From the NCBI RefSeq assembly GCF_029227915.1, contig NC_079886.1, forward strand, positions 20,558,501-20,622,500: a stretch of 64,000 nt of DNA. Reading direction: 5' to 3'. The position numbers were made by a program, and so were the translations under genes. The stretch is from Hydractinia symbiolongicarpus. Taxonomy: Eukaryota; Cnidaria; Hydrozoa; Anthoathecata; Hydractiniidae. Below the pieces are notes generated by a model. The model worked only from the letters and a program-made list of their open reading frames with translations, searched no databases and had not been told where the DNA came from. Below, one piece after another: positions 1-64,000 of this stretch (positions are counted from its first letter, which is position 1; each line of letters begins with the position of its first letter).

Positions 1-900
1 AAATTTAAAAGAACAAAACAATGCAACACAAACAAATGTTTTTGCCATAGGTAAAAAATGAAAAACTTACTAGCGTTTTCTTTGCATCCAGAAATTTTAT
101 TGAAGTCATTGTCACTATCTGACCCTAAATATTTAGTTTCTTATGTACGTTGGGATCAAAAATTTTCAAACCAGCGCTTGATATTGGTAGTTTCGAAAAA
201 TTTACCTTGCGTTTACCTTGTATTTCCTTTGATGAAACTTTATAGTCACTATCGTTATCAACACTTACGGTTTTATCTAATAATGTAAAATATTGGTAAA
301 ACCTAATACCACCTCTGTAAACAACTTTAAAAAATCCATGGGAAATTGCTAGGAAAGTTCCCTACAAAAAACACACGATATTACTTAAGCTTTCTTCGTG
401 ACAGTCTTTTGAATCTAAAAATATATTTCGGTCTGCACAATAATTGTTTAACTGCAATGAGTTTACCAAGATATACAAAAATAACTGACAACATTTTATC
501 ACTGACAGAACGGCTCTACACAGAGTGAACAAATTTGTAAAACAGATTTTTGTGCACAAGTGGGACTACTGACGTCAGCAACATTTTTAAACTCTTATAT
601 CCCCTAAGCATCAGTTAAAAGCACACAATATTTTGACCATTGTTTTAAGCTGTACACAATAAACGGAACAGCCAAATAAATGTCTGAAAATTTTTCTTTG
701 TGTTTGCTTACGTCATTAAAATTCAAATTTAAGTAATAAGGGCGTTAATTTTTATCTGCTAAATAATTTTTTTAATTTTTGGCCTGAAGTAAATGTTTAC
801 CTTGCGGTGATTTCCTTTTCCTTTCCATAACTAATGTCACCTCTGAGGATGTTTTCTCATCAACAGCAATGCTTGAGGAGTTTACAACCCCCAACAGTGT
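1..900. other. No recognisable gene, AT-rich
   Basis: Only short ORFs of 60-76 codons in overlapping opposite frames are present, without recognisable motifs or consistent splice signals. Nothing supports a gene. The stretch may be 3' flank of the minus-strand gene relic that ends near 918. Confidence 0.6.
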
Positions 901-917
901 CTTTCTTTTTCTTTTCC

Positions 918-1776
918 CTACGATGTTGTGTTCGAGGACGCCTTCCCTACCACTTCATTTTTCGAGAAGTTTTCTTCCTCATAAATTGAGTTAACCTTTG
1001 CAAATGTTAATGAATTTATCTGAAGCAGTCTATGACCCGTGGTTTTAAGCTGCATGGAGCCAGCAGGTGCTTGATAGACATTGTTGTTATTATGTTGTGT
1101 ATGACCAAAATGGTTATAAGTTAACTGACTCAGCTTGTGGTAACTGCAGTCTTGCATGAATAGAAGCACTTCGGTGTCTATTCTTCGTCGCATTAATTGC
1201 ACCTGTTACAGATAGACTGCACCTCTTCAGAATGTTATCAATACATGCCGGCCACTTGGATGACTCTGGCTTGAAAATGTGGAGTTTTTTCTCATGCACA
1301 CCTGCATCTTTCCTTATTTTCATGATGGTTAAATACTTCATAGCATTTATTGACTCATGTGGAAAAATTAATAGGACAAGATTGTTAGCTCCTTTGCCAG
1401 TTTGTTAAGCGATTAGCATAGAAGCCTTCATTAAATTCCTCAGGCAAATCTTCCTTATGTACTCAGTCTCCCCTCAACGCTTCCTGCCACTGATATAGCT
1501 GCAATCTAACAGGTTAACCACCTCTGCGTGCACAGAAGATAATGAAAGTTGTGGCTGTTGCTGGTCTAATGTCAACAAATGAATTAAATGGATGGTCAAA
1601 GACACCGATGGAAGTATCACATCATCTTCGTGTGGAAAATTAACAGGCTTCCTGAGAGTAAAATTCTTTCTGTATTGTAGATCGTAGTAAGCATCTCCAA
1701 AGAAATCAGTTTCATATACTTTTAAAACTTGCATAAAACCAGAAACTCTCTGTGCCCTAACATCAGATCTCTGCAC
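918..1776 (-). pseudogene. Tyrosine-recombinase-like C-terminal domain, decayed
   Basis: Read on the minus strand across all three frames, this is the C-terminal part of a metazoan protein family with a tyrosine-recombinase-like domain. In order it shows a segment reading YETDFFGDAYYDLQYRKN then TLRKPVNFP (near 1640-1720), CARRGG (near 1517-1531, the position of the first catalytic Arg), QLYQWQEALRGD, TGKGANN, KYLTIMKIRKDAGV, GAINATKNRHR (near 1170-1184, HxxR-like) and HFGHT followed by VYQAPAGSM (near 1040-1080, candidate His and nucleophile Tyr). Stop codons fall just after ARRGG and after ALRGD, and at least two frame changes are needed, so it is broken. The family is recognised from recalled motif order; whether it is Crypton-derived or a domesticated gene is inference. 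The zinc-finger-like exons on the same strand near 10-22.8 kb look like the N-terminal part of the same family. Confidence 0.6.
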
Positions 1777-2446
1777 TAAAAATGTCCAGTAAGAAATGTT
1801 GATTTCAGAAGATTTAAAATGCTAACTTTTAAACCACTTTATTCGGCACTCTTTCAGTATCTCCACTATGGTGTTAATTGCTTTGCCTAATATAATTAAT
1901 GTTTCCCTTGTGTACATGTCACCTGCATTCCCAAGTCAATCAGTTAATTCAACAGAAGACTGCTTCTTATATGGAAAGACCATTGACAGTGAGAAAGACC
2001 ATAGATTGTATAGGCTTTTTGTTTTTGGTTACTGAAGAGTGGGTGTTCTTCATTGGTTAGAATGGGTTTTTAATTGCAATCGAGACGATTTGTAACTCCT
2101 TCAAAAGAATGGAGCGGGCAGATTTCGAAGCATAAAAGTTGACTGGATGATGAAGTGAATTCCTTGTTTAAGTTCGGGACGATATGTAATGGTTTTCTTG
2201 GTTGCTGCCAGTTGGTTCCAAGTCTTCCTTTCTAAGGGGCGGTTTCATGGTCAGCCCAAGCATTACGATACGATTTTTCAAGTGTTCATGTCTAATGTCA
2301 GAAAGCTTTTCTGTTTCCAGCTTTGCTGCTTTTCATTTTTTGTCACAACCTTTCTAAGGGCTGGGTTCCACGTCTAACCTCTCTTAGCCCTGGGCTCTAT
2401 GTCAGTATGTAAAAGCAACAACGATACAATTTGTAGTTGTCAACTC

Positions 2447-2790
2447 TTCGTTTTTCAATGTTTAACAACAGTTATTGGTTTTGACGGCTGGTGCCTTGCA
2501 GGAATCAGGGGATGGTTACTTAAGGACCCGCACCAGATCCCTCGCATGAGTGAATTTCACCAATCCTCATGTTTCCACATTCATAGGTTTTTGTTGCAGT
2601 TCAGTCAAAATCCATTAGCTTTTCGATCATCCCTGTAAAGGGGAAAATACAGAATTTCTTTAATGGCTTCTTATTCTTTGGAGAGAAACCTCTTTTTTCA
2701 ACAACCTTTCTGTCTTAAAAGGCTAGTTATATCTGCATTGCGATGTAGTTACTCCTATTCTCCCTTTGAGAACACAAATAAAGTCGACCA
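2447..2790. repeat. Third, diverged relative of the 1.9-kb repeat start
   Basis: CTTCGTTTTTCAATGTTTAA and the following sequence through the ATCCATTAGCTTTTCGATC stretch match the start of the inner repeat at 10627. The resemblance weakens after about 300 bp. The corresponding copy in the second block is at 12862-13205. It shows the 1.9-kb repeat start was dispersed before the 10.4-kb duplication. Confidence 0.75.
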
Positions 2791-3379
2791 GTAAGTTTCA
2801 TGCCGACCTTACCAGCTTTTTTAGTTTCTGGGACTTTGTGTTTCTTTCTTGACATGGAGCAGAAAAGTCTTGATTTTGATCTGTCTTAACATAATTGCCA
2901 ACGTCGACTAAATGTACCGTATTTAGAAGATCTGCAAAACCACTAGGTAATTCCTGAAGGGACGTACATTTGGAAATTGCAACCATTGGAATCGTAAGAT
3001 TAGTTCCTGCTGATGAGCATTCCAGCAGGTGCCTAAACTTATTCAATTGCAAAAAGCCCTTACATGCATGTCATCTGTTCCCACTTTCCGTTGCCTTCAT
3101 TGTCGCGGTCAGATAAATTTAGTTCTCCAGAAAAAGGCTATATATCTGCATATTTTTTTCATTTGATCTTCTGAAAATAAGTTACTAGAAGCATCATCAA
3201 ATTCTTTGGTAAAGTTTATTTGTCATTTATCAAAATGAAATGTTCTGGATCTAGTGGAAGCGGTGGACATTTTCAGTGTTGAGACTGATAGTTAGATGGA
3301 GACAACACTTCTTCTGTAGGGCTGGTAATCAAATATCAGGAAGTTGATACGAGATGCTATTTATGTGCTTGTCACGTTC

Positions 3380-3600
3380 TACACTCTTGTCGGTTTCTTT
3401 TATCTTCCTAGTCATTGTTCTGGTTTCTCTGTCAATAATTTTCTTATCATCGCAGTTAAATTGAGGACTTCTGTTTCAGCTCGCTGCACGCATACGTTCT
3501 TAAACTCATTGCTTAACTTTTTTTTTGTATCGCCTATATACACTCCATCAGATCTTTACATGTAATTTCGTAAACAACATTGCTTTGTTCTTCCAGCTTG
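3380..3600 (-). pseudogene. GIY-YIG endonuclease-like relic
   Basis: On the minus strand, NVVYEITCKD is followed, after a one-base frame change, by VYIGDTKKKLSNEF. This is the signature start of GIY-YIG nuclease domains of the kind linked to Penelope-like and some other retroelements (Y-x-I-x-C-K...VYIG-x-TK). The reading frame then degenerates into stops. No reverse transcriptase of the matching type was seen beside it. The identical relic is at 13795-14015 in the second block. Confidence 0.5.
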
Positions 3601-3908
3601 ATTCTTCTTTTGCTTTAGCCAAAGCAGAAAACATTTAGTAAATAACGATCAACTTCTGACCTGAAATCTTCGCATTTTCACATGATGTATCACCATGTCC
3701 ATCTAAAGAACAATCTCTCTCATCGTTTGTATTGTGGGCTGTTATTTCGACGTTTTTGGTACCACCTTGAATAAATTATATAGAATAATAAGAATTAACT
3801 AATTTTTATATTATTGACACAGGCGTGCCAAAAAACAAATGTACTTTATAACAAAAGTTGTAACAAGCAGAAAATTAGCACCTTCAAAGTAATTGTCTCC
3901 GTCCCACT

Positions 3909-3934
3909 CCCCCCCCCCCCCCCCCCCCCCCCCC
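3909..3934. repeat. Poly-C tract, 26 bases
   Basis: An uninterrupted run of 26 C. The equivalent run in the second block (14324-14343) has 20 C. This is the main length difference between the two blocks. It creates spurious polyproline and polyglycine ORFs on the two strands. Confidence 0.95.
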
Positions 3935-4480
3935 TGAGCACCCGAAGAATTATGTTTCTCACTTGGATTTGCAAAGATAGATTTAAACTATTCTTTGTCA
4001 TTTTTAGATCTATAATTGCCATCAGTAACAGTCGTTTCATCGGATGAGTTGATTTTGTTCTTGGAATTATCTTTAATAGAAGATATAAGTTAGAACTGGG
4101 TAATATTGGAACAAGTTATAGCAAACAGACATATAAGCAAAGAAGAACACGTTTAACATCATCACACGTCTGAAGACGACATCTTCAGCTAATTCACTTC
4201 CATAACGACTTTTACAACTGTTCTTTTCTTCTTCTACGCAGACGAGGTATATTCTTGCTGAAAGTTGTAGGTCCTAAGTAAGGAAATCGTGACACTGCTC
4301 CCATAACGTGCAATTTTTGTTAAGTGCGAATTCTTTATTCCACTCACTGTAAACCATCACAATAATAACGACTTACTTATGATAATAAGCAGAAACGAAA
4401 AAATGTAAATAAAATAAAAAGTTAGGTGGAATGTTCATGAAATCAACTGGCAAAACTATCAACGCAAAGTCTGTGTTCCA

Positions 4481-4499
4481 ATTGTCCACAGTGGACAAT
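4481..4499. repeat. 19-bp near-perfect palindrome
   Basis: ATTGTCCAC and its reverse complement GTGGACAAT are separated by a single A. The copy in block 2 is at 14890-14908. It could extrude as a hairpin or be a dimeric protein site; no adjoining gene suggests a role. Confidence 0.7.
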
Positions 4500-5424
4500 G
4501 AAAGTTTTAATAGAAATTGCCCTCACCTGGGTGGTTACTACTGTTTTGTTTGTAACCGACAAACTGGTCGCGCGTTTTTTAGAGCCAACGGGTAGATTTG
4601 TCTTTTCATCCCTTGTATTTTCTCCAACGTGAAGAAATCGTCTTGAACTGTGTTCTTTTATATGAGCATATTCTTTAGAGGAGCAAAACCTCTAGAATTT
4701 AAATTTTAAGACTTAACTGGTCGAGTTTATCATTGTGCGTGCACTTTGTAATTTTCATTCTTCTCATTAGGAAAATGATTCTTAAAGTATGTGTGTGCTT
4801 TGCACAATTATATTATCAGACAAAATGGTAAACGAAGCTACCAAAAAATGAATAAAATAATATAGCTGAAAAACAGTAACGAAACGCATTTTACAAATAT
4901 TTCACTGTTTCGAATGTTTTCTTAACAACAGCAGCACAAACCTTTTCTACAGTAAAAGTTACAATCAGATAAAAACCGCATTTTAACTCACAAAGATGTT
5001 TCACTCCCTTACCAGTTTGATAAGTTATTTTTAAATTTCCAACATTATCAGTGACATCAAACCTTTGCTTATCAAGCCACGTGTCCCTTTCTCTGCTTCC
5101 TGCTATTCATGCAATGGAAGACAAGACGGTCTGGTTCACATTACTCCGAAATTTGAGGTCGTACTTCGCGTCTGCGGAGCTTTTCAACATATTTTTAAAT
5201 AAAAGACAGCCAAATTTAGCCTTTATACGAAAACTTCAATACCATTTTATAACAAAAAATAGCGATATATATTTAAGCTTCATACAAGCTCTTTTTGGCA
5301 ACTCACTCCGATTTCCATATATTTCCTCAAAAGTAGGATATCACACTAACAATAAATTGCATGTCTCATGTCAGAATAAACATCTACAAATTACTAATGT
5401 TATTTATTTTTTTATTTCGATTTT

Positions 5425-5705
5425 TAGGGGGCTTGAATACACTCAGTCTTGTATGGAGAGTGACGACTCCACTTACTACCCCAGTCAAAAATAAAACAAA
5501 ATCAAATAAAAATTAAGTTAGCAAGGGGGTTTGATCATACTAGGTCTTGTCTTTGGAGAGTGACGACTTCACTTATTACCCCAGTTAAAAAAGAAAATAA
5601 ATAAATAAATAAAAAATAATAAAAAAAATATTAGCAGGGGGGTTGATCACACATGATTTTGTCTTTGGAGAGTAACGACTCCACTTATTACCTGAGTTAA
5701 AAACA
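5425..5705. repeat. Three diverged ~105-bp tandem repeats
   Basis: GAGAGTGACGACTCCACTTA, or a close variant, recurs near 5455, 5556 and 5670, each time preceded by a G-run with a TTGAT/TTGAA segment and followed by TACCCCAGT-A/T-rich sequence. The same array is at 15834-16114 in block 2. No coding potential is evident. Confidence 0.8.
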
Positions 5706-6159
5706 AAGAATAGCACAGTTGAACAGAAAGTGGTCAAAGTTAATTTTAGAAAGATAGGGATGTCTAGTTTCTGCTGATGACCGTCCGCGGACCTCTTTGA
5801 GGTGACCCAGCTAGACATCCAGGGTACTTAGGTTCAGAAATATGGGTCGAAACCTACCTGCCCTTGGTTAAAGTTCTGTTCATCTTTTCAAATGTGTTGT
5901 ATCTTTTTTATTTTATTTTTTATATTTTTTTAATTAATTCCTTGTGAAAAGGGAGAATTGTGCTTTTAGAGGCATGTTCTCTAGAGGAGTACAACCTCTA
6001 GCTTGTTTCCAAAGACCTAACAGGTTGAGTTCATCATTGCGGTGGCTTGCCACCTCTTTGTAAATTATTTTCTCTACAGCATCTGCACTAATAAAATTCA
6101 ACTAGTAAGATAAGATACCCGAAAATGTAACTTTTACAGAGACGACAGGGACAAGAAAA

Positions 6160-7130
6160 ATGCTTAATATCTTTATGACGATGAATGAAAGTATTGAGAG
6201 TGGTGCAATTCTTTATGGTAGAAGGCAATGCTTACCACAATTGAGAAGCTCTGTAAAAGACTCTTTCAAGACCATAGTTTATTGGTCACAATGGAACGCT
6301 CGAGGCCTACAAAGAGCATATGGTATGGATCTGATAGCACTTGTATTGCACATAAATGTAGGATTCATGTTATTAACTGTTTTAAACATCTCCTTCAATA
6401 AAATAATGATTTCTGCACATGAATATTTTTTTCGCCTGTCAAATTGCACAGTTTTTCATAAGAAACGTCTTCTTCACATTTTAATATAAGCCTCATTGCT
6501 CATTTATGAATATTCTATCAAGAGATATATGAGGACAGAACATCCAAATGAGAGAACGATAGTTAAACTTGGATTTGGCAAATGCATTTACCAAGCTTTT
6601 GTAGTTTCCATTTCTTTAAGTAAGGACCCAACCTGGCCAAAGCATTTAGCTTTCCACTGCCATTTCTACAAAGCTTGTGTATGTGTTTATCAAATACCAA
6701 TTTGTTATCAATGCCAATTCTGAAATCACGCTGTTACAACCTTCATTTCTTCCTCCAATTTACGTTTTACACAGACAATTTTGTTGTCAGAGCAGTACAT
6801 AGAATTATCATCAGCAAAATTGCACATATCAATGTCAATAAATTCAAAAAGATCATTATTAAAAATATTGAATAGTAGAAGATCAAGAATTGACCCTTGT
6901 GGTAAGCCAACTAAAATATTTAGAAAGTTACCAAGAATTGACCCAACTTTAACCCTTTGTTTCCTGTCAGAAAGGTAGCTAACAAGAAGCATCAGGGCTG
7001 ATTTACTGAGACCATAACCTTCAAGTTTAGCTAATAAAAGAAAGGTCTTGATTTATTGAAACGAAGGCTTTACTTAAATCCATCAAAATCACCCCAAAAA
7101 TATCACACGCACGTGCAATTTTGAAATCAA
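6160..7130 (-). pseudogene. LINE (non-LTR) reverse transcriptase relic
   Basis: Minus-strand pieces in several frames follow the order of a jockey/CR1-type reverse transcriptase. VILMDLSKAF lies near 7065-7090, LAKLEGYGLSKSAL near 6990-7030, SYLSDRKQRVKV then VGLPQGSI and CNFADDNS (catalytic FADD variant) in 6726-6992, then IDNKLVFDKHI with LNALARLGPYL (thumb region, 6640-6720) and KCEEDVSYEKL near 6430-6480. Frameshifts and stops separate them. Only the C-terminal half of the domain is present, with no endonuclease and no 5' region. It is duplicated at 16569-17539. Confidence 0.85.
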
Positions 7131-7139
7131 ATCTTAAAA

Positions 7140-8700
7140 CAAACCTTTGATTTCTTTAAATCGTGGTATGGTTTTATTCACACTTTGTTTTGTAAAGTCA
7201 TTGCCTAATTTTTTTTTCGGTCAAAGGTACTTAAATGCCCAAGTTTTTGCAATTGGTTTTTGCTTAATGTTAACAAGCTATTTTAAATTGCACTTGGCAT
7301 GTATTTATCAATAAATATTTGTTGTGTTGCTGAAAAATCAAAACTAGTGGTAATTATTTAGGCATAAAACTAAAATTCTTTGTATTGTTAAGTGAAACAC
7401 CTGTAAACCGTGTGGAGGATATTAAAGCAAAGATTTGTCATTGATTTTTTTAAATATAGTTGAGCGTGCAGTTGAAATTATTTTGAAATTCTGCGCACTG
7501 TCGGTATCACCACAATACGTTCTCTATTTGATCTGCACAATCATATTTATAAAGGTCTAGGGTATCTACTTTTTTGACATATAATTTATTAAAACATAGT
7601 TACTAGCTATCTCCTCATCTTCTGTATCTACGTCTCTTTCTAATTTGACAAATAAAGTTTTCAAGTGCCATTATAGTAGCGCGCGTGTTTTGATGGATTT
7701 TGATTTACTTATTTAATTTTGCAGCAAGTTGGATGTAAAGTTGTATGTGTAAAGTTCATAAATTATTAAATTGACTTATGGTCAACAACATCTCAGGTTC
7801 TGTATATTTTAGGTCCACCATCATTGGACAAATGAGAACAGCGTTCTTTTGATTTCCATTTACAAATAGATGAACATGAAACGACGTAAGTGCATTGGAA
7901 CTTCAAGTATGATACTTCTCCTGGCGCACATTATATTCTTCAAAACATTTCTTAATAAGCTGTCACACTTTGTGATCACAGGTGCCCCCTTCAAAGTGGT
8001 ATGTACATTGTCAATTGTTTTAATGGCGCTTAATCTGCTGCTCAGAAGACGCTTAGGCACTGAAACATTCAATGATTCAAGTTTTCTGTAGGAAGAATTG
8101 AGTGGACCTGCCGTTTCAGTTAATTCAATTGACGTAAGAGTTGCAAGATCCTAGTAGTCTTGGATTTAGTGCAGAGTTCGGAAGGATAACTTCTAAGCAT
8201 TGGGAAGAGATTCTCCGGTTGAGGCAGGAGTGTCTTGAGTTGCGAAGGAAAGAAGTCTTAGGTCATTTAAGCATTTGGAATGCCTGTTATCTGTTGAACC
8301 AGCTGTTTAGGTATATTCCAGATCTGTGCGTGAGTCCTTTTTGAGAACATTTATTTTTATAAACCTTTCTTATGTTTTCGAATTTAAACTTTCCAAGTTA
8401 GTGGTGGTAGTGATTGACAGGAATTGATTTTGTTACGCCCAATAATTTCATATAAAAAGCTTTTTCACTATGACATCACCATAAATAAGTAAAGTCACCT
8501 ATTTGCAGGCGTTATAATGCACAATTCTTTTGTTTACTGGCAGAAAGGGCGAAAAATTTTCATAAGCATGTATATATTCCTTTCTTTGTTATCATGGGCA
8601 AACTGTTCTCTCATTGCCCTAAACAAGTACATCGTAATCATGCGTCCACTTCACTATGAATCAATTCTTAGCTGTTTAAAATTGATAAGATTGGTTATTT
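7140..8700. other. Gene-poor stretch with unassigned ORFs
   Basis: Only ORFs of 63-73 codons are seen. One on the plus strand (8141-8344) follows an AG-ending pyrimidine-poor stretch and ends near GTGAGT, so it could be an exon, but its sequence is not recognisable. A minus-strand ORF (7860-8072) is lengthened in block 2 (18230-18481) by one base change that removes its stop. Neither is assigned a function. Confidence 0.4.
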
Positions 8701-10626
8701 TACTCTGAGTATCAACTTTAAATTTTGCTGTTTTAGGCGGATGGTGTCAATGAATGTGGCTGATGTCTTGCAGGAGGTACAGGATGCTTGCTCAAGGGCC
8801 CGCACCACCAATCCTCATGTTTCCACATTCATAGGTGTTTGTTTCAGTACAGCCGAAATCCATTAGCTTTTCGATCATCCCGGTAAAAGGGGAAAATACA
8901 GAAGTTGCTCAGTTGCTTCTTATTCTTTGGAGAAAAACCTCCTTTTTTCATTGACATCTCTGTCTTAAAAGGCTGGTTATATCTGCATGGCGATGTAGTT
9001 ACTCCTATTCTCGTGTCTGTTGAGAACCTCGTGATTGCCACCATCACCTGACATCTTTCTTATGGTTGTTGCGGTTGCTGTCATGCATGGTTTATTTGTA
9101 ATTTTCATTAACGTTATGGAGTTATTGTCGTGGTCAACAGATGTGGGGTTTCATAACAGAGTTTGTTTCACCATCATCGGACAAATGACAACACACTTTT
9201 GATGAAATCTCTTCTCATACTTCCGCTTAGTCACATCATCAGCGATGAAATCTTGCTACAAATTCAAAAGTATTTCTATTTTATGGAATATACACTTTAT
9301 ACTTATGTGAATACACTGTTCTTCAGTCTGTAACATAAATGAAATCAAAAACGTGATAGATCGGTTTATATGGATCCTTACATCTAACAAACATGAAATA
9401 TAATAGCACATACTTTCTTCTGCTACACCAAAAGACGAAAACACTACCAGTAGAGGGGCTTCTTATGTTTTCACCAGTTGTGCCATACCATAACTCATCA
9501 CCCAGCCCTATTACTCTTGAAATTAGAAACATTGCCAAAGTTGTATCTCAGGGAAGCAGGCTGGAATAGCTATATTACACGAAGAGGTGGCTTCATTTTT
9601 TGCTTGAGACCTTTCTCTTCTGAGATCAAATATACCTTACTCTTAAGCTTAAGACCACCATTATGGACAATATATTAATAAACTTTGTATCATGCGCTAT
9701 TTCGACAAAAAAATACAGATACATAAAGTGCCATTTGCTTATTATACCAGCATTTGCAAATTAATGAAGGGTTTTAAATGTGGGAGAAAATAGACTTTTT
9801 CCATGCTCTTGCCCTTCTCCAAAATTCGCATTTTTGCGAAACTTCCCTTGTTGCTTTTCTTCCTTTCCCACTTGTCAAAAAGGATCCATAAGTAACGATG
9901 ATGAATTCTTTTTTGACAAACTCAGTTAACTCACCCTTCTTCATTTTTTTGATTTCAAATCTAAAGTTACCCCAGGAATAGGCCTGTTAGGGTAAATCAG
10001 CAGTTTTGACTGTTTATAAGGTTTTCCTGTTTGCAACTTTTCATAACTTTAAAAGTACTGTTTTGGCAGTGCCTTGACAATTGTGTTTGGTGTAGAAAAA
10101 GCATAGCAATATATACAAGGCAAATATTCACTTGGTATGGATTTTACTACATTGGGAGGACGTCGAGCCACTATCATTTCACCACCGGTCCTCAGGAATT
10201 TTACAATGTGGTAAAGGCCCCCCTTTAAACGTAGCGCTTTAAGATGTTTTCGCTCCTTTGATTTTAATGGTGAAGCCTTCACATTTTTTACATCTTCTTC
10301 CACAATATGTGTCAACGGATGGTGACTAAGTTTTGGCTGTATAAGACAATAAAGGCAAGCATGCCTGTTGTCATATAATTGTTCGCTGCCGCTCGATTTT
10401 TGAGTATCTATGACATACACTAAAAGATTTTTTAGAAACAAATACAAAATTTTGATATGCTGAGAAGTGGAAAAAATGGAATACTTATCGGACAAGAAAA
10501 TGGCAACGAAGTAAGGAAAGTATTGTTAAATTAATGAAGTTTAATCCTTATTATTTTAATTTTCTTGATCTCTATTTTTTACAGTCAGATTTGACTTGCT
10601 TTCCGTGGTACTTATTATCTTAAATT
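8700..10626. repeat. Inner 1.93-kb tandem repeat, unit 1 of block 1
   Basis: This unit is followed directly by a diverged copy starting at 10627. Matching landmarks are offset by 1932-1935 bp (for example the minus-strand 62-codon ORF at 9256 and 11188). Unit 1 keeps the zinc-finger-like exon in one frame. It ends at ...ATCTTAAATT just before CTTCG. The counterpart in block 2 is 19109-21035. Confidence 0.88.
10049..10495 (-). pseudogene. Zinc-finger-like exon of recombinase-like gene, copy 1
   Basis: A minus-strand open frame containing DNRHACLYC with a following H-x3-H-like arrangement (HPLTHIVEEDVK), KSKERKHLKALRLKGG, GEMIVARRP and EYLPCIYCYAF. This order (CxxC finger, KERKHL block, LIVxRRP block, YLPCxxC finger) matches the N-terminal half of the same family as the recombinase-like domain at 918-1776. 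A likely 3' splice acceptor AG is at 10408-10409 (coding from 10407). Beyond the stop, degraded sequence towards 9880 still resembles the next part of the protein (KMRILEKGK). It is open over 148 codons but lies inside a duplicated, decayed locus. Confidence 0.5.
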
Positions 10627-12422
10627 CTTCGTTTTTCAATGTTTAACAACAGTTATTGGTTTTGACGGCTGGTGCCTTGCAGGAATCAGGGGATGGTTAC
10701 TCAAGGACCCGCACCAGATCCCTCGCATGAGTGAATTTCACCAATCCTCATGTTTCCACATTCACAGGTGTTTGTTTCAGTACAGCCGAAATCCATTAGC
10801 TTTTCGATCATCCTGGTAAAAGGGGAAAATACAGAAGTTGCTCAGTTGCTTCTTATTCTTTGGAGAAAAACCTCCTTTTTCATTGACATCTCTGTCTTAA
10901 AAGGCTGGTTATATCTGCATGGCGATGTAGTTACTCCTATTCTCGTGTCTGTTGAGAACCTCGTGATTGCCACCATCACCTGACATCTTTCTTATGGTTG
11001 TTGCGGTTACTGTCATGCATGGTATATTTGTAATGTTCATTAACGTTATGGAGTTATTGTCGTGGTGAACAGATGTGGGGTTTTATAACAGAGTTCGCTT
11101 CACCATCATCGGACAAATGACAACACACTTTTGATGAAATCTCTTCTCATACTTCCGCTTAGTCACATCATCAGCGATGAAATCTTGCTACAAATTCAAA
11201 AGTATTTCTATTTTATGGAATATACACTTTATACTTATGTGAATACACTGTTCTTCAGTCTGTAACATAAATGAAATCAAAAACGTGATAGATCGGTTTA
11301 TATGGATCCTTACATCTAACAAACATGAAATATAATAGCACATACTTTCTTCTGCTACACCAAAAGACGAAAACACTACCAGTAGAGGGGCTTCTTATGT
11401 TTTCACCAGTTGTACCATACCATAACTCATCACCCAGCCCTATTACCCTTATAAGTAGAAACATTGCCAAAGTTGTATCTCAGGGAAGCAGGCTGGAATA
11501 GTTATATTACAAACGAAGAGGTGGCTTCATTTTTTGCCTGAGACCTTTCTCTTCTGAGATCAAATATACCTTACTCTTAAGCTTAAGACTACCATTATGG
11601 ACAATATATTAATAAACTTTGTATCATGCGCTATTTCGACAAAAAAACACAGATACATAAAGTGCCATTTGCTTATTATACCAGCATTTGCAAATTAATG
11701 AAGGGTTTTAAATGTGGGAGAAAATAGACTTTTTCCATGCTCTTGCCCTTCTCCAAAATTCGCATTTTTGCGAAACTTCCCTTGTTGCTTTTCTTCCTTT
11801 CCCACTTGTCAAAAAGGATCCATAAGTAACGATGATGAATTCTTTTTTGACAAACTCAGTTAACTCACCCTTCTTCATTTTTTTGATTTCAAATCTAAAG
11901 TTACCCCAGGAATAGGCCTGTTAGGGTAAATCAGCAGTTTTGACTGTTTCATAAGGTTTTCCTGTTTGCAACTTTTCATAACTTTAAAAGTACTGTTTTG
12001 GCAGTGCCTTGACAATTGTGCTTGGTGTAGAAAAAGCATAGCTATATTTACAAGGCAAATATTCACTTGGTATGGATTTTACTACATTGGGAGGACGTCG
12101 AGCCACTATCATTTCACCACCGGTCCTCAGGAATTTTACGATGTGGTAAAGGCCCCCCTTTAAACGTAGCGCTTTAAGATGTTTTTGATCCCTTGATTTT
12201 AATGGTGAAGCCTTCACATTTTTCATCTTCTTCCACAATATGTGTTAACGGATGGCGAGTAAGTTTCGCTGTATAAGACAATAAAGGCAAGCATGCCTGT
12301 TGTCATATAATTGTTCGCTGCCGCTCGATTTTTGAGTATCTATGACATACACTAAAAGATTTTTTAGAAACAAATACAAAATTTTGATATGCTGAGAAGT
12401 GGAAAAAATGGAATACTTATCG
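10627..12422. repeat. Inner 1.93-kb tandem repeat, unit 2 of block 1, truncated
   Basis: Second unit of the inner duplication. It lacks the last ~136 bp found in the other units because the 10.4-kb duplication breakpoint cut it. Its exon carries a 2-base deletion relative to unit 1. Confidence 0.88.
11984..12400 (-). pseudogene. Zinc-finger-like exon, copy 2, frameshifted
   Basis: Second-unit counterpart of the 10049-10495 exon. A 2-base loss in the T-run (CACATTTTTCATC versus CACATTTTTTACATC) breaks the frame in the KERKHL region. EYLPCKYSYAF has lost a finger cysteine. Confidence 0.5.
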
Positions 12423-12430
12423 TGGAATAC
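12409..12430. other. Duplication junction with templated filler
   Basis: Copy 1 ends with TGGAATACTTATCG (12409-12422). The next bases, TGGAATAC (12423-12430), repeat the first eight of those bases and are absent from the ancestral right edge (22819-22832, followed by GACAAG). Copy 2 then begins. A short insertion copied from sequence a few bases away is a hallmark of polymerase-theta-type end joining; that mechanism is inference. Confidence 0.8.
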
Positions 12431-13794
12431 TTTTTGTTTTTGGTTACTGAAGAGTGGGTGTTCTTCATTGGTTAGAATGGGTTTTTAATTGCAATCGAGA
12501 CGATTTGTAACTCCTTCAAAAGAATGGAGCGGGCAGATTTCGAAGCATAAAAGTTGACTGGATGATGAAGTGAATTCCTTGTTTAAGTTCGGGACGATAT
12601 GTAATGGTTTTCTTGGTTGCTGCCAGTTGGTTCCAAGTCTTCCTTTCTAAGGGGCGGTTTCATGGTCAGCCCAAGCATTACGATACGATTTTTCAAGTGT
12701 TCATGTCTAATGTCAGAAAGCTTTTCTGTTTCCAGCTTTGCTGCTTTTCATTTTTTGTCACAACCTTTCTAAGGGCTGGGTTCCACGTCTAACCTCTCTT
12801 AGCCCTGGGCTCTATGTCAGTATGTAAAAGCAACAACGATACAATTTGTAGTTGTCAACTCTTCGTTTTTCAATGTTTAACAACAGTTATTGGTTTTGAC
12901 GGCTGGTGCCTTGCAGGAATCAGGGGATGGTTACTTAAGGACCCGCACCAGATCCCTCGCATGAGTGAATTTCACCAATCCTCATGTTTCCACATTCATA
13001 GGTTTTTGTTGCAGTTCAGTCAAAATCCATTAGCTTTTCGATCATCCCTGTAAAGGGGAAAATACAGAATTTCTTTAATGGCTTCTTATTCTTTGGAGAG
13101 AAACCTCTTTTTTCAACAACCTTTCTGTCTTAAAAGGCTAGTTATATCTGCATTGCGATGTAGTTACTCCTATTCTCCCTTTGAGAACACAAATAAAGTC
13201 GACCAGTAAGTTTCATGCCGACCTTACCAGCTTTTTTAGTTTCTGGGACTTTGTGTTTCTTTCTTGACATGGAGCAGAAAAGTCTTGATTTTGATCTGTC
13301 TTAACATAATTGCCAACGTCGACTAAATGTACCGTATTTAGAAGATCTGCAAAACCACTAGGTAATTCCTGAAGGGACGTACATTTGGAAATTGCAACCA
13401 TTGGAATCGTAAGATTAGTTCCTGCTGATGAGCATTCCAGCAGGTGCCTAAACTTATTCAATTGCAAAAAGCCCTTACATGCATGTCATCTGTTCCCACT
13501 TTCCGTTGCCTTCATTGTCGCGGTCAGATAAATTTAGTTCTCCAGAAAAAGGCTATATATCTGCATATTTTTTTCATTTGATCTTCTGAAAATAAGTTAC
13601 TAGAAGCATCATCAAATTCTTTGGTAAAGTTTATTTGTCATTTATCAAAATGAAATGTTCTGGATCTAGTGGAAGCGGTGGACATTTTCAGTGTTGAGAC
13701 TGATAGTTAGATGGAGACAACACTTCTTCTGTAGGGCTGGTAATCAAATATCAGGAAGTTGATACGAGATGCTATTTATGTGCTTGTCACGTTC

Positions 13795-14015
13795 TACACT
13801 CTTGTCGGTTTCTTTTATCTTCCTAGTCATTGTTCTGGTTTCTCTGTCAATAATTTTCTTATCATCGCAGTTAAATTGAGGACTTCTGTTTCAGCTCGCT
13901 GCACGCATACGTTCTTAAACTCATTGCTTAACTTTTTTTTTGTATCGCCTATATACACTCCATCAGATCTTTACATGTAATTTCGTAAACAACATTGCTT
14001 TGTTCTTCCAGCTTG
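13795..14015 (-). pseudogene. GIY-YIG relic, second copy
   Basis: Copy of the relic at 3380-3600 carried by the 10.4-kb tandem duplication, with the same frame change inside the VYIGDTK region. Confidence 0.5.
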
Positions 14016-14323
14016 ATTCTTCTTTTGCTTTAGCCAAAGCAGAAAACATTTAGTAAATAACGATCAACTTCTGACCTGAAATCTTCGCATTTTCACATGA
14101 TGTATCACCATGTCCATCTAAAGAACAATCTCTCTCATCGTTTGTATTGTGGGCTGTTATTTCGACGTTTTTGGTACCACCTTGAATAAATTATATAGAA
14201 TAATAAGAATTAACTAATTTTTATATTATTGACACAGGCGTGCCAAAAAACAAATGTACTTTATAACAAAAGTTGTAACAAGCAGAAAATTAGCACCTTC
14301 AAAGTAATTGTCTCCGTCCCACT

Positions 14324-14343
14324 CCCCCCCCCCCCCCCCCCCC
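14324..14343. repeat. Poly-C tract, 20 bases
   Basis: Second-block counterpart of the 26-base C run at 3909-3934, six bases shorter. Confidence 0.95.
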
Positions 14344-16568
14344 TGAGCACCCGAAGAATTATGTTTCTCACTTGGATTTGCAAAGATAGATTTAAACTAT
14401 TCTTTGTCATTTTTAGATCTATAATTGCCATCAGTAACAGTCGTTTCATCGGATGAGTTGATTTTGTTCTTGGAATTATCTTTAATAGAAGATATAAGTT
14501 AGAACTGGGTAATATTGGAACAAGTTATAGCAAACAGACATATAAGCAAAGAAGAACACGTTTAACATCATCACACGTCTGAAGACGACATCTTCAGCTA
14601 ATTCACTTCCATAACGACTTTTACAACTGTTCTTTTCTTCTTCTACGCAGACGAGGTATATTCTTGCTGAAAGTTGTAGGTCCTAAGTAAGGAAATCGTG
14701 ACACTGCTCCCATAACGTGCAATTTTTGTTAAGTGCGAATTCTTTATTCCACTCACTGTAAACCATCACAATAATAACGACTTACTTATGATAATAAGCA
14801 GAAACGAAAAAATGTAAATAAAATAAAAAGTTAGGTGGAATGTTCATGAAATCAACTGGCAAAACTATCAACGCAAAGTCTGTGTTCCAATTGTCCACAG
14901 TGGACAATGAAAGTTTTAATAGAAATTGCCCTCACCTGGGTGGTTACTACTGTTTTGTTTGTAACCGACAAACTGGTCGCGCGTTTTTTAGAGCCAACGG
15001 GTAGATTTGTCTTTTCATCCCTTGTATTTTCTCCAACGTGAAGAAATCGTCTTGAACTGTGTTCTTTTATATGAGCATATTCTTTAGAGGAGCAAAACCT
15101 CTAGAATTTAAATTTTAAGACTTAACTGGTCGAGTTTATCATTGTGCGTGCACTTTGTAATTTTCATTCTTCTCATTAGGAAAATGATTCTTAAAGTATG
15201 TGTGTGCTTTGCACAATTATATTATCAGACAAAATGGTAAACGAAGCTACCAAAAAATGAATAAAATAATATAGCTGAAAAACAGTAACGAAACGCATTT
15301 TACAAATATTTCACTGTTTCGAATGTTTTCTTAACAACAGCAGCACAAACCTTTTCTACAGTAAAAGTTACAATCAGATAAAAACCGCATTTTAACTCAC
15401 AAAGATGTTTCACTCCCTTACCAGTTTGATAAGTTATTTTTAAATTTCCAACATTATCAGTGACATCAAACCTTTGCTTATCAAGCCACGTGTCCCTTTC
15501 TCTGCTTCCTGCTATTCATGCAATGGAAGACAAGACGGTCTGGTTCACATTACTCCGAAATTTGAGGTCGTACTTCGCGTCTGCGGAGCTTTTCAACATA
15601 TTTTTAAATAAAAGACAGCCAAATTTAGCCTTTATACGAAAACTTCAATACCATTTTATAACAAAAAATAGCGATATATATTTAAGCTTCATACAAGCTC
15701 TTTTTGGCAACTCACTCCGATTTCCATATATTTCCTCAAAAGTAGGATATCACACTAACAATAAATTGCATGTCTCATGTCAGAATAAACATCTACAAAT
15801 TACTAATGTTATTTATTTTTTTATTTCGATTTTTAGGGGGCTTGAATACACTCAGTCTTGTATGGAGAGTGACGACTCCACTTACTACCCCAGTCAAAAA
15901 TAAAACAAAATCAAATAAAAATTAAGTTAGCAAGGGGGTTTGATCATACTAGGTCTTGTCTTTGGAGAGTGACGACTTCACTTATTACCCCAGTTAAAAA
16001 AGAAAATAAATAAATAAATAAAAAATAATAAAAAAAATATTAGCAGGGGGGTTGATCACACATGATTTTGTCTTTGGAGAGTAACGACTCCACTTATTAC
16101 CTGAGTTAAAAACAAAGAATAGCACAGTTGAACAGAAAGTGGTCAAAGTTAATTTTAGAAAGATAGGGATGTCTAGTTTCTGCTGATGACCGTCCGCGGA
16201 CCTCTTTGAGGTGACCCAGCTAGACATCCAGGGTACTTAGGTTCAGAAATATGGGTCGAAACCTACCTGCCCTTGGTTAAAGTTCTGTTCATCTTTTCAA
16301 ATGTGTTGTATCTTTTTTATTTTATTTTTTATATTTTTTTAATTAATTCCTTGTGAAAAGGGAGAATTGTGCTTTTAGAGGCATGTTCTCTAGAGGAGTA
16401 CAACCTCTAGCTTGTTTCCAAAGACCTAACAGGTTGAGTTCATCATTGCGGTGGCTTGCCACCTCTTTGTAAATTATTTTCTCTACAGCATCTGCACTAA
16501 TAAAATTCAACTAGTAAGATAAGATACCCGAAAATGTAACTTTTACAGAGACGACAGGGACAAGAAAA

Positions 16569-17539
16569 ATGCTTAATATCTTTATGACGATGAATGAAAG
16601 TATTGAGAGTGGTGCAATTCTTTATGGTAGAAGGCAATGCTTACCACAATTGAGAAGCTCTGTAAAAGACTCTTTCAAGACCATAGTTTATTGGTCACAA
16701 TGGAACGCTCGAGGCCTACAAAGAGCATATGGTATGGATCTGATAGCACTTGTATTGCACATAAATGTAGGATTCATGTTATTAACTCTTTTAAACATCT
16801 CCTTCAATAAAATAATGATTTTTGCACATGAATATTTTTTTCGCCTGTCAAATTGCACAGTTTTTCATAAGAAACGTCTTCTTCACATTTTAATATAAGC
16901 CTCATTGCTCATTTATGAATATTCTATCAAGAGATATATGAGGACAGAACATCCAAATGAGAGAACGATAGTTAAACTTGGATTTGGCAAATGCATTTAC
17001 CAAGCTTTTGTAGTTTCCATTTCTTTAAGTAAGGACCCAACCTGGCCAAAGCATTTAGCTTTCCACTGCCATTTCTACAAAGCTTGTGTATGTGTTTATC
17101 AAATACCAATTTGTTATCAATGCCAATTCTGAAATCACGCTGTTACAACCTTCATTTCTTCCTCCAATTTACGTTTTACACAGACAATTTTGTTGTCAGA
17201 GCAGTACATAGAATTATCATCAGCAAAATTGCACATATCAATGTCAATAAATTCAAAAAGATCATTATTAAAAATATTGAATAGTAGAAGATCAAGAATT
17301 GACCCTTGTGGTAAGCCAACTAAAATATTTAGAAAGTTACCAAGAATTGACCCAACTTTAACCCTTTGTTTCCTGTCAGAAAGGTAGCTAACAAGAAGCA
17401 TCAGGGCTGATTTACTGAGACCATAACCTTCAAGTTTAGCTAATAAAAGAAAGGTCTTGATTTATTGAAACGAAGGCTTTACTTAAATCCATCAAAATCA
17501 CCCCAAAAATATCACACGCACGTGCAATTTTGAAATCAA
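16569..17539 (-). pseudogene. LINE reverse transcriptase relic, second copy
   Basis: Copy of the 6160-7130 relic inside the second 10.4-kb block. It has the same VGLPQGSI and FADD motifs and the same disabling changes, with two base differences near 16785 and 16820. It arose by segmental duplication, not by a new retrotransposition. Confidence 0.85.
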
Positions 17540-19108
17540 ATCTTAAAACAAACCTTTGATTTCTTTAAATCGTGGTATGGTTTTATTCACACTTTGTTTT
17601 GTAAAGTCATTGCCTAATTTTTTTTTCGGTCAAAGGTACTTAAATGCCCAAGTTTTTGCAATTGGTTTTTGCTTAATGTTAACAAGCTATTTTAAATTGC
17701 ACTTGGCATGTATTTATCAATAAATATTTGTTGTGTTGCTGAAAAATCAAAACTAGTGGTAATTATTTAGGCATAAAACTAAAATTCTTTGTATTGTTAA
17801 GTGAAACACCTGTAAACCGTGTGGAGGATATTAAAGCAAAGATTTGTCATTGATTTTTTTAAATATAGTTGAGCGTGCAGTTGAAATTATTTTGAAATTC
17901 TGCGCACTGTCGGTATCACCACAATACGTTCTCTATTTGATCTGCACAATCATATTTATAAAGGTCTAGGGTATCTACTTTTTTGACATATAATTTATTA
18001 AAACATAGTTACTAGCTATCTCCTCATCTTCTGTATCTACGTCTCTTTCTAATTTGACAAATAAAGTTTTCAAGTGCCATTATAGTAGCGCGCGTGTTTT
18101 GATGGATTTTGATTTACTTATTTAATTTTGCAGCAAGTTGGATGTAAAGTTGTATGTGTAAAGTTCATAAATTATTAAATTGACTTATGGTCAACAACAT
18201 CTCAGGTTCTGTATATTTTAGGTCCACCATCATTGGACAAATGAGAACAGCGTTCTTTTGATTTCCATGTACAAATAGATGAACATGAAACGACGTAAGT
18301 GCATTGGAACTTCAAGTATGATACTTCTCCTGGCGCACATTATATTCTTCAAAACATTTCTTAATAAGCTGTCACACTTTGTGATCACAGGTGCCCCCTT
18401 CAAAGTGGTATGTACATTGTCAATTGTTTTAATGGCGCTTAATCTGCTGCTCAGAAGACGCTTAGGCACTGAAACATTCAATGATTCAAGTTTTCTGTAG
18501 GAAGAATTGAGTGGACCTGCCGTTTCAGTTAATTCAATTGACGTAAGAGTTGCAAGATCCTAGTAGTCTTGGATTTAGTGCAGAGTTCGGAAGGATAACT
18601 TCTAAGCATTGGGAAGAGATTCTCCGGTTGAGGCAGGAGTGTCTTGAGTTGCGAAGGAAAGAAGTCTTAGGTCATTTAAGCATTTGGAATGCCTGTTATC
18701 TGTTGAACCAGCTGTTTAGGTATATTCCAGATCTGTGCGTGAGTCCTTTTTGAGAACATTTATTTTTATAAACCTTTCTTATGTTTTCGAATTTAAACTT
18801 TCCAAGTTAGTGGTGGTAGTGATTGACAGGAATTGATTTTGTTACGCCCAATAATTTCATATAAAAAGCTTTTTCACTATGACATCACCATAAATAAGTA
18901 AAGTCACCTATTTGCAGGCGTTATAATGCACAATTCTTTTGTTTACTGGCAGAAAGGGCGAAAAATTTTCATAAGCATGTATATATTCCTTTCTTTGTTA
19001 TCATGGGCAAACTGTTCTCTCATTGCCCTAAACAAGTACATCGTAATCATGCGTCCACTTCACTATGAATCAATTCTTAGCTGTTTAAAATTGATAAGAT
19101 TGGTTATT

Positions 19109-21035
19109 TTACTCTGAGTATCAACTTTAAATTTTGCTGTTTTAGGCGGATGGTGTCAATGAATGTGGCTGATGTCTTGCAGGAGGTACAGGATGCTTGC
19201 TCAAGGGCCCGCACCACCAATCCTCATGTTTCCACATTCATAGGTGTTTGTTTCAGTACAGCCGAAATCCATTAGCTTTTCGATCATCCCGGTAAAAGGG
19301 GAAAATACAGAAGTTGCTCAGTTGCTTCTTATTCTTTGGAGAAAAACCTCCTTTTTTCATTGACATCTCTGTCTTAAAAGGCTGGTTATATCTGCATGGC
19401 GATGTAGTTACTCCTATTCTCGTGTCTGTTGAGAACCTCGTGATTGCCACCATCACCTGACATCTTTCTTATGGTTGTTGCGGTTGCTGTCATGCATGGT
19501 TTATTTGTAATTTTCATTAACGTTATGGAGTTATTGTCGTGGTCAACAGATGTGGGGTTTCATAACAGAGTTTGTTTCACCATCATCGGACAAATGACAA
19601 CACACTTTTGATGAAATCTCTTCTCATACTTCCGCTTAGTCACATCATCAGCGATGAAATCTTGCTACAAATTCAAAAGTATTTCTATTTTATGGAATAT
19701 ACACTTTATACTTATGTGAATACACTGTTCTTCAGTCTGTAACATAAATGAAATCAAAAACGTGATAGATCGGTTTATATGGATCCTTACATCTAACAAA
19801 CATGAAATATAATAGCACATACTTTCTTCTGCTACACCAAAAGACGAAAACACTACCAGTAGAGGGGCTTCTTATGTTTTCACCAGTTGTGCCATACCAT
19901 AACTCATCACCCAGCCCTATTACTCTTGAAATTAGAAACATTGCCAAAGTTGTATCTCAGGGAAGCAGGCTGGAATAGCTATATTACACGAAGAGGTGGC
20001 TTCATTTTTTGCTTGAGACCTTTCTCTTCTGAGATCAAATATACCTTACTCTTAAGCTTAAGACTACCATTATGGACAATATATTAATAAACTTTGTATC
20101 ATGCGCTATTTCGACAAAAAAATACAGATACATAAAGTGCCATTTGCTTATTATACCAGCATTTGCAAATTAATGAAGGGTTTTAAATGTGGGAGAAAAT
20201 AGACTTTTTCCATGCTCTTGCCCTTCTCCAAAATTCGCATTTTTGCGAAACTTCCCTTGTTGCTTTTCTTCCTTTCCCACTTGTCAAAAAGGATCCATAA
20301 GTAACGATGATGAATTCTTTTTTGACAAACTCAGTTAACTCACCCTTCTTCATTTTTTTGATTTCAAATCTAAAGTTACCCCAGGAATAGGCCTGTTAGG
20401 GTAAATCAGCAGTTTTGACTGTTTATAAGGTTTTCCTGTTTGCAACTTTTCATAACTTTAAAAGTACTGTTTTGGCAGTGCCTTGACAATTGTGTTTGGT
20501 GTAGAAAAAGCATAGCAATATATACAAGGCAAATATTCACTTGGTATGGATTTTACTACATTGGGAGGACGTCGAGCCACTATCATTTCACCACCGGTCC
20601 TCAGGAATTTTACAATGTGGTAAAGGCCCCCCTTTAAACGTAGCGCTTTAAGATGTTTTCGCTCCTTTGATTTTAATGGTGAAGCCTTCACATTTTTTAC
20701 ATCTTCTTCCACAATATGTGTCAACGGATGGTGACTAAGTTTTGGCTGTATAAGACAATAAAGGCAAGCATGCCTGTTGTCATATAATTGTTCGCTGCCG
20801 CTCGATTTTTGAGTATCTATGACATACACTAAAAGATTTTTTAGAAACAAATACAAAATTTTGATATGCTGAGAAGTGGAAAAAATGGAATACTTATCGG
20901 ACAAGAAAATGGCAACGAAGTAAGGAAAGTATTGTTAAATTAATGAAGTTTAATCCTTATTATTTTAATTTTCTTGATCTCTATTTTTTACAGTCAGATT
21001 TGACTTGCTTTCCGTGGTACTTATTATCTTAAATT
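19109..21035. repeat. Inner 1.93-kb repeat, unit 1 of block 2
   Basis: Second-block copy of 8700-10626, with almost no differences. Confidence 0.88.
20458..20904 (-). pseudogene. Zinc-finger-like exon, copy 3
   Basis: Block-2 copy of 10049-10495, identical in its translated 148 codons and still open. See that entry for motifs. Confidence 0.5.
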
Positions 21036-22968
21036 CTTCGTTTTTCAATGTTTAACAACAGTTATTGGTTTTGACGGCTGGTGCCTTGCAGGAATCAGGG
21101 GATGGTTACTCAAGGACCCGCACCAGATCCCTCGCATGAGTGAATTTCACCAATCCTCATGTTTCCACATTCACAGGTGTTTGTTTCAGTACAGCCGAAA
21201 TCCATTAGCTTTTCGATCATCCTGGTAAAAGGGGAAAATACAGAAGTTGCTCAGTTGCTTCTTATTCTTTGGAGAAAAACCTCCTTTTTCATTGACATCT
21301 CTGTCTTAAAAGGCTGGTTATATCTGCATGGCGATGTAGTTACTCCTATTCTCGTGTCTGTTGAGAACCTCGTGATTGCCACCATCACCTGACATCTTTC
21401 TTATGGTTGTTGCGGTTACTGTCATGCATGGTATATTTGTAATGTTCATTAACGTTATGGAGTTATTGTCGTGGTGAACAGATGTGGGGTTTTATAACAG
21501 AGTTCGCTTCACCATCATCGGACAAATGACAACACACTTTTGATGAAATCTCTTCTCATACTTCCGCTTAGTCACATCATCAGCGATGAAATCTTGCTAC
21601 AAATTCAAAAGTATTTCTATTTTATGGAATATACACTTTATACTTATGTGAATACACTGTTCTTCAGTCTGTAACATAAATGAAATCAAAAACGTGATAG
21701 ATTGGTTTATATGGATCCTTACATCTAACAAACATGAAATATAATAGCACATACTTTCTTCTGCTACACCAAAAGACGAAAACACTACCAGTAGAGGGGC
21801 TTCTTATGTTTTCACCAGTTGTACCATACCATAACTCATCACCCAGCCCTATTACCCTTATAAGTAGAAACATTGCCAAAGTTGTATCTCAGGGAAGCAG
21901 GCTGGAATAGTTATATTACAAACGAAGAGGTGGCTTCATTTTTTGCCTGAGACCTTTCTCTTCTGAGATCAAATATACCTTACTCTTAAGCTTAAGACTA
22001 CCATTATGGACAATATATTAATAAACTTTGTATCATGCGCTATTTCGACAAAAAAACACAGATACATAAAGTGCCATTTGCTTATTATACCAGCATTTGC
22101 AAATTAATGAAGGGTTTTAAATGTGGGAGAAAATAGACTTTTTCCATGCTCTTGCCCTTCTCCAAAATTCGCATTTTTGCGAAACTTCCCTTGTTGCTTT
22201 TCTTCCTTTCCCACTTGTCAAAAAGGATCCATAAGTAACGATGATGAATTCTTTTTTGACAAACTCAGTTAACTCACCCTTCTTCATTTTTTTGATTTCA
22301 AATCTAAAGTTACCCCAGGAATAGGCCTGTTAGGGTAAATCAGCAGTTTTGACTGTTTCATAAGGTTTTCCTGTTTGCAACTTTTCATAACTTTAAAAGT
22401 ACTGTTTTGGCAGTGCCTTGACAATTGTGCTTGGTGTAGAAAAAGCATAGCTATATTTACAAGGCAAATATTCACTTGGTATGGATTTTACTACATTGGG
22501 AGGACGTCGAGCCACTATCATTTCACCACCGGTCCTCAGGAATTTTACGATGTGGTAAAGGCCCCCCTTTAAACGTAGCGCTTTAAGATGTTTTTGATCC
22601 CTTGATTTTAATGGTGAAGCCTTCACATTTTTCATCTTCTTCCACAATATGTGTTAACGGATGGCGAGTAAGTTTTCGCTGTATAAGACAATAAAGGCAA
22701 GCATGCCTGTTGTCATATAATTGTTCGCTGCCGCTCGATTTTTGAGTATCTATGACATACACTAAAAGATTTTTTAGAAACAAATACAAAATTTTGATAT
22801 GCTGAGAAGTGGAAAAAATGGAATACTTATCGGACAAGAAAATGGCAACGAAGTAAGGAAAGTATTGTTAAATTAATGAAGTTTAATCCTTATTATTTTA
22901 ATTTTCTTGATCTCTATTTTTTACAGTCAGATTTGACTTGCTTTCCGTGGTACTTATTATCTTAAATT
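21036..22968. repeat. Inner 1.93-kb repeat, unit 2 of block 2, complete
   Basis: The only full-length second unit. It runs past the block boundary at 22832 to ...CTTAAATT at 22968, where it diverges from the end of unit 1. This shows the inner duplication came before the 10.4-kb one. Confidence 0.88.
22393..22837 (-). pseudogene. Zinc-finger-like exon, copy 4, frameshifted
   Basis: Block-2 copy of the frameshifted exon. One extra T (near 22674) relative to 11984-12400 restores the DNRHACLYC segment to an upstream open frame (22583-22837). The 2-base deletion downstream still breaks it. It lies closest to the candidate acidic exon at 23150-23363. Confidence 0.5.
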
Positions 22969-23149
22969 ACTAATTTTGTGTTGCAATATAGCGTTGCTAC
23001 GGCTTTTATTATAGTCCAATACAGTTAAGAAAACAATCCTTTTTCTACTTTGCATCCTTTTGGAGAAAAATGTCAAGATAATTTTTTCTTTTTCTGTAGC
23101 ATATAATAATGCCCCTTTCCACAACCCTTCAAAATTCAATAATAGTTAC

Positions 23150-23363
23150 CACGGTCTATTGTCTCTTGTTTTTCTTCGCATTTATATTCTTCATCATCGC
23201 TAAATGTGAACACATCCGCACTTTTTTCACTATGTTTATTTTCTTTGTCAGAAGTTTCACTATCTTCTGACTCTGACACTTCACCTTCGGAAAGCATGTA
23301 ATCTGAATCTTCAGGATCGTCAACACAATCTGCTTGATCTTCATAACATGACACGTCTAAGTC
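23150..23363 (-). CDS. Acidic exon, possibly 5' part of recombinase-like gene
   Basis: Minus-strand open frame of highly acidic composition (DSDYMLSEGEVSESEDSETS, then DVFTFSDDEEY). It is flanked by a plausible acceptor (TTACATTTACAG before 23363) and donor (G|GTAACT, GT at 23149-23148). Acidic low-complexity sequence commonly precedes the CxxC finger in the family to which the neighbouring exons appear to belong. No catalytic motif is present. Linking it to the exons at 20-22.8 kb and to 918-1776 as one ancestral gene is inference from strand, order and family layout. Confidence 0.4.
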
Positions 23364-23399
23364 CTGTAAATGTAACAAAGAAAAATTAACTTAAATATT

Positions 23400-24252
23400 A
23401 AACGAACTAGTTGTCAACCCGTGGAAAATCCACATAGCGAATATATATATTTTGGTGTAATTATGCCGTTAGACATTCGTATTTGATTGAGAAATGTAAA
23501 AAGATGTGTATTTTTCTATTTTTCCTCCGGTGCCATACTTAAAAACCCCAAGCTGGATAGGGAAAAAAATGTTATCGATACAAACTGTATAAAGATACTT
23601 CATACCTCGACATCAGTGTTTATGATGGTATGGAAATCTCCACGCAAGCTGGAATCGCTCACAACAGACTTATATATATAACAAGTCGATAAAGCATATG
23701 GAAAAATCCACTGAGGCAGGAGAAAAATGAGAAAGTAGCGTCATTTAAATTTTTAATGACGTCAGCAACTTATTTACAAAAACAAATTCAGAACCTTGTT
23801 TTCACGTTGTCTCTATTGTGTAGAGCTTACACTGCTGATCAAGAAAATTTATATGATTATGTACTTTTGCCAAACGGTTATGGAAGTATTGTGGTTTAAA
23901 AGTTTTTTGATGACGTTATAAACCCGTGCATTCCGAAACGGATTTGGGGACCAAGGTTTGGAAAACTGAACCAAATTGGCCCCAGGTGGTCTCTAGTTAC
24001 CCACGCGGTGAAGAAACATTGACGTCGCCACCTCGTTTCCAAATTATTTGGTTTCAAAGTTTTAAGTGCATTGCAATGGCTTTATCAGTTTAATATAGGA
24101 TACTGACGTTAAAGTAGTGTTATTGACGTCGGGCCGTAACGGCAGAAAATTTAACGTTTTAGATATGCATTTTTCGGCAACATCAAAGGAAAATAAAGAC
24201 ATCCACTTTGCTTGTCACAGACAGACCCACTTAGCGTATTATTATAGAGATT
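23400..24252 (+). mobile_element. Helentron/HINE-like non-autonomous element
   Basis: The left end has AGTTGTCAACCCGTGGAAAA then TCCAC (a GTGGA/TCCAC hairpin). The right end has ACAGACAGACCCACTTAGCG followed by TATTATTATAGAGA. The same right-end motif recurs at 26711-26726 and 33042-33056, and the same hairpin type occurs at 38131-38150. No protein is encoded. Assignment to rolling-circle Helentron-type elements is inference from the termini. Confidence 0.4.
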
Positions 24253-24747
24253 AAACATAATACGCACCGGGTTTCCTATTTGGTGATTTTAATAATTCCA
24301 TTTCAGTAACAACATCCATTTTTGTTTTAATTTATCTGAAAAATAAATTTGTCTAAGTAAAAATAAACCCAAAGTTCGATCGAAAAATTATTTATACAAG
24401 GGCCAAACCAATTCCGTTTACATTTTCTCTTTTTACATCCAATTTGGTTTGGTATAGTTACTATACACTACTGAATTTGTCTGACTTTCCCTTACTATAA
24501 AAAATTTAAAAAAAATGTGTTATTCTTTTATGAAGAACTTTCATCTTTGTTATTATATTTTTTTTGTTCACATCCAAACCACATTTGTGTAACTCGAACT
24601 GAAATTTGCGAACTAAAAACTTTTTCACAAAATTATGTCTGTGCTATTTGCATGCGCGTTTGTTTTAAATAAACATTTCTATAATTACTGAGAAAGTAAT
24701 AAATTAGCATGTTTTAGTATCATGCGCGTACAATTAACATAAACTTT
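24253..24747. other. No gene seen
   Basis: AT-rich sequence with poly-A and poly-T runs. It would be intron or downstream sequence of the minus-strand RING exon. No convincing exon was found. Confidence 0.5.
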
Positions 24748-24999
24748 TTACAAAATGCCAGTTAATGTGAACACAGTCATTAACGAGGATGTTGTTTGTT
24801 CCTGATTTATTGTTGTCTTTTTAGTACATCTTATTGGACAAGGTAGTTCAGCATTTCCATCTTCCATGAACACGAAAGTACCATATAGACAATCTTGGCA
24901 ATAAGTGTGCCCGCAGTTTAGATGTTTAGGCTGATGATATGTGTCTAAACAAATCTTGCATTCCAATATTGCAGTAAGCTCAAATTTTGATAAAGCCAT
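24748..24999 (-). CDS. RING-finger exon, TRIM-like N-terminus
   Basis: The 83-codon frame starts MALSKFELTAILECKICLDT and continues with PKHLNCGHTYCQDCL and then CPIRC. This gives the C3HC4 RING pattern Cx2C...CxHx2Cx2C...CPxxC, with Cys and His spaced as in E3 ubiquitin ligases of the TRIM type. The ATG directly before the RING and the upstream AT-rich sequence suggest a first exon. The last ~25 codons look like intron read-through, so the true donor is probably inside the ORF. No B-box follows on this strand within the window; B-box-like sequence at 33.7 kb lies on the other strand. Confidence 0.6.
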   Translation of the reverse strand: MALSKFELTAILECKICLDTYHQPKHLNCGHTYCQDCLYGTFVFMEDGNAELPCPIRCTKKTTINQEQTTSSLMTVFTLTGIL

Positions 25000-25900
25000 T
25001 TTTTTACAAAAACTTGAAAATTCTTCTAAAAATAAAAATATTTTCAGTATTTTTTTTATTCCCGTTGAGTGGGATTGTTCAGTATATTTATTGGTGGGCG
25101 ACTTTACAATTAAAGATATTTACGTTATACACATCTCACTGCATACGCTAGGGATTAAACTTTTGTTAAGAACAGACCTCGCCACGCATTCTGATGAGAA
25201 GAGACTGTTAGAGTAAATACTTTCACACAGTTAAGTAAGATGCAACGTCAATGAATTTCCTGTGAATCAGCATAACATGTAAAAATATTATATGCATCCC
25301 TGTGGATAAATAATCATATATTTGCTGAACTTTGAATTCAGCGTTTATGCAGTTTCTAGCATTAAATCCGTTTAAGAAAAAAGCGAACTGCTAATAAAGC
25401 GATCAAAAATCCATATGAAGCACACAATCTTTCAATTTCAGAAAATATGACAAAAATTGGCCAAGCAACAATTATTCTATGTGACAGAGTAATGAAAAGT
25501 GAGAAATTGCAAATAATCTGTCAAGGAATGGATAAGTCGATAGGTAATGATAAATTGTACTCTGTGTCATATCACTACAAGCTGAAAAAATATTTTGAAG
25601 TAATATTTTGTGAGAAAAGAAACAAAAATAAATCTAAAAGTATACTCGTCCAAGATTCAGCATGACCTGGAATAAACGAAACTGCATCACACAGCCTTTA
25701 TTTAAAGCGAATGCAATATATGGCTTTCTGTAAACCAATAAATTAACATTTCCAAACCAAGTATATAGTTAAACGGTTAAAGTTAATTCATATTTTAAGT
25801 CGTAAAATTTACTTTACGTATAATCTGTCTTGGAATTATTTTTAAAATTATTAAACAGAAATATGCAAAACCTTTAGGGTAGGGGTAATACCATTTTCCA
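25000..25900. other. Gene-poor, one unassigned ORF
   Basis: A plus-strand 72-codon ORF (25447-25665, MTKIGQATIILCDRVMKSEK...) has ordinary amino-acid composition but no recognisable motif and could be chance. The rest is AT-rich and probably includes the promoter of the RING exon. Confidence 0.35.
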
Positions 25901-25909
25901 AAAATCCTT

Positions 25910-26726
25910 ATCGCTTCGGTTTTAAAAGAAATCAGTGAACAGCCTGGCATTAACCCGGTTCAGTTTAAAAAATTACTCAGCAATTTTATTTTGCATAATA
26001 AATTTTTAAATCAGTAATAAAAGTGGCCGCTGCCAAATGCATTTAGCATAAGAATTGTTAAGAATTGTGTTGCAGCCAAACTGCATTTGGCTACTTTCAC
26101 TTGCAGCCAAACTGCATTTGGCTACTTTCACTTTTTAGCAGGATGTAGCTAAAAGAGGAGCTAGCTAAGTAGACCCAACTTCAACATAAAAATAAATAAT
26201 AATATACCAAACTGAATAAAAACTTTAAAAGTATAGGAATAAATAAAGCTAGCTATAGCTAGCTGCCTCAAAATGTACGTTTTGTAGCTAGCCAAAAACT
26301 TAAAATTGGTTTGTTTAAAATTTATACGTAGCTAGAAAACGTGATGAAATATTCACCTTAACATGTGAAAACAAACTAAATAATCCTATAGGATAAAAAG
26401 TACTCAGAAGAAATAAGGAGGATTGAAAGGAAACCTACAAACTTCACACCATCACTTCCAAACCAAAATGGCCTTCGTAGGGGTAGCATGTTTCCTCCCG
26501 TCGGCATGTTGAGGCCGCAAAGCACTTGGATTGGTCATTAGTGAAAATGGAGCCTCGTGATTGGTTTATTACAATGAGCGGCAAAGCAAGGCCGGTAAAA
26601 AAACGGGGTCTGCCGGGGATTCGAAATAAAGCTGCAGGGCCGCGGGGATTTTTGGCGGGTCTCGCTACTTGCTCCGCCATGTTGCGCAGAGACAGACAGA
26701 CGACGGCTATTATTATAGAGATAGCC
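25910..26726 (+). repeat. Dispersed repeat, left copy, HINE-like end
   Basis: About 0.8 kb that recurs at 32330-33056 in the same orientation. From CTTCACACCATCACTTCC (26442 and 32775) onward the two are nearly identical, including the unusually GC-rich TGCCGGGGATTCGAAATAAA segment. They end in AGACAGACAGACGACGGC then TATTATTATAGAGAT. The ORFs on both strands (26444-26783) are non-coding by-products of this repeat. Confidence 0.75.
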
Positions 26727-26734
26727 GGGAAACC

Positions 26735-27606
26735 CGGCGTTGAAACGCCGGGGTAAGCCACAAGTCATGGTGTGACCCGCCATTGAACACTATGTGGAGC
26801 GCTTAATAAGAGCCGTAAACTATACAACACGGTCAGGTGGAGCGCTTTAGTACAGGTACGCAGCATGTCGTTAATCGAGTAAAGCGCACACAACACTATA
26901 GTGTTTCGGCTGTAGTGTATTTTTGAAAATATAACTCTACCGTAACTTTAGCCAAAATAAAAACACAATTTACAACCATTTGTTACCCCGTCATAGGAAA
27001 AACAATTGGTCAATTTTATTTTATTTTGCGAAATAAGTTTCAGTAAAGGTTAACAAATTAATTGTGACACTGGACTGAGCACTTAGTGCAGGTAAATCGT
27101 GCGACACATGCGTTTAGGCTTAAGACCCTATTCAAAAAAACTATTGAAGCTTTGGTTTACAAAACACAGAATACACTCTGTTGAAACACCGGGTTAAGCT
27201 ACAAAATGCTGTGTTACCCAGCGTTAAACACCAGATTGAGTGATTAATAAGAACCGTCAACTGTGCCACACATTCAGGTAAAGCGCTTTAGTACAGCCAT
27301 ATAGTGTGTAGAAAATCAAGTGAAGTGCACACAACTTTATGGTGTTTCCGGTGTAATATACTATTCAAAAAATAACTTTTGACAACTTAGGTAAAATAAA
27401 AACCCAAATTACAATTCAATGTTACCCCGTCATAGCGAAAGCAGCTGGCCAACCTTCTTTATTTTTCAGGGAATGTTCCCGGGAAAAGTTCAAAAAAATG
27501 TTAAGCTGAGCGCTTAGTATAGGTAAACAGTGTGTACTTTTTTTCTGTAAAAAACGTTATCACAACTTCGGTTAAACAGAAACACAGGAAACAGCCCGTT
27601 GTTACC
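26735..27606. repeat. Two ~440-bp satellite-like units
   Basis: GTTGAAACGCCGGGGTAAGC at 26741 reappears as GTTGAAACACCGGGTTAAGC at 27180, and GTTACCCCGTCATAG, GAGCGCTTTAGTACAG and AAGTGCACACAAC recur at the same spacing. A third partial unit continues on the far side of the P element from 32252. Inverted relatives occur near 36380-36560. Confidence 0.75.
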
Positions 27607-27642
27607 ACCGGACCATAGTCATAAGAAAAAGAGATAGTCTGG
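27607..27642. repeat. P-element left TIR with target duplication
   Basis: Target duplication ACCGGAC at 27607-27613 followed by the 29-bp inverted repeat (27614-27642). Confidence 0.93.
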
Positions 27643-27810
27643 AAAAGAGAGCGCTATAACAATAGAAGCATTGTTTTGATCCTTTTGTGGCCGTAATTAA
27701 ACTAAAACCTAGTTTTCTACAGGCACGGTAAATTAGAAATGGCGGTTTTTCTGGTTCAGATTACTCTTATTTGTTGTAAACAAAGAATTTAATTTGATTT
27801 TTTTATTGAT

Positions 27811-28290
27811 ATGCCTGGAGATAATTGTTCAATATTTGGCTGTACAGTATCACGAAGAGCTAAGTACAAGGGAATAGCTATTTTTAAAGTCCCAACTAGT
27901 GATAATACGTTCGATTCCCAGTGGAGGAAAAAATTGATAGCTATTGTCACCAAAGATCGTGCGGTTGATAAAGCACTTCGTGACAGAATAGCAAATAAAA
28001 GGATCTTCATTTGTCAACGGCACTTTAATGAAAATCAATATTATCGTCATGAGAGCAGAGTTACATTGAATCCTGGTGAATTGCCTTGCCTCGATTTACC
28101 CATCAAAAGCATTCCTTCTTCTTCAACCATAACAAAACCAAGGGAATCATCACAGTCAACTTTATTAAAGAGAGCTCAACATCCACCTCCAGAAATTAAA
28201 ACACCTGAATATTTTGAATGTTATCAATCATTTTCTGAATTTTCTTCCCTCCCGTATTCAAAATCTCAGACTTGCCGAGTGGCAATATAG
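27811..28290 (+). CDS. THAP DNA-binding domain, N-terminal part of transposase
   Basis: MPGDNCSIFGCTVSRRAKYK begins a THAP zinc finger: CSIFGC (C2), then FICQRHF (the CxxHF half), with W at QWRKK and a basic loop. THAP fingers recognise the terminal and subterminal DNA of P elements. A Pro/Ser/Lys-rich linker follows, and the frame closes at residue 159. The transposase frame overlaps from 28214 in another frame. In relatives the two parts form one protein, so a small indel near 28240-28290 most likely split the gene; programmed frameshifting or splicing cannot be excluded. Confidence 0.85.
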   Translation: MPGDNCSIFGCTVSRRAKYKGIAIFKVPTSDNTFDSQWRKKLIAIVTKDRAVDKALRDRIANKRIFICQRHFNENQYYRHESRVTLNPGELPCLDLPIKSIPSSSTITKPRESSQSTLLKRAQHPPPEIKTPEYFECYQSFSEFSSLPYSKSQTCRVAI

Positions 28291-30505
28291 TTATTCAGAG
28301 AACAGTGTTCAATTTTATTGCAATGATGATATTCATATGGTACCAAAGTATGAGATTTATGTTGATACAAGTCTTCAGTTTAATGTCCGTGTGCTACTAT
28401 GGAGTCTTCCTAAACAACATCAAATTTATAATATCTATGACCACTCAGTTAAAAATATCACAATTTCTAATTTGATTAGATACATTTCGGGTTTCTTTGT
28501 TTGTCCTGGTTTGCCAAGATCATTTTCTGGTAGTTGCATTGAACATACTGCACCTAAAAAATTTAACCCAACAATAGACATATTACCAAATCCTCTTTCT
28601 CAAACGAAATGGCATCGACCACCTTCCTGCCAATTATTAATTAACACTGAAGACAAATGTGAACCGTGTTTGAAAGCTGAATCTAGGGAAAAACTTTGTC
28701 TTCAAAGAAAACAAGACAATTTATCCACACCGGCTCATGATAAAGCTCCTGTTTCCTTAACATCTCCTGATCGTATAAAATTGAAACTTCAAAGTTATAG
28801 AATTGAGAACAAACAGTTAAAAGCTGACAAATTAAAGATGATGGAAGAAATCGTACAAAACGCAGTGCCTGTTGATGATAGTTTGAGCAAAGATATGATG
28901 AATATCATGTCAAATGCAGATTACGAAAAGATGCCTGAAATTATGCAATTCTTTTGGAGTGAACAACAAAAATATCTTTCTTCATCAAAGACAGCTGTTA
29001 GATATCATCCTATGATTATCCGGTATTGTTTGGGTTTAGCTGCAAAATCGCCTTCGTTTTATGATGAAATTCGTTATGACGAGAAAACAAAAGCTGGTTT
29101 CGTTATTTTGCCCAGTCGTCGCCGATTAAGGGACTACAAAAACTATATACGACCACAACAAGGATTTAATAAAGATGTCATCTTAGAATTTAAAAAAATA
29201 GTGGAGAATTTTTCAGACATAGAACGATATGGTATTGTGTTAATGGATGAAATAAAAATACAAAAGAAATTAGTTTGGGATAAGCACACCGGTGACTTAA
29301 TTGGATATGTGGACTTAGGTGATATGGAACTTAATTTGGCATCCCTTCAAAAATCTGATGACATTGCATCACACATGCTGGTCTTTTTAATTCGAAGTAT
29401 TGTTAACCCCTTAAAATTCTCCCTTGCCAACTTTGCAACCACAAATGCTACGTCTGTTCAGTTATTTACATTATTTTGGAAAGCTGTTGGCATATTGGAG
29501 GATAATTGTGGAATTAAAGTGGTCGGTGTTACAAGTGATGGCGCTTCTCCAAACCGCAGTATGTATCGGATGCATTTTATAATGACAAGAGTGGAAGATG
29601 TTAATGGAGACGTTGATGTAACCTATCGTACACTTAATGTGATGGCAACTGAAAAGAGATATATTTACTTCATATCCGGCCCACCACATCTGATTAAAAC
29701 TGCCAGAAACTGCTTAGCTAATTCAATGGCTGGAAGGTGCACAAGAAGTATGTGGAACAATGGTAAATATCTGACATGGAATCACATATCAAAGCTTTTT
29801 TTTGATGATTTGGACTGTGGTCTCCACCTTGTTCCCAAAATCACAAATAACCATATTAAACTCACACCCTTTTCTGTGATGAATGTCCGACTAGCTGCAC
29901 AGGTGTTAAGTGAATCAGTTTTTCATGCACTCCAAACATATGGACCATCAGAAGCAGAAGCTACTGCCACGTTTTGTATGATGATGGACAAGTTCTTTGA
30001 TTGTTTGAACATCAGAAATACAAAAGAAGGCATCACTAAAGCAAAATCGTTTCTAAAACCATTCGAATCACAAGATGACGAGCGCTTTACATGGCTACTT
30101 GAAACATTTCTAAAATATTTTTCTGATTGGAAAGACTCAATTGCCACAAGACCTGGAAATTTCACTGATAATGCCAAATCTAACATGTTCATCTCATGGC
30201 AAACATATGAAGGTATTAAAATCACAACATATTCATCGATCGAGCTTATTAAATATATATTGTCACATGGTGTACCATATGTTCTTACGGAGCGCTTTTG
30301 CCAAGATCCACTGGAAAATTATTTCGGAAGACAACGATCAATGGGGCATAGAAAAGACAATCCTACTGTTAGAGATTTTGGATACAACGATAACACGATT
30401 CGTACACAAAAAATATTCAGACCAATAGCTGGTAATTGTATTGACAACGAAGCATTTGCCAAAATTGATGTTGAGTCTATGCCATGTCGTAAAAAAAAGA
30501 AATAA
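28214..30505 (+). CDS. P-element transposase (THAP9-like)
   Basis: A 763-codon frame with the P-transposase order. A short coiled-coil (IKLKLQSYRIENKQLKADKL, about residues 195-215) is followed by IRYCLGLAAKSPSFY and LPSRRRLRDYKNYIRP. The RNase H-like catalytic core comes next: VLMDEIKIQKKLVWDKHTG (first Asp), VVGVTSDGASPN (second Asp), FISGPPHLIKTARN, and the C-terminal CQDPLENYFGRQR (candidate acidic residue and His region). It ends in a basic tail (CRKKKK). The nominal ATG at 28214 is probably not the true start, because the sequence upstream in the THAP frame belongs to the same protein. It catalyses cut-and-paste transposition in the nucleus. Apart from the frameshift the body looks intact, which implies recent activity. 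Confidence 0.9.
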   Translation: MNVINHFLNFLPSRIQNLRLAEWQYSYSENSVQFYCNDDIHMVPKYEIYVDTSLQFNVRVLLWSLPKQHQIYNIYDHSVKNITISNLIRYISGFFVCPGLPRSFSGSCIEHTAPKKFNPTIDILPNPLSQTKWHRPPSCQLLINTEDKCEPCLKAESREKLCLQRKQDNLSTPAHDKAPVSLTSPDRIKLKLQSYRIENKQLKADKLKMMEEIVQNAVPVDDSLSKDMMNIMSNADYEKMPEIMQFFWSEQQKYLSSSKTAVRYHPMIIRYCLGLAAKSPSFYDEIRYDEKTKAGFVILPSRRRLRDYKNYIRPQQGFNKDVILEFKKIVENFSDIERYGIVLMDEIKIQKKLVWDKHTGDLIGYVDLGDMELNLASLQKSDDIASHMLVFLIRSIVNPLKFSLANFATTNATSVQLFTLFWKAVGILEDNCGIKVVGVTSDGASPNRSMYRMHFIMTRVEDVNGDVDVTYRTLNVMATEKRYIYFISGPPHLIKTARNCLANSMAGRCTRSMWNNGKYLTWNHISKLFFDDLDCGLHLVPKITNNHIKLTPFSVMNVRLAAQVLSESVFHALQTYGPSEAEATATFCMMMDKFFDCLNIRNTKEGITKAKSFLKPFESQDDERFTWLLETFLKYFSDWKDSIATRPGNFTDNAKSNMFISWQTYEGIKITTYSSIELIKYILSHGVPYVLTERFCQDPLENYFGRQRSMGHRKDNPTVRDFGYNDNTIRTQKIFRPIAGNCIDNEAFAKIDVESMPCRKKKK

Positions 30506-30936
30506 TGAAGAAAATGATTAAGGCGCCGAGTCATCAACAAATCAAAGAAGAAGCAGCACACAAAAAACGGTTATTTTTATAGCCACACATCTTAAAAAAC
30601 ATTATTACTGGCTTCACCTTACTCTGTTTTTATGGTTCTGATGGTGAGTATGATTAGAAAATTCTGTGGGCCAGTATTCACAAATATAAGTTCCACATAA
30701 ATTTTTGAGTCCCAATGGGCAAATATTTATCCAGCATTATTCTGAAGGTAGTATTTTGCAGCACACAATAAACTGAATGTGTATGAAATCATTTTCTGTA
30801 AGTTCCATACAAAAATACTTACTTTTAAAGGTTGAATATTTCCGTGTACTTTTCGTTCTTTCCAAAATAATGTTTTTTATAAGTTTGTAGCTATAAAAAT
30901 AGCTGTTTTAACAAGTTTATAGTCTGTTGTTCAAGA
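30506..30936. other. Spacer between convergent P-element genes
   Basis: AT-rich spacer between the transposase stop and the end of the opposing gene. An AATAAA-like CAATAAACT near 30766 may serve as a polyadenylation signal for the transposase transcript. No further gene is seen. Confidence 0.5.
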
Positions 30937-32129
30937 CTAATGTCCATGATCCAAAGTGCTTGATGCTTTTTTTACTTCAGTTCGCAACAATCGTGATTTT
31001 TTAGCCTTTGATTTAACATTGTGCCGTTGACATTTATCCTTCACAAGTGAATATACACGAACACGAATATACAACATGATAAGATGTTCCAGTAAATTCA
31101 AAATTCAATCTCTTTACTAACTTCTTCAGTTGAAGCATTTTTTAATTTGTTGTAATTGCATAAAATTCTTGCATTATTCATGAGATATGATACCATTTTT
31201 TTACTGTCAATACTTCTATGCGTGGTGCTAGACTCTTGGCGGAAATGGGATTCAACTATGGAAAAAATTTCAAAAACTTCTGATGTTACTGTCCATAAGC
31301 CGCCTCGGTCTTTAATGCGAACTAGTGTATTGATTTCGGTATCGTGTTCCTGGTCAGTTGATTTACCAGCAATAAGTAGATGTATGCTTTGCAGATTCAA
31401 GATACTACGACTTTGTTTCGATCTACGTATACGTCTGTAAAGTGTTCCAAAAACATATCCTGCAAGATATTTAATAATTTGCTTTTCCTTTGGTGAAAAA
31501 TTTGTACCTGGAGATACATTTGCAATATCACCATTAACAACTGAACCTGTTAGGTGGGCAAGTACATAGTTCGCTAACTCAAATCCTAGGATAACTGATG
31601 CTCTTTTTGATAAGTTTTTGAAAACAATTTTCTCGGAAACACATTTGTAAAAAGAGGCATAAAATTTTTCGCTATTGTTTTTAAAACTGGCTACAACATC
31701 TTTAATAAATTCAAAGGTGTATCTAGCATCATCCAGTGTTGACTTTTGAAACATCAAAAAACCCTTTCTCGTTTCTTCACTATAGCACTCATCTAGAGCT
31801 AGCTTGGAAGCACATTCTCCGATGTATTTCTTCAAGTATAGAGGGTGTAATTTATTTTCAGGCTTTTGGTGATGAGGTTCAGCCACAGAAGTAGGGCCAT
31901 GCTTGCTATTTTTATGTCTGGTTAAACCTCTTGATGTCTTGCATATTTTTTCGCACTGATCACATTTAAAACCCTCTTCTATGGAATCAGCAACAACCAC
32001 ATCAACAATATCTGTTACAGGAACAGATAATTCTTTATCTTCCTCTAAAAGGTTGTCTTCGATAGCTGCAAGAATAGCATCGAAGTCATCACCATAAATA
32101 AAAGCGTCCGCTTCAGCCATCTTGTTCAA
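30937..32129 (-). pseudogene. C2H2-finger accessory gene of the P element, frameshifted
   Basis: The minus-strand frame starts MNKMAEADAFIYGDDFDA (32129). It has one C2H2 finger (FKCDQCEKICKTSRGLTRHK...H), then HPLYLKKYIGECASKLALDE, KEKQIIKYLAGYVFGTLYRR and GGLWTVTSEVFEIFSIVESH, and closes at 31098 after KEIEF. Immediately below, another frame continues the protein (NLLEHLIMLYIRVRVYSLVK...) to a stop at 30937-30939, so one small indel near 31100 truncates it by about 55 residues. The KYLAGYV block resembles the C-terminal region found in P/THAP9-type proteins. Similar two-gene P elements are, to my knowledge, present in cnidarians. Its role in transposition is unknown. Confidence 0.7.
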
Positions 32130-32215
32130 AATACGTCCCTGGTTGCTCCGGCCACCCCAATAATTTCATCATTGCGCCGTAAAACAAAACAAACGTAAAT
32201 AAATGGCCCGGGTAC

Positions 32216-32251
32216 CCAGACTATCTCTTTTTCTTATGACTATGACCGGAC
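32216..32251. repeat. P-element right TIR with target duplication
   Basis: A 29-bp inverted repeat (32216-32244), the perfect reverse complement of 27614-27642, followed by ACCGGAC at 32245-32251. Confidence 0.93.
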
Positions 32252-32329
32252 TAAGCGCTTAGTACAGCTAGACTGTGTCGCACATGAGTATAGGCATAAC
32301 ACCATTTTTAAAAAAACTTTATCGCGACT

Positions 32330-33056
32330 TCAGTTTAAAAAAAATCAGGAAACCGCCTGTCGTTATCAAGTTCAGTTAAAAAAATATATACTCAGCAATT
32401 TTATTTTTCAGCATAAGCTTTCATAGCAGTAATAAAATTGGTAGCTGCCTATAACTGCATTTAGCTACTTTCACTTTTTAGCCAGAGGTAGAGCTAAAAG
32501 GAGCTAGATAGGTAGACCCAACTTCAACATAAAAATAAAGAACAATATACCAAACTGAATTAAAACTTTAAAAGAATAGGAATAAATAAAGATAGCTATA
32601 GCTAGCTGCCTCAAAATGTACGTTGTGTAGCTAGCCAAAAACTTAAAATTGGTTTGTTTAAGATTAAGAAAATGTGATGAAATATTCACCTTAACATGTG
32701 AAAACAAACTAAATAATCCTATAGGATAAAAAGTACTCAGAAGAAATAAGGAGGATTGAAAGGAAACCTACAAACTTCACACCATCACTTCCAAACCAAA
32801 ATGGCCTTCGTAGGGGTAGCATGTTTCCTCCCGTCGACATGTTGAGGCCGCGAAGCACTTGGATTGGTCATTAGTGAAAATGGAGCCTCGTGATTGGTTT
32901 ATTACAATGAGCGGCAAAGCAAGGCCGGTAAAAAAACGGGGTCTGCCGGGGATTCGAAATAAAGCTGCAGGGCCGCGGGGATTTTTGGCGGGTCTCGCTA
33001 CTTGCTCCGCCATGTTGCGCAGAGACAGACAGACGACGGCTATTATTATAGAGATG
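32330..33056 (+). repeat. Dispersed repeat, right copy, HINE-like end
   Basis: Direct repeat of 25910-26726 (about 6.33 kb apart) ending in the same TATTATTATAGAGAT. The ~280 bp before the end are nearly identical. The two copies bracket the satellite units and the P element. Confidence 0.75.
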
Positions 33057-33402
33057 CTTAACAATCATCTCTTATACTATCGACATAGCAAAAAAGAAAC
33101 CTTTACTTTATGGAAAAGATTTTGAAGAAAAGGTAAATGTTTCCAAACTTTAGCATAACATTTTATCAGGAATTTCCATCAATATTTTTGAAACACAAAA
33201 CAGATTAACATGATCTATTAGGAAAAAATAAATTAAAACGTAAATTGATATTTTTAGGTCACGCTTTTTTTAAACTTCAATTTAAACCATTTAAGCTTCG
33301 TTGAATTTTTACCTAACATGCAAATAGTCAACTAAAATTTTATTACTCAAATATTTGTGCATAATTTTTATTCTTTTGTTTCATGTAATTATAGCAGCTA
33401 AT

Positions 33403-33442
33403 GCAAAAATAAAGAGTGCCTCGAAGCACTCTTTATTTTTGC
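33403..33442. repeat. Perfect 17-bp inverted repeat, 6-base loop
   Basis: GCAAAAATAAAGAGTGC at 33403-33419 is exactly complementary to 33426-33442, with loop CTCGAA. No run of T follows that would make it a simple terminator. It may be a tiny palindromic MITE or a structured RNA. The surrounding 33060-33640 has no other feature. Confidence 0.8.
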
Positions 33443-33717
33443 TTTATTTAAAGCATATTTAAAGCAAGTAAACATAATTTGAAAGGCATTTTAATAAAGC
33501 GAAAATGCGTTCACATTATTAAGCACGCTTTAAATCATACTTTTAATTTATATCATGCTTTTAAAATTCTAGTGTTCAGGATATGAGAAAAAAGTAAGAA
33601 CAATAGAAACTCATGGTCGTCATAAAAAGTGTGTAGCATATGTCATGAAACTCACCATAATAGAGTTTGGTAATATAGAATGTTTTCCTACAAAAATTAA
33701 TATTACTTTATCTATAG

Positions 33718-34137
33718 GTCACCTGGTGAAAATGTAAACTCTTTATGTCAGCAAAGTAAAGAATGTAGGCAGATAATCGCCTATTCCTGTACAACATGAA
33801 GTTCAAAGATCTGTATGAAATGTCAAAACCCTCTTTTTTGTTCCAAGAAGCAACATAACTCACTTGCTAAATTGTCTGTGTTGATTGTGAAAACTTGTTA
33901 ATATGTGTGTATTGCACACACAGACATCATAATAATCATAGAGTTAAATCGATAGATGATTTTGGTCTGGACGCCAAAAAGGTGTTCCAATCGTGGTCAT
34001 ATTGACTGTGTGAAGTTGTTGTTGTCTATACCACACATCGATGTAAATATACGAAACAAATGGAACAAAACTGCTTATGATATTGCTCGTAATGACACTA
34101 TCAAACGTTTATTACAAGAATATGAGAAAAATTAAAA
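33718..34137 (+). pseudogene. B-box / ankyrin exon relic (TRIM-like)
   Basis: A likely acceptor (TTATCTATAG, ending 33717) precedes sequence with two cysteine-rich blocks: ICMKCQNPLFCSKKQHNSL, then in another frame VCVDCENLLICVYC followed by HRHHNNHRV. Both are B-box-like. From about 33985 a third frame reads NRGHIDCVKLLLSIPHIDVN, then TAYDIARNDTIKRLLQEYEK and a stop at 34132-34134, a C-terminal ankyrin repeat. One stop and two frame changes break it. The architecture suggests a TRIM-type B-box protein with ankyrin repeats, but joining the parts is inference. Confidence 0.55.
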
Positions 34138-34514
34138 AAATTTTCACACAATTATAATTTTTATAAAATTTCCGCCATTACCCTTACTGAAATTTTGAGT
34201 TGGACCAACTTGTAAGCGTTTGGACTCAAGACACTTAAATTAAACCTGCGGTCAGTTCCTGTACATGCAGTTATATAACAAAGACAAAAGGTCTGGGACG
34301 AAGTGGGATGCGCAGCTTATTAAACAAAATTAGCACTTGTTGTCTCACTTTCCCAGGTTAGTTTTAATATCTGGTACAACAGATCTCCAAAGTTAGCGAG
34401 ACAAACAAAACGAAGGTCCGAGTACGACGTTTGGAGCGAACTCAAACAAAATATGGCTCCCAAGCGACGATTTGTTGTGATTTGGCTGCTCTGCTTAAAA
34501 TGGAGAAAAAGAAT
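34104..34514. repeat. Inverted duplication, left arm
   Basis: Reverse-complementary to 39916-40313. It covers the last codons and 3' flank of the ankyrin relic (AATATGAGAAAAATTAAAAA...) and the GCGAGACAAACAAAACGAAG segment. Small indels make the arms about 411 and 398 bp. Confidence 0.85.
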
Positions 34515-35157
34515 GCTGCACTTTTAGTTTATTATCTCTATAGGCAATTTTCTTACTCAAACGTCTTATTTTAGCATGCGATACACCATGTTTTCGGACT
34601 TCGTCTTCAGCTTTTTCTAATGCATCACTTTGCTTTTCAAACTTTTGCTTTAACAATTGCAATTCTTTCGCTGCTAAGTTCAAATCATTTTTATTTTTCT
34701 GAACAATACTCTTTGTTTCTATGTCTAACGTTTTCATACCATTAAGTGCCTCTAAATATTGTTGTTCTACCAATTCCAACTGTTCCTCTTGTCGATGTGT
34801 CACTTCCATTTTTCGTTTTAAATTTTTATTCTTTTTTTTGATGACACTAAGCTCAAGACTCTTTTCCTTTTCTGCTTTTGTTGAATTTAATGACCTGTCT
34901 AAACTGTCTTCCCTTTTTGGTATTACAAACTCTTGTGCAAAAACACCTTCAACGTCCTTTTTTTTCTTTGCTTTTCTTAACAGTTTAATTCTTTGAATTA
35001 ACCTTGTAATTTTATTATACAAAGCAACTCGACTGCAATTACTAACATCAATTTTAAACTTCTGTGAGAATGATTCACAAACTTCAACAATGCTTAATTG
35101 ATTTAACTTCGTATACCATTCATATATTTCACTATTAGTTATTTTTATGGCAGCCAT
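34495..35157 (-). CDS. Coiled-coil protein, unrecognised
   Basis: A 220-codon minus-strand frame from MAAIKITNSEIYEWYTKLNQ. The first ~75 residues look like a small globular domain ending in a lysine-rich patch (RKAKKKKD). Residues ~95-200 are rich in Glu, Lys and Leu with heptad character (EKEKSLELSVIKKKNKNLKR...LELVEQQYLEALNGM...ELQLLKQKFEKQSDALEKAE), a long coiled coil. No catalytic motif is visible. It lies just inside the left arm of the inverted duplication and its last seven codons are within that arm, so the original C-terminus may be replaced or spliced. It could be the first exon of a larger gene. Confidence 0.5.
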   Translation of the reverse strand: MAAIKITNSEIYEWYTKLNQLSIVEVCESFSQKFKIDVSNCSRVALYNKITRLIQRIKLLRKAKKKKDVEGVFAQEFVIPKREDSLDRSLNSTKAEKEKSLELSVIKKKNKNLKRKMEVTHRQEEQLELVEQQYLEALNGMKTLDIETKSIVQKNKNDLNLAAKELQLLKQKFEKQSDALEKAEDEVRKHGVSHAKIRRLSKKIAYRDNKLKVQHSFSPF

Positions 35158-36100
35158 TAAAACTTACTTGATCATCTAACACTAATAATTACACTGAAAT
35201 AAAATAAAAGCACTTTGCATAACAGAGTAAGGAAAAACTTTAATATGAATTGTTACTGTATAAATAAACGATACCTGCATATCGTAACCATATATTTAGG
35301 CCATGGTGGCCAGACACAAGTCTGTATCATACTGAACTTTGCTAGTGTTAGCTAGCTAGCATTAAATGTGCGTGCTTTTCTGGCTAGGATTTTTCTTCCT
35401 TCAAAACACAATGTAAGAAAGGATAAAAAGTTGTATTAGAGCAAGTCATAACAACCTAGCTAGCTAGCTAGACTGTATTTAACATAATTTTAAAATGCTT
35501 AATTTTGAGTGTAAAATTATATCTGAGCAGTAACTTCTTAACTGTTGGCTAAAATCAACAAAATAAACACCTGTACTTGGCACATGGTTTAGCTTTTATT
35601 AACTAACTAACTAACTAACCAACTAAATAACTATAACTAACTAGCTTTCAAACTTTATTTAGTATATTCTAGAAATGGAGACAAAAAGGGGCGCCCACAA
35701 AAAAAAAAAAGGATGAAGAAAAAAAACTTTGTTTTCTTTGCTAAAACATTGCGTTGTTGTAAAAACTCTTATACAAACTTACAAAAGTGTCATTGAAGAG
35801 TGTTTCCCTGAGTGAAAGTCAAAAAATAGTTAAAATCTAGTACTTTTTCTCAAAATATGAAGTTTTTATTTACCTGATTTTTTTACTTCCTCAAACAGAA
35901 ACCGGGATTTTCATCTTTGTTTACCTCAGAAAATCATCTACCTTTGCATAGGTACCCAACATAAACCGGCCTAAATTGGTTTAGTGCAAGAAAAGTACCC
36001 AAATGCTAAGGTGCCCATACGCTCACCTTTAAAAATTTTGAAGTTCTCAATTTCCGCCGCGCCGAGATTTTTTTGACGGCAAGAATTGTCACGTGACTGA
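35158..36100. other. Simple-repeat-rich, no gene
   Basis: Contains AGCTAGCTAGC words (35347-35366, 35456-35471), an ACTA microsatellite (35600-35640) and an A-run near 35699. No ORF above 60 codons with sense was found. Confidence 0.6.
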
Positions 36101-36119
36101 ACAGCCTATTAATATATAT

Positions 36120-37085
36120 TATAATATATGTAGCAATTTATGTAGTAAAGAAATAAATTCCATTTCTGTAACTTGACCCCTGACCCAAACTGTATTGCAC
36201 ACCAATGTCGGGCACCAATTTTGTTTTATTTAACCTTTTTTGGTTCTTAAAAAATATTTTACTGGTCCATGGAATATTACTATATACACCTTTTACTACT
36301 GTCATAAAAACTTATTCTATAACATAAAATTGCTGATAATTTGTTTTGCGAGACATTGTAAGAGCGGGCTCCTTCCAGTATTTTTATTTCAACCGAAGTT
36401 AGGATATAGTTTTTTAAAAATGTCTATATGGATGTGTGACACATATCTATACTAAGCGCTCAATCTATTGTTATTGTAAGGCTGGTACCCGTGTTTCTGT
36501 TTAACAGAAGTTACACTAAAGTTGTTTTTTTGTAACGCTGATAAACCTATATGGATGTATGGCATTGTTTACTTGTACTAAGCGGTCACCCTTGATTAAA
36601 ATTTATTTTTATGTTTCACCGGGAACATTTTGTGAAAATAAAAAGGATTTGTTGACTGTTTTCTATGACAGCAGCACAATATGTAAACCGTGATTTTATC
36701 TAAGCTAAATCGTTTCACAGGAGGTTTAACGCCGGATAGATTAAAAGCCGAATAAATTTATTTGTAAAGCAAATTTCAAAATGTATATTGTATTCACCCG
36801 TAAAGTTTGGTATAATATTCAAGCCCTGTTGGTCTAATGGTATGACACTCATTCAAATGAGAGATCCAGGTTCAAATCCTGGGCAGGGCTAGTAAAATGA
36901 TAATTATCTTGCAACACGAAAATGCTATGTTTAGAAGAGGTAGTTATACTTATTCGTCTTGCCATGTTTCAAAGAATGTTTTGAAAATAAGGGTCACCAA
37001 AAATTTTTGCTTGCGAACCTAGGGGACTTCGTCCCACTCTCCGCAACCCTTTTTATATTGATTAATTTACCTAAACAAATTATGA
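36120..37085 (+). repeat. Diverged ~1-kb tandem repeat, unit 1
   Basis: Unit 1 shares with 37150-38050 an ordered series of landmarks: TTCTGTA(A/T)CTT, ACACCAATG, ACTGTCAT(A/G)AAAACTT, a TTTTTATTT(C/A) stretch, a tRNA-like sequence, and GCTTGCGAACCTA(G/A)GGGACT. It includes inverted relatives of the satellite sequence around 26.7-27.6 kb (ACTAAGCGCTC near 36453). The short ORF at 36240-36455 is not supported as a gene. Confidence 0.65.
36823..36890 (+). other. tRNA-like sequence (A and B boxes)
   Basis: GCCCTGT at the start pairs with GCAGGGC at the end over seven positions. TGGTCTAATGGT is a good A box and GGTTCAAATCC a good B box. The anticodon arm is abnormal: the CTCA/TGAG stem leaves only a 6-base loop (TTCAAA), so a functional tRNA is unlikely. 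It is repeated at 37782 within a larger duplicated unit, which suggests a tRNA-derived SINE head. Confidence 0.55.
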
Positions 37086-37149
37086 AAAGCATATATCGTC
37101 TTTTTTGTTAGAATAATAGGTTATCGTAAAATAGACACGAAAAAACCCA

Positions 37150-38050
37150 AATATATCACACTCGTCACTTTGAAATGCCTCGTTTATCAATTCTACGATT
37201 AAAATATACTGTATACAAATAATGTCCTAATAATTTCTGTTTCTGTATCTTAACCTGATCTATACACCAATGCAGGATATCATGCTTTTAAGTCTAGCTC
37301 TAGCTAGGTACCAAACTAGCCTAACTAATTGCTATTCTGTTATGGTTTTTGTTTATTTTATATCTTTTTATCCCACTGTCATGAAAACTTGTTGTGCAAA
37401 ATAAACATATACTTCTGTTTGATTTTTAGCTGGACAGGGTTGCAATGGTCTGTTCCCTCCGTTTTTATTTAAGTAAAGTTGCAGTAAGTTTTTGTAGAAA
37501 ATGTCTCATACCTAACGAATGTCACGAATAATCTTCGATCTTTCACGGGAACTTTTTCCATAAAATGTTGCAGGATTCTTTAAGAGGGTTAAAACAGGTT
37601 ATAATCTGTTTTTTTATTTTTAAATGTTACAAAAACTTTTCCACAAAATAAAATTGCTGCGTGAATGTTTCAGCTGTAGCTTAACACAGCTTTTCGTAAA
37701 AAAATTTTCAACTAGTCCATTTGTGCTGTAAACTCCCAAGTGTATGTTACATTCACTTGTAAGTTTTACATATATATTTAAGTCCCGTTGGTCTACTGGT
37801 CAAGACATTCATGCAAATGAGAGATCCAGGTTCAAATCCTTGACAGGGCATGAAAAAGCATAATTATCTTCACCCACAACAATTACTTTCATTTACATAT
37901 CACAAAATGCCATGTTTAGAAAAGGCAGTTATGCTTGTTAGTCTTGCCTTATTTCAAGACACCTTTTAAAATAAAGCCCACTAAAGAAATTTGCTTGCGA
38001 ACCTAAGGGACTCTGTCCCACGCTCTGCGATCCTCTCTACATTGACATCT
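37150..38050 (+). repeat. Diverged ~1-kb tandem repeat, unit 2
   Basis: Second unit of the pair described at 36120-37085, with the tRNA-like sequence at 37782-37850. It is followed by a GACAGAC-bearing stretch and the CCCGTGG...CCACGGG hairpin near 38131-38150, as at Helentron-like termini. Confidence 0.65.
37782..37850 (+). other. tRNA-like sequence, second copy
   Basis: TGGTCTACTGGT and GGTTCAAATCC (A and B boxes) are conserved, but acceptor pairing is weaker (GTCCCGT against GACAGGG) and the anticodon arm is altered. This is a more decayed relative of 36823-36890. Confidence 0.5.
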
Positions 38051-38130
38051 GTCTGTCCGCAAGAAAAGCGTTGTGGACAGACACACGAAATGGCGTGTAG
38101 TTTGAAGATGAGCTACCCCGTGGATTTTAC

Positions 38131-38150
38131 CACGGGTTAACGACTGGTAC
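38131..38150 (-). repeat. CCCGTGG hairpin, Helentron-like end
   Basis: CCCGTGG, loop ATTTTA, CCACGGG, followed on the plus strand by TTAACGACTGG. Its reverse complement matches the left terminus of the element at 23400, so a related element probably starts here and runs leftward. The other end was not found. Confidence 0.45.
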
Positions 38151-38155
38151 CTATA

Positions 38156-39915
38156 TTTTATGTGAAGCTTATATATATAACAAAATTTATTATGTTGTAG
38201 CTAATATTTGTTTAGGGGGAGGTCGTTGTGCGTTCTCCTTCGCTGTGTTTCTTTTTGCCTTTAGTACCCAGCCCTCTCGAGGGACGGTACATTATGCGTT
38301 GATTTCTTGAACTTACCAGTCACGTTTTTAAGAAATATCTTTCTGTTTAAATCTGTCAAAAGTAGAAATATATAGGTTGTTTTTAAGAAGAAATATATAT
38401 CATATTACACATAGAACATTAGCGTCAACAACCTCGTCTCAGGTTCTATATATTTTAGCAGTATACTTAATAATCGAAGCATTTCAAAGTGACGACTGTC
38501 ATATCTTTGTGATATTTCGTATTGATACAGGATAGAATTGATAAATGCGGCATTTCAAAGTGACGAGTTTCATATATTTGCGATTTTTTGTATTGATACA
38601 GGATAAATGTCAAACAATTTACCACAAATGACACACACTATAAATATTTAGAGTATTGTTAAAGATACTTTTTTTAAAAAAAAGTTAAAAGAAAAAATTC
38701 TGCATATGTATATATATATTTAAAGATTTGCATTAAATAAGTATATACGTCTTCACGATTGCACGAGAATTGCTCATCAGATTTAAAACGCCTTAATAAA
38801 AAATATAGATGTTGATGTAGAAAAATTTTCCTTTTCCCACTTAACATGCACTGGTGTATGCTTACAGGCAGGACTAAAAAAGTTGATATCCTAAAACATG
38901 GCAATGTCTGCTACATGGCTTCCTTTGTGACTTTGATGTTATATAGCTACAATACACCTTTTAAAAGTTAAATAAAAATTACATACCCTTTATTTATCAA
39001 ACTCAAGTTATCCGTACAACTAGTTGCACCGTACTAATCATCTTAACACCAATTTAGAAGACATAACTTCAATATTAAAACTAAAAACGACCTTTCCTTT
39101 TTACCAAAAATACCCACTGCTGTGGGCTGGTAGATATGCTTGTTGTTGTTTTCTTCACTTTCTGCGCAGTAGCATTTACGCAGATTTTTGTCATAACTGC
39201 ACGGCATTGTCTTTTGAAACGACTACTTCGTGTATTACTACATATCATAATTACTGTGATAACGTGTAGTGTGCACACAAGTATGGCTTTCACTCCGCTC
39301 CGTAGCATTTAATGTTAAAAAGTGCCCATGAGGTCTGAGTGGGCAGTGTAAACTATTACATATACCCTTTTCAACTTTTTTAAAACATCGTGAGTGGGAA
39401 GAGAAGTAGAAGTAAAATCTGTAATATGCAGGTCATGTTATTTTGCTAAAATTGCTAGAGGCAACATATTATGTGAACAATTGTAGCCAGAATAAGCTAT
39501 GTGTTAGGGCATTCCTAATCAGAGTAGTATTATCTCACTTACTGTGTATATGTAGCTAGCTAGCAAAAAATATTGATCAGAAGAATTTTTTTATGCTAGT
39601 TAGCTAGCTATGTATAGCTGATTTTATTATATGCAAGATAAAACAGATAATTTTATGCTAGCTAAATTGGTAGTTTAATCCCAGCTAAGTATTAAATTTA
39701 TGCTTGCTTTGTAGCTAGTTTTATGCAAGCTACATGGCACTATTTGCTCTTTTTTATGCTAGCAGTAACTCCATAAAGTAGTTAGCTAACTATATGCTAT
39801 CAAGTTTTATTATTATTCCAGCTAAGTCAGCAGTTTTGTGCTAGCTAGCTTTAGATGTAAGGTTAAAAAGGGGTTCATTACATGTAAATAATAGTGATAT
39901 ATCAGCTACATATAC
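38156..39915. other. Gene-poor; TAGCTAGC-rich tract
   Basis: No credible coding sequence. Two ORFs of 75-81 codons overlap antisense at 39024-39308 without motifs. From 39540 to 39870 AGCT-containing words (TAGCTAGC, TTAGCTAGCTA) occur at an unusually high density. Confidence 0.5.
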
Positions 39916-40313
39916 ATTCTTTTTCTCCATAGGCAGAGAAGCAAAATCACAACAAATCGTCACTTTTGTTTGAGTTTGCTCCAAACTTCGTACTCGGACC
40001 TTCGTTTTGTTTGTCTCGCTAACTTTGGAGATCTGTTGTACCAGATGTTAAAACTAACCTGGGAAAGTGAAACAACAAGTGCTAATTTTGTTTAATAATC
40101 TTCACATCCCACTTCGTCCCAGACCCTTTGTTTTTTTATACAGCTGCGCGTACAGGAAGTGACCGCAGCTTTAGTTTGAGTGTCTTGAGTCCAAACGCGT
40201 ACAAGTTGAACCAACTCAACTTCACCTATATTTAAGGGAAATGGCGGAAATTTTATAAAAAATATAATTGTGTGAATATTTTTTTAATTTTTCTCATATT
40301 CTTGTAATAAACG
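39916..40313. repeat. Inverted duplication, right arm
   Basis: Reverse complement of 34104-34514. Together the arms enclose 5.4 kb. Because both outer ends run into ankyrin coding sequence pointing inward, this is a tail-to-tail duplication of the 3' end of an ankyrin gene or a long-TIR element that contains such an end. Confidence 0.85.
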
Positions 40314-40533
40314 TGGTATGCATTCCATTTAAGTATTTCACATCACTACCAGCATCAATTAAACATTTCACAATCGATTGCTTGTTGTAACATACAGCTT
40401 CCATCAACAGTGTTGTTTTAAAATAACCTCTCATTTTAACAATATCTGGATGATCAATAAGAATTGATTGAAATTTCTTGACATCATTTTTAATGATTTC
40501 TTCAAGTTCTAAACACAAATTAAGTGATAACAA
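40294..40533 (-). pseudogene. Ankyrin-repeat exon relic
   Basis: A 79-codon minus-strand frame. FQSILIDHPDIVKMRGYFKT continues LLMEAVCYNKQSIVKCLIDAGSDVKYLN, a good ankyrin repeat (TxLMxAxxxxxxxIVxxLIxxGxDV). Compared with the plus-strand paralogue ending at 34134, about 27 bases are missing after the last repeat (AATGGAATGCATACCACG), which shifts the frame into an early stop. A possible acceptor lies near 40515. It converges with the relic at 33.7-34.1 kb. Confidence 0.65.
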
Positions 40534-40539
40534 TTAACA

Positions 40540-43500
40540 ATAAAACGTAATAACAAGGGTGTAAAGTTTAACTTGAAAAAAACATTGCAAGAGAACACAT
40601 TTTTCTAACATTTCGGACTGGTAAAACAAATTTACACTAACTGAAGTAGCGCCAAAACTCTCCAGGTTCCATTGTAGGAGATGATAATGATGAAGCGGGA
40701 TTGATTTGCATGATGCCGGCGCAATGTCCTTTATTCTTCAAGTAATGTGAATAAAGGAGAAATAGTGAGATGAAGGCAGTTTTTTGCGAAGTGATAATTT
40801 CAGTGCATATATACAGGAAAAGCTCTCAACAATATTGACGTATAGGTTCTTGCCTTATAGGCTTAAATTTCTTCAAATACTGGCCTGGAATGTTAAGCGA
40901 GATGAAGCGCAAATTTTGTCATTGTTTGTTCTTGGAAAAGCTACAAACTGCTAAACCTGTATATAAAAATGAAGAGAAGAGAAAATAAAATAAAAATGTG
41001 AATCGTTGCCTTCCATTAAATTCAGACATACTCATTATGTTTTTTACAACGTGGTGTTTTCTGTAAAGAGATCATTTTAAGGTATAATGTAAATTGATCC
41101 CTTAAAACGATCCTCCTATTTACAATCGTCTCTATAAATCATCCGCTACATGGGGGTTTTATTACGAGAGTCCTTTCGTCGAATTAGACTAGCATTAATT
41201 AGAAATGTAATTAAAGACAATAATTCCTATATATTAACCAAATCTCGGTATAGATTACGTGCATTAGTAAAGCATAGTTGTTTAATTACGTCATGACATT
41301 CGTGAAGAGCGTGCCAATGGCACATATTTTTCGGTTTCCTCCTACGAAAAGTTGTAGATTCTAAACAAATGTCCCACAGAGGATAGAATTTTTTCGTTTT
41401 TACCCTTTTGTCATAATAACTTATGAAACAACCTTTTTCGCAGAAAAATAAAATCATGTGTAGAAAGAGATTTTTATCGAAATATTACAAAACAATTCCA
41501 ATCCGATTAGAGCCTGCAGTCATTTTAGTATGAAAAAATACAAGTAAATGTCCTATAACAATGAAAATCGTTTTTAGGCCGGTTTGATAAAATGCCTAAA
41601 AGTTTTTCACTATTATCATATTTCCTGTGTTCCTGAATTTGCCAATTTTTGGAGAGGCTTAAACCATTAAAAGCGATTCTCATGATTAAAACAATTCAGA
41701 CAGATAAAAAGTGCCCTAGGTTTAGAACCATATGCTCTATCCAGCCCAGAAAAAGTAGGAGTGTGCTTTGAAAGCACAGTAATAAATATTCAATGTAAAT
41801 TTTATGCCGTATGAATACAAAATTGTGAGAAAGTTATCGTTTGTGTTCCACCTGGATCTGCAGCACGGTTTACCCGACTTACCACCCAAATCTGGTGCCA
41901 CCGGCAATTAATTTATGAACATTCACAATAACTTTTTCTACAAAATAAAAAATACTAAACAACTGTTTTTGCTTTGCCGTAATAACAATAGGTTTCATTA
42001 AAGTCTTGTAAATGTGGGTTTTTGGAAAGATATTAAACCATTATTGCTGTATTGCTATAAGCGCCCCACTGTATTTGTGACACATTATATAATAAGTACC
42101 CTACTTGTAACACAGTTTACCTTGTACTAAGTGTTCAACACGGACTGGGACTTCCGGTCTTTCAGCTACAACGACAGTACAACCACCAATGCCTTATCAT
42201 TGCAAGAACTTCATATCGAATATCACTTCTTACTATAGTCTCCTAATTTTTTTTATTTTATAAAAGAAACCTGAAAATATGCATAAATTTATTGATGAAA
42301 AATAGGTTTCTGTTCGCTGCGACAACATGTTTGACCAACACGCAATGTCTTGCATAATCTACTAGCTATATACTGAAGTCTTGACTGCTGTTATGGAAAG
42401 ATAGTAAAGCAAAAAGGGGGATTTTGCTTTTTTGAAAAAACTCTAGAGGGTTGCAACCTCTAACTATAGTAGAACCAGCTGTCATTAGACAAGAAATATC
42501 ATTACAGCTAGCTGTTTTGTCACCTCATCATCAATACTCAAAGGTCAAGCACCTAGCTACCTGTAATTAAAAAGACAGAATCCTCCCAAAACTATGCTAT
42601 CTAGCTAGTTACATAAACAAAATGCATATAGCTGCTTGAACTTTGAATTATTACTTATTATTGCAAATGTGCCTTTGGAGTGCTGACATGGTAATAGATC
42701 GATAACAAATAAATATTATAAAGATGTGACCATCTTCCATCATCAAACATCGGAAAGGGGTGTTCTGTTCTTAAAAACTTTTTGTGGGGTGCCTTAAAGC
42801 CTAAAACTGAAAAACAAAACTTCCTCTTCACTCATTTGCACTACCTATGGCATATCTTAGCAATGTTTTCAGTTCCAAGTCATGATTCGTTAGCTTCTAG
42901 CCGCGAAGTTCAGTTACTTTCACACGTTGCAGCACTAACCAATGCTATGGAAAACGTCGCAGAACCCTGGGTAATTTAAGAAAGATGAGGTTCTGCCTTA
43001 AGTTTTTTAGATTTTTGCTGTTGATATCAGTATATTTTAGCCCTCGAGTGCCAATCCCCGTATGTATAGAAAAAATTGTCATTAATGTATGATGTATATG
43101 AAGTTCAGTTACTTTTTGGTCAGCATAAAATTCGACATAAGTTTGCGAGATTGTTTCAAAAATTGATTGCTATGAGAAATAAGCACATGTGGTTTCAATG
43201 ATTTGCTGAGAGAACAAATAAGTTACATAAAAAGCATTGATATGTTACATATCTTTATTAACTCTTAATTTTGGTAAGAAATCCTTTTAGTATAATACGA
43301 TTACTCATTAATAAATTGTTGCCAGTTTGTTCTATTTTGTGCTCGCATAGATTATGGGTTGTATTGAAACTAAGTTTTGTGTGTATCTGTTGCGTCCACC
43401 ACCTATAGCTAAAATTTAAATGTCAAATATCTGTTAATCTTTGTTCTTTTTGTTTAACCTTATCCTTTTTATAAACCTGCTGTCTATGATATCATAAAAC

Positions 43501-44370
43501 CTGTCCTGGAAATTCTGCATTGTAAACAAAGTTATGAGTACTACATTTTCTATATAATTAGCAATATTCATGTAATTGTATTTTTTAATATATCCAGAAA
43601 TAAAATCATCAATCTAAGAAAAGCATTGCTATTCCTGTTATGCTAGAAGTTTTGTAATGCTTTCCGCGTACTGATAATACTGTTAAACTTAAATTAACTG
43701 AATTTTTAAAAAAGCCTAGAACAAGTTAAAAAAAAATTTAAAATGAATCCTCAAATATTCAAACCGTTTTTATCTCCAAAAAAAGTGTCGCTTGCGTCTT
43801 TTTAGCGACATAAGGCTCATTATAAAATATCTTATCTTAACATGAAGTTTTGAAAAAACAGGACTTGACAAGCAGTAGCTTATAATACACACGCTCTTTA
43901 AAGAGAGTTCACCAGAGCCACGCGGCTTTCTTGTTTTTAGTTTCCTTAAAAAAACCTCAAATAACAAAACTTTATATAATAATATAGATCTTTGTCGTTT
44001 TCGTATAAAAGAACCTCTGGTAAGAAATTGTAAAATTATGATTATGCCAAACCATTAATTCCAAACATCTACTTTTTCTTCTTAGTTTTCTTAATAATTA
44101 CTAATGTCTTTTTAAGACATTTAATAGAGCAGTCATAAACCATGTTTCTGGTTTAACTAAACGTTTGTTTCTTAAACATTAGATCACCATTATGAAACCA
44201 ACATCATCAGTTTGGCTGTTGTACGTAACTAAGCGAAAACAAAAAAGCAATTAAATCTCATGCAAAAAAGATCGTTATATTAACCCTAAACTGAAAGATT
44301 GGGAAGATAACCGAGTAATATTGTGAATGTACGGCCATAATCAAAATACGAAGTATCTATAGACAGGGCC
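40540..44370. other. Long gene-poor stretch
   Basis: About 3.8 kb with only ORFs of 65-76 codons lacking motifs (41227-41457 minus, 42782-42979 plus, 43770-43967 minus). Fragments resembling the satellite family (CTTGTACTAAGTGTTCAAC near 42122) occur. It could be intron of the ankyrin gene and/or flank of the Polinton-like element, whose left end I could not locate. Confidence 0.5.
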
Positions 44371-44664
44371 GCAACTATTATGTACACACCTACTTGGAAG
44401 AGTGTAAATATAAAGAGGTTGAACTGCATGGTGCTTGCTACCTTAGCGAATCTGAGGATGATGTCGATGACAAGAGTTTTACTGAGTAATAGTTTATCGC
44501 ATGTTTATATAGTTAATAACAGCTATATGAAAATAAATAGATACATTTTGACAGGAAGCGAAATTAATGAAAATTCCTCGTTACTCTACAATGAATAAAG
44601 ATGTTCTTGTTGAGGCAATCCGCAAAGCTTGGTATAAAGATGTTTCAACTCAAACAAACGGTCC

Positions 44665-45201
44665 TTATTGCAAACCTTGTATTGAATTTGCATACGAGAA
44701 AAACCTTACGAAAGTTTGAAGTGATGGATTAATAACAACTTTAAATCCGTCACTTACACGAAGTCGGCAGGACCCATTATTCGACACAAATATCTCTGCC
44801 TTTCCATTAGCCTGTTTGTTGATAATAGCCGCCAGATCCTCGATTTTGTACAAATCCTTCACGATCCTGATCCGGGTAACGAGCTGATTAGACGTCGCCA
44901 TTCAGATAGTAAAATCATAATCATTACCAAAATTAAACCAGCCGCCGTGAATACTAATTGATTTTAAAGCGACCCTCGTGCACTGCCTTAGGTAATCATC
45001 ACAAATCATAGGCCTGTTGATGTCAGAGAGAAACAATTGTTTCATGGATCTGTATGTACCGACAGACTCCCTGCAGTATTCCCCGAGTTTAGCAAGTATC
45101 CCATCAAAGCTCCAACGACTTACCTTAACGATCCCGTTCGAATTGGATGGGATTGGCAAGCATTGGATTACTGGAACGTTCAAGTTAATTTTGCATCTCA
45201 T
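44665..45201 (-). pseudogene. Hypothetical virion-associated-like protein, one in-frame stop
   Basis: Two abutting minus-strand frames (45201-44902 and 44901-44665) are in the same phase, separated only by a TGA at 44902-44904. The second contains IRIVKDLYKIEDLAAIINKQ and RVSDGFKVVINPSLQTF, resembling a repeated segment in unnamed proteins of cnidarian Polinton-like elements (a 'YTxExLVxxIN...I.LSxxLQxFLG' type). The first contains SISIHGGWFNFG. The function is not known; a virion surface or minor capsid role is only a guess from context. Confidence 0.4.
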
Positions 45202-45500
45202 TGCGCGACGACCGCACTAGGCATGTCTGCCAAACACATGACAGAATCCTTACCCCTTGTCAAGTCTATCTTTCAATTTCATGTATACTATCACATGCGC
45301 CGTATACCATGAAGAATGAAAGTGTCCATGCTTTTTGACGATAGGTTTAGTCAGTACATGAATCCTTATTTGACATCTGGATTCGCGCAAGTGTGTCTTG
45401 AATACGGTGCAGATCCCCACGGTCTTTATAAATTTTAAGCAGTAGGTGCTTCACTAACCAACTTGCTACTAGACAACTTCAGGGTGAGCCCACGTAATGG
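45017..45500 (+). pseudogene. Hypothetical element protein, broken
   Basis: The plus-strand frame 45037-45312 has IGWDWQALDYWNVQVNFASH and FQFHVYYHMRRI. After a frame change, DDRFSQYMNPYLTSGFAQVC follows to about 45437, then more sequence after a stop (LLLDNFRVSPRNGQLTKMG). The balanced composition suggests former coding sequence antisense to the preceding entry. I cannot name the family. Either strand may be the real one over the overlap. Confidence 0.3.
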
Positions 45501-45563
45501 TCAGCTGACAAAAATGGGCATTAAGTGCTTGGATGACGTCAAAGCATCAAAAGAACGTACAAA

Positions 45564-45926
45564 ATGACCACACAAAAACAAAGACTACATTGTCCAGACT
45601 GCGATTATTACCCTGGATATCTATACTATCTAATTTTAAACAGGATTCGCAACGCCTTAGCGTGGGATAGAGAGATAGCCTCCCAGGATTATCTAGGATG
45701 CGATATTGTAACATTTATGAAGCCTATCCAAACACAGTTTAGAAGCAGCATAAACTGGAGAAGCCGAGGGCAGTGGCAGATTGACCACAAGATACTGATA
45801 AAACACAGAGAGAACGGGGTATATCCTAGCGAAGAAGAACAAATTGCAAGACTGCACGACACCAACATGCAGCCCATGTGGATTGAGGATAATCAGACGA
45901 AAGGTAATCGATATATCTCTGAATAG
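45564..45926 (+). CDS. HNH endonuclease-like protein
   Basis: A 120-codon frame. A possible zinc ribbon half (LHCPDCDY) is at the start, then LGCDIVTFMKPIQTQFRSSI, RGQWQIDHKILI (the HNH core DH) and RLHDTNMQPMWIEDNQTKGN (the 'TNLQPLW..DN..KG' block typical of viral and phage HNH proteins). The order and spacing match DNA-virus HNH nucleases, which cleave DNA with one bound metal. The second Zn cysteine pair is not obvious and the N-terminus looks shortened. It is the least damaged gene of the element. Confidence 0.65.
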   Translation: MTTQKQRLHCPDCDYYPGYLYYLILNRIRNALAWDREIASQDYLGCDIVTFMKPIQTQFRSSINWRSRGQWQIDHKILIKHRENGVYPSEEEQIARLHDTNMQPMWIEDNQTKGNRYISE

Positions 45927-45929
45927 AGT

Positions 45930-47168
45930 CGTGTTAGCGTTAGCATCATATGTAGTCTAGGGTGTTCGATCAACAAACAAGACTCTACCCACTGGAATAA
46001 CGACCTCTTGGAACGATGTTCCGCTCTGCTGCCTCTCTGTCCAACGTATGCTATAACAACAGCAACATCGCCAGCCATTGTGATATATAGGTGCTGCGCA
46101 ACAAATTCGACACCCTTTACTGCCACCTTTTTGAAAGAAGGAGACTACCGTCCCTATGATACTAGGAAGAGCAGCGCCGGCTTTTCCTGCCAAATATTTT
46201 AAAAATTTACCAAGTTTTTTAAGTTATTCTACGTAGAAAACTTTTAGTAGCACTACCAGCGCTTCCTACCGCTACAGCTGCTGCTCCTCCGCCCGTCACT
46301 GCTAGTGCAATGGTTAGTAACCCTTGTTCCTTAAACAAGGTTTTAAGTTTTTCAATGAGAGATGTATCATCTTTCACCATTTCTATCAGCGTTTCCTTAA
46401 TAGCGATGAGCTGGCCCTGAATCTTGGATGATAGCCATGAGCCTCCAATGCTGCTTCTTTTTTATCCTGTAGCCAATGGCTTTGTTCCGAACCTCTTGCT
46501 GTTCTTCCGATAATGCGGGCTGTGCTTTCTTTTTCTTAAGATTTTGTATCTCACCATCATAAAAAGTTATTTTACTTTTTAATAGTTTCATGTTCCAACT
46601 CGAAGTTTGGAGTTCGACATTGAACCCTCTTCTTTCACGTTCGGTAAAAATATTATCGCCGCCAAAGTAAGTCTCCGATAGAATGCTCGTCGTTTCATCC
46701 ATAACATTCTCGAATAATGGCTTGATCTTTATATCGTTCGCGTTCTTGATCGCCTTACCTATTATATTCGAAAGTTTTTGAGCCACTTCTTTGCTACCCT
46801 TATTTGGTGTAGTAGTATACTTGAATCCTAGGCCATTTACGAGGCCTAACTTTAGGTTCGACGTTATTGCACTGACTGATCGGAATTCCCTTTTTTATTA
46901 ACAAGGTTGGTTATATCTTCACCTTTAAAGATAAGCTGATCCCCCACCACTTGAAACTCGTCATAATGCCTAGCATCTGGCATTCCTAATGTATTCTCAT
47001 TAGTTTGGTGTCCTGCCGCATCTGGTGTTCTTCAGGTGTTTGCGTCAAGCTAGTGCCAGACTGGGGAAGGTCTTCAGGTCTACTAAAAGATGCATCATCA
47101 GTATCATCTCGAATATTTTTCTCAGGTATAAAATCGTTTTCTGGTTCATACGTTGGATTAATAGACAT
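45930..47168 (-). pseudogene. Coiled-coil/membrane protein of Polinton-like element
   Basis: Minus-strand pieces in shifting frames form one gene. The start MSINPTYEPENDFIPEKN is at 47168. LVNGLGFKYTTTPNKGSKEV and MAQKLSNIIGKAIKNANDIK follow, then a charged coiled-coil (residues before 46450). After a frameshift in an A-run near 46455 come KDDTSLIEKLKTLFKEQGLL and LTIALAVTGGGAAAVAVGSA (membrane segment), and finally AGKAGAALPSIIGTVVSFF near 46140-46195 with another hydrophobic stretch beyond a further frameshift. This coiled-coil, 'LFKEQG', membrane, 'GKAxAALPxIIG' order is one I associate with cnidarian Polinton-type elements. At least three frameshifts plus one stop disable it. Its role (possibly virion membrane or minor capsid) is unknown. 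Confidence 0.5.
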
Positions 47169-47206
47169 TTATTTCAACAAAAAATTATCTAATAATAAAA
47201 GTAGTA

Positions 47207-48025
47207 ATGAGTAACAACATATTTGAAAAAACACTTGATCGAAACGCAGAATTAAAAACGATGTTCGGAAATAAATGCAAACAAACGAGTGTGAGAGTTA
47301 GCCATGTCCCATCTACGATTAATCAGAATGAGGACTTGTATGTTTATGTTTCCAATATGGAGCAGAATGATGTCATCTTTCCCGTACTAAATGTAGAATC
47401 GTACTAAATGATAAAAAAATTCGAAGTATCAACGACTACAGGTTCCTATAGGTACCTGTGGCTATCGAAATTTGAACGTGAAAATAACTTGATTGAAGAG
47501 GGGATTAATCCAAATGATGGTACTCTCCGCGTCCCACAAGTGAAAGCAAGCGATTATTCAGGTAATATCGAAGAAAAAGCGATTGCTGCAGCCTATGGAA
47601 ATACGTTCTGCATTACTCTTGGAAAAATGTTTGAACTAACCAGAGACCTGCCCTTTTACCAGCCTGGTCTACACGACAGGCTTCAATTTGTTCTCCATTT
47701 TTCATCGTATGCAAATGTGATCAAGGATGTAGGTACAGCAGCTTCAGGATCTACTGCGGCAAAAGCGACAGATGCTACTTACAAGATCATCAATATTGCG
47801 CTACAGTTTGAAAAGGTCAATCATGAGGGTTTTGCAAGTGCAATGGTATCACGGTACAGCCTCCTGGCACTACCCTTGAAGAGAATACTTCGATGCAAAG
47901 ATATTACAATGAAAAAAGAGGATACCAACTATAACCTCAAATATGTCGTAGCAATAGGCGTTGGCTGCATAACCAATGTACGTCTCTTTTACGTGGAAAT
48001 TAACTTTCCTCAGCCAGTTGTTTAA
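47207..48025 (+). pseudogene. Major-capsid-like protein, in-frame stop and truncated
   Basis: Plus strand, one phase interrupted by TAA at 47405-47407. The first part has SVRVSHVPSTINQNEDLYVY. The second has YRYLWLSKFERENNLI, DLPFYQPGLHDRLQFVLHF and INIALQFEKVNHEGFASAM, then LPLKRILRCKD. These blocks follow the N-terminal half of the putative double-jelly-roll capsid family in animal Polinton-like elements (of the kind labelled 'F54H12.2-like'). The second half expected in that family is absent after 48025, and sequence between the two parts also seems lost. It would be structural, assembling the capsid. The copy is inactive. Confidence 0.55.
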
Positions 48026-48120
48026 TTCACCCAACCAAAAGATGTTCTGGGTTGTAGTAAATGCTGGTTAGTATTTTTTCATCTTTTTCTGTGACAATAG
48101 TGCATGTTTTTTGCTAACGC

Positions 48121-48266
48121 TTACAAATATTTATACGCAGCAAGCCATAGAAAAGCTAGGAATCCTACAAGGAAGAAAAGTTCAATTTTTTTTTACTCTG
48201 GGGAAGGTTCGTAATAATCCGAAAGCTTTGGATCCCTATCGAGTGTAGCAATGTAGTATTCTTGCC
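48121..48266 (-). pseudogene. Small single-pass membrane protein, copy 1
   Basis: The minus-strand frame reads EYYIATLDRDPKLSDYYEPS, then one stop (TAA at the start of an A-run), then IELFFLVGFLAFLWLAAYKY and the final stop at 48121. One hydrophobic helix sits at the C-terminus. A second copy lies at 48481-48625. It is too short for usual ORF calling. Small hydrophobic proteins of this layout accompany Polinton-type elements; the function is unknown. Confidence 0.45.
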
Positions 48267-48480
48267 TCTGCTAGCGAGACAACCAATGTACGATTTACTT
48301 CTTGGATAGTCCATTCTCCTCAACCAGTAGTTTGATGACTTTCCTTGCACTCCAAGATGTTCATGGTGATAGTAAATTCTGCTTAATTTTTTTCATTTTC
48401 TTCCGTAACGATATGTTGGTTTGACATGTTGTTTTATTATATATCAAAAAAAAAATTCTCCTAGCGCAGTGTGCGACTTA

Positions 48481-48625
48481 TTACAAATATTTATACGCTG
48501 CATATCCTAGAAGAGCTAGGGACCCTACAATGAAGGTGAGTTCATAATTTTTTTGCTCTTTGCAAGGTACATAGAAATTTGACAGCTTGGGGCTTTATCA
48601 ATTGTAGCAATGTAATATTCTCGCA
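48481..48625 (-). pseudogene. Small single-pass membrane protein, copy 2
   Basis: Paralogue of 48121-48266: EYYIATIDKAPSCQI at the start and, in a shifted frame, FIVGSLALLGYAAYKYL to the stop at 48481-48483. A frameshift lies between the two parts. Confidence 0.45.
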
Positions 48626-48629
48626 TCCC

Positions 48630-48785
48630 TTATTCAATGGCCTTCAAATCCTCCCCGGCTTGGCTCTTAAGCTTTCGTTGTTTATTACACCAGTCAATTT
48701 CTGCTTGTCTTTCGCGCACCCACTGTGCTTGGGCAGCTTGTAGCTGTTCAATGACTTTATCGTCGCGTCGTCTTTTCTTCGCCAT
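48630..48785 (-). CDS. Small basic helical protein, 51 aa
   Basis: The minus strand has ATG at 48785 and TAA at 48630-48632. MAKKRRRDDKVIEQLQAAQA is followed by QWVRERQAEIDWCNKQRK, a basic N-terminus and an amphipathic, probably coiled-coil helix. It overlaps the preceding small ORF by 29 bp, a compact arrangement typical of viral small-gene clusters. No family is recognised. Confidence 0.45.
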   Translation of the reverse strand: MAKKRRRDDKVIEQLQAAQAQWVRERQAEIDWCNKQRKLKSQAGEDLKAIE

Positions 48786-48861
48786 GTCCTGACGATAATT
48801 TGCTGAATAGAAAATTAGAGCCAGAAAAGCCTAATGCTGCCATAACTGCTATAGTTGCCAT
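48757..48861 (-). CDS. Small hydrophobic protein, 34 aa
   Basis: MATIAVMAALGFSGSNFLFS begins a 34-residue minus-strand frame with a hydrophobic Ala/Gly/Phe-rich N-terminal half and a charged tail. It lies 15 bp downstream of 48877-49035 and overlaps the next ORF. It could be a membrane-active virion peptide; this is inference. Confidence 0.35.
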   Translation of the reverse strand: MATIAVMAALGFSGSNFLFSKLSSGHGEEKTTRR

Positions 48862-48876
48862 GTTTGTTTATTCTAT

Positions 48877-49035
48877 TTATTTTTGGGAACAATTGAAGCC
48901 GAGATCCATCCCTTTTTGACTGCCTAGAAATTTCTTGCCCGCAAGGGCATATCCAAAGGTTAAACCAAGATCTAGCAAGGTCTCGTACAACATATCAATT
49001 ATTTCTTTTTCTTGTGGTGTTATGTTGGAACTCAT
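48877..49035 (-). CDS. Small protein, 52 aa
   Basis: Minus strand, ATG at 49033-49035, TAA at 48877. MSSNITPQEKEIIDMLYETL is followed by a weakly hydrophobic segment (LDLGLTFGYALAG) and a GlyLys-rich tail. It is immediately downstream of the polymerase relic and collinear with the two other small ORFs, which suggests a shared minus-strand transcript. Not recognised. Confidence 0.4.
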   Translation of the reverse strand: MSSNITPQEKEIIDMLYETLLDLGLTFGYALAGKKFLGSQKGMDLGFNCSQK

Positions 49036-49038
49036 TCA

Positions 49039-51776
49039 TTATATATGGTTTAACCCATGTGAAAAATGTCTATTTTGTGAGGTTGAACTTTTTTCCAAAG
49101 GCTCTGATGATTTGTTGTCAGGTTGCTGCTGCTGTTTTTGTTGCTTAAAAGATTTGTACCAAACACCGACTACCAGTTTTGCGATCCTTTCGGGTGTAAA
49201 ATAATGTACATTACTTACCCATTTAAAGTCATGGGTTGGTAAATCCTCGCAAATGGCCCAACTATAAAGGTTGTTAGCATCAAGGTATTGCCAATACGAC
49301 TTTTCTTCTTTATCATTATGTTGATCACCCATGCATTTGTTGTTGGCCTTGGCATAGGAATGAACAGCTTGCACAATGCCACCCCGAATGACCTTTTCAA
49401 ACATCAGTAGCATATCAGGATCAGTCAGGAGCTCCAGCCGGATTGCTGTATATTTAATGATGCCTTCCAAGCCAGTCCAAGGGCACTGTAAAAGTGCGCA
49501 GGATCTAGCTTATAATTTTTAAGACATATATCTCTAAAATTTTCAAAGATATTTGCTAGGAGTAGCACGTCAGTGGTTACATAGATATCATGGTAATCAC
49601 CTAGCGTAACTTGATCACCCTCTGGCATGATATATTTACATACCTTTTGAGCATATTTACACTCTATGCTAGATATGCCTTTCATATTAAGTTTACTATA
49701 AAATGCTTCCTTTGTAGCTGCGACTCTTCAAATCTTTGCCAAGCATCCATATATTCATAAGGGTACACCCCTTTCCGAAGCATCATTTGAAACATACCAT
49801 CCTTATCGAAGAATGGTGCCATTGAGGGTAAATTTGATTTTAATTCTTCTTTTATCAATTGCTTTAGAGTCGTCTCTTTACAGTTTTTGCAAAAAAATCT
49901 TGCAATATAATCATATCATATACTCATGCATTCTAAACACTCTTGTGCACAATTTTTACACTTAAATCGTAAGGTGATTTTTTGATCACCTTGTTTCCAT
50001 CTGAATTAGTAATTCCCGCGAGAGGTACGGGGACTTTCACGCTAAAGCTGATATACTATTCCTTATTTTCCGCGATACATCCAATCTCTTGAGTTTTGAA
50101 TTTTTTCCCAGCTCCCTAATGAACAAATGCGCGTCATAACCGCTCGGGTTGTGGATAATGGTTGGGATGTGATTAGGGATTGTGTGTTTCAGATTACAAT
50201 TATAGTGCGCCGCTCCTCGATAAAGACCTGTGTAATGACAATGATCTCGAACTTTTCGGTTTGATGGATCACCAAATGCTTTCATGCAAATGTGACATTG
50301 TGATGTGTCATTATGCATATTTTCTTTCTCTGCTGTGATTACCATAGGTTTCTGTGGTAACGTGTTATACAACCGCCTAGCCTCATTTTCCAAGTGATTT
50401 ACAAATTTCTCTACGCAATTCTTTTCACGGTATGTTGTCAATGGATCTGGTACATCATCATATGCAAATGTGATGTATGTGCAAAATCCACATGGAATAT
50501 GCTTATTCAGCTTTTTTGTTGTGTTTTTCAAGCACCATTCATGGAAATTTAAAGACTCTCAAAATCTGCATAAATAGCAAAAGGTACTTTGACTTGCATC
50601 CGACCATCGTTATATCGCAACCATTTTTCGCTCTCCTTTGGCATTGGAACCTTAACTGCCTTATGGTCTATACAGTATTTGTAGTTTTTGTCTCTAGATT
50701 CTACGCAATTTAAGGCCTGGAGACAATTTAGGCAGAAATGCATCGCTTCTGGTGCTTAGAGTTCTTGCTGCCTAACAACCTTGAGAGGCTTTTGATGATC
50801 TTCGCAAAATATTGATGCTGCTTTTTCCTGAGAGATATAAAACGTTGGCCGCAAGATTGGGGTTGTTTTTTCGAATTTTGTTATTTTATTGATGGCTAGC
50901 GGAAATTCCAAACCTCCCCAGATATATTGATCAGCAAAAGGTCGTAATTTAGATATCCTTTGTTGGTTTTTACCAATCTCTTCATGATGTAATGCTTCGA
51001 TGACGGCCCACTTAAAACATCCTCCATCGTTGTTTTTTGGGTTGATGACAGCCTTTTTTACACTGATCCAAGATGGTAGTTCAATATATGAGGATCCTCG
51101 TGTGAGCTGCAGTTTATGACAGTCGATATCCAGGTGCATGATTCGATCGATGGTAAACCCACTTTTTGCTAACGTTGAATTTTCCACATGTCTTTTGATT
51201 TCTGCAAACATATTATCCAGTAGCTCATTTACGTCATTACCTTGAAATACCTGCATGAGTTCGCTGTTAAAGGGCTTTTCAGTCCTTGCGTCTGCATATA
51301 GATGGTGTAAATCTTCCGCTCCCTCTATGTCTTCTGCATCAGGTTAAAAAGCAAGCTTTATTTTCTTTTCCACATGATCCACATAGACAGCTCCACTTTA
51401 GCAGATCCCATATCTTCCACTTGTTTCACAATCGAGTTTTCCACATGCGGTCTCACCATCGCTATATATCCATCAACATCAGCTTTTTCAATACCAGGTA
51501 TCCAAAACTTCTTGTGTAGCGCGAGTTTTTACTCTCGAGGTGTAAGATCAACCGCTTCTTCATACACGTCCCGGACGTCTTCGACTTGGTCTCCCTGCGC
51601 CTAAGATTCAATTTCATCATGCAGCGTTGAAATAATTCGGTTTTTTATTCCCTCCTTTATCTTGTTATAATAATCAGTAACAGTATCTCGCACGCTCTGC
51701 AGTCGATCGGCAAGAGCACCGCGGTTGCTGCTACTGGTGCTGATACAGTGTTGTATAATTGTGTCATTGCATTTCT
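49039..51776 (-). pseudogene. Protein-primed family B DNA polymerase, broken and truncated
   Basis: Minus-strand fragments follow the order of pPolB from Polinton/adintovirus-like elements. N-terminal helices occupy 51776-51380; LTRGSSYIELPSWI and KKAVINPKNNDGGCFKWAVI are in 51256-50756. FCLNCLQAL with FAIYADFESL (exonuclease motif, D-x-E) is in 50743-50549, and CHICMKAF with RDHCHYTGLYRGAAHYNC and SGYDAHLFIREL in 50531-50037. CKNCAQECLECM and KGVYPYEYMDAW follow, then DYHDIYVTTDVLLLA in 49685-49425. YLDANNLYSWAI (polymerase motif A region) and DFKWVSNVHYF are in 49470-49039. The frame then runs into unrelated Gln-rich sequence, so the palm motifs NSxYG and DTDS are missing. Stops and about eight frame changes separate the pieces. 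It would have replicated the element's DNA from a terminal protein; this copy cannot. Confidence 0.85.
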
Positions 51777-51805
51777 TACGATGGCTCTGAGGGGTCACAC
51801 TTCTG
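51771..51805. repeat. Element 1 left target duplication and TIR
   Basis: ATTTCT (51771-51776) followed by the 29-bp inverted repeat beginning TACGATGGCTCT. Confidence 0.92.
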
Positions 51806-51985
51806 TAAAGTATTTTTTTACTTCTGTTAACTTTTTTTTCACTTCTGCAATTTTTTTTTCACTTCTGCAATTTTTTTTTTTCACTTCTGCAATTTTTTTT
51901 TCACTTCTGCAATTTTTTTTTTCACTTCTGTAATTTTTTTTTTCACTTCTGCGATTTTTTTTTTCACTTCTGCAATTTTTTTAAT
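51800..51985. repeat. Element 1 left subterminal repeats
   Basis: Nine copies of ACTTCTG, mostly as ACTTCTGCAATTTTTTTTTC, spaced about 19-23 bp. They are in inverted orientation relative to the right-hand array and are probably transposase-binding sites (inference). Confidence 0.85.
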
Positions 51986-52048
51986 TTTCTAACTCACTTT
52001 TGGCGTTATTAATCAGTTGTCTAGTATCTCCTTATTCACTACACCGTC

Positions 52049-53228
52049 ATGGAAAGCGTGAAGGATGCTATTAAGGTTTATTTCAATCAAGGACTGACCT
52101 GGATATAAGGATAAGGTATACCTAGAGATACTAGAATTCCTTCGTATACATCATAACTATAAAACTAGTTTATCGACATTAAAAAGATGGTTTCGTCTTT
52201 ATGGTATGAGAAAAAGGCCCTTGGTAAGTATTAGAAATCAACACACAGATGTGATGCAGGCTGTGAAGGAGCAACTGGATGGTAGTGGAGCTGAGCTAGG
52301 CTATCGTCGCATTCATAGATGTTTAACGTCAAAAGGCATAATCTGCAGACGAGATGATGTTAGGCTAGCAATAAGGTATTTTGATCCAGAGGGAGTAAAT
52401 AGGAGAAAGAGACGGCGCCTCCGTCGAAGAGCATACCGAGCTCGAGGCCCAAATTATGTCTGGCACATTGATGGCCACGATAAGCTTAAGCCGTATGGTT
52501 TTAGCATTCATGGATGTATTGACGGCTTTTCACGCAAAATAATTTGGCTTAAATTAGGGACCACTAATAAACTGCCTGAAGTTATCGCTGGATATTATTT
52601 AGATGCCGTTTGAAATTTGAAAGGACTTCCTTTGACATTTAAAGCAGATGATGGAACTGAACATGCACTCATCGAGCCCGTTCTCGTTTACTTGAGATCA
52701 CTCTCAGGCGCAGACGCTGAGGAATCTTTCAGTATAACAACATCGCCACAGAACCAGAGAATTGAGTCATTTTGGGCCATGTTACAACGGGATCGTATTG
52801 GGTGGTGGCGGCATTTTTTCCGGGATTTAGCTGACTCAGACACGCTTTTTACTTCCGATCCAGTTATATTGGACTGTATTTAATATCGTTTTATGCCATT
52901 GATTCGAAGTGATTTAAATTCAATTGTTGAGGAATGGAACTCACATTTAATCTCAAAAAGCAATAATGGTGGACCAAGTGGTCGTCCCGATTCTATGTTT
53001 TTCCTTCCTCATTTGTTTGACGCAGAGGATTGTTTACAAAACGTGCATCCCCAGGAAGTTAATGAATTCCAATCGGTCACTGAAAATGAGCATTGTGATT
53101 TCTCGTACAAGTTTCAGGAGTTTGCAGAGCATTTTATGAATCGCGATGGTATCGCTCAACCACCAAATGCAGAGGAGGCACTACATTTGTATTTTTATCT
53201 TATTGAAAAGATTGATGAATTCTCATAA
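52049..53228 (+). pseudogene. Element 1 DDE transposase, disabled
   Basis: ATG at 52049 (MESVKDAIKVYFNQGLTW), then a frameshift near 52105. From 52206 it reads GYRRIHRCLTSKGIICRRDD (IS3-like helix-turn-helix/'GYRRI' segment), PNYVWHIDGHDKLKPYGFSI (first catalytic Asp), FKADDGTEHALIEP (second Asp) and SPQNQRIESFWA (Glu), followed by a C-terminal domain with SGRPDSMFFLPHLF. In-frame stops are TGA at 52611-52613 (homologous to Lys in element 2) and TAA at 52881-52883. All three catalytic residues are still encoded. It would insert and excise the element through an RNase H-fold active site. Confidence 0.88.
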
Positions 53229-53663
53229 TATACTTGAACAAAATATAAACATTTGTTGTTTTCTTATTGCTTTTTTTCCTTAAAAAGTTCATACAATAAG
53301 TAATTTTTCTAGTAAACCAAAATAAATGTGAGTCATATATATACAACAAACACTGCAATCGTAAAAACAAATAGATCTTAACAAAATAACAAATCCTTTT
53401 TTGGCAACATAACTATACTCCGTACCCATTTTTGTACTGATATTAGGACATAAAACAAATAGTAAACTGTAGTAAAGCTTAGTGAGTAATATATAAAGAA
53501 AAAAGGATGTCTACAGACCAACAAAAGAAGTTAAAAATAAAACAAAAGCATGCAAATAAACTGATTGGTATTTTCCTAATTACAAAAAATGTCACCATGG
53601 TCAGTTAAGCAAAAGTTTTAGTAAATGATCATATATTACCAAACATAACAAAGAAATATGAAC
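53229..53663. other. AT-rich spacer between convergent genes of element 1
   Basis: No ORF. It separates the 3' ends of the transposase and HECT-like genes and presumably holds both polyadenylation sites. Confidence 0.5.
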
Positions 53664-55697
53664 TCAGTCATTGTCTATTTCCCATGTTGATTTTTTCAAT
53701 ATACTTGTAAATTCCTCTCTAAGCTCACAAAAATTGTTGTAAGTTGATGGTAATTCCAACATAGGCCCACATGTATGTGCTATTGGCCTTCTGGAGAATT
53801 CAGTTACATCTTTTTTAAACATTATGTGCAGTGAATTGACTATTATCAGTTCTGAACCAGTAAGAAATTGCAATAGTCGCTTTAACTCCATATTTTCCAG
53901 TCCCCGTACAAATCTTTTAAAATACTGAAGTGCATCTCTTTCACTCTCGTTAGCAGGGTCCGAAACAATTAATGCCAAAAGCTTTTTTGCCGTTGGTTCT
54001 ACCTTTTCATACAAGGCAACAAGAGATTCCGAAGTTGATAGGTGTGTTAGTAGAGGGGCGAAATTAGTTCTCCAGCATGTTGCCATTATATGAGGTTTCT
54101 GGTATAGTTCTTGTCTTGCAAGCTCTATCACCACTTCCTTAACATTACTAGAAGTTACCAATGTACGACACTTAAACTGATCAAGAATGTCCATAAATTC
54201 TTCTGAGGTAAAAATATCAGATTTTTTAGAAGCAAGTGCTTCTTGAACAACTGTTCGTTCCATTTGAGATAAATACCTTAAAAACCCATCTATTAGATCA
54301 TCAGGATTATTCCCTTCCCCATACAAGCAGTAATGCATAAATGAACGACTGATAACTATTGGAAAGTATCCAGTGTCAATAAAACCTTTGACAAGAATTT
54401 TACCAATAGCCTCCCATTCTGATACATAGAGGTCATGTCTAACAAAGGGAACACGCTCATCAGCACCAACTAAATAGCTATCTGCAACGTCTTTCCAAAA
54501 CATTGAATATACATCTCTTGATACACCTGATCCTACACCATTTTCTGAGAGCCCATGGGAATCAATAACAGTGTAAGTGATCTTCTCATTCACCTTGATC
54601 TAGTAAATAATATAAATTTTACTTAATATCATTAGAAGTATACAAAACTTTTGGTGCCAAGAAAATTTGCCGGTTTGGACCAAAATCTGTCACTTAAATT
54701 CCCGTCATAATTAATATACAAACAGTAAAATTACCTCATCTTTGAAAGCTTTAATCAAGTCTTTTCTTATATTGTGTCTGTTAACTTTTACTTCTTTTTC
54801 TGCAGTTAAACATTCAGGTACATCTGTGGTAAATAGATTTAATCTGATCTGCCTTAATTCGGCAACTGATGGCAAATCAGGAATAGGATTTCCTTCAAAT
54901 GAACTATTTGGCATTTCGTTGTCAAAACAATCGTTTAGTTCTGTAGCTGTTGTCAAGTTCAGTTCTAATGCAGTCTTTTCCTTGTCCTTTTCAAGACTTT
55001 CCAAGTACTCTTGATTTTGTAAGCAGATGAAGCATTCACTTCCAGTGTAGGTACAGTGGCAGGTATGGCACAATTTTCGTTTGGGTGTACTTTCAACATT
55101 CATTGACTCATTAAATTCATTAAAATTGTTGAAAACTGCAGGTAAATTGTCCTCACTTAAATCTACATATGTTGACCTTAAGACAAAGAATGTTTTAGAA
55201 ATAACAAGGCCTTTTTTCTTAAGGTATTCCCACATGTCTTCATCTTCATCAATATTTTGACCTGTGATTGCTACAAGATCAATTGTGCATTCAGCAACGT
55301 TTTCTGAAAAATTGTTACAGTTGTTATCATCAAAGTAAAAGTTTTTAGCTAGTTCCTTTATTTCTTAGAATGATATAGGAGTTTCTTGTTCCACGTCAAC
55401 GAATCTTGGGCCTCCTCCATCTTTTAGCCTTACCACTTTGAATTTGTTAATTAGGTTATCATATCTCTTATACTTAAGTTGTAACTTTTTGTACTTTTTG
55501 GAGGGTCGAATAGAATATTGTGAACTTCCACTTTCAGATGACTTTGCTCGAATTTTGGATAACAGTTGTCCTAATCTTTGTTCTGTTTTTCGTGGACCCT
55601 TGTCTTTTTTGTCTTCTTTTCTTTCATTATTTGTATTTTCTGAATCCATAAATGATTTGATTTCTGTTCTAATGGTATTCTTTAAAATATTGTTCAT
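53664..55697 (-). pseudogene. Element 1 HECT-like protein, one stop, one intron
   Basis: Minus strand from ATG 55697. A basic, disordered N-terminus (KTEQRLGQLLSKIRAKSSES) is followed by KDGGGPRFVDVEQETPISF, a TAA at 55365-55367, and continued same-phase coding (EIKELAKNFYFDD...) into LVISKTFFVLRS, a ubiquitin-like segment. A CHTCHCTYTGSECFICLQN finger follows. A GT-AG intron (54734-54600, 135 bp, phase 0) joins AFKDE to IKVNEKITYTVID. The C-terminal region has GVGSGVSRDVYSMFWKD and ERVPFVRHDLYVSEW, and ends with RRPIAHTCGPMLELPSTYN, FCELREEFTSIL, matching a HECT C-lobe (HTC catalytic Cys, then LP-x-Y...L..EL). Relatives are often labelled 'G2/M phase-specific E3 ubiquitin ligase-like'. Transfer of ubiquitin is inferred, not shown. 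Confidence 0.72.
54600..54734 (-). other. Intron in element 1 HECT-like gene
   Basis: Minus strand: GAG|GTAATT donor (GT at 54734-54733) and TTTACTAG|ATC acceptor (AG at 54601-54600). Removing 135 bp joins the flanking frames without shift. Element 2's homologue is continuous at this point (EAFKTITVPQKIKF). Confidence 0.75.
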
Positions 55698-55968
55698 TGA
55701 TTTACACTAAAAATAAAAAATAATAATACAGTTTGCCCAAGGCACCAATTTTAGCACAGTTGAACGTTGTTTATGTTCACATTTTTATAAAAAGCCATCC
55801 CATTAGGTCCACACAAATAGCTAGCTAGCGTCTATATAACCTTTAACCTACCAAAAAATAACAAGCAACAAAAGATATTATAAAAAAAAATATTTTGACC
55901 AAAACATTGAGGACTAAAGTAAACTTTATTTTAATAACTACAATTTCTTCGGGCTGGGGCCTAGCTAA
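55698..55968. other. Element 1 interior left of element 2
   Basis: Probably promoter and 5' leader of the minus-strand HECT-like gene; no ORF. Contains TAGCTAGC (55820-55827) and runs to the CATATT target site of element 2. Confidence 0.45.
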
Positions 55969-56005
55969 CATATTTACGATGGCCCTCAGGTGTCACTTCA
56001 CTTCT
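55969..56005. repeat. Element 2 left target duplication and TIR
   Basis: CATATT (55969-55974) then the 31-bp inverted repeat (55975-56005). Confidence 0.94.
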
Positions 56006-56009
56006 TGGC

Positions 56010-56160
56010 TTTTTATTACTTCTCTTCTGCATTTTGTGAATTCCCTTCACCAGTTTTCTATTTCTCTTCTGCATTTTGTGAATTCCCTTCACCAGTTTTC
56101 TAATTCTCTTCAGCCTTTTAGTTCTTATTTTCACCGATTTTCTATTTCACTTCAGGGCTT
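56010..56160. repeat. Element 2 left subterminal repeats
   Basis: A 46-bp unit (TCTCTTCTGCATTTTGTGAA then TTCCCTTCACCAGTTTTCTA) is present twice in tandem, followed by degenerate versions (CTCTTCAGCC, TTTCACTTCAGGGC). Confidence 0.8.
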
Positions 56161-56325
56161 TTTTTGTATTTATCTACACCATATTTAAATATTTCCAGCG
56201 TTTTTTAATGTGTTAAATTTCAGTATATTTGTGTTCTCTTCAGTATATTTTTTTTGTGAAGAGAAATAAAAAAATTTTTGAAGGAAATAACGGAGAGACA
56301 TTTCACACGCAGCCTTGCTGTTGAT

Positions 56326-57537
56326 ATGGCATTGTCATTGCCAAGTTTACCTTGTATTAGTGATGATACTGGTAATCTTACTTTAGATGAATTAATATCC
56401 AAGTACTTTGAAAAGGGATTCACTTACTTAGAAATCAAAGAATTTATAAATACTCGGCATGGAAAAAAAGTTAGCTTATCTACAATTAAAAGGCACTTGA
56501 AAAAACTGAAGCTTTTTCGACGACCTTTGCTTAATCGACGAGTAGACGATGATATATTGCATAATGCAGTGAGAGATGAAATCGCTGGGAGCGGATCGAA
56601 CATCGGTTATAGGCGATTATGGGCTCATTTGCGGACTGAAGGTATTCTAGTTCGGCGAGAAGACGTAAGAAAAGCCGTTTTGAGCATTAACCCAGAAGGA
56701 GTGCTGCAAAGAAGAAGACGAAAATTACGAAGGAGGAAATATTGTAGTCCCGGACCAAACTACGTCTGGCATATAGATGGTCACGACAAACTTAAGCCGT
56801 ACGGATTTTGTATACACGGGTGCATAGACGGATTCTCCAGACGGATTATTTGGCTCGAAGTATCTTCGTCCAACAAAAAGCCTGAACTGATTGCGCAGTT
56901 TTATTTAGACGCCATCAAAAATTTAAAAGGTGTGCCGAAAAAGATCAAAGCTGATGATGGAACAGAACACTCGTTAATTCAACCAGTGCATATATTACTT
57001 CGGGACTTGATCGGTGACCAAAATGCTTTAACTTCGTTCTCTATCGTTCGATCACCACACAATCAACGTATCGAGGCTTATTGGTCCAAGTTACGTCAAG
57101 GAAGAATGGGTTGGTGGCAAGCATTCTTCAAAGATATGATCGACCTCGATATATTAGATCCAGCTGACCCTGTTCTAATCGATTGTCTTCGCTTCTGTTT
57201 TATTGGTATTTTACGCCGTGAATTGCGAGATATTAGTAATGAGTGGAACCAACATCTTATTTCAAAGAGCGTAAATGCAGGACCATCAGGTCGACCTGAT
57301 ACAATGTATTTTTTACCGCATCTTTACGAATGTGAAGATCACATCCAAAATATATCAAATGATGATGTAGATGAGTTCTCAATCGACGCTGATCAAATTC
57401 CACGCGATTTCTCCTCGGAATTTGAAGAATTCGCTCAAACAATTATGACCGATGAGGGACTTACTATCCCAGGAACTATAAGAGAAGGATTTGATTTGTA
57501 TTTGCGTCTGTTTGAGAAAATTGCCGAACATAGTTAG
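56326..57537 (+). CDS. Element 2 DDE transposase (IS3/rve type), intact
   Basis: ATG at 56326 gives 403 residues (the longer frame from 56278 would need TTG). The N-terminal helix-turn-helix region (LDELISKYFEKGFTYLEIKE) is followed by SLSTIKRHLKKLKLFRRP, then GYRRLWAHLRTEGILVRRED as in IS3-type OrfB proteins, and a basic RRRRKLRRRKY patch. The integrase core has WHIDGHDKLKPYGFCIHGCI (Asp), KADDGTEHSLIQP (Asp) and SPHNQRIEAYWSKLR (Glu). The C-terminal domain shows GPSGRPDTMYFLPHLYE. Catalysis would be cut-and-paste or copy-out at TACGAT ends with 6-bp duplication. No stops or frameshifts are present, so it may be functional. It converges with the HECT-like gene. Confidence 0.92.
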   Translation: MALSLPSLPCISDDTGNLTLDELISKYFEKGFTYLEIKEFINTRHGKKVSLSTIKRHLKKLKLFRRPLLNRRVDDDILHNAVRDEIAGSGSNIGYRRLWAHLRTEGILVRREDVRKAVLSINPEGVLQRRRRKLRRRKYCSPGPNYVWHIDGHDKLKPYGFCIHGCIDGFSRRIIWLEVSSSNKKPELIAQFYLDAIKNLKGVPKKIKADDGTEHSLIQPVHILLRDLIGDQNALTSFSIVRSPHNQRIEAYWSKLRQGRMGWWQAFFKDMIDLDILDPADPVLIDCLRFCFIGILRRELRDISNEWNQHLISKSVNAGPSGRPDTMYFLPHLYECEDHIQNISNDDVDEFSIDADQIPRDFSSEFEEFAQTIMTDEGLTIPGTIREGFDLYLRLFEKIAEHS

Positions 57538-58107
57538 TATTTCCGACATAGTATTTTTCAGTATATCTTTATTTTGTTCTAAGTCCGGGTTTTTTGTGTC
57601 ATTATATGTTTTTTATTCAACAGTTAATCACAGCAAGTGGAGTTCTTTCTGAGGATATCTACTGAAAAGACATTTTTCATACCTTTCAAAGAAAAATTCA
57701 ATGTTCTTCAATGTTACAAAGCATTTTTTCAACACAACTATCGATCCTCTGAAAATAACAAAATACAAACAAAAAGTGCCATACTATCAAGCAACATATA
57801 GAACATAACATATTATATCAGATGTATCCTGCTATATAAATCCTCTTTTTAACTGTATACATAGCTGTGAACATCAGTATACCTCAGTTTGAAATGCAAA
57901 AAAAAAACAGGTTAACCAGTAACCAGGTGAACTAGAGCCTACTGTATGTCAACATTATTTTAGGAGAGAACATATGCTAAAAATTTTCAATGCTCATCTA
58001 TCGGTTTACGTTTGATCATGAAATATAAACAAAATAAAAAACTTATATTCAAGTTATTTCACACATATAATGATAACAAAAAATCTCAAAGTCCATATGT
58101 TTTGTAT
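57538..58107. other. Spacer between convergent genes of element 2
   Basis: AT-rich, no credible ORF. Probably the two 3' UTRs. Confidence 0.5.
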
Positions 58108-60213
58108 TCATATAATGTCCATGCTCCAACTAGATGCAGATAAGATGTTATGCATTTCTGCCCTGAATTCACAGAAATTAGAATACGAGGAAGGCATTTA
58201 CAACATAGGTGCACATGTGTGTGCAATCGGGCGCCTAGCTGCTGTTAAACACGGTACAAATTCTACTCTTAATTTTTCTACCAACAATACATCTGAACCT
58301 GTACAAAATCTTAGGAACGTTTTAAGTCCGATTTCATCCAACCCACGGATAAACTGCTTCAGGTAATCAAAACATTCCCTCTCAGCTGCATTTTTTGGTT
58401 CAGCGTTGAGTATTTTAACAACTTTACGATTAGTTGGAAGTATTTTTTTGTAAAACAAATTGATGTCATTGAAAGTGCTAAATTCCTGAAAATCTCTTAA
58501 AACATTCATTGACTTTGTCCAACAGCAAACCATAAGATATGGTCGTTGTATCAATTCTTGACGTGCTATCTCTAATATCACACCATACACATTCATTATG
58601 GTAACACGGCTTTTACAATTAAATCGATCCAAAATATCCAGGAATTCTTCATCTTCAAATAAACCATTGTTTTTTCCATGGAGGGCATCATCAACAATCT
58701 TCGACTCCATTGGAGTCAAATAATTCAAAAAAGATTGAATTAGATTGTCATTTTGAACATTACCAAACAAACAATACATAATAAAGGCCTTGCATAGTTG
58801 CATAGGAAAATACTTTGTGTCATAATACCCTTTCACCAATATCGTAGCAATAGAACTCCATTCATCTAAATAAAAATCATGTCGTACAAATGGAACACGC
58901 TCTGTATGTCCTACACACAATCCATCTAATATGTCCTGCCAAACAGAAGAATATATATCACGATCAACCCCTATGCCAATACCAGTTTCTTTTTCTCCTC
59001 GTGCATCTATAACAACAAACTTGATTTTTTGAGGTACTGTTATTGTTTTGAATGCTTCCACCATATCAGCTCGAATATTTGTACGGTGAACAATAACTTC
59101 CTTTTCTATGTCACTCTCTGTGAGGTCAATGGTTGGTGCATGTACGGCTTGTGTTTCTGTGGTTGATGCATGTACGACTGGTGCTTCTGTGGTTGATGCA
59201 TGTACAACTGGTGCTTCTGTAGTCGATGCATGTACGACTGGTGTTTCTGTGGTTGATGCATGTACAACTGGTGCTTCTGTAGTCGATGCATGTACGACTG
59301 GTGTTTCTGTGGTTGATGCATGTGCGGCTGGTGCTTCTGTGGTTGATGTTGATGCATGTACGGCTGGCACTTCTGTAACTGGTGCTTCGTTAGTTGGTGT
59401 AGGTGCGGTTGGTTCATGCTGCGAAGTGCCAGAATCTGTATTCAAAAGATCATCTTGTTGGTGATCAGAATTTTGAAAGAGATCATTTGAACTACCAAAA
59501 TAACCTTGGTGGTCAGATGAAGGTTCATGATCAGCTTCAATTATTGAACTTTGTTCTACAGACGATGAAAATACTATGTCATTGGATGAGGGAATTGAGG
59601 TTGATGCTGCTAATGGATCAATGTTTCTTATTGTCTGATATACAGAAGGATAACAGATTCTACATATCCCACCAACCATTTGACAAAAACATACAGAACA
59701 CACATCTGTTTCGAATACGGTTGAATCAAAATAACCATATTTTGTGTGTAAAACAAAGTAAAATTTACTTATATAGACACCTCGATTTTTCAAGCAGTCC
59801 TTGAGGGTTAGTGATTCGTCAATCGCAACACCAGATGCATCTCTAATGGTAATTTCACAATCATTTCGACTTTCACCAAAGAAGTTTGTTCCTTCAGGAA
59901 AATAATGGTTGATGGCTTTTTCCTTGATTGATTCAACAGTATCGAAATCATTAACAACAACAAAGCGGTGGCCACCACCGTGTTTTTGCGTTACAGTTGT
60001 GTGTGTACCTTTTAACAAATCTGCACGTTTCCACTTGACATTAACATGCTTCTCCTTACCGTCCTTTTTAACATCATCAGCAGAGTTTGAGGTACGAATA
60101 CGTTTCAACAGGCTGCCAAGTCGAGTCTCTGTTTGTTTGTTTTTTATTTTATTTGGAGGGTCATCTTTATTCTGCATTTCGTCCCTCACGATTCTATTGA
60201 CCAGATTTTCCAT
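58108..60213 (-). pseudogene. Element 2 HECT-like protein, premature stop after AHTC
   Basis: Minus strand, ATG 60213. Basic N-terminus, then a ubiquitin-like segment (GGGHRFVVVNDFDTVESI at ~residues 88-105 to GVYISKFYFVL near 150), a CSVCFCQMVGGICRICY finger (~169-188), an acidic/Ser linker and a TTEAPVVHAS repeat tract (~285-363). The HECT-like domain (~400-667) has GIGIGVDRDIYSSVWQDI, ERVPFVRHDFYLDEW and ECFDYLKQFIRGLDEIGLKT, ending RRPIAHTCAPML at a TAA (58198-58200). Same-phase coding continues (PSSYSNFCEFRAEMHNIL) to TGA at 58108, matching the C-lobe end kept in element 1, so one nonsense codon removes ~30 residues just after the presumed catalytic Cys. There is no intron where element 1 has one. 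A ubiquitin-transfer role is inferred. Confidence 0.75.
59125..59390. repeat. 30-bp minisatellite encoding TTEAPVVHAS repeats
   Basis: About eight in-frame 30-bp units (plus strand GTTGATGCATGTAC(G/A)ACTGG then TG(C/T)TTCTGTG) code for ten-residue Thr/Ala/Pro/His repeats in the HECT-like protein. The absence of stops in other frames produces shadow ORFs on both strands. The homologous gene in element 1 lacks this tract. Confidence 0.9.
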
Positions 60214-60817
60214 ATCCTAAAAAATGGTAAAAATTGTAAAACATATCACCAATGTTTTATTCAATCATTGAACTTTTACTGTAATTATTCACCAAGCTGT
60301 ATATTAGCTATAAACCATGTTTGTTTATATCGCTTTGATATTGTTTGTTTGTTTTTTTTTGTTTTTTTTCAATGACGACACTTGTAAAAGTTTTTATGTG
60401 TCTGGTCTGTGTGTACACTGTGTGCCATAACTAACAATATCTATCTTAGAAAAGACATGTGTTATCCTTGATTTATAATATTTTTGCCATATGTCCCAAC
60501 TTTTTTGTTTCCATTCATTTTCCTCTGACCACTCTAGATAGCAAAAAATTACCAAAAAGCTGTCAAGGCTGTTGTCTGAACTTTCGCTTTCGCTCCTAAC
60601 ACACAGCAAATAGGTAGCCATATTTGATTCCTAGCTTCAATTATTGCTGATGCAAACAAAAAACTTTTTCGACTCCTCCCCAGAGAGGTGTAGATTTTCG
60701 AAATGAAATTAACAAAGACAAAAAACAGTAGGTGTAAAAATTTGATGACTCACCGAACAACACTTCGTCAACAACGTGTCACACAGATAGAGACCTCTGG
60801 TACGCTAATCAAAAATT
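60214..60817. other. 5' flank of the element 2 HECT-like gene
   Basis: Likely promoter region of the minus-strand gene. ORFs of 75-80 codons are unsupported. A CTCCCCAGAGAGG palindrome-like stretch near 60675 is unremarkable. Confidence 0.45.
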
Positions 60818-61018
60818 TCCCTTCACTGTTTTTTCAAATAGCGAAGGTCAACTAAAAAAATTCCCTTCACCACTTTTTAAATATGCAGAAGGTCACAAAA
60901 TGTGTGCCATAGAAAAACCCTGAAGGGAAAATCCCAAAAATCCTGAAGGGAAATGGCAAAATTATTGAAAAATTCAGAAGGGAACTGAAAAACGATGAAG
61001 GGTAATAAAAAAATATAC
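60818..61018. repeat. Element 2 right subterminal repeats
   Basis: TTCCCTTCAC occurs twice (60819, 60863) and then, in the opposite orientation, (C/A)(T/A)GAAGGGAA-type words recur near 60922, 60942, 60977 and 61006. They mirror the left-end CCCTTCACC units. The minus-strand ORFs here are not coding. Confidence 0.7.
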
Positions 61019-61055
61019 AGAAGTGAAGTGACACCTGAGGGCCATCGTACATATT
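61019..61055. repeat. Element 2 right TIR and target duplication
   Basis: Perfect reverse complement of 55975-56005, then CATATT (61050-61055). Confidence 0.94.
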
Positions 61056-61138
61056 GCACCATAATATTTGCATTTTACGATCTGTTTATATCCGCCATAT
61101 TTAAATAAAGTTCCTTCCTAAAAGTTTTTTTAAAAAAT

Positions 61139-61830
61139 GTGCAGAAGTAAAATTGCAGAAGTATTTTAAAAAAAGGTGCGCAGAAGTATTTTCAAAAAAA
61201 AGTGCAGAAGTATTTTCAAAAAAAAGCGCAGAAGTATTTTCAAAAAAAAGTGCAGAAGTATTTTCAAAAAAAAGTGCAGAAGTATTTTCAAAAAAATTGC
61301 AGAAGTATTTTCAAAAAAATTGCAGAAGTATTTTCAAAAAAATTGCAGAAGTATTTTCAAAAAAAAGTGCAGAAGTATTTTCAAAAAAATTGCAGAAGTA
61401 TTTTCAAAAAAATTGCAGAAGTATTTTCAAAAAAAGTGCAGAAGTATTTTCAAAAAAAGTGCAGAAGTATATATTTTCAAAAAAAGTGCAGAAGTATTTT
61501 CAAAAAAAGTGCAGAAGTATTTTCAAAAAAAGTGCAGAAGTATTTTCAAAAAAATTGCAGAAGTATATATTTTCAAAAAAAGTGCAGAAGTATTTTCAAA
61601 AAATGTGCAGAAGTATTTTCAAAAAAAGTGCAGAAGTATTTTCAAAAAAAGTGCAGAAGTATTTTCAAAAAAAGTGCAGAAGTATTTTCAAAAAAAGTGC
61701 AGAAGTATTTTCAAAAAAATTGCAGAAGTATTTTCAAAAGAAGTGCAGAAGTATTTTCAAAAAAATTGCAGAAGTATATATTTTCAAAAAAAGTGCAGAA
61801 GTATATATTTTCAAAAAAAGTGCAGAAGTA
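61139..61830. repeat. Element 1 right subterminal array, ~30 copies
   Basis: GCAGAAGTATTTTCAAAAAA is repeated about 30 times with a period near 21-23 bp, with occasional TATATA expansions. It is the reverse complement of the left array motif. Because the unit lacks stops in several frames, ORFs over 200 codons appear in all three plus frames; they are not genes. Confidence 0.9.
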
Positions 61831-61844
61831 AAAAAAAGTTATGA

Positions 61845-61879
61845 CAGAAGTGTGACCCCTCAGAGCCATCGTAATTTCT
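61845..61879. repeat. Element 1 right TIR and target duplication
   Basis: Perfect reverse complement of 51777-51805, followed by ATTTCT at 61874-61879. Confidence 0.92.
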
Positions 61880-61943
61880 GAACCAATTCAGCAATGTCGC
61901 TTCGCAAAGTCCCCTTACACAATATATTCAAAATTTTTGACAT
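61880..61943 (-). pseudogene. Displaced N-terminus of the polymerase frame
   Basis: The minus-strand ATG at 61941-61943 opens MSKILNILCKGTLRSDIAEL, and the frame runs to the element-1 target site ATTTCT. Across the 10-kb insertion the same frame continues at 51776 (KCNDTIIQHCIST...). An in-frame stop lies upstream near 61995. The insertion therefore split a reading frame at the start of the polymerase gene or a small gene just upstream of it. Confidence 0.6.
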
Positions 61944-62220
61944 TATGTCGATAAACAAAAGTGTACTCCAAAATGCACCTTCACTTTACGTATTTCATAA
62001 ATTACATATTCGGTGGGGAATTTTGATTCTCAAATTTTACTACCAAATGCTACGTTGCAAATCTCCCCGAAAAACGCATTTTCTTGTCTATTTTGATTAT
62101 GTATAAGCATTATCAAATTTTAAACGCAATATCACTTGAAAATATTTTTAGTACGCAAAGTCTCCTTTATACCGTGGCTGATTACAACGTTTTGTTTTCA
62201 TTTAAAATAGGCGCACTGTA
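61944..62220. other. Continuation of Polinton-like flank, no gene assigned
   Basis: AT-rich, with one plus-strand 70-codon ORF (61894-62106) antisense to the polymerase N-terminus and without motifs. CGCAAAGTC(C/T)CCTT occurs at 61896 and again near 62155, hinting at a short repeat. The left end of the third transposon probably lies between here and 62226. Confidence 0.4.
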
Positions 62221-62226
62221 AAAGAC

Positions 62227-62445
62227 GCGGCCGCGTGAAATTATGTGCGGCCGCGTTTTAAAAAGCGCGGCCGCGTGTTTTTAGGAGCGGCCGCGTGTTT
62301 TACCGCCAGTTTTACCGCCGGTTTCTAAATCTGGTCTGCAGAATGTCAAAGTTAAAACAGGTGCTAAAATACGCGGCCGCGCTTTTTGCCGCTGATTTTG
62401 CCGCTAATTTCAAGGTAAAACAGGCGGTAAATGACGCGGCCGGGC
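62227..62445. repeat. NotI-palindrome subterminal repeats of element 3
   Basis: GCGGCCGC occurs at 62227, 62247, 62267 and 62287 (exactly 20 bp apart) and again at 62373, with a partial GCGGCCGGG near 62437 and several ACCGCC/GCCGCT words between. In this AT-rich sequence that density is extreme. By analogy with elements 1 and 2 they are subterminal transposase-binding repeats upstream of the transposase gene. Confidence 0.75.
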
Positions 62446-62527
62446 AGTTTTCCTTGAGATGTAATTCGATGTGGTCCTGAGAGTTACCACCGTTCAATGA
62501 CGAAAACGTGTTTACTCGTAGTGCAAG

Positions 62528-63706
62528 ATGGATGCTATGCCAGTCGGTGTCGATGTGTCATTGGAAGATTTAGTGGCGTATTATCATAGCCTACGACCTA
62601 AGTTGAAGTATTTGGAAATATGTATGGTGATTAACAAGCGTCATCACAAGTCATTATCTATGAGAAAGTTTCAATCAATATGCACAAGATTGGGCTTACG
62701 TCGAACTAGCAATGTTTCTCGCAGTATCCTGGTAGATATTATTAAGAATGAGTTGCAAGTGTCATCTTCAAGTTTCGGTTACCGGCAAATGACAGAATTG
62801 ATAGCATTGAAGTTTGACGTGATTGTTGCTAAGGAGACTGTGCGAACTATATTGAAGGAGGTGGATCCGTCAGGAGTAGAAAAAAGGCTTGGAAAAGTGA
62901 TTACACGACGCATATATGATACCAAAGGTCCTTGTGACATATATCATATAGATGGAAATGACAAATTAAAAAGATGGGGATTGGCAATACACGGTGGTAT
63001 TGATGGTTTCAGCCGTAAATTACTATGGTTGGTTGTTTCAACAACAAATAATGATCCACTTGTAATCGGAAATTTGTTTTTGCAATGCGTGAAGAGATAC
63101 GGTGTATGTCCGCGTATACTGAGAATGGACCGAGGGACGGAAAACATTTATTGTGCGGATTTACAAGAATTTTTCACTGGTAACAGCGATAGTTTTAAGT
63201 ACGGTCGTTCAACGGGAAACCAGAGAATAGAAGCATTTTGGTCTCGCCTCAAGTTGTACAAACTTAATTGGTGGATAAATTATTTCAAACATCTCACATC
63301 AACACTCGTATATGACCCCGAATTACCAACCCATAGAGAAGCCTTATTTCTTTGTTATATTCCCGTTTTACAGAGAGAATTTAATGATTTTGTCATCACA
63401 TGGAATTCAAGAAACGTACGCCAGTCATCAAGCGCACCAGGAGGTCGTCCAGACCTATTGTTTCATATTCCGTCAGCAAGTGGCTATTCAAATCAAGGGA
63501 TGCTTGTGGATAGCACTGAAATATCTGTCGCTGAAAATGTCATGGGAATTGATCATCATCCAGTTTTCAAAAATAAAGATTTGCATGATTTATTGATTTG
63601 TTATATGGGGATACATCACTTGCAAGCACCCATGGACGCACAACAATCATTGGAAACATATGTGCAATTACTTGGATTCTTAAGGAATGACGGGTTTATA
63701 GTTTAA
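62528..63706 (+). CDS. Element 3 DDE transposase, divergent and intact
   Basis: A 392-codon frame from ATG 62528. The layout is as in elements 1 and 2: an N-terminal helical region (LEDLVAYYHSLRPKLKYLEI), SFGYRQMTELIALKFDVIV, CDIYHIDGNDKLKRWGLAIH (Asp), RILRMDRGTENIYC (Asp; DRGTEN instead of DDGTEH) and GRSTGNQRIEAFWSRLK (Glu), ending with APGGRPDLLFHIP. It is much more diverged than elements 1 and 2 are from each other. All catalytic positions are present and there are no stops. Its right TIR and any HECT-like partner would lie beyond 64000. It represents a separate subfamily with GC-rich subterminal repeats. Confidence 0.9.
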   Translation: MDAMPVGVDVSLEDLVAYYHSLRPKLKYLEICMVINKRHHKSLSMRKFQSICTRLGLRRTSNVSRSILVDIIKNELQVSSSSFGYRQMTELIALKFDVIVAKETVRTILKEVDPSGVEKRLGKVITRRIYDTKGPCDIYHIDGNDKLKRWGLAIHGGIDGFSRKLLWLVVSTTNNDPLVIGNLFLQCVKRYGVCPRILRMDRGTENIYCADLQEFFTGNSDSFKYGRSTGNQRIEAFWSRLKLYKLNWWINYFKHLTSTLVYDPELPTHREALFLCYIPVLQREFNDFVITWNSRNVRQSSSAPGGRPDLLFHIPSASGYSNQGMLVDSTEISVAENVMGIDHHPVFKNKDLHDLLICYMGIHHLQAPMDAQQSLETYVQLLGFLRNDGFIV

Positions 63707-64000
63707 CAAGCTAAACAAAAAGAAACATTTATATACTAAGTCTCTTTGATGAAACATAACATATCCAAACAAAATATCACATATAAATCATGAGAATAAC
63801 AATCAATAAATTTTCCAATATCATAAAAGAGGCGAAATTCGCTCGTTTTCACTGGGAGCACTTTAACAAATTCAAAAAAATTTCAATGAAACGTATATGA
63901 AGAACTGAGATCTCTTGGGGGTTATAAGGTTACACTAAAAAGTCCTAAAAAAGTGATTACCAAAAAACTTGATAACAAAATTTTCATTTAAAAAAAGACT
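63707..64000. other. 3' flank of element 3 transposase
   Basis: AT-rich with no ORF. No inverted repeat matching the left flank was found, so the element continues past the window. Confidence 0.5.

What the first reader, a model, noticed from the sequence alone, without database searches (positions are those of the whole stretch)
51777..61873. Two-gene DDE transposon carrying a HECT-type ubiquitin-ligase-like protein, present twice and nested
Elements 1 and 2 have the same gene content (IS3-like DDE transposase on plus, HECT-like protein on minus, convergent), perfect TIRs starting TACGATGGC, and 6-bp target duplications (ATTTCT; CATATT). Two independent copies show the HECT-like gene is a constitutive part of the element, not captured by chance. 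A transposon-encoded E3-like protein with a ubiquitin-like segment and a small zinc finger could modify the transposase, host repair factors or silencing proteins. I do not know of a described function for this pairing.
Basis: partly seen in the sequence, partly recalled or inferred. Interest (0 to 1): 0.88.

Follow-up and report, generated by a model that had tools for sequence, protein, structure and literature searches.

The report
Transposons carrying a HECT ubiquitin-ligase gene
Two distantly related jumping genes, one sitting inside the other, each carry a transposase plus a second gene resembling a HECT-type ubiquitin ligase, which suggests that such transposons use the host's protein-tagging system to help themselves spread.

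Summary
Element 1 (51777-61873; exact 30-bp TIRs, TSD ATTTCT) contains element 2 (55975-61049; exact 31-bp TIRs, TSD CATATT). Each has a plus-strand IS3-like DDE transposase and a convergent minus-strand gene of the same design: N-terminal region, GGG-RFV segment, five-cysteine cluster, linker, C-terminal HECT domain with the AHTC cysteine. They are not copies of one family: transposases are 53% and second proteins 41% identical, with silent sites saturated or nearly so. Both genes show protein-level constraint, so the pairing looks old. TA..TA termini, 6-bp TSDs and IS3 similarity place both in the known IS3EU superfamily, where published fungal families already carry an alpha-kinase gene opposite the transposase (with a TET/JBP gene between). 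A HECT gene in IS3EU was not found in the papers searched. The ubiquitin-like segment is unsupported, structure prediction failed, both second genes here carry one stop codon, and the genome could not be searched for more copies. Best reading: a transposon-encoded HECT E3, probably acting on host silencing factors or on the transposase; activity and target are inferred.

The parts
51777..61873 (+). Element 1 (outer IS3EU-type transposon, interrupted by element 2); 10097 bp including element 2
   Evidence: exact TIRs and TSD
51771..51776 (.). TSD ATTTCT of element 1, left copy
61874..61879 (.). TSD ATTTCT of element 1, right copy
51777..51806 (+). Left TIR of element 1 (30 bp exact)
61844..61873 (-). 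Right TIR of element 1 (30 bp exact)
51798..51982 (+). Left subterminal array of element 1, period about 21 bp; 9 ACTTCTG motifs in 51777-52020, the one in the TIR included
61149..61830 (-). Right subterminal array of element 1, period about 23 bp, 28.7 copies; same motif inverted (31 CAGAAGT in 61056-61873, the one in the TIR included)
52110..53228 (+). Element 1 transposase, broken (apparent frameshift upstream, two in-frame stops); D, D and E kept
53664..55697 (-). Element 1 HECT-like gene: two exons, one in-frame stop (codon 111), 632 codons (that stop counted) before the final stop
54600..54734 (-). GT-AG intron of 135 bp in the element 1 HECT-like gene, absent from element 2
53667..54593 (-). 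Uninterrupted HECT ORF of element 1 (309 aa); cysteine of RRPIAHTC at codon 53771-53769 (arithmetic)
   Evidence: Pfam HECT 7.5e-10; weak HUWE1 alignment (E 0.007)
55023..55070 (-). Five-cysteine cluster of element 1 (C-x2-C-x-C-x6-C-x2-C); coordinates by arithmetic
   Evidence: alignments
55975..61049 (+). Element 2 (inner IS3EU-type transposon), 5075 bp
   Evidence: exact TIRs and TSD
55969..55974 (.). TSD CATATT of element 2, left copy
61050..61055 (.). TSD CATATT of element 2, right copy
55975..56005 (+). Left TIR of element 2 (31 bp exact)
61019..61049 (-). Right TIR of element 2 (31 bp exact)
56020..56155 (+). Left subterminal repeats of element 2 (42-bp unit, also listed with period 21), with CTTCTG/CTTCAG motifs
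60811..60895 (.). Short right subterminal repeat of element 2 (44-bp unit, 1.9 copies)
56326..57537 (+). Element 2 transposase, open frame of 403 aa from the first ATG; D151, D210, E250
   Evidence: Pfam rva_4 3.8e-35 (419-aa ORF); NCBIfam IS3 7.4e-10
58108..60213 (-). Element 2 HECT-like gene: 671 codons, TAA at 58200-58198, then 29 further codons in frame
59653..59700 (-). Five-cysteine cluster of element 2; coordinates by arithmetic
   Evidence: invariant columns
59130..59348 (-). 30-bp tandem repeat (7.3 copies) in the linker of the element 2 protein

Best explanation
These are two distantly related two-gene DNA transposons of the IS3EU superfamily. The DDE transposase cuts and pastes the element by its TIRs, perhaps helped by short repeats just inside both ends, and makes 6-bp duplications (anatomy shown; chemistry inferred from the superfamily). 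The convergent second gene encodes a HECT-type E3 ubiquitin ligase: its C-terminal domain takes ubiquitin onto the AHTC cysteine and passes it to a substrate chosen by the N-terminal, GGG-RFV and cysteine-cluster region (inferred from sequence). Its job is most likely to help the element persist by ubiquitylating a nuclear host factor, first of all one that silences transposons; acting on its own transposase is the next choice (target inferred, about 40 against 30 percent). The gene is a lasting, selected part of this branch of IS3EU.
For: TIRs, TSDs and their rarity. TA..TA termini and usually 6-bp TSDs mark IS3EU in PMC10045372 (passages). IS3 is the best NCBIfam hit for both element transposases and the D, D and E are kept. 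HECT domain above Pfam cut-off in both; AHTC aligns with the HUWE1 C-lobe (E 0.007 and 0.0053, weak). Co-linearity of the second gene: 240 of 588 aligned residues identical, HECT part 157 of 329. Constraint: pS 0.706 against pN 0.429 for the gene, 0.754 against 0.366 for the HECT part, 0.823 against 0.336 for the transposase; identical residues 240 against at most 160 in 500 simple neutral simulations. One in-frame stop each in 632 and 701 codons. Published fungal TET+ IS3EU families have an alpha-kinase gene opposite the transposase and a TET/JBP gene between, said to likely help escape methylation-based silencing (PMC12730594, abstract, passages and section 4.1).
Against: Neither second gene in the window is intact; the element 2 stop is the fifth codon after the AHTC cysteine. 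HECT similarity outside the C-lobe is weak in element 2 (profile positions 211-290 of 306 only), and the PDB matches are weak. No usable structure. Constraint in the N-terminal half is weaker (pN/pS 0.79). The simulations use uniform mutation and were not realigned, while the real proteins were aligned for similarity, which flatters the observed identity somewhat. Only two families could be examined; parallel capture of related genes cannot be excluded without trees. Substrate, E2 partner and expression are unknown.
Confidence: 0.6

Rival explanations
1. The HECT protein is mainly a regulator of the transposase: it ubiquitylates the transposase or the strand-transfer complex, limiting copy number or clearing the complex for repair.
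For: The two genes travel together in two divergent families, as expected of interacting partners. Recalled precedents: RAG1 carries its own RING E3; ClpX dismantles the Mu transpososome.
Against: Nothing in the sequence shows the substrate; the two genes need not be co-expressed.
Confidence: 0.28
2. The HECT protein steers host repair or the cell cycle at the time of transposition, like the cellular G2E3 ligase whose animal relatives it resembles (resemblance recalled, not tested).
For: Cut-and-paste elements depend on host gap repair (recalled). In a fish repeat survey, 27 of 122 unclassified repetitive candidates had blastx matches to various proteins, G2E3 among those named (PMC5638112, passages).
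Against: No direct evidence here; homology to G2E3 could not be tested because the protein database was off.
Confidence: 0.12
3. Passenger: a cellular HECT gene was captured once by an ancestral element and is carried without benefit.
For: Both copies carry a stop codon; the N-terminal half is poorly conserved.
Against: Long frames, AHTC, cysteine cluster and co-linearity persist although silent sites are saturated or nearly so; simple neutral simulations at the same divergence give about 27 stops over the aligned codons, at least 12.
Confidence: 0.08
4. Chance juxtaposition: a multicopy host gene family happens to lie beside the transposases.
For: HECT genes can be multicopy in animals (recalled).
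Against: Both genes lie between perfect TIRs with perfect TSDs, twice, with the same orientation and order.
Confidence: 0.02

Closest known systems
[quoted passage not shown]
   Same: TA..TA termini, 6-bp TSDs, IS3/IS481-like DDE transposase
   Different: The passages read describe no HECT gene; 'HECT' and 'ubiquitin' have 0 occurrences in its main text
TET+ IS3EU families of fungi (PMC12730594)
   Same: IS3EU, 6-bp TSD, TIRs of about 30 bp or more, a gene opposite the transposase
   Different: Ends TAYGG..CCRTA there, TACGA..TCGTA here; the opposite gene is an alpha-kinase with a TET/JBP gene between; here one HECT-type gene; 'HECT' and 'ubiquitin' have 0 occurrences in its main text
HECT-type E3 ubiquitin ligases (Pfam PF00632; HUWE1 and E3A in the PDB)
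   Same: C-terminal position, C-lobe, AHTC cysteine
   Different: Encoded by a transposon; divergent N-lobe; five-cysteine cluster and GGG-RFV segment for which no relative was found
Other transposons with ubiquitin/SUMO-pathway genes, such as Ulp1-bearing plant MULEs, and RAG1 with its RING domain (recalled)
   Same: A mobile element that brings its own tool for protein modification
   Different: Other enzyme classes and other transposon superfamilies

Membership tests
IS3EU | TA..TA termini | tested here: met
   TACGATGGC...GCCATCGTA at both elements; definition
IS3EU | 6-bp target site duplication | tested here: met
   ATTTCT and CATATT, perfect; for element 1 a shifted reading with 4 bp exists
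IS3EU | IS3/IS481-like DDE transposase | tested here: met
   NCBIfam IS3 7.4e-10 and 9.5e-12, IS481 2.5e-09 and 5.4e-05, all below NCBIfam cut-off; Pfam rva_4 above cut-off
IS3EU | Grouping with Repbase IS3EU transposases in a tree | not testable with these tools
   No Repbase collection among the tools; protein database off
HECT E3 ligase | HECT domain above Pfam cut-off | tested here: met
   Element 1 39.4 bits and element 2 C-terminal part read through its stop 26.1 bits, cut-off 23.9; element 2 uninterrupted ORF 16.3 bits, below it
HECT E3 ligase | Catalytic cysteine in the C-lobe | tested here: met
   RRPIAHTC in both; element 1 aligned to HUWE1 AHTC, E 0.007
HECT E3 ligase | Bilobal HECT fold | tested here: inconclusive
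   AlphaFold pLDDT 44, pTM 0.32 with 2 sequences
HECT E3 ligase | Ubiquitin thioester and transfer activity | not testable with these tools
   needs biochemistry
Ubiquitin-like domain (N-terminal segment) | Sequence or fold match to a ubiquitin-like family | tested here: inconclusive
   No Pfam hit above cut-off, no PDB hit up to E 10, model pLDDT 40

The most novel reading that the evidence does not exclude
A whole branch of animal IS3EU transposons is defined by an obligatory HECT E3 ligase that disables a host transposon-silencing factor by ubiquitylation, and some of the multicopy 'G2/M phase-specific E3 ligase-like' genes annotated in animal genomes (recalled) are in truth genes of these transposons.
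Probability: 0.3. Interest if true: 0.85.

Novelty: new variant of a known kind. Interest (0 to 1): 0.62.

Why it matters
If true, a DNA transposon carries its own ubiquitin ligase, a class of tool familiar from viruses (recalled) but not seen for DNA transposons in the listings of the searches made here (the lists of 8, 37 and 61 were capped at 20 papers). It would give a direct handle on how cut-and-paste elements escape silencing in animals, and could show that multicopy E3-ligase gene families in animal annotations are mobile-element genes.

Tried and rejected
Structure tests: AlphaFold on the HECT part (alignment A2) and on the N-terminal 200 aa (A5), with 2 sequences each, gave pLDDT 44 and 40. 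No fold search was run because such models give meaningless matches.

Relatives elsewhere: 3 scans of viral contigs and 2 of genome contigs gave no relative. These collections hold viral and prokaryotic contigs, so this says little about animals. One search was not accepted because the alignment was too divergent.

Literature: IS3EU with HECT, 0 papers. IS3EU with transposon, 32 papers, 20 listed, two of them read in part. Other searches: 26 papers, 20 listed; 4; 9; 113, 20 listed; 2,108, 15 listed; badly chosen; 6; 2,016, 20 listed; 1,803, 5 listed. By title and start of abstract, no listed paper describes a HECT gene in a transposon; apart from the four papers named in this report none was opened. 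PMC12062965 read in passages: 0 occurrences of HECT, IS3EU or G2E3.

Considered and rejected: recent duplicate copies of one family (identity far too low); chance juxtaposition (TIR and TSD evidence).
Full report
What is there. Element 1 spans 51777-61873 with exact 30-bp TIRs and a perfect ATTTCT duplication; element 2 spans 55975-61049 inside it with exact 31-bp TIRs and a perfect CATATT duplication. TACGATGGC occurs four times in the window, only at these ends, against 0.10 expected. A mechanical scan of the window for inverted arms of 20 bp or more within 15 kb with adjoining duplications found these two elements and one other; it listed element 1 one base further out with a 4-bp duplication, because the next base also pairs. 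The 6-bp reading is preferred by analogy with element 2. Element 2 landed 278 bp upstream of the start of the element 1 second gene (55697), so element 1 was there first; fittingly, element 1 is the more decayed.

Genes. The element 2 transposase is open from an ATG at 56326 (403 aa). The element 1 transposase has an apparent frameshift near its start and two in-frame stops. Both hit Pfam rva_4 strongly (3.8e-35; 2.1e-31 read through) and have IS3 as the best NCBIfam family (7.4e-10 and 9.5e-12, far below its curated cut-off), with IS481 second. D, D and E are kept, with 58 residues between the two D and 38-39 between the second D and the E. The second gene runs towards the transposase from near the other end. 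In element 1 it has a 135-bp GT-AG intron (54600-54734) and one in-frame stop at codon 111; in element 2 it has no intron there and one TAA at codon 672, then 29 more codons in frame.

Second protein. Pfam HECT matches the 309-aa ORF of element 1 at 7.5e-10, covering profile positions 35-294 of 306. In element 2 the uninterrupted ORF gives only 0.0079, and the C-terminal part read through the stop 8e-06, positions 211-290. The RRPIAHTC motif aligns with the C-lobe of HUWE1, weakly (E 0.007; 0.0053 with the two-sequence profile); that this cysteine is the catalytic one in HECT ligases is recalled knowledge. Both proteins share an N-terminal region, a GGG-RFV segment, a five-cysteine cluster of identical spacing (C-x2-C-x-C-x6-C-x2-C) and a variable linker. 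The ubiquitin-like reading of the GGG-RFV segment found no support in Pfam or the PDB, and the structure models failed.

Two families, not two copies. Transposases agree in 195 of 370 aligned residues and second proteins in 240 of 588. Synonymous differences are saturated for the transposase (pS 0.823) and the HECT part (0.754) and near it for the whole second gene (0.706, dS about 2.1), against pN 0.336, 0.366 and 0.429. In 500 neutral simulations at the same nucleotide divergence, at most 160 residues of the second protein stayed identical against 240 seen, and about 27 stops (at least 12) arose over the aligned codons. Limits of this control: uniform mutation, no realignment, and codons with a gap or a stop on either side dropped before the counts. 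The N-terminal half is less constrained (pN/pS 0.79). So the pairing most likely predates the split of the two families and was selected for most of the time since; the stops in this window look like late decay. Parallel capture of related genes by two elements is less likely, given shared order, orientation and co-linearity, but needs trees to exclude.

Ends. Element 1 has short repeats inside each TIR that repeat the TIR's own ACTTCTG motif, inverted between left and right: 9 on the left and 31 on the right, TIR copies included, with spacings near 21 and 23 bp. Element 2 lacks this exact motif but has looser relatives: 5 CTTCTG/CTTCAG on the left and 5 inverted on the right, and CCCTTCA-type motifs, which on the right occur in both orientations, with a 42-bp unit on the left that is also listed with period 21. 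The spacing near two turns of DNA suggests transposase-binding sites; this is inference, and better for element 1 than for element 2.

Placement. PMC10045372 (passages) gives TA..TA termini and usually 6-bp TSDs for IS3EU and finds it not separable from GingerRoot. PMC12730594 (abstract and passages; section 4.1 in full) describes TET+ IS3EU families of fungi: those of rusts have TAYGG..CCRTA ends and 6-bp TSDs, and all TET+ IS3EU families have a TET/JBP gene between the transposase and an alpha-kinase gene of opposite orientation. The window's elements therefore fit a known superfamily that is already known to carry accessory genes in this orientation. What is new, as far as the searches reach, is the HECT gene: no paper in the library holds both IS3EU and HECT, and 'HECT' and 'ubiquitin' have 0 occurrences in the main text of both papers. 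Repbase Reports was not among the papers seen.

How it most likely works. Shown: structure of the ends, gene content, conservation, HECT similarity. Inferred: E3 activity, nuclear action, benefit to the element. By analogy with the TET/JBP genes of fungal transposons, said there to likely help escape silencing, the most likely target is a host silencing factor; the transposase itself is the next candidate. [quoted passage not shown] That G2E3 is a HECT ligase and that its relatives are multicopy in animals is recalled. This hints that such genes may be mobile in other animals, but was not tested here.

Limits. The genome search did not answer in 8 tries, the protein database was off, and the contig collections that did answer hold viral and prokaryotic sequence. 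All conclusions rest on two elements in one window; the host organism was not identified, and 'animal' rests on recall and gene content.

Noticed in passing
62528-63706 (+), with GCGGCCGCG repeats at 62220-62299: A third IS3EU-like transposase, open for 392 aa (Pfam rva_4 2.7e-35; about 31% identical to that of element 2; NCBIfam IS481 0.00088 and IS3 0.0011) next to element 1; its ends were not found and any second gene would lie outside the window.
   Followed up: partly
27614-32244: Another two-gene transposon: exact 29-bp TIRs (CATAGTCATAAG...), perfect 7-bp duplication ACCGGAC, a P-element/THAP9-like (name recalled) transposase (Pfam TNP-like RNaseH 4.7e-28) on plus and a convergent 343-aa gene with a weak, below-cut-off C2H2 match on minus (31098-32129).
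   Followed up: partly
50037-51256 (-), up to the left end of element 1: Decayed frames of a possibly virus-like element (Endonuclease VII match 5.6e-07; Polinton-type resemblance recalled); element 1 lies at its edge. Described only.
   Followed up: no
59130-59348: The linker of the element 2 second protein is a 30-bp tandem repeat (7.3 copies) coding for a Thr/Ala/His/Val-rich decapeptide; absent from element 1.
   Followed up: no
61149-61830: The right subterminal array of element 1 has about 29 copies of a 23-bp unit, against about 8 copies of a 21-bp unit on the left.
   Followed up: partly
54600-54734: An intron present in the second gene of one family and absent in the other: intron gain or loss inside a transposon gene.
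   Followed up: no
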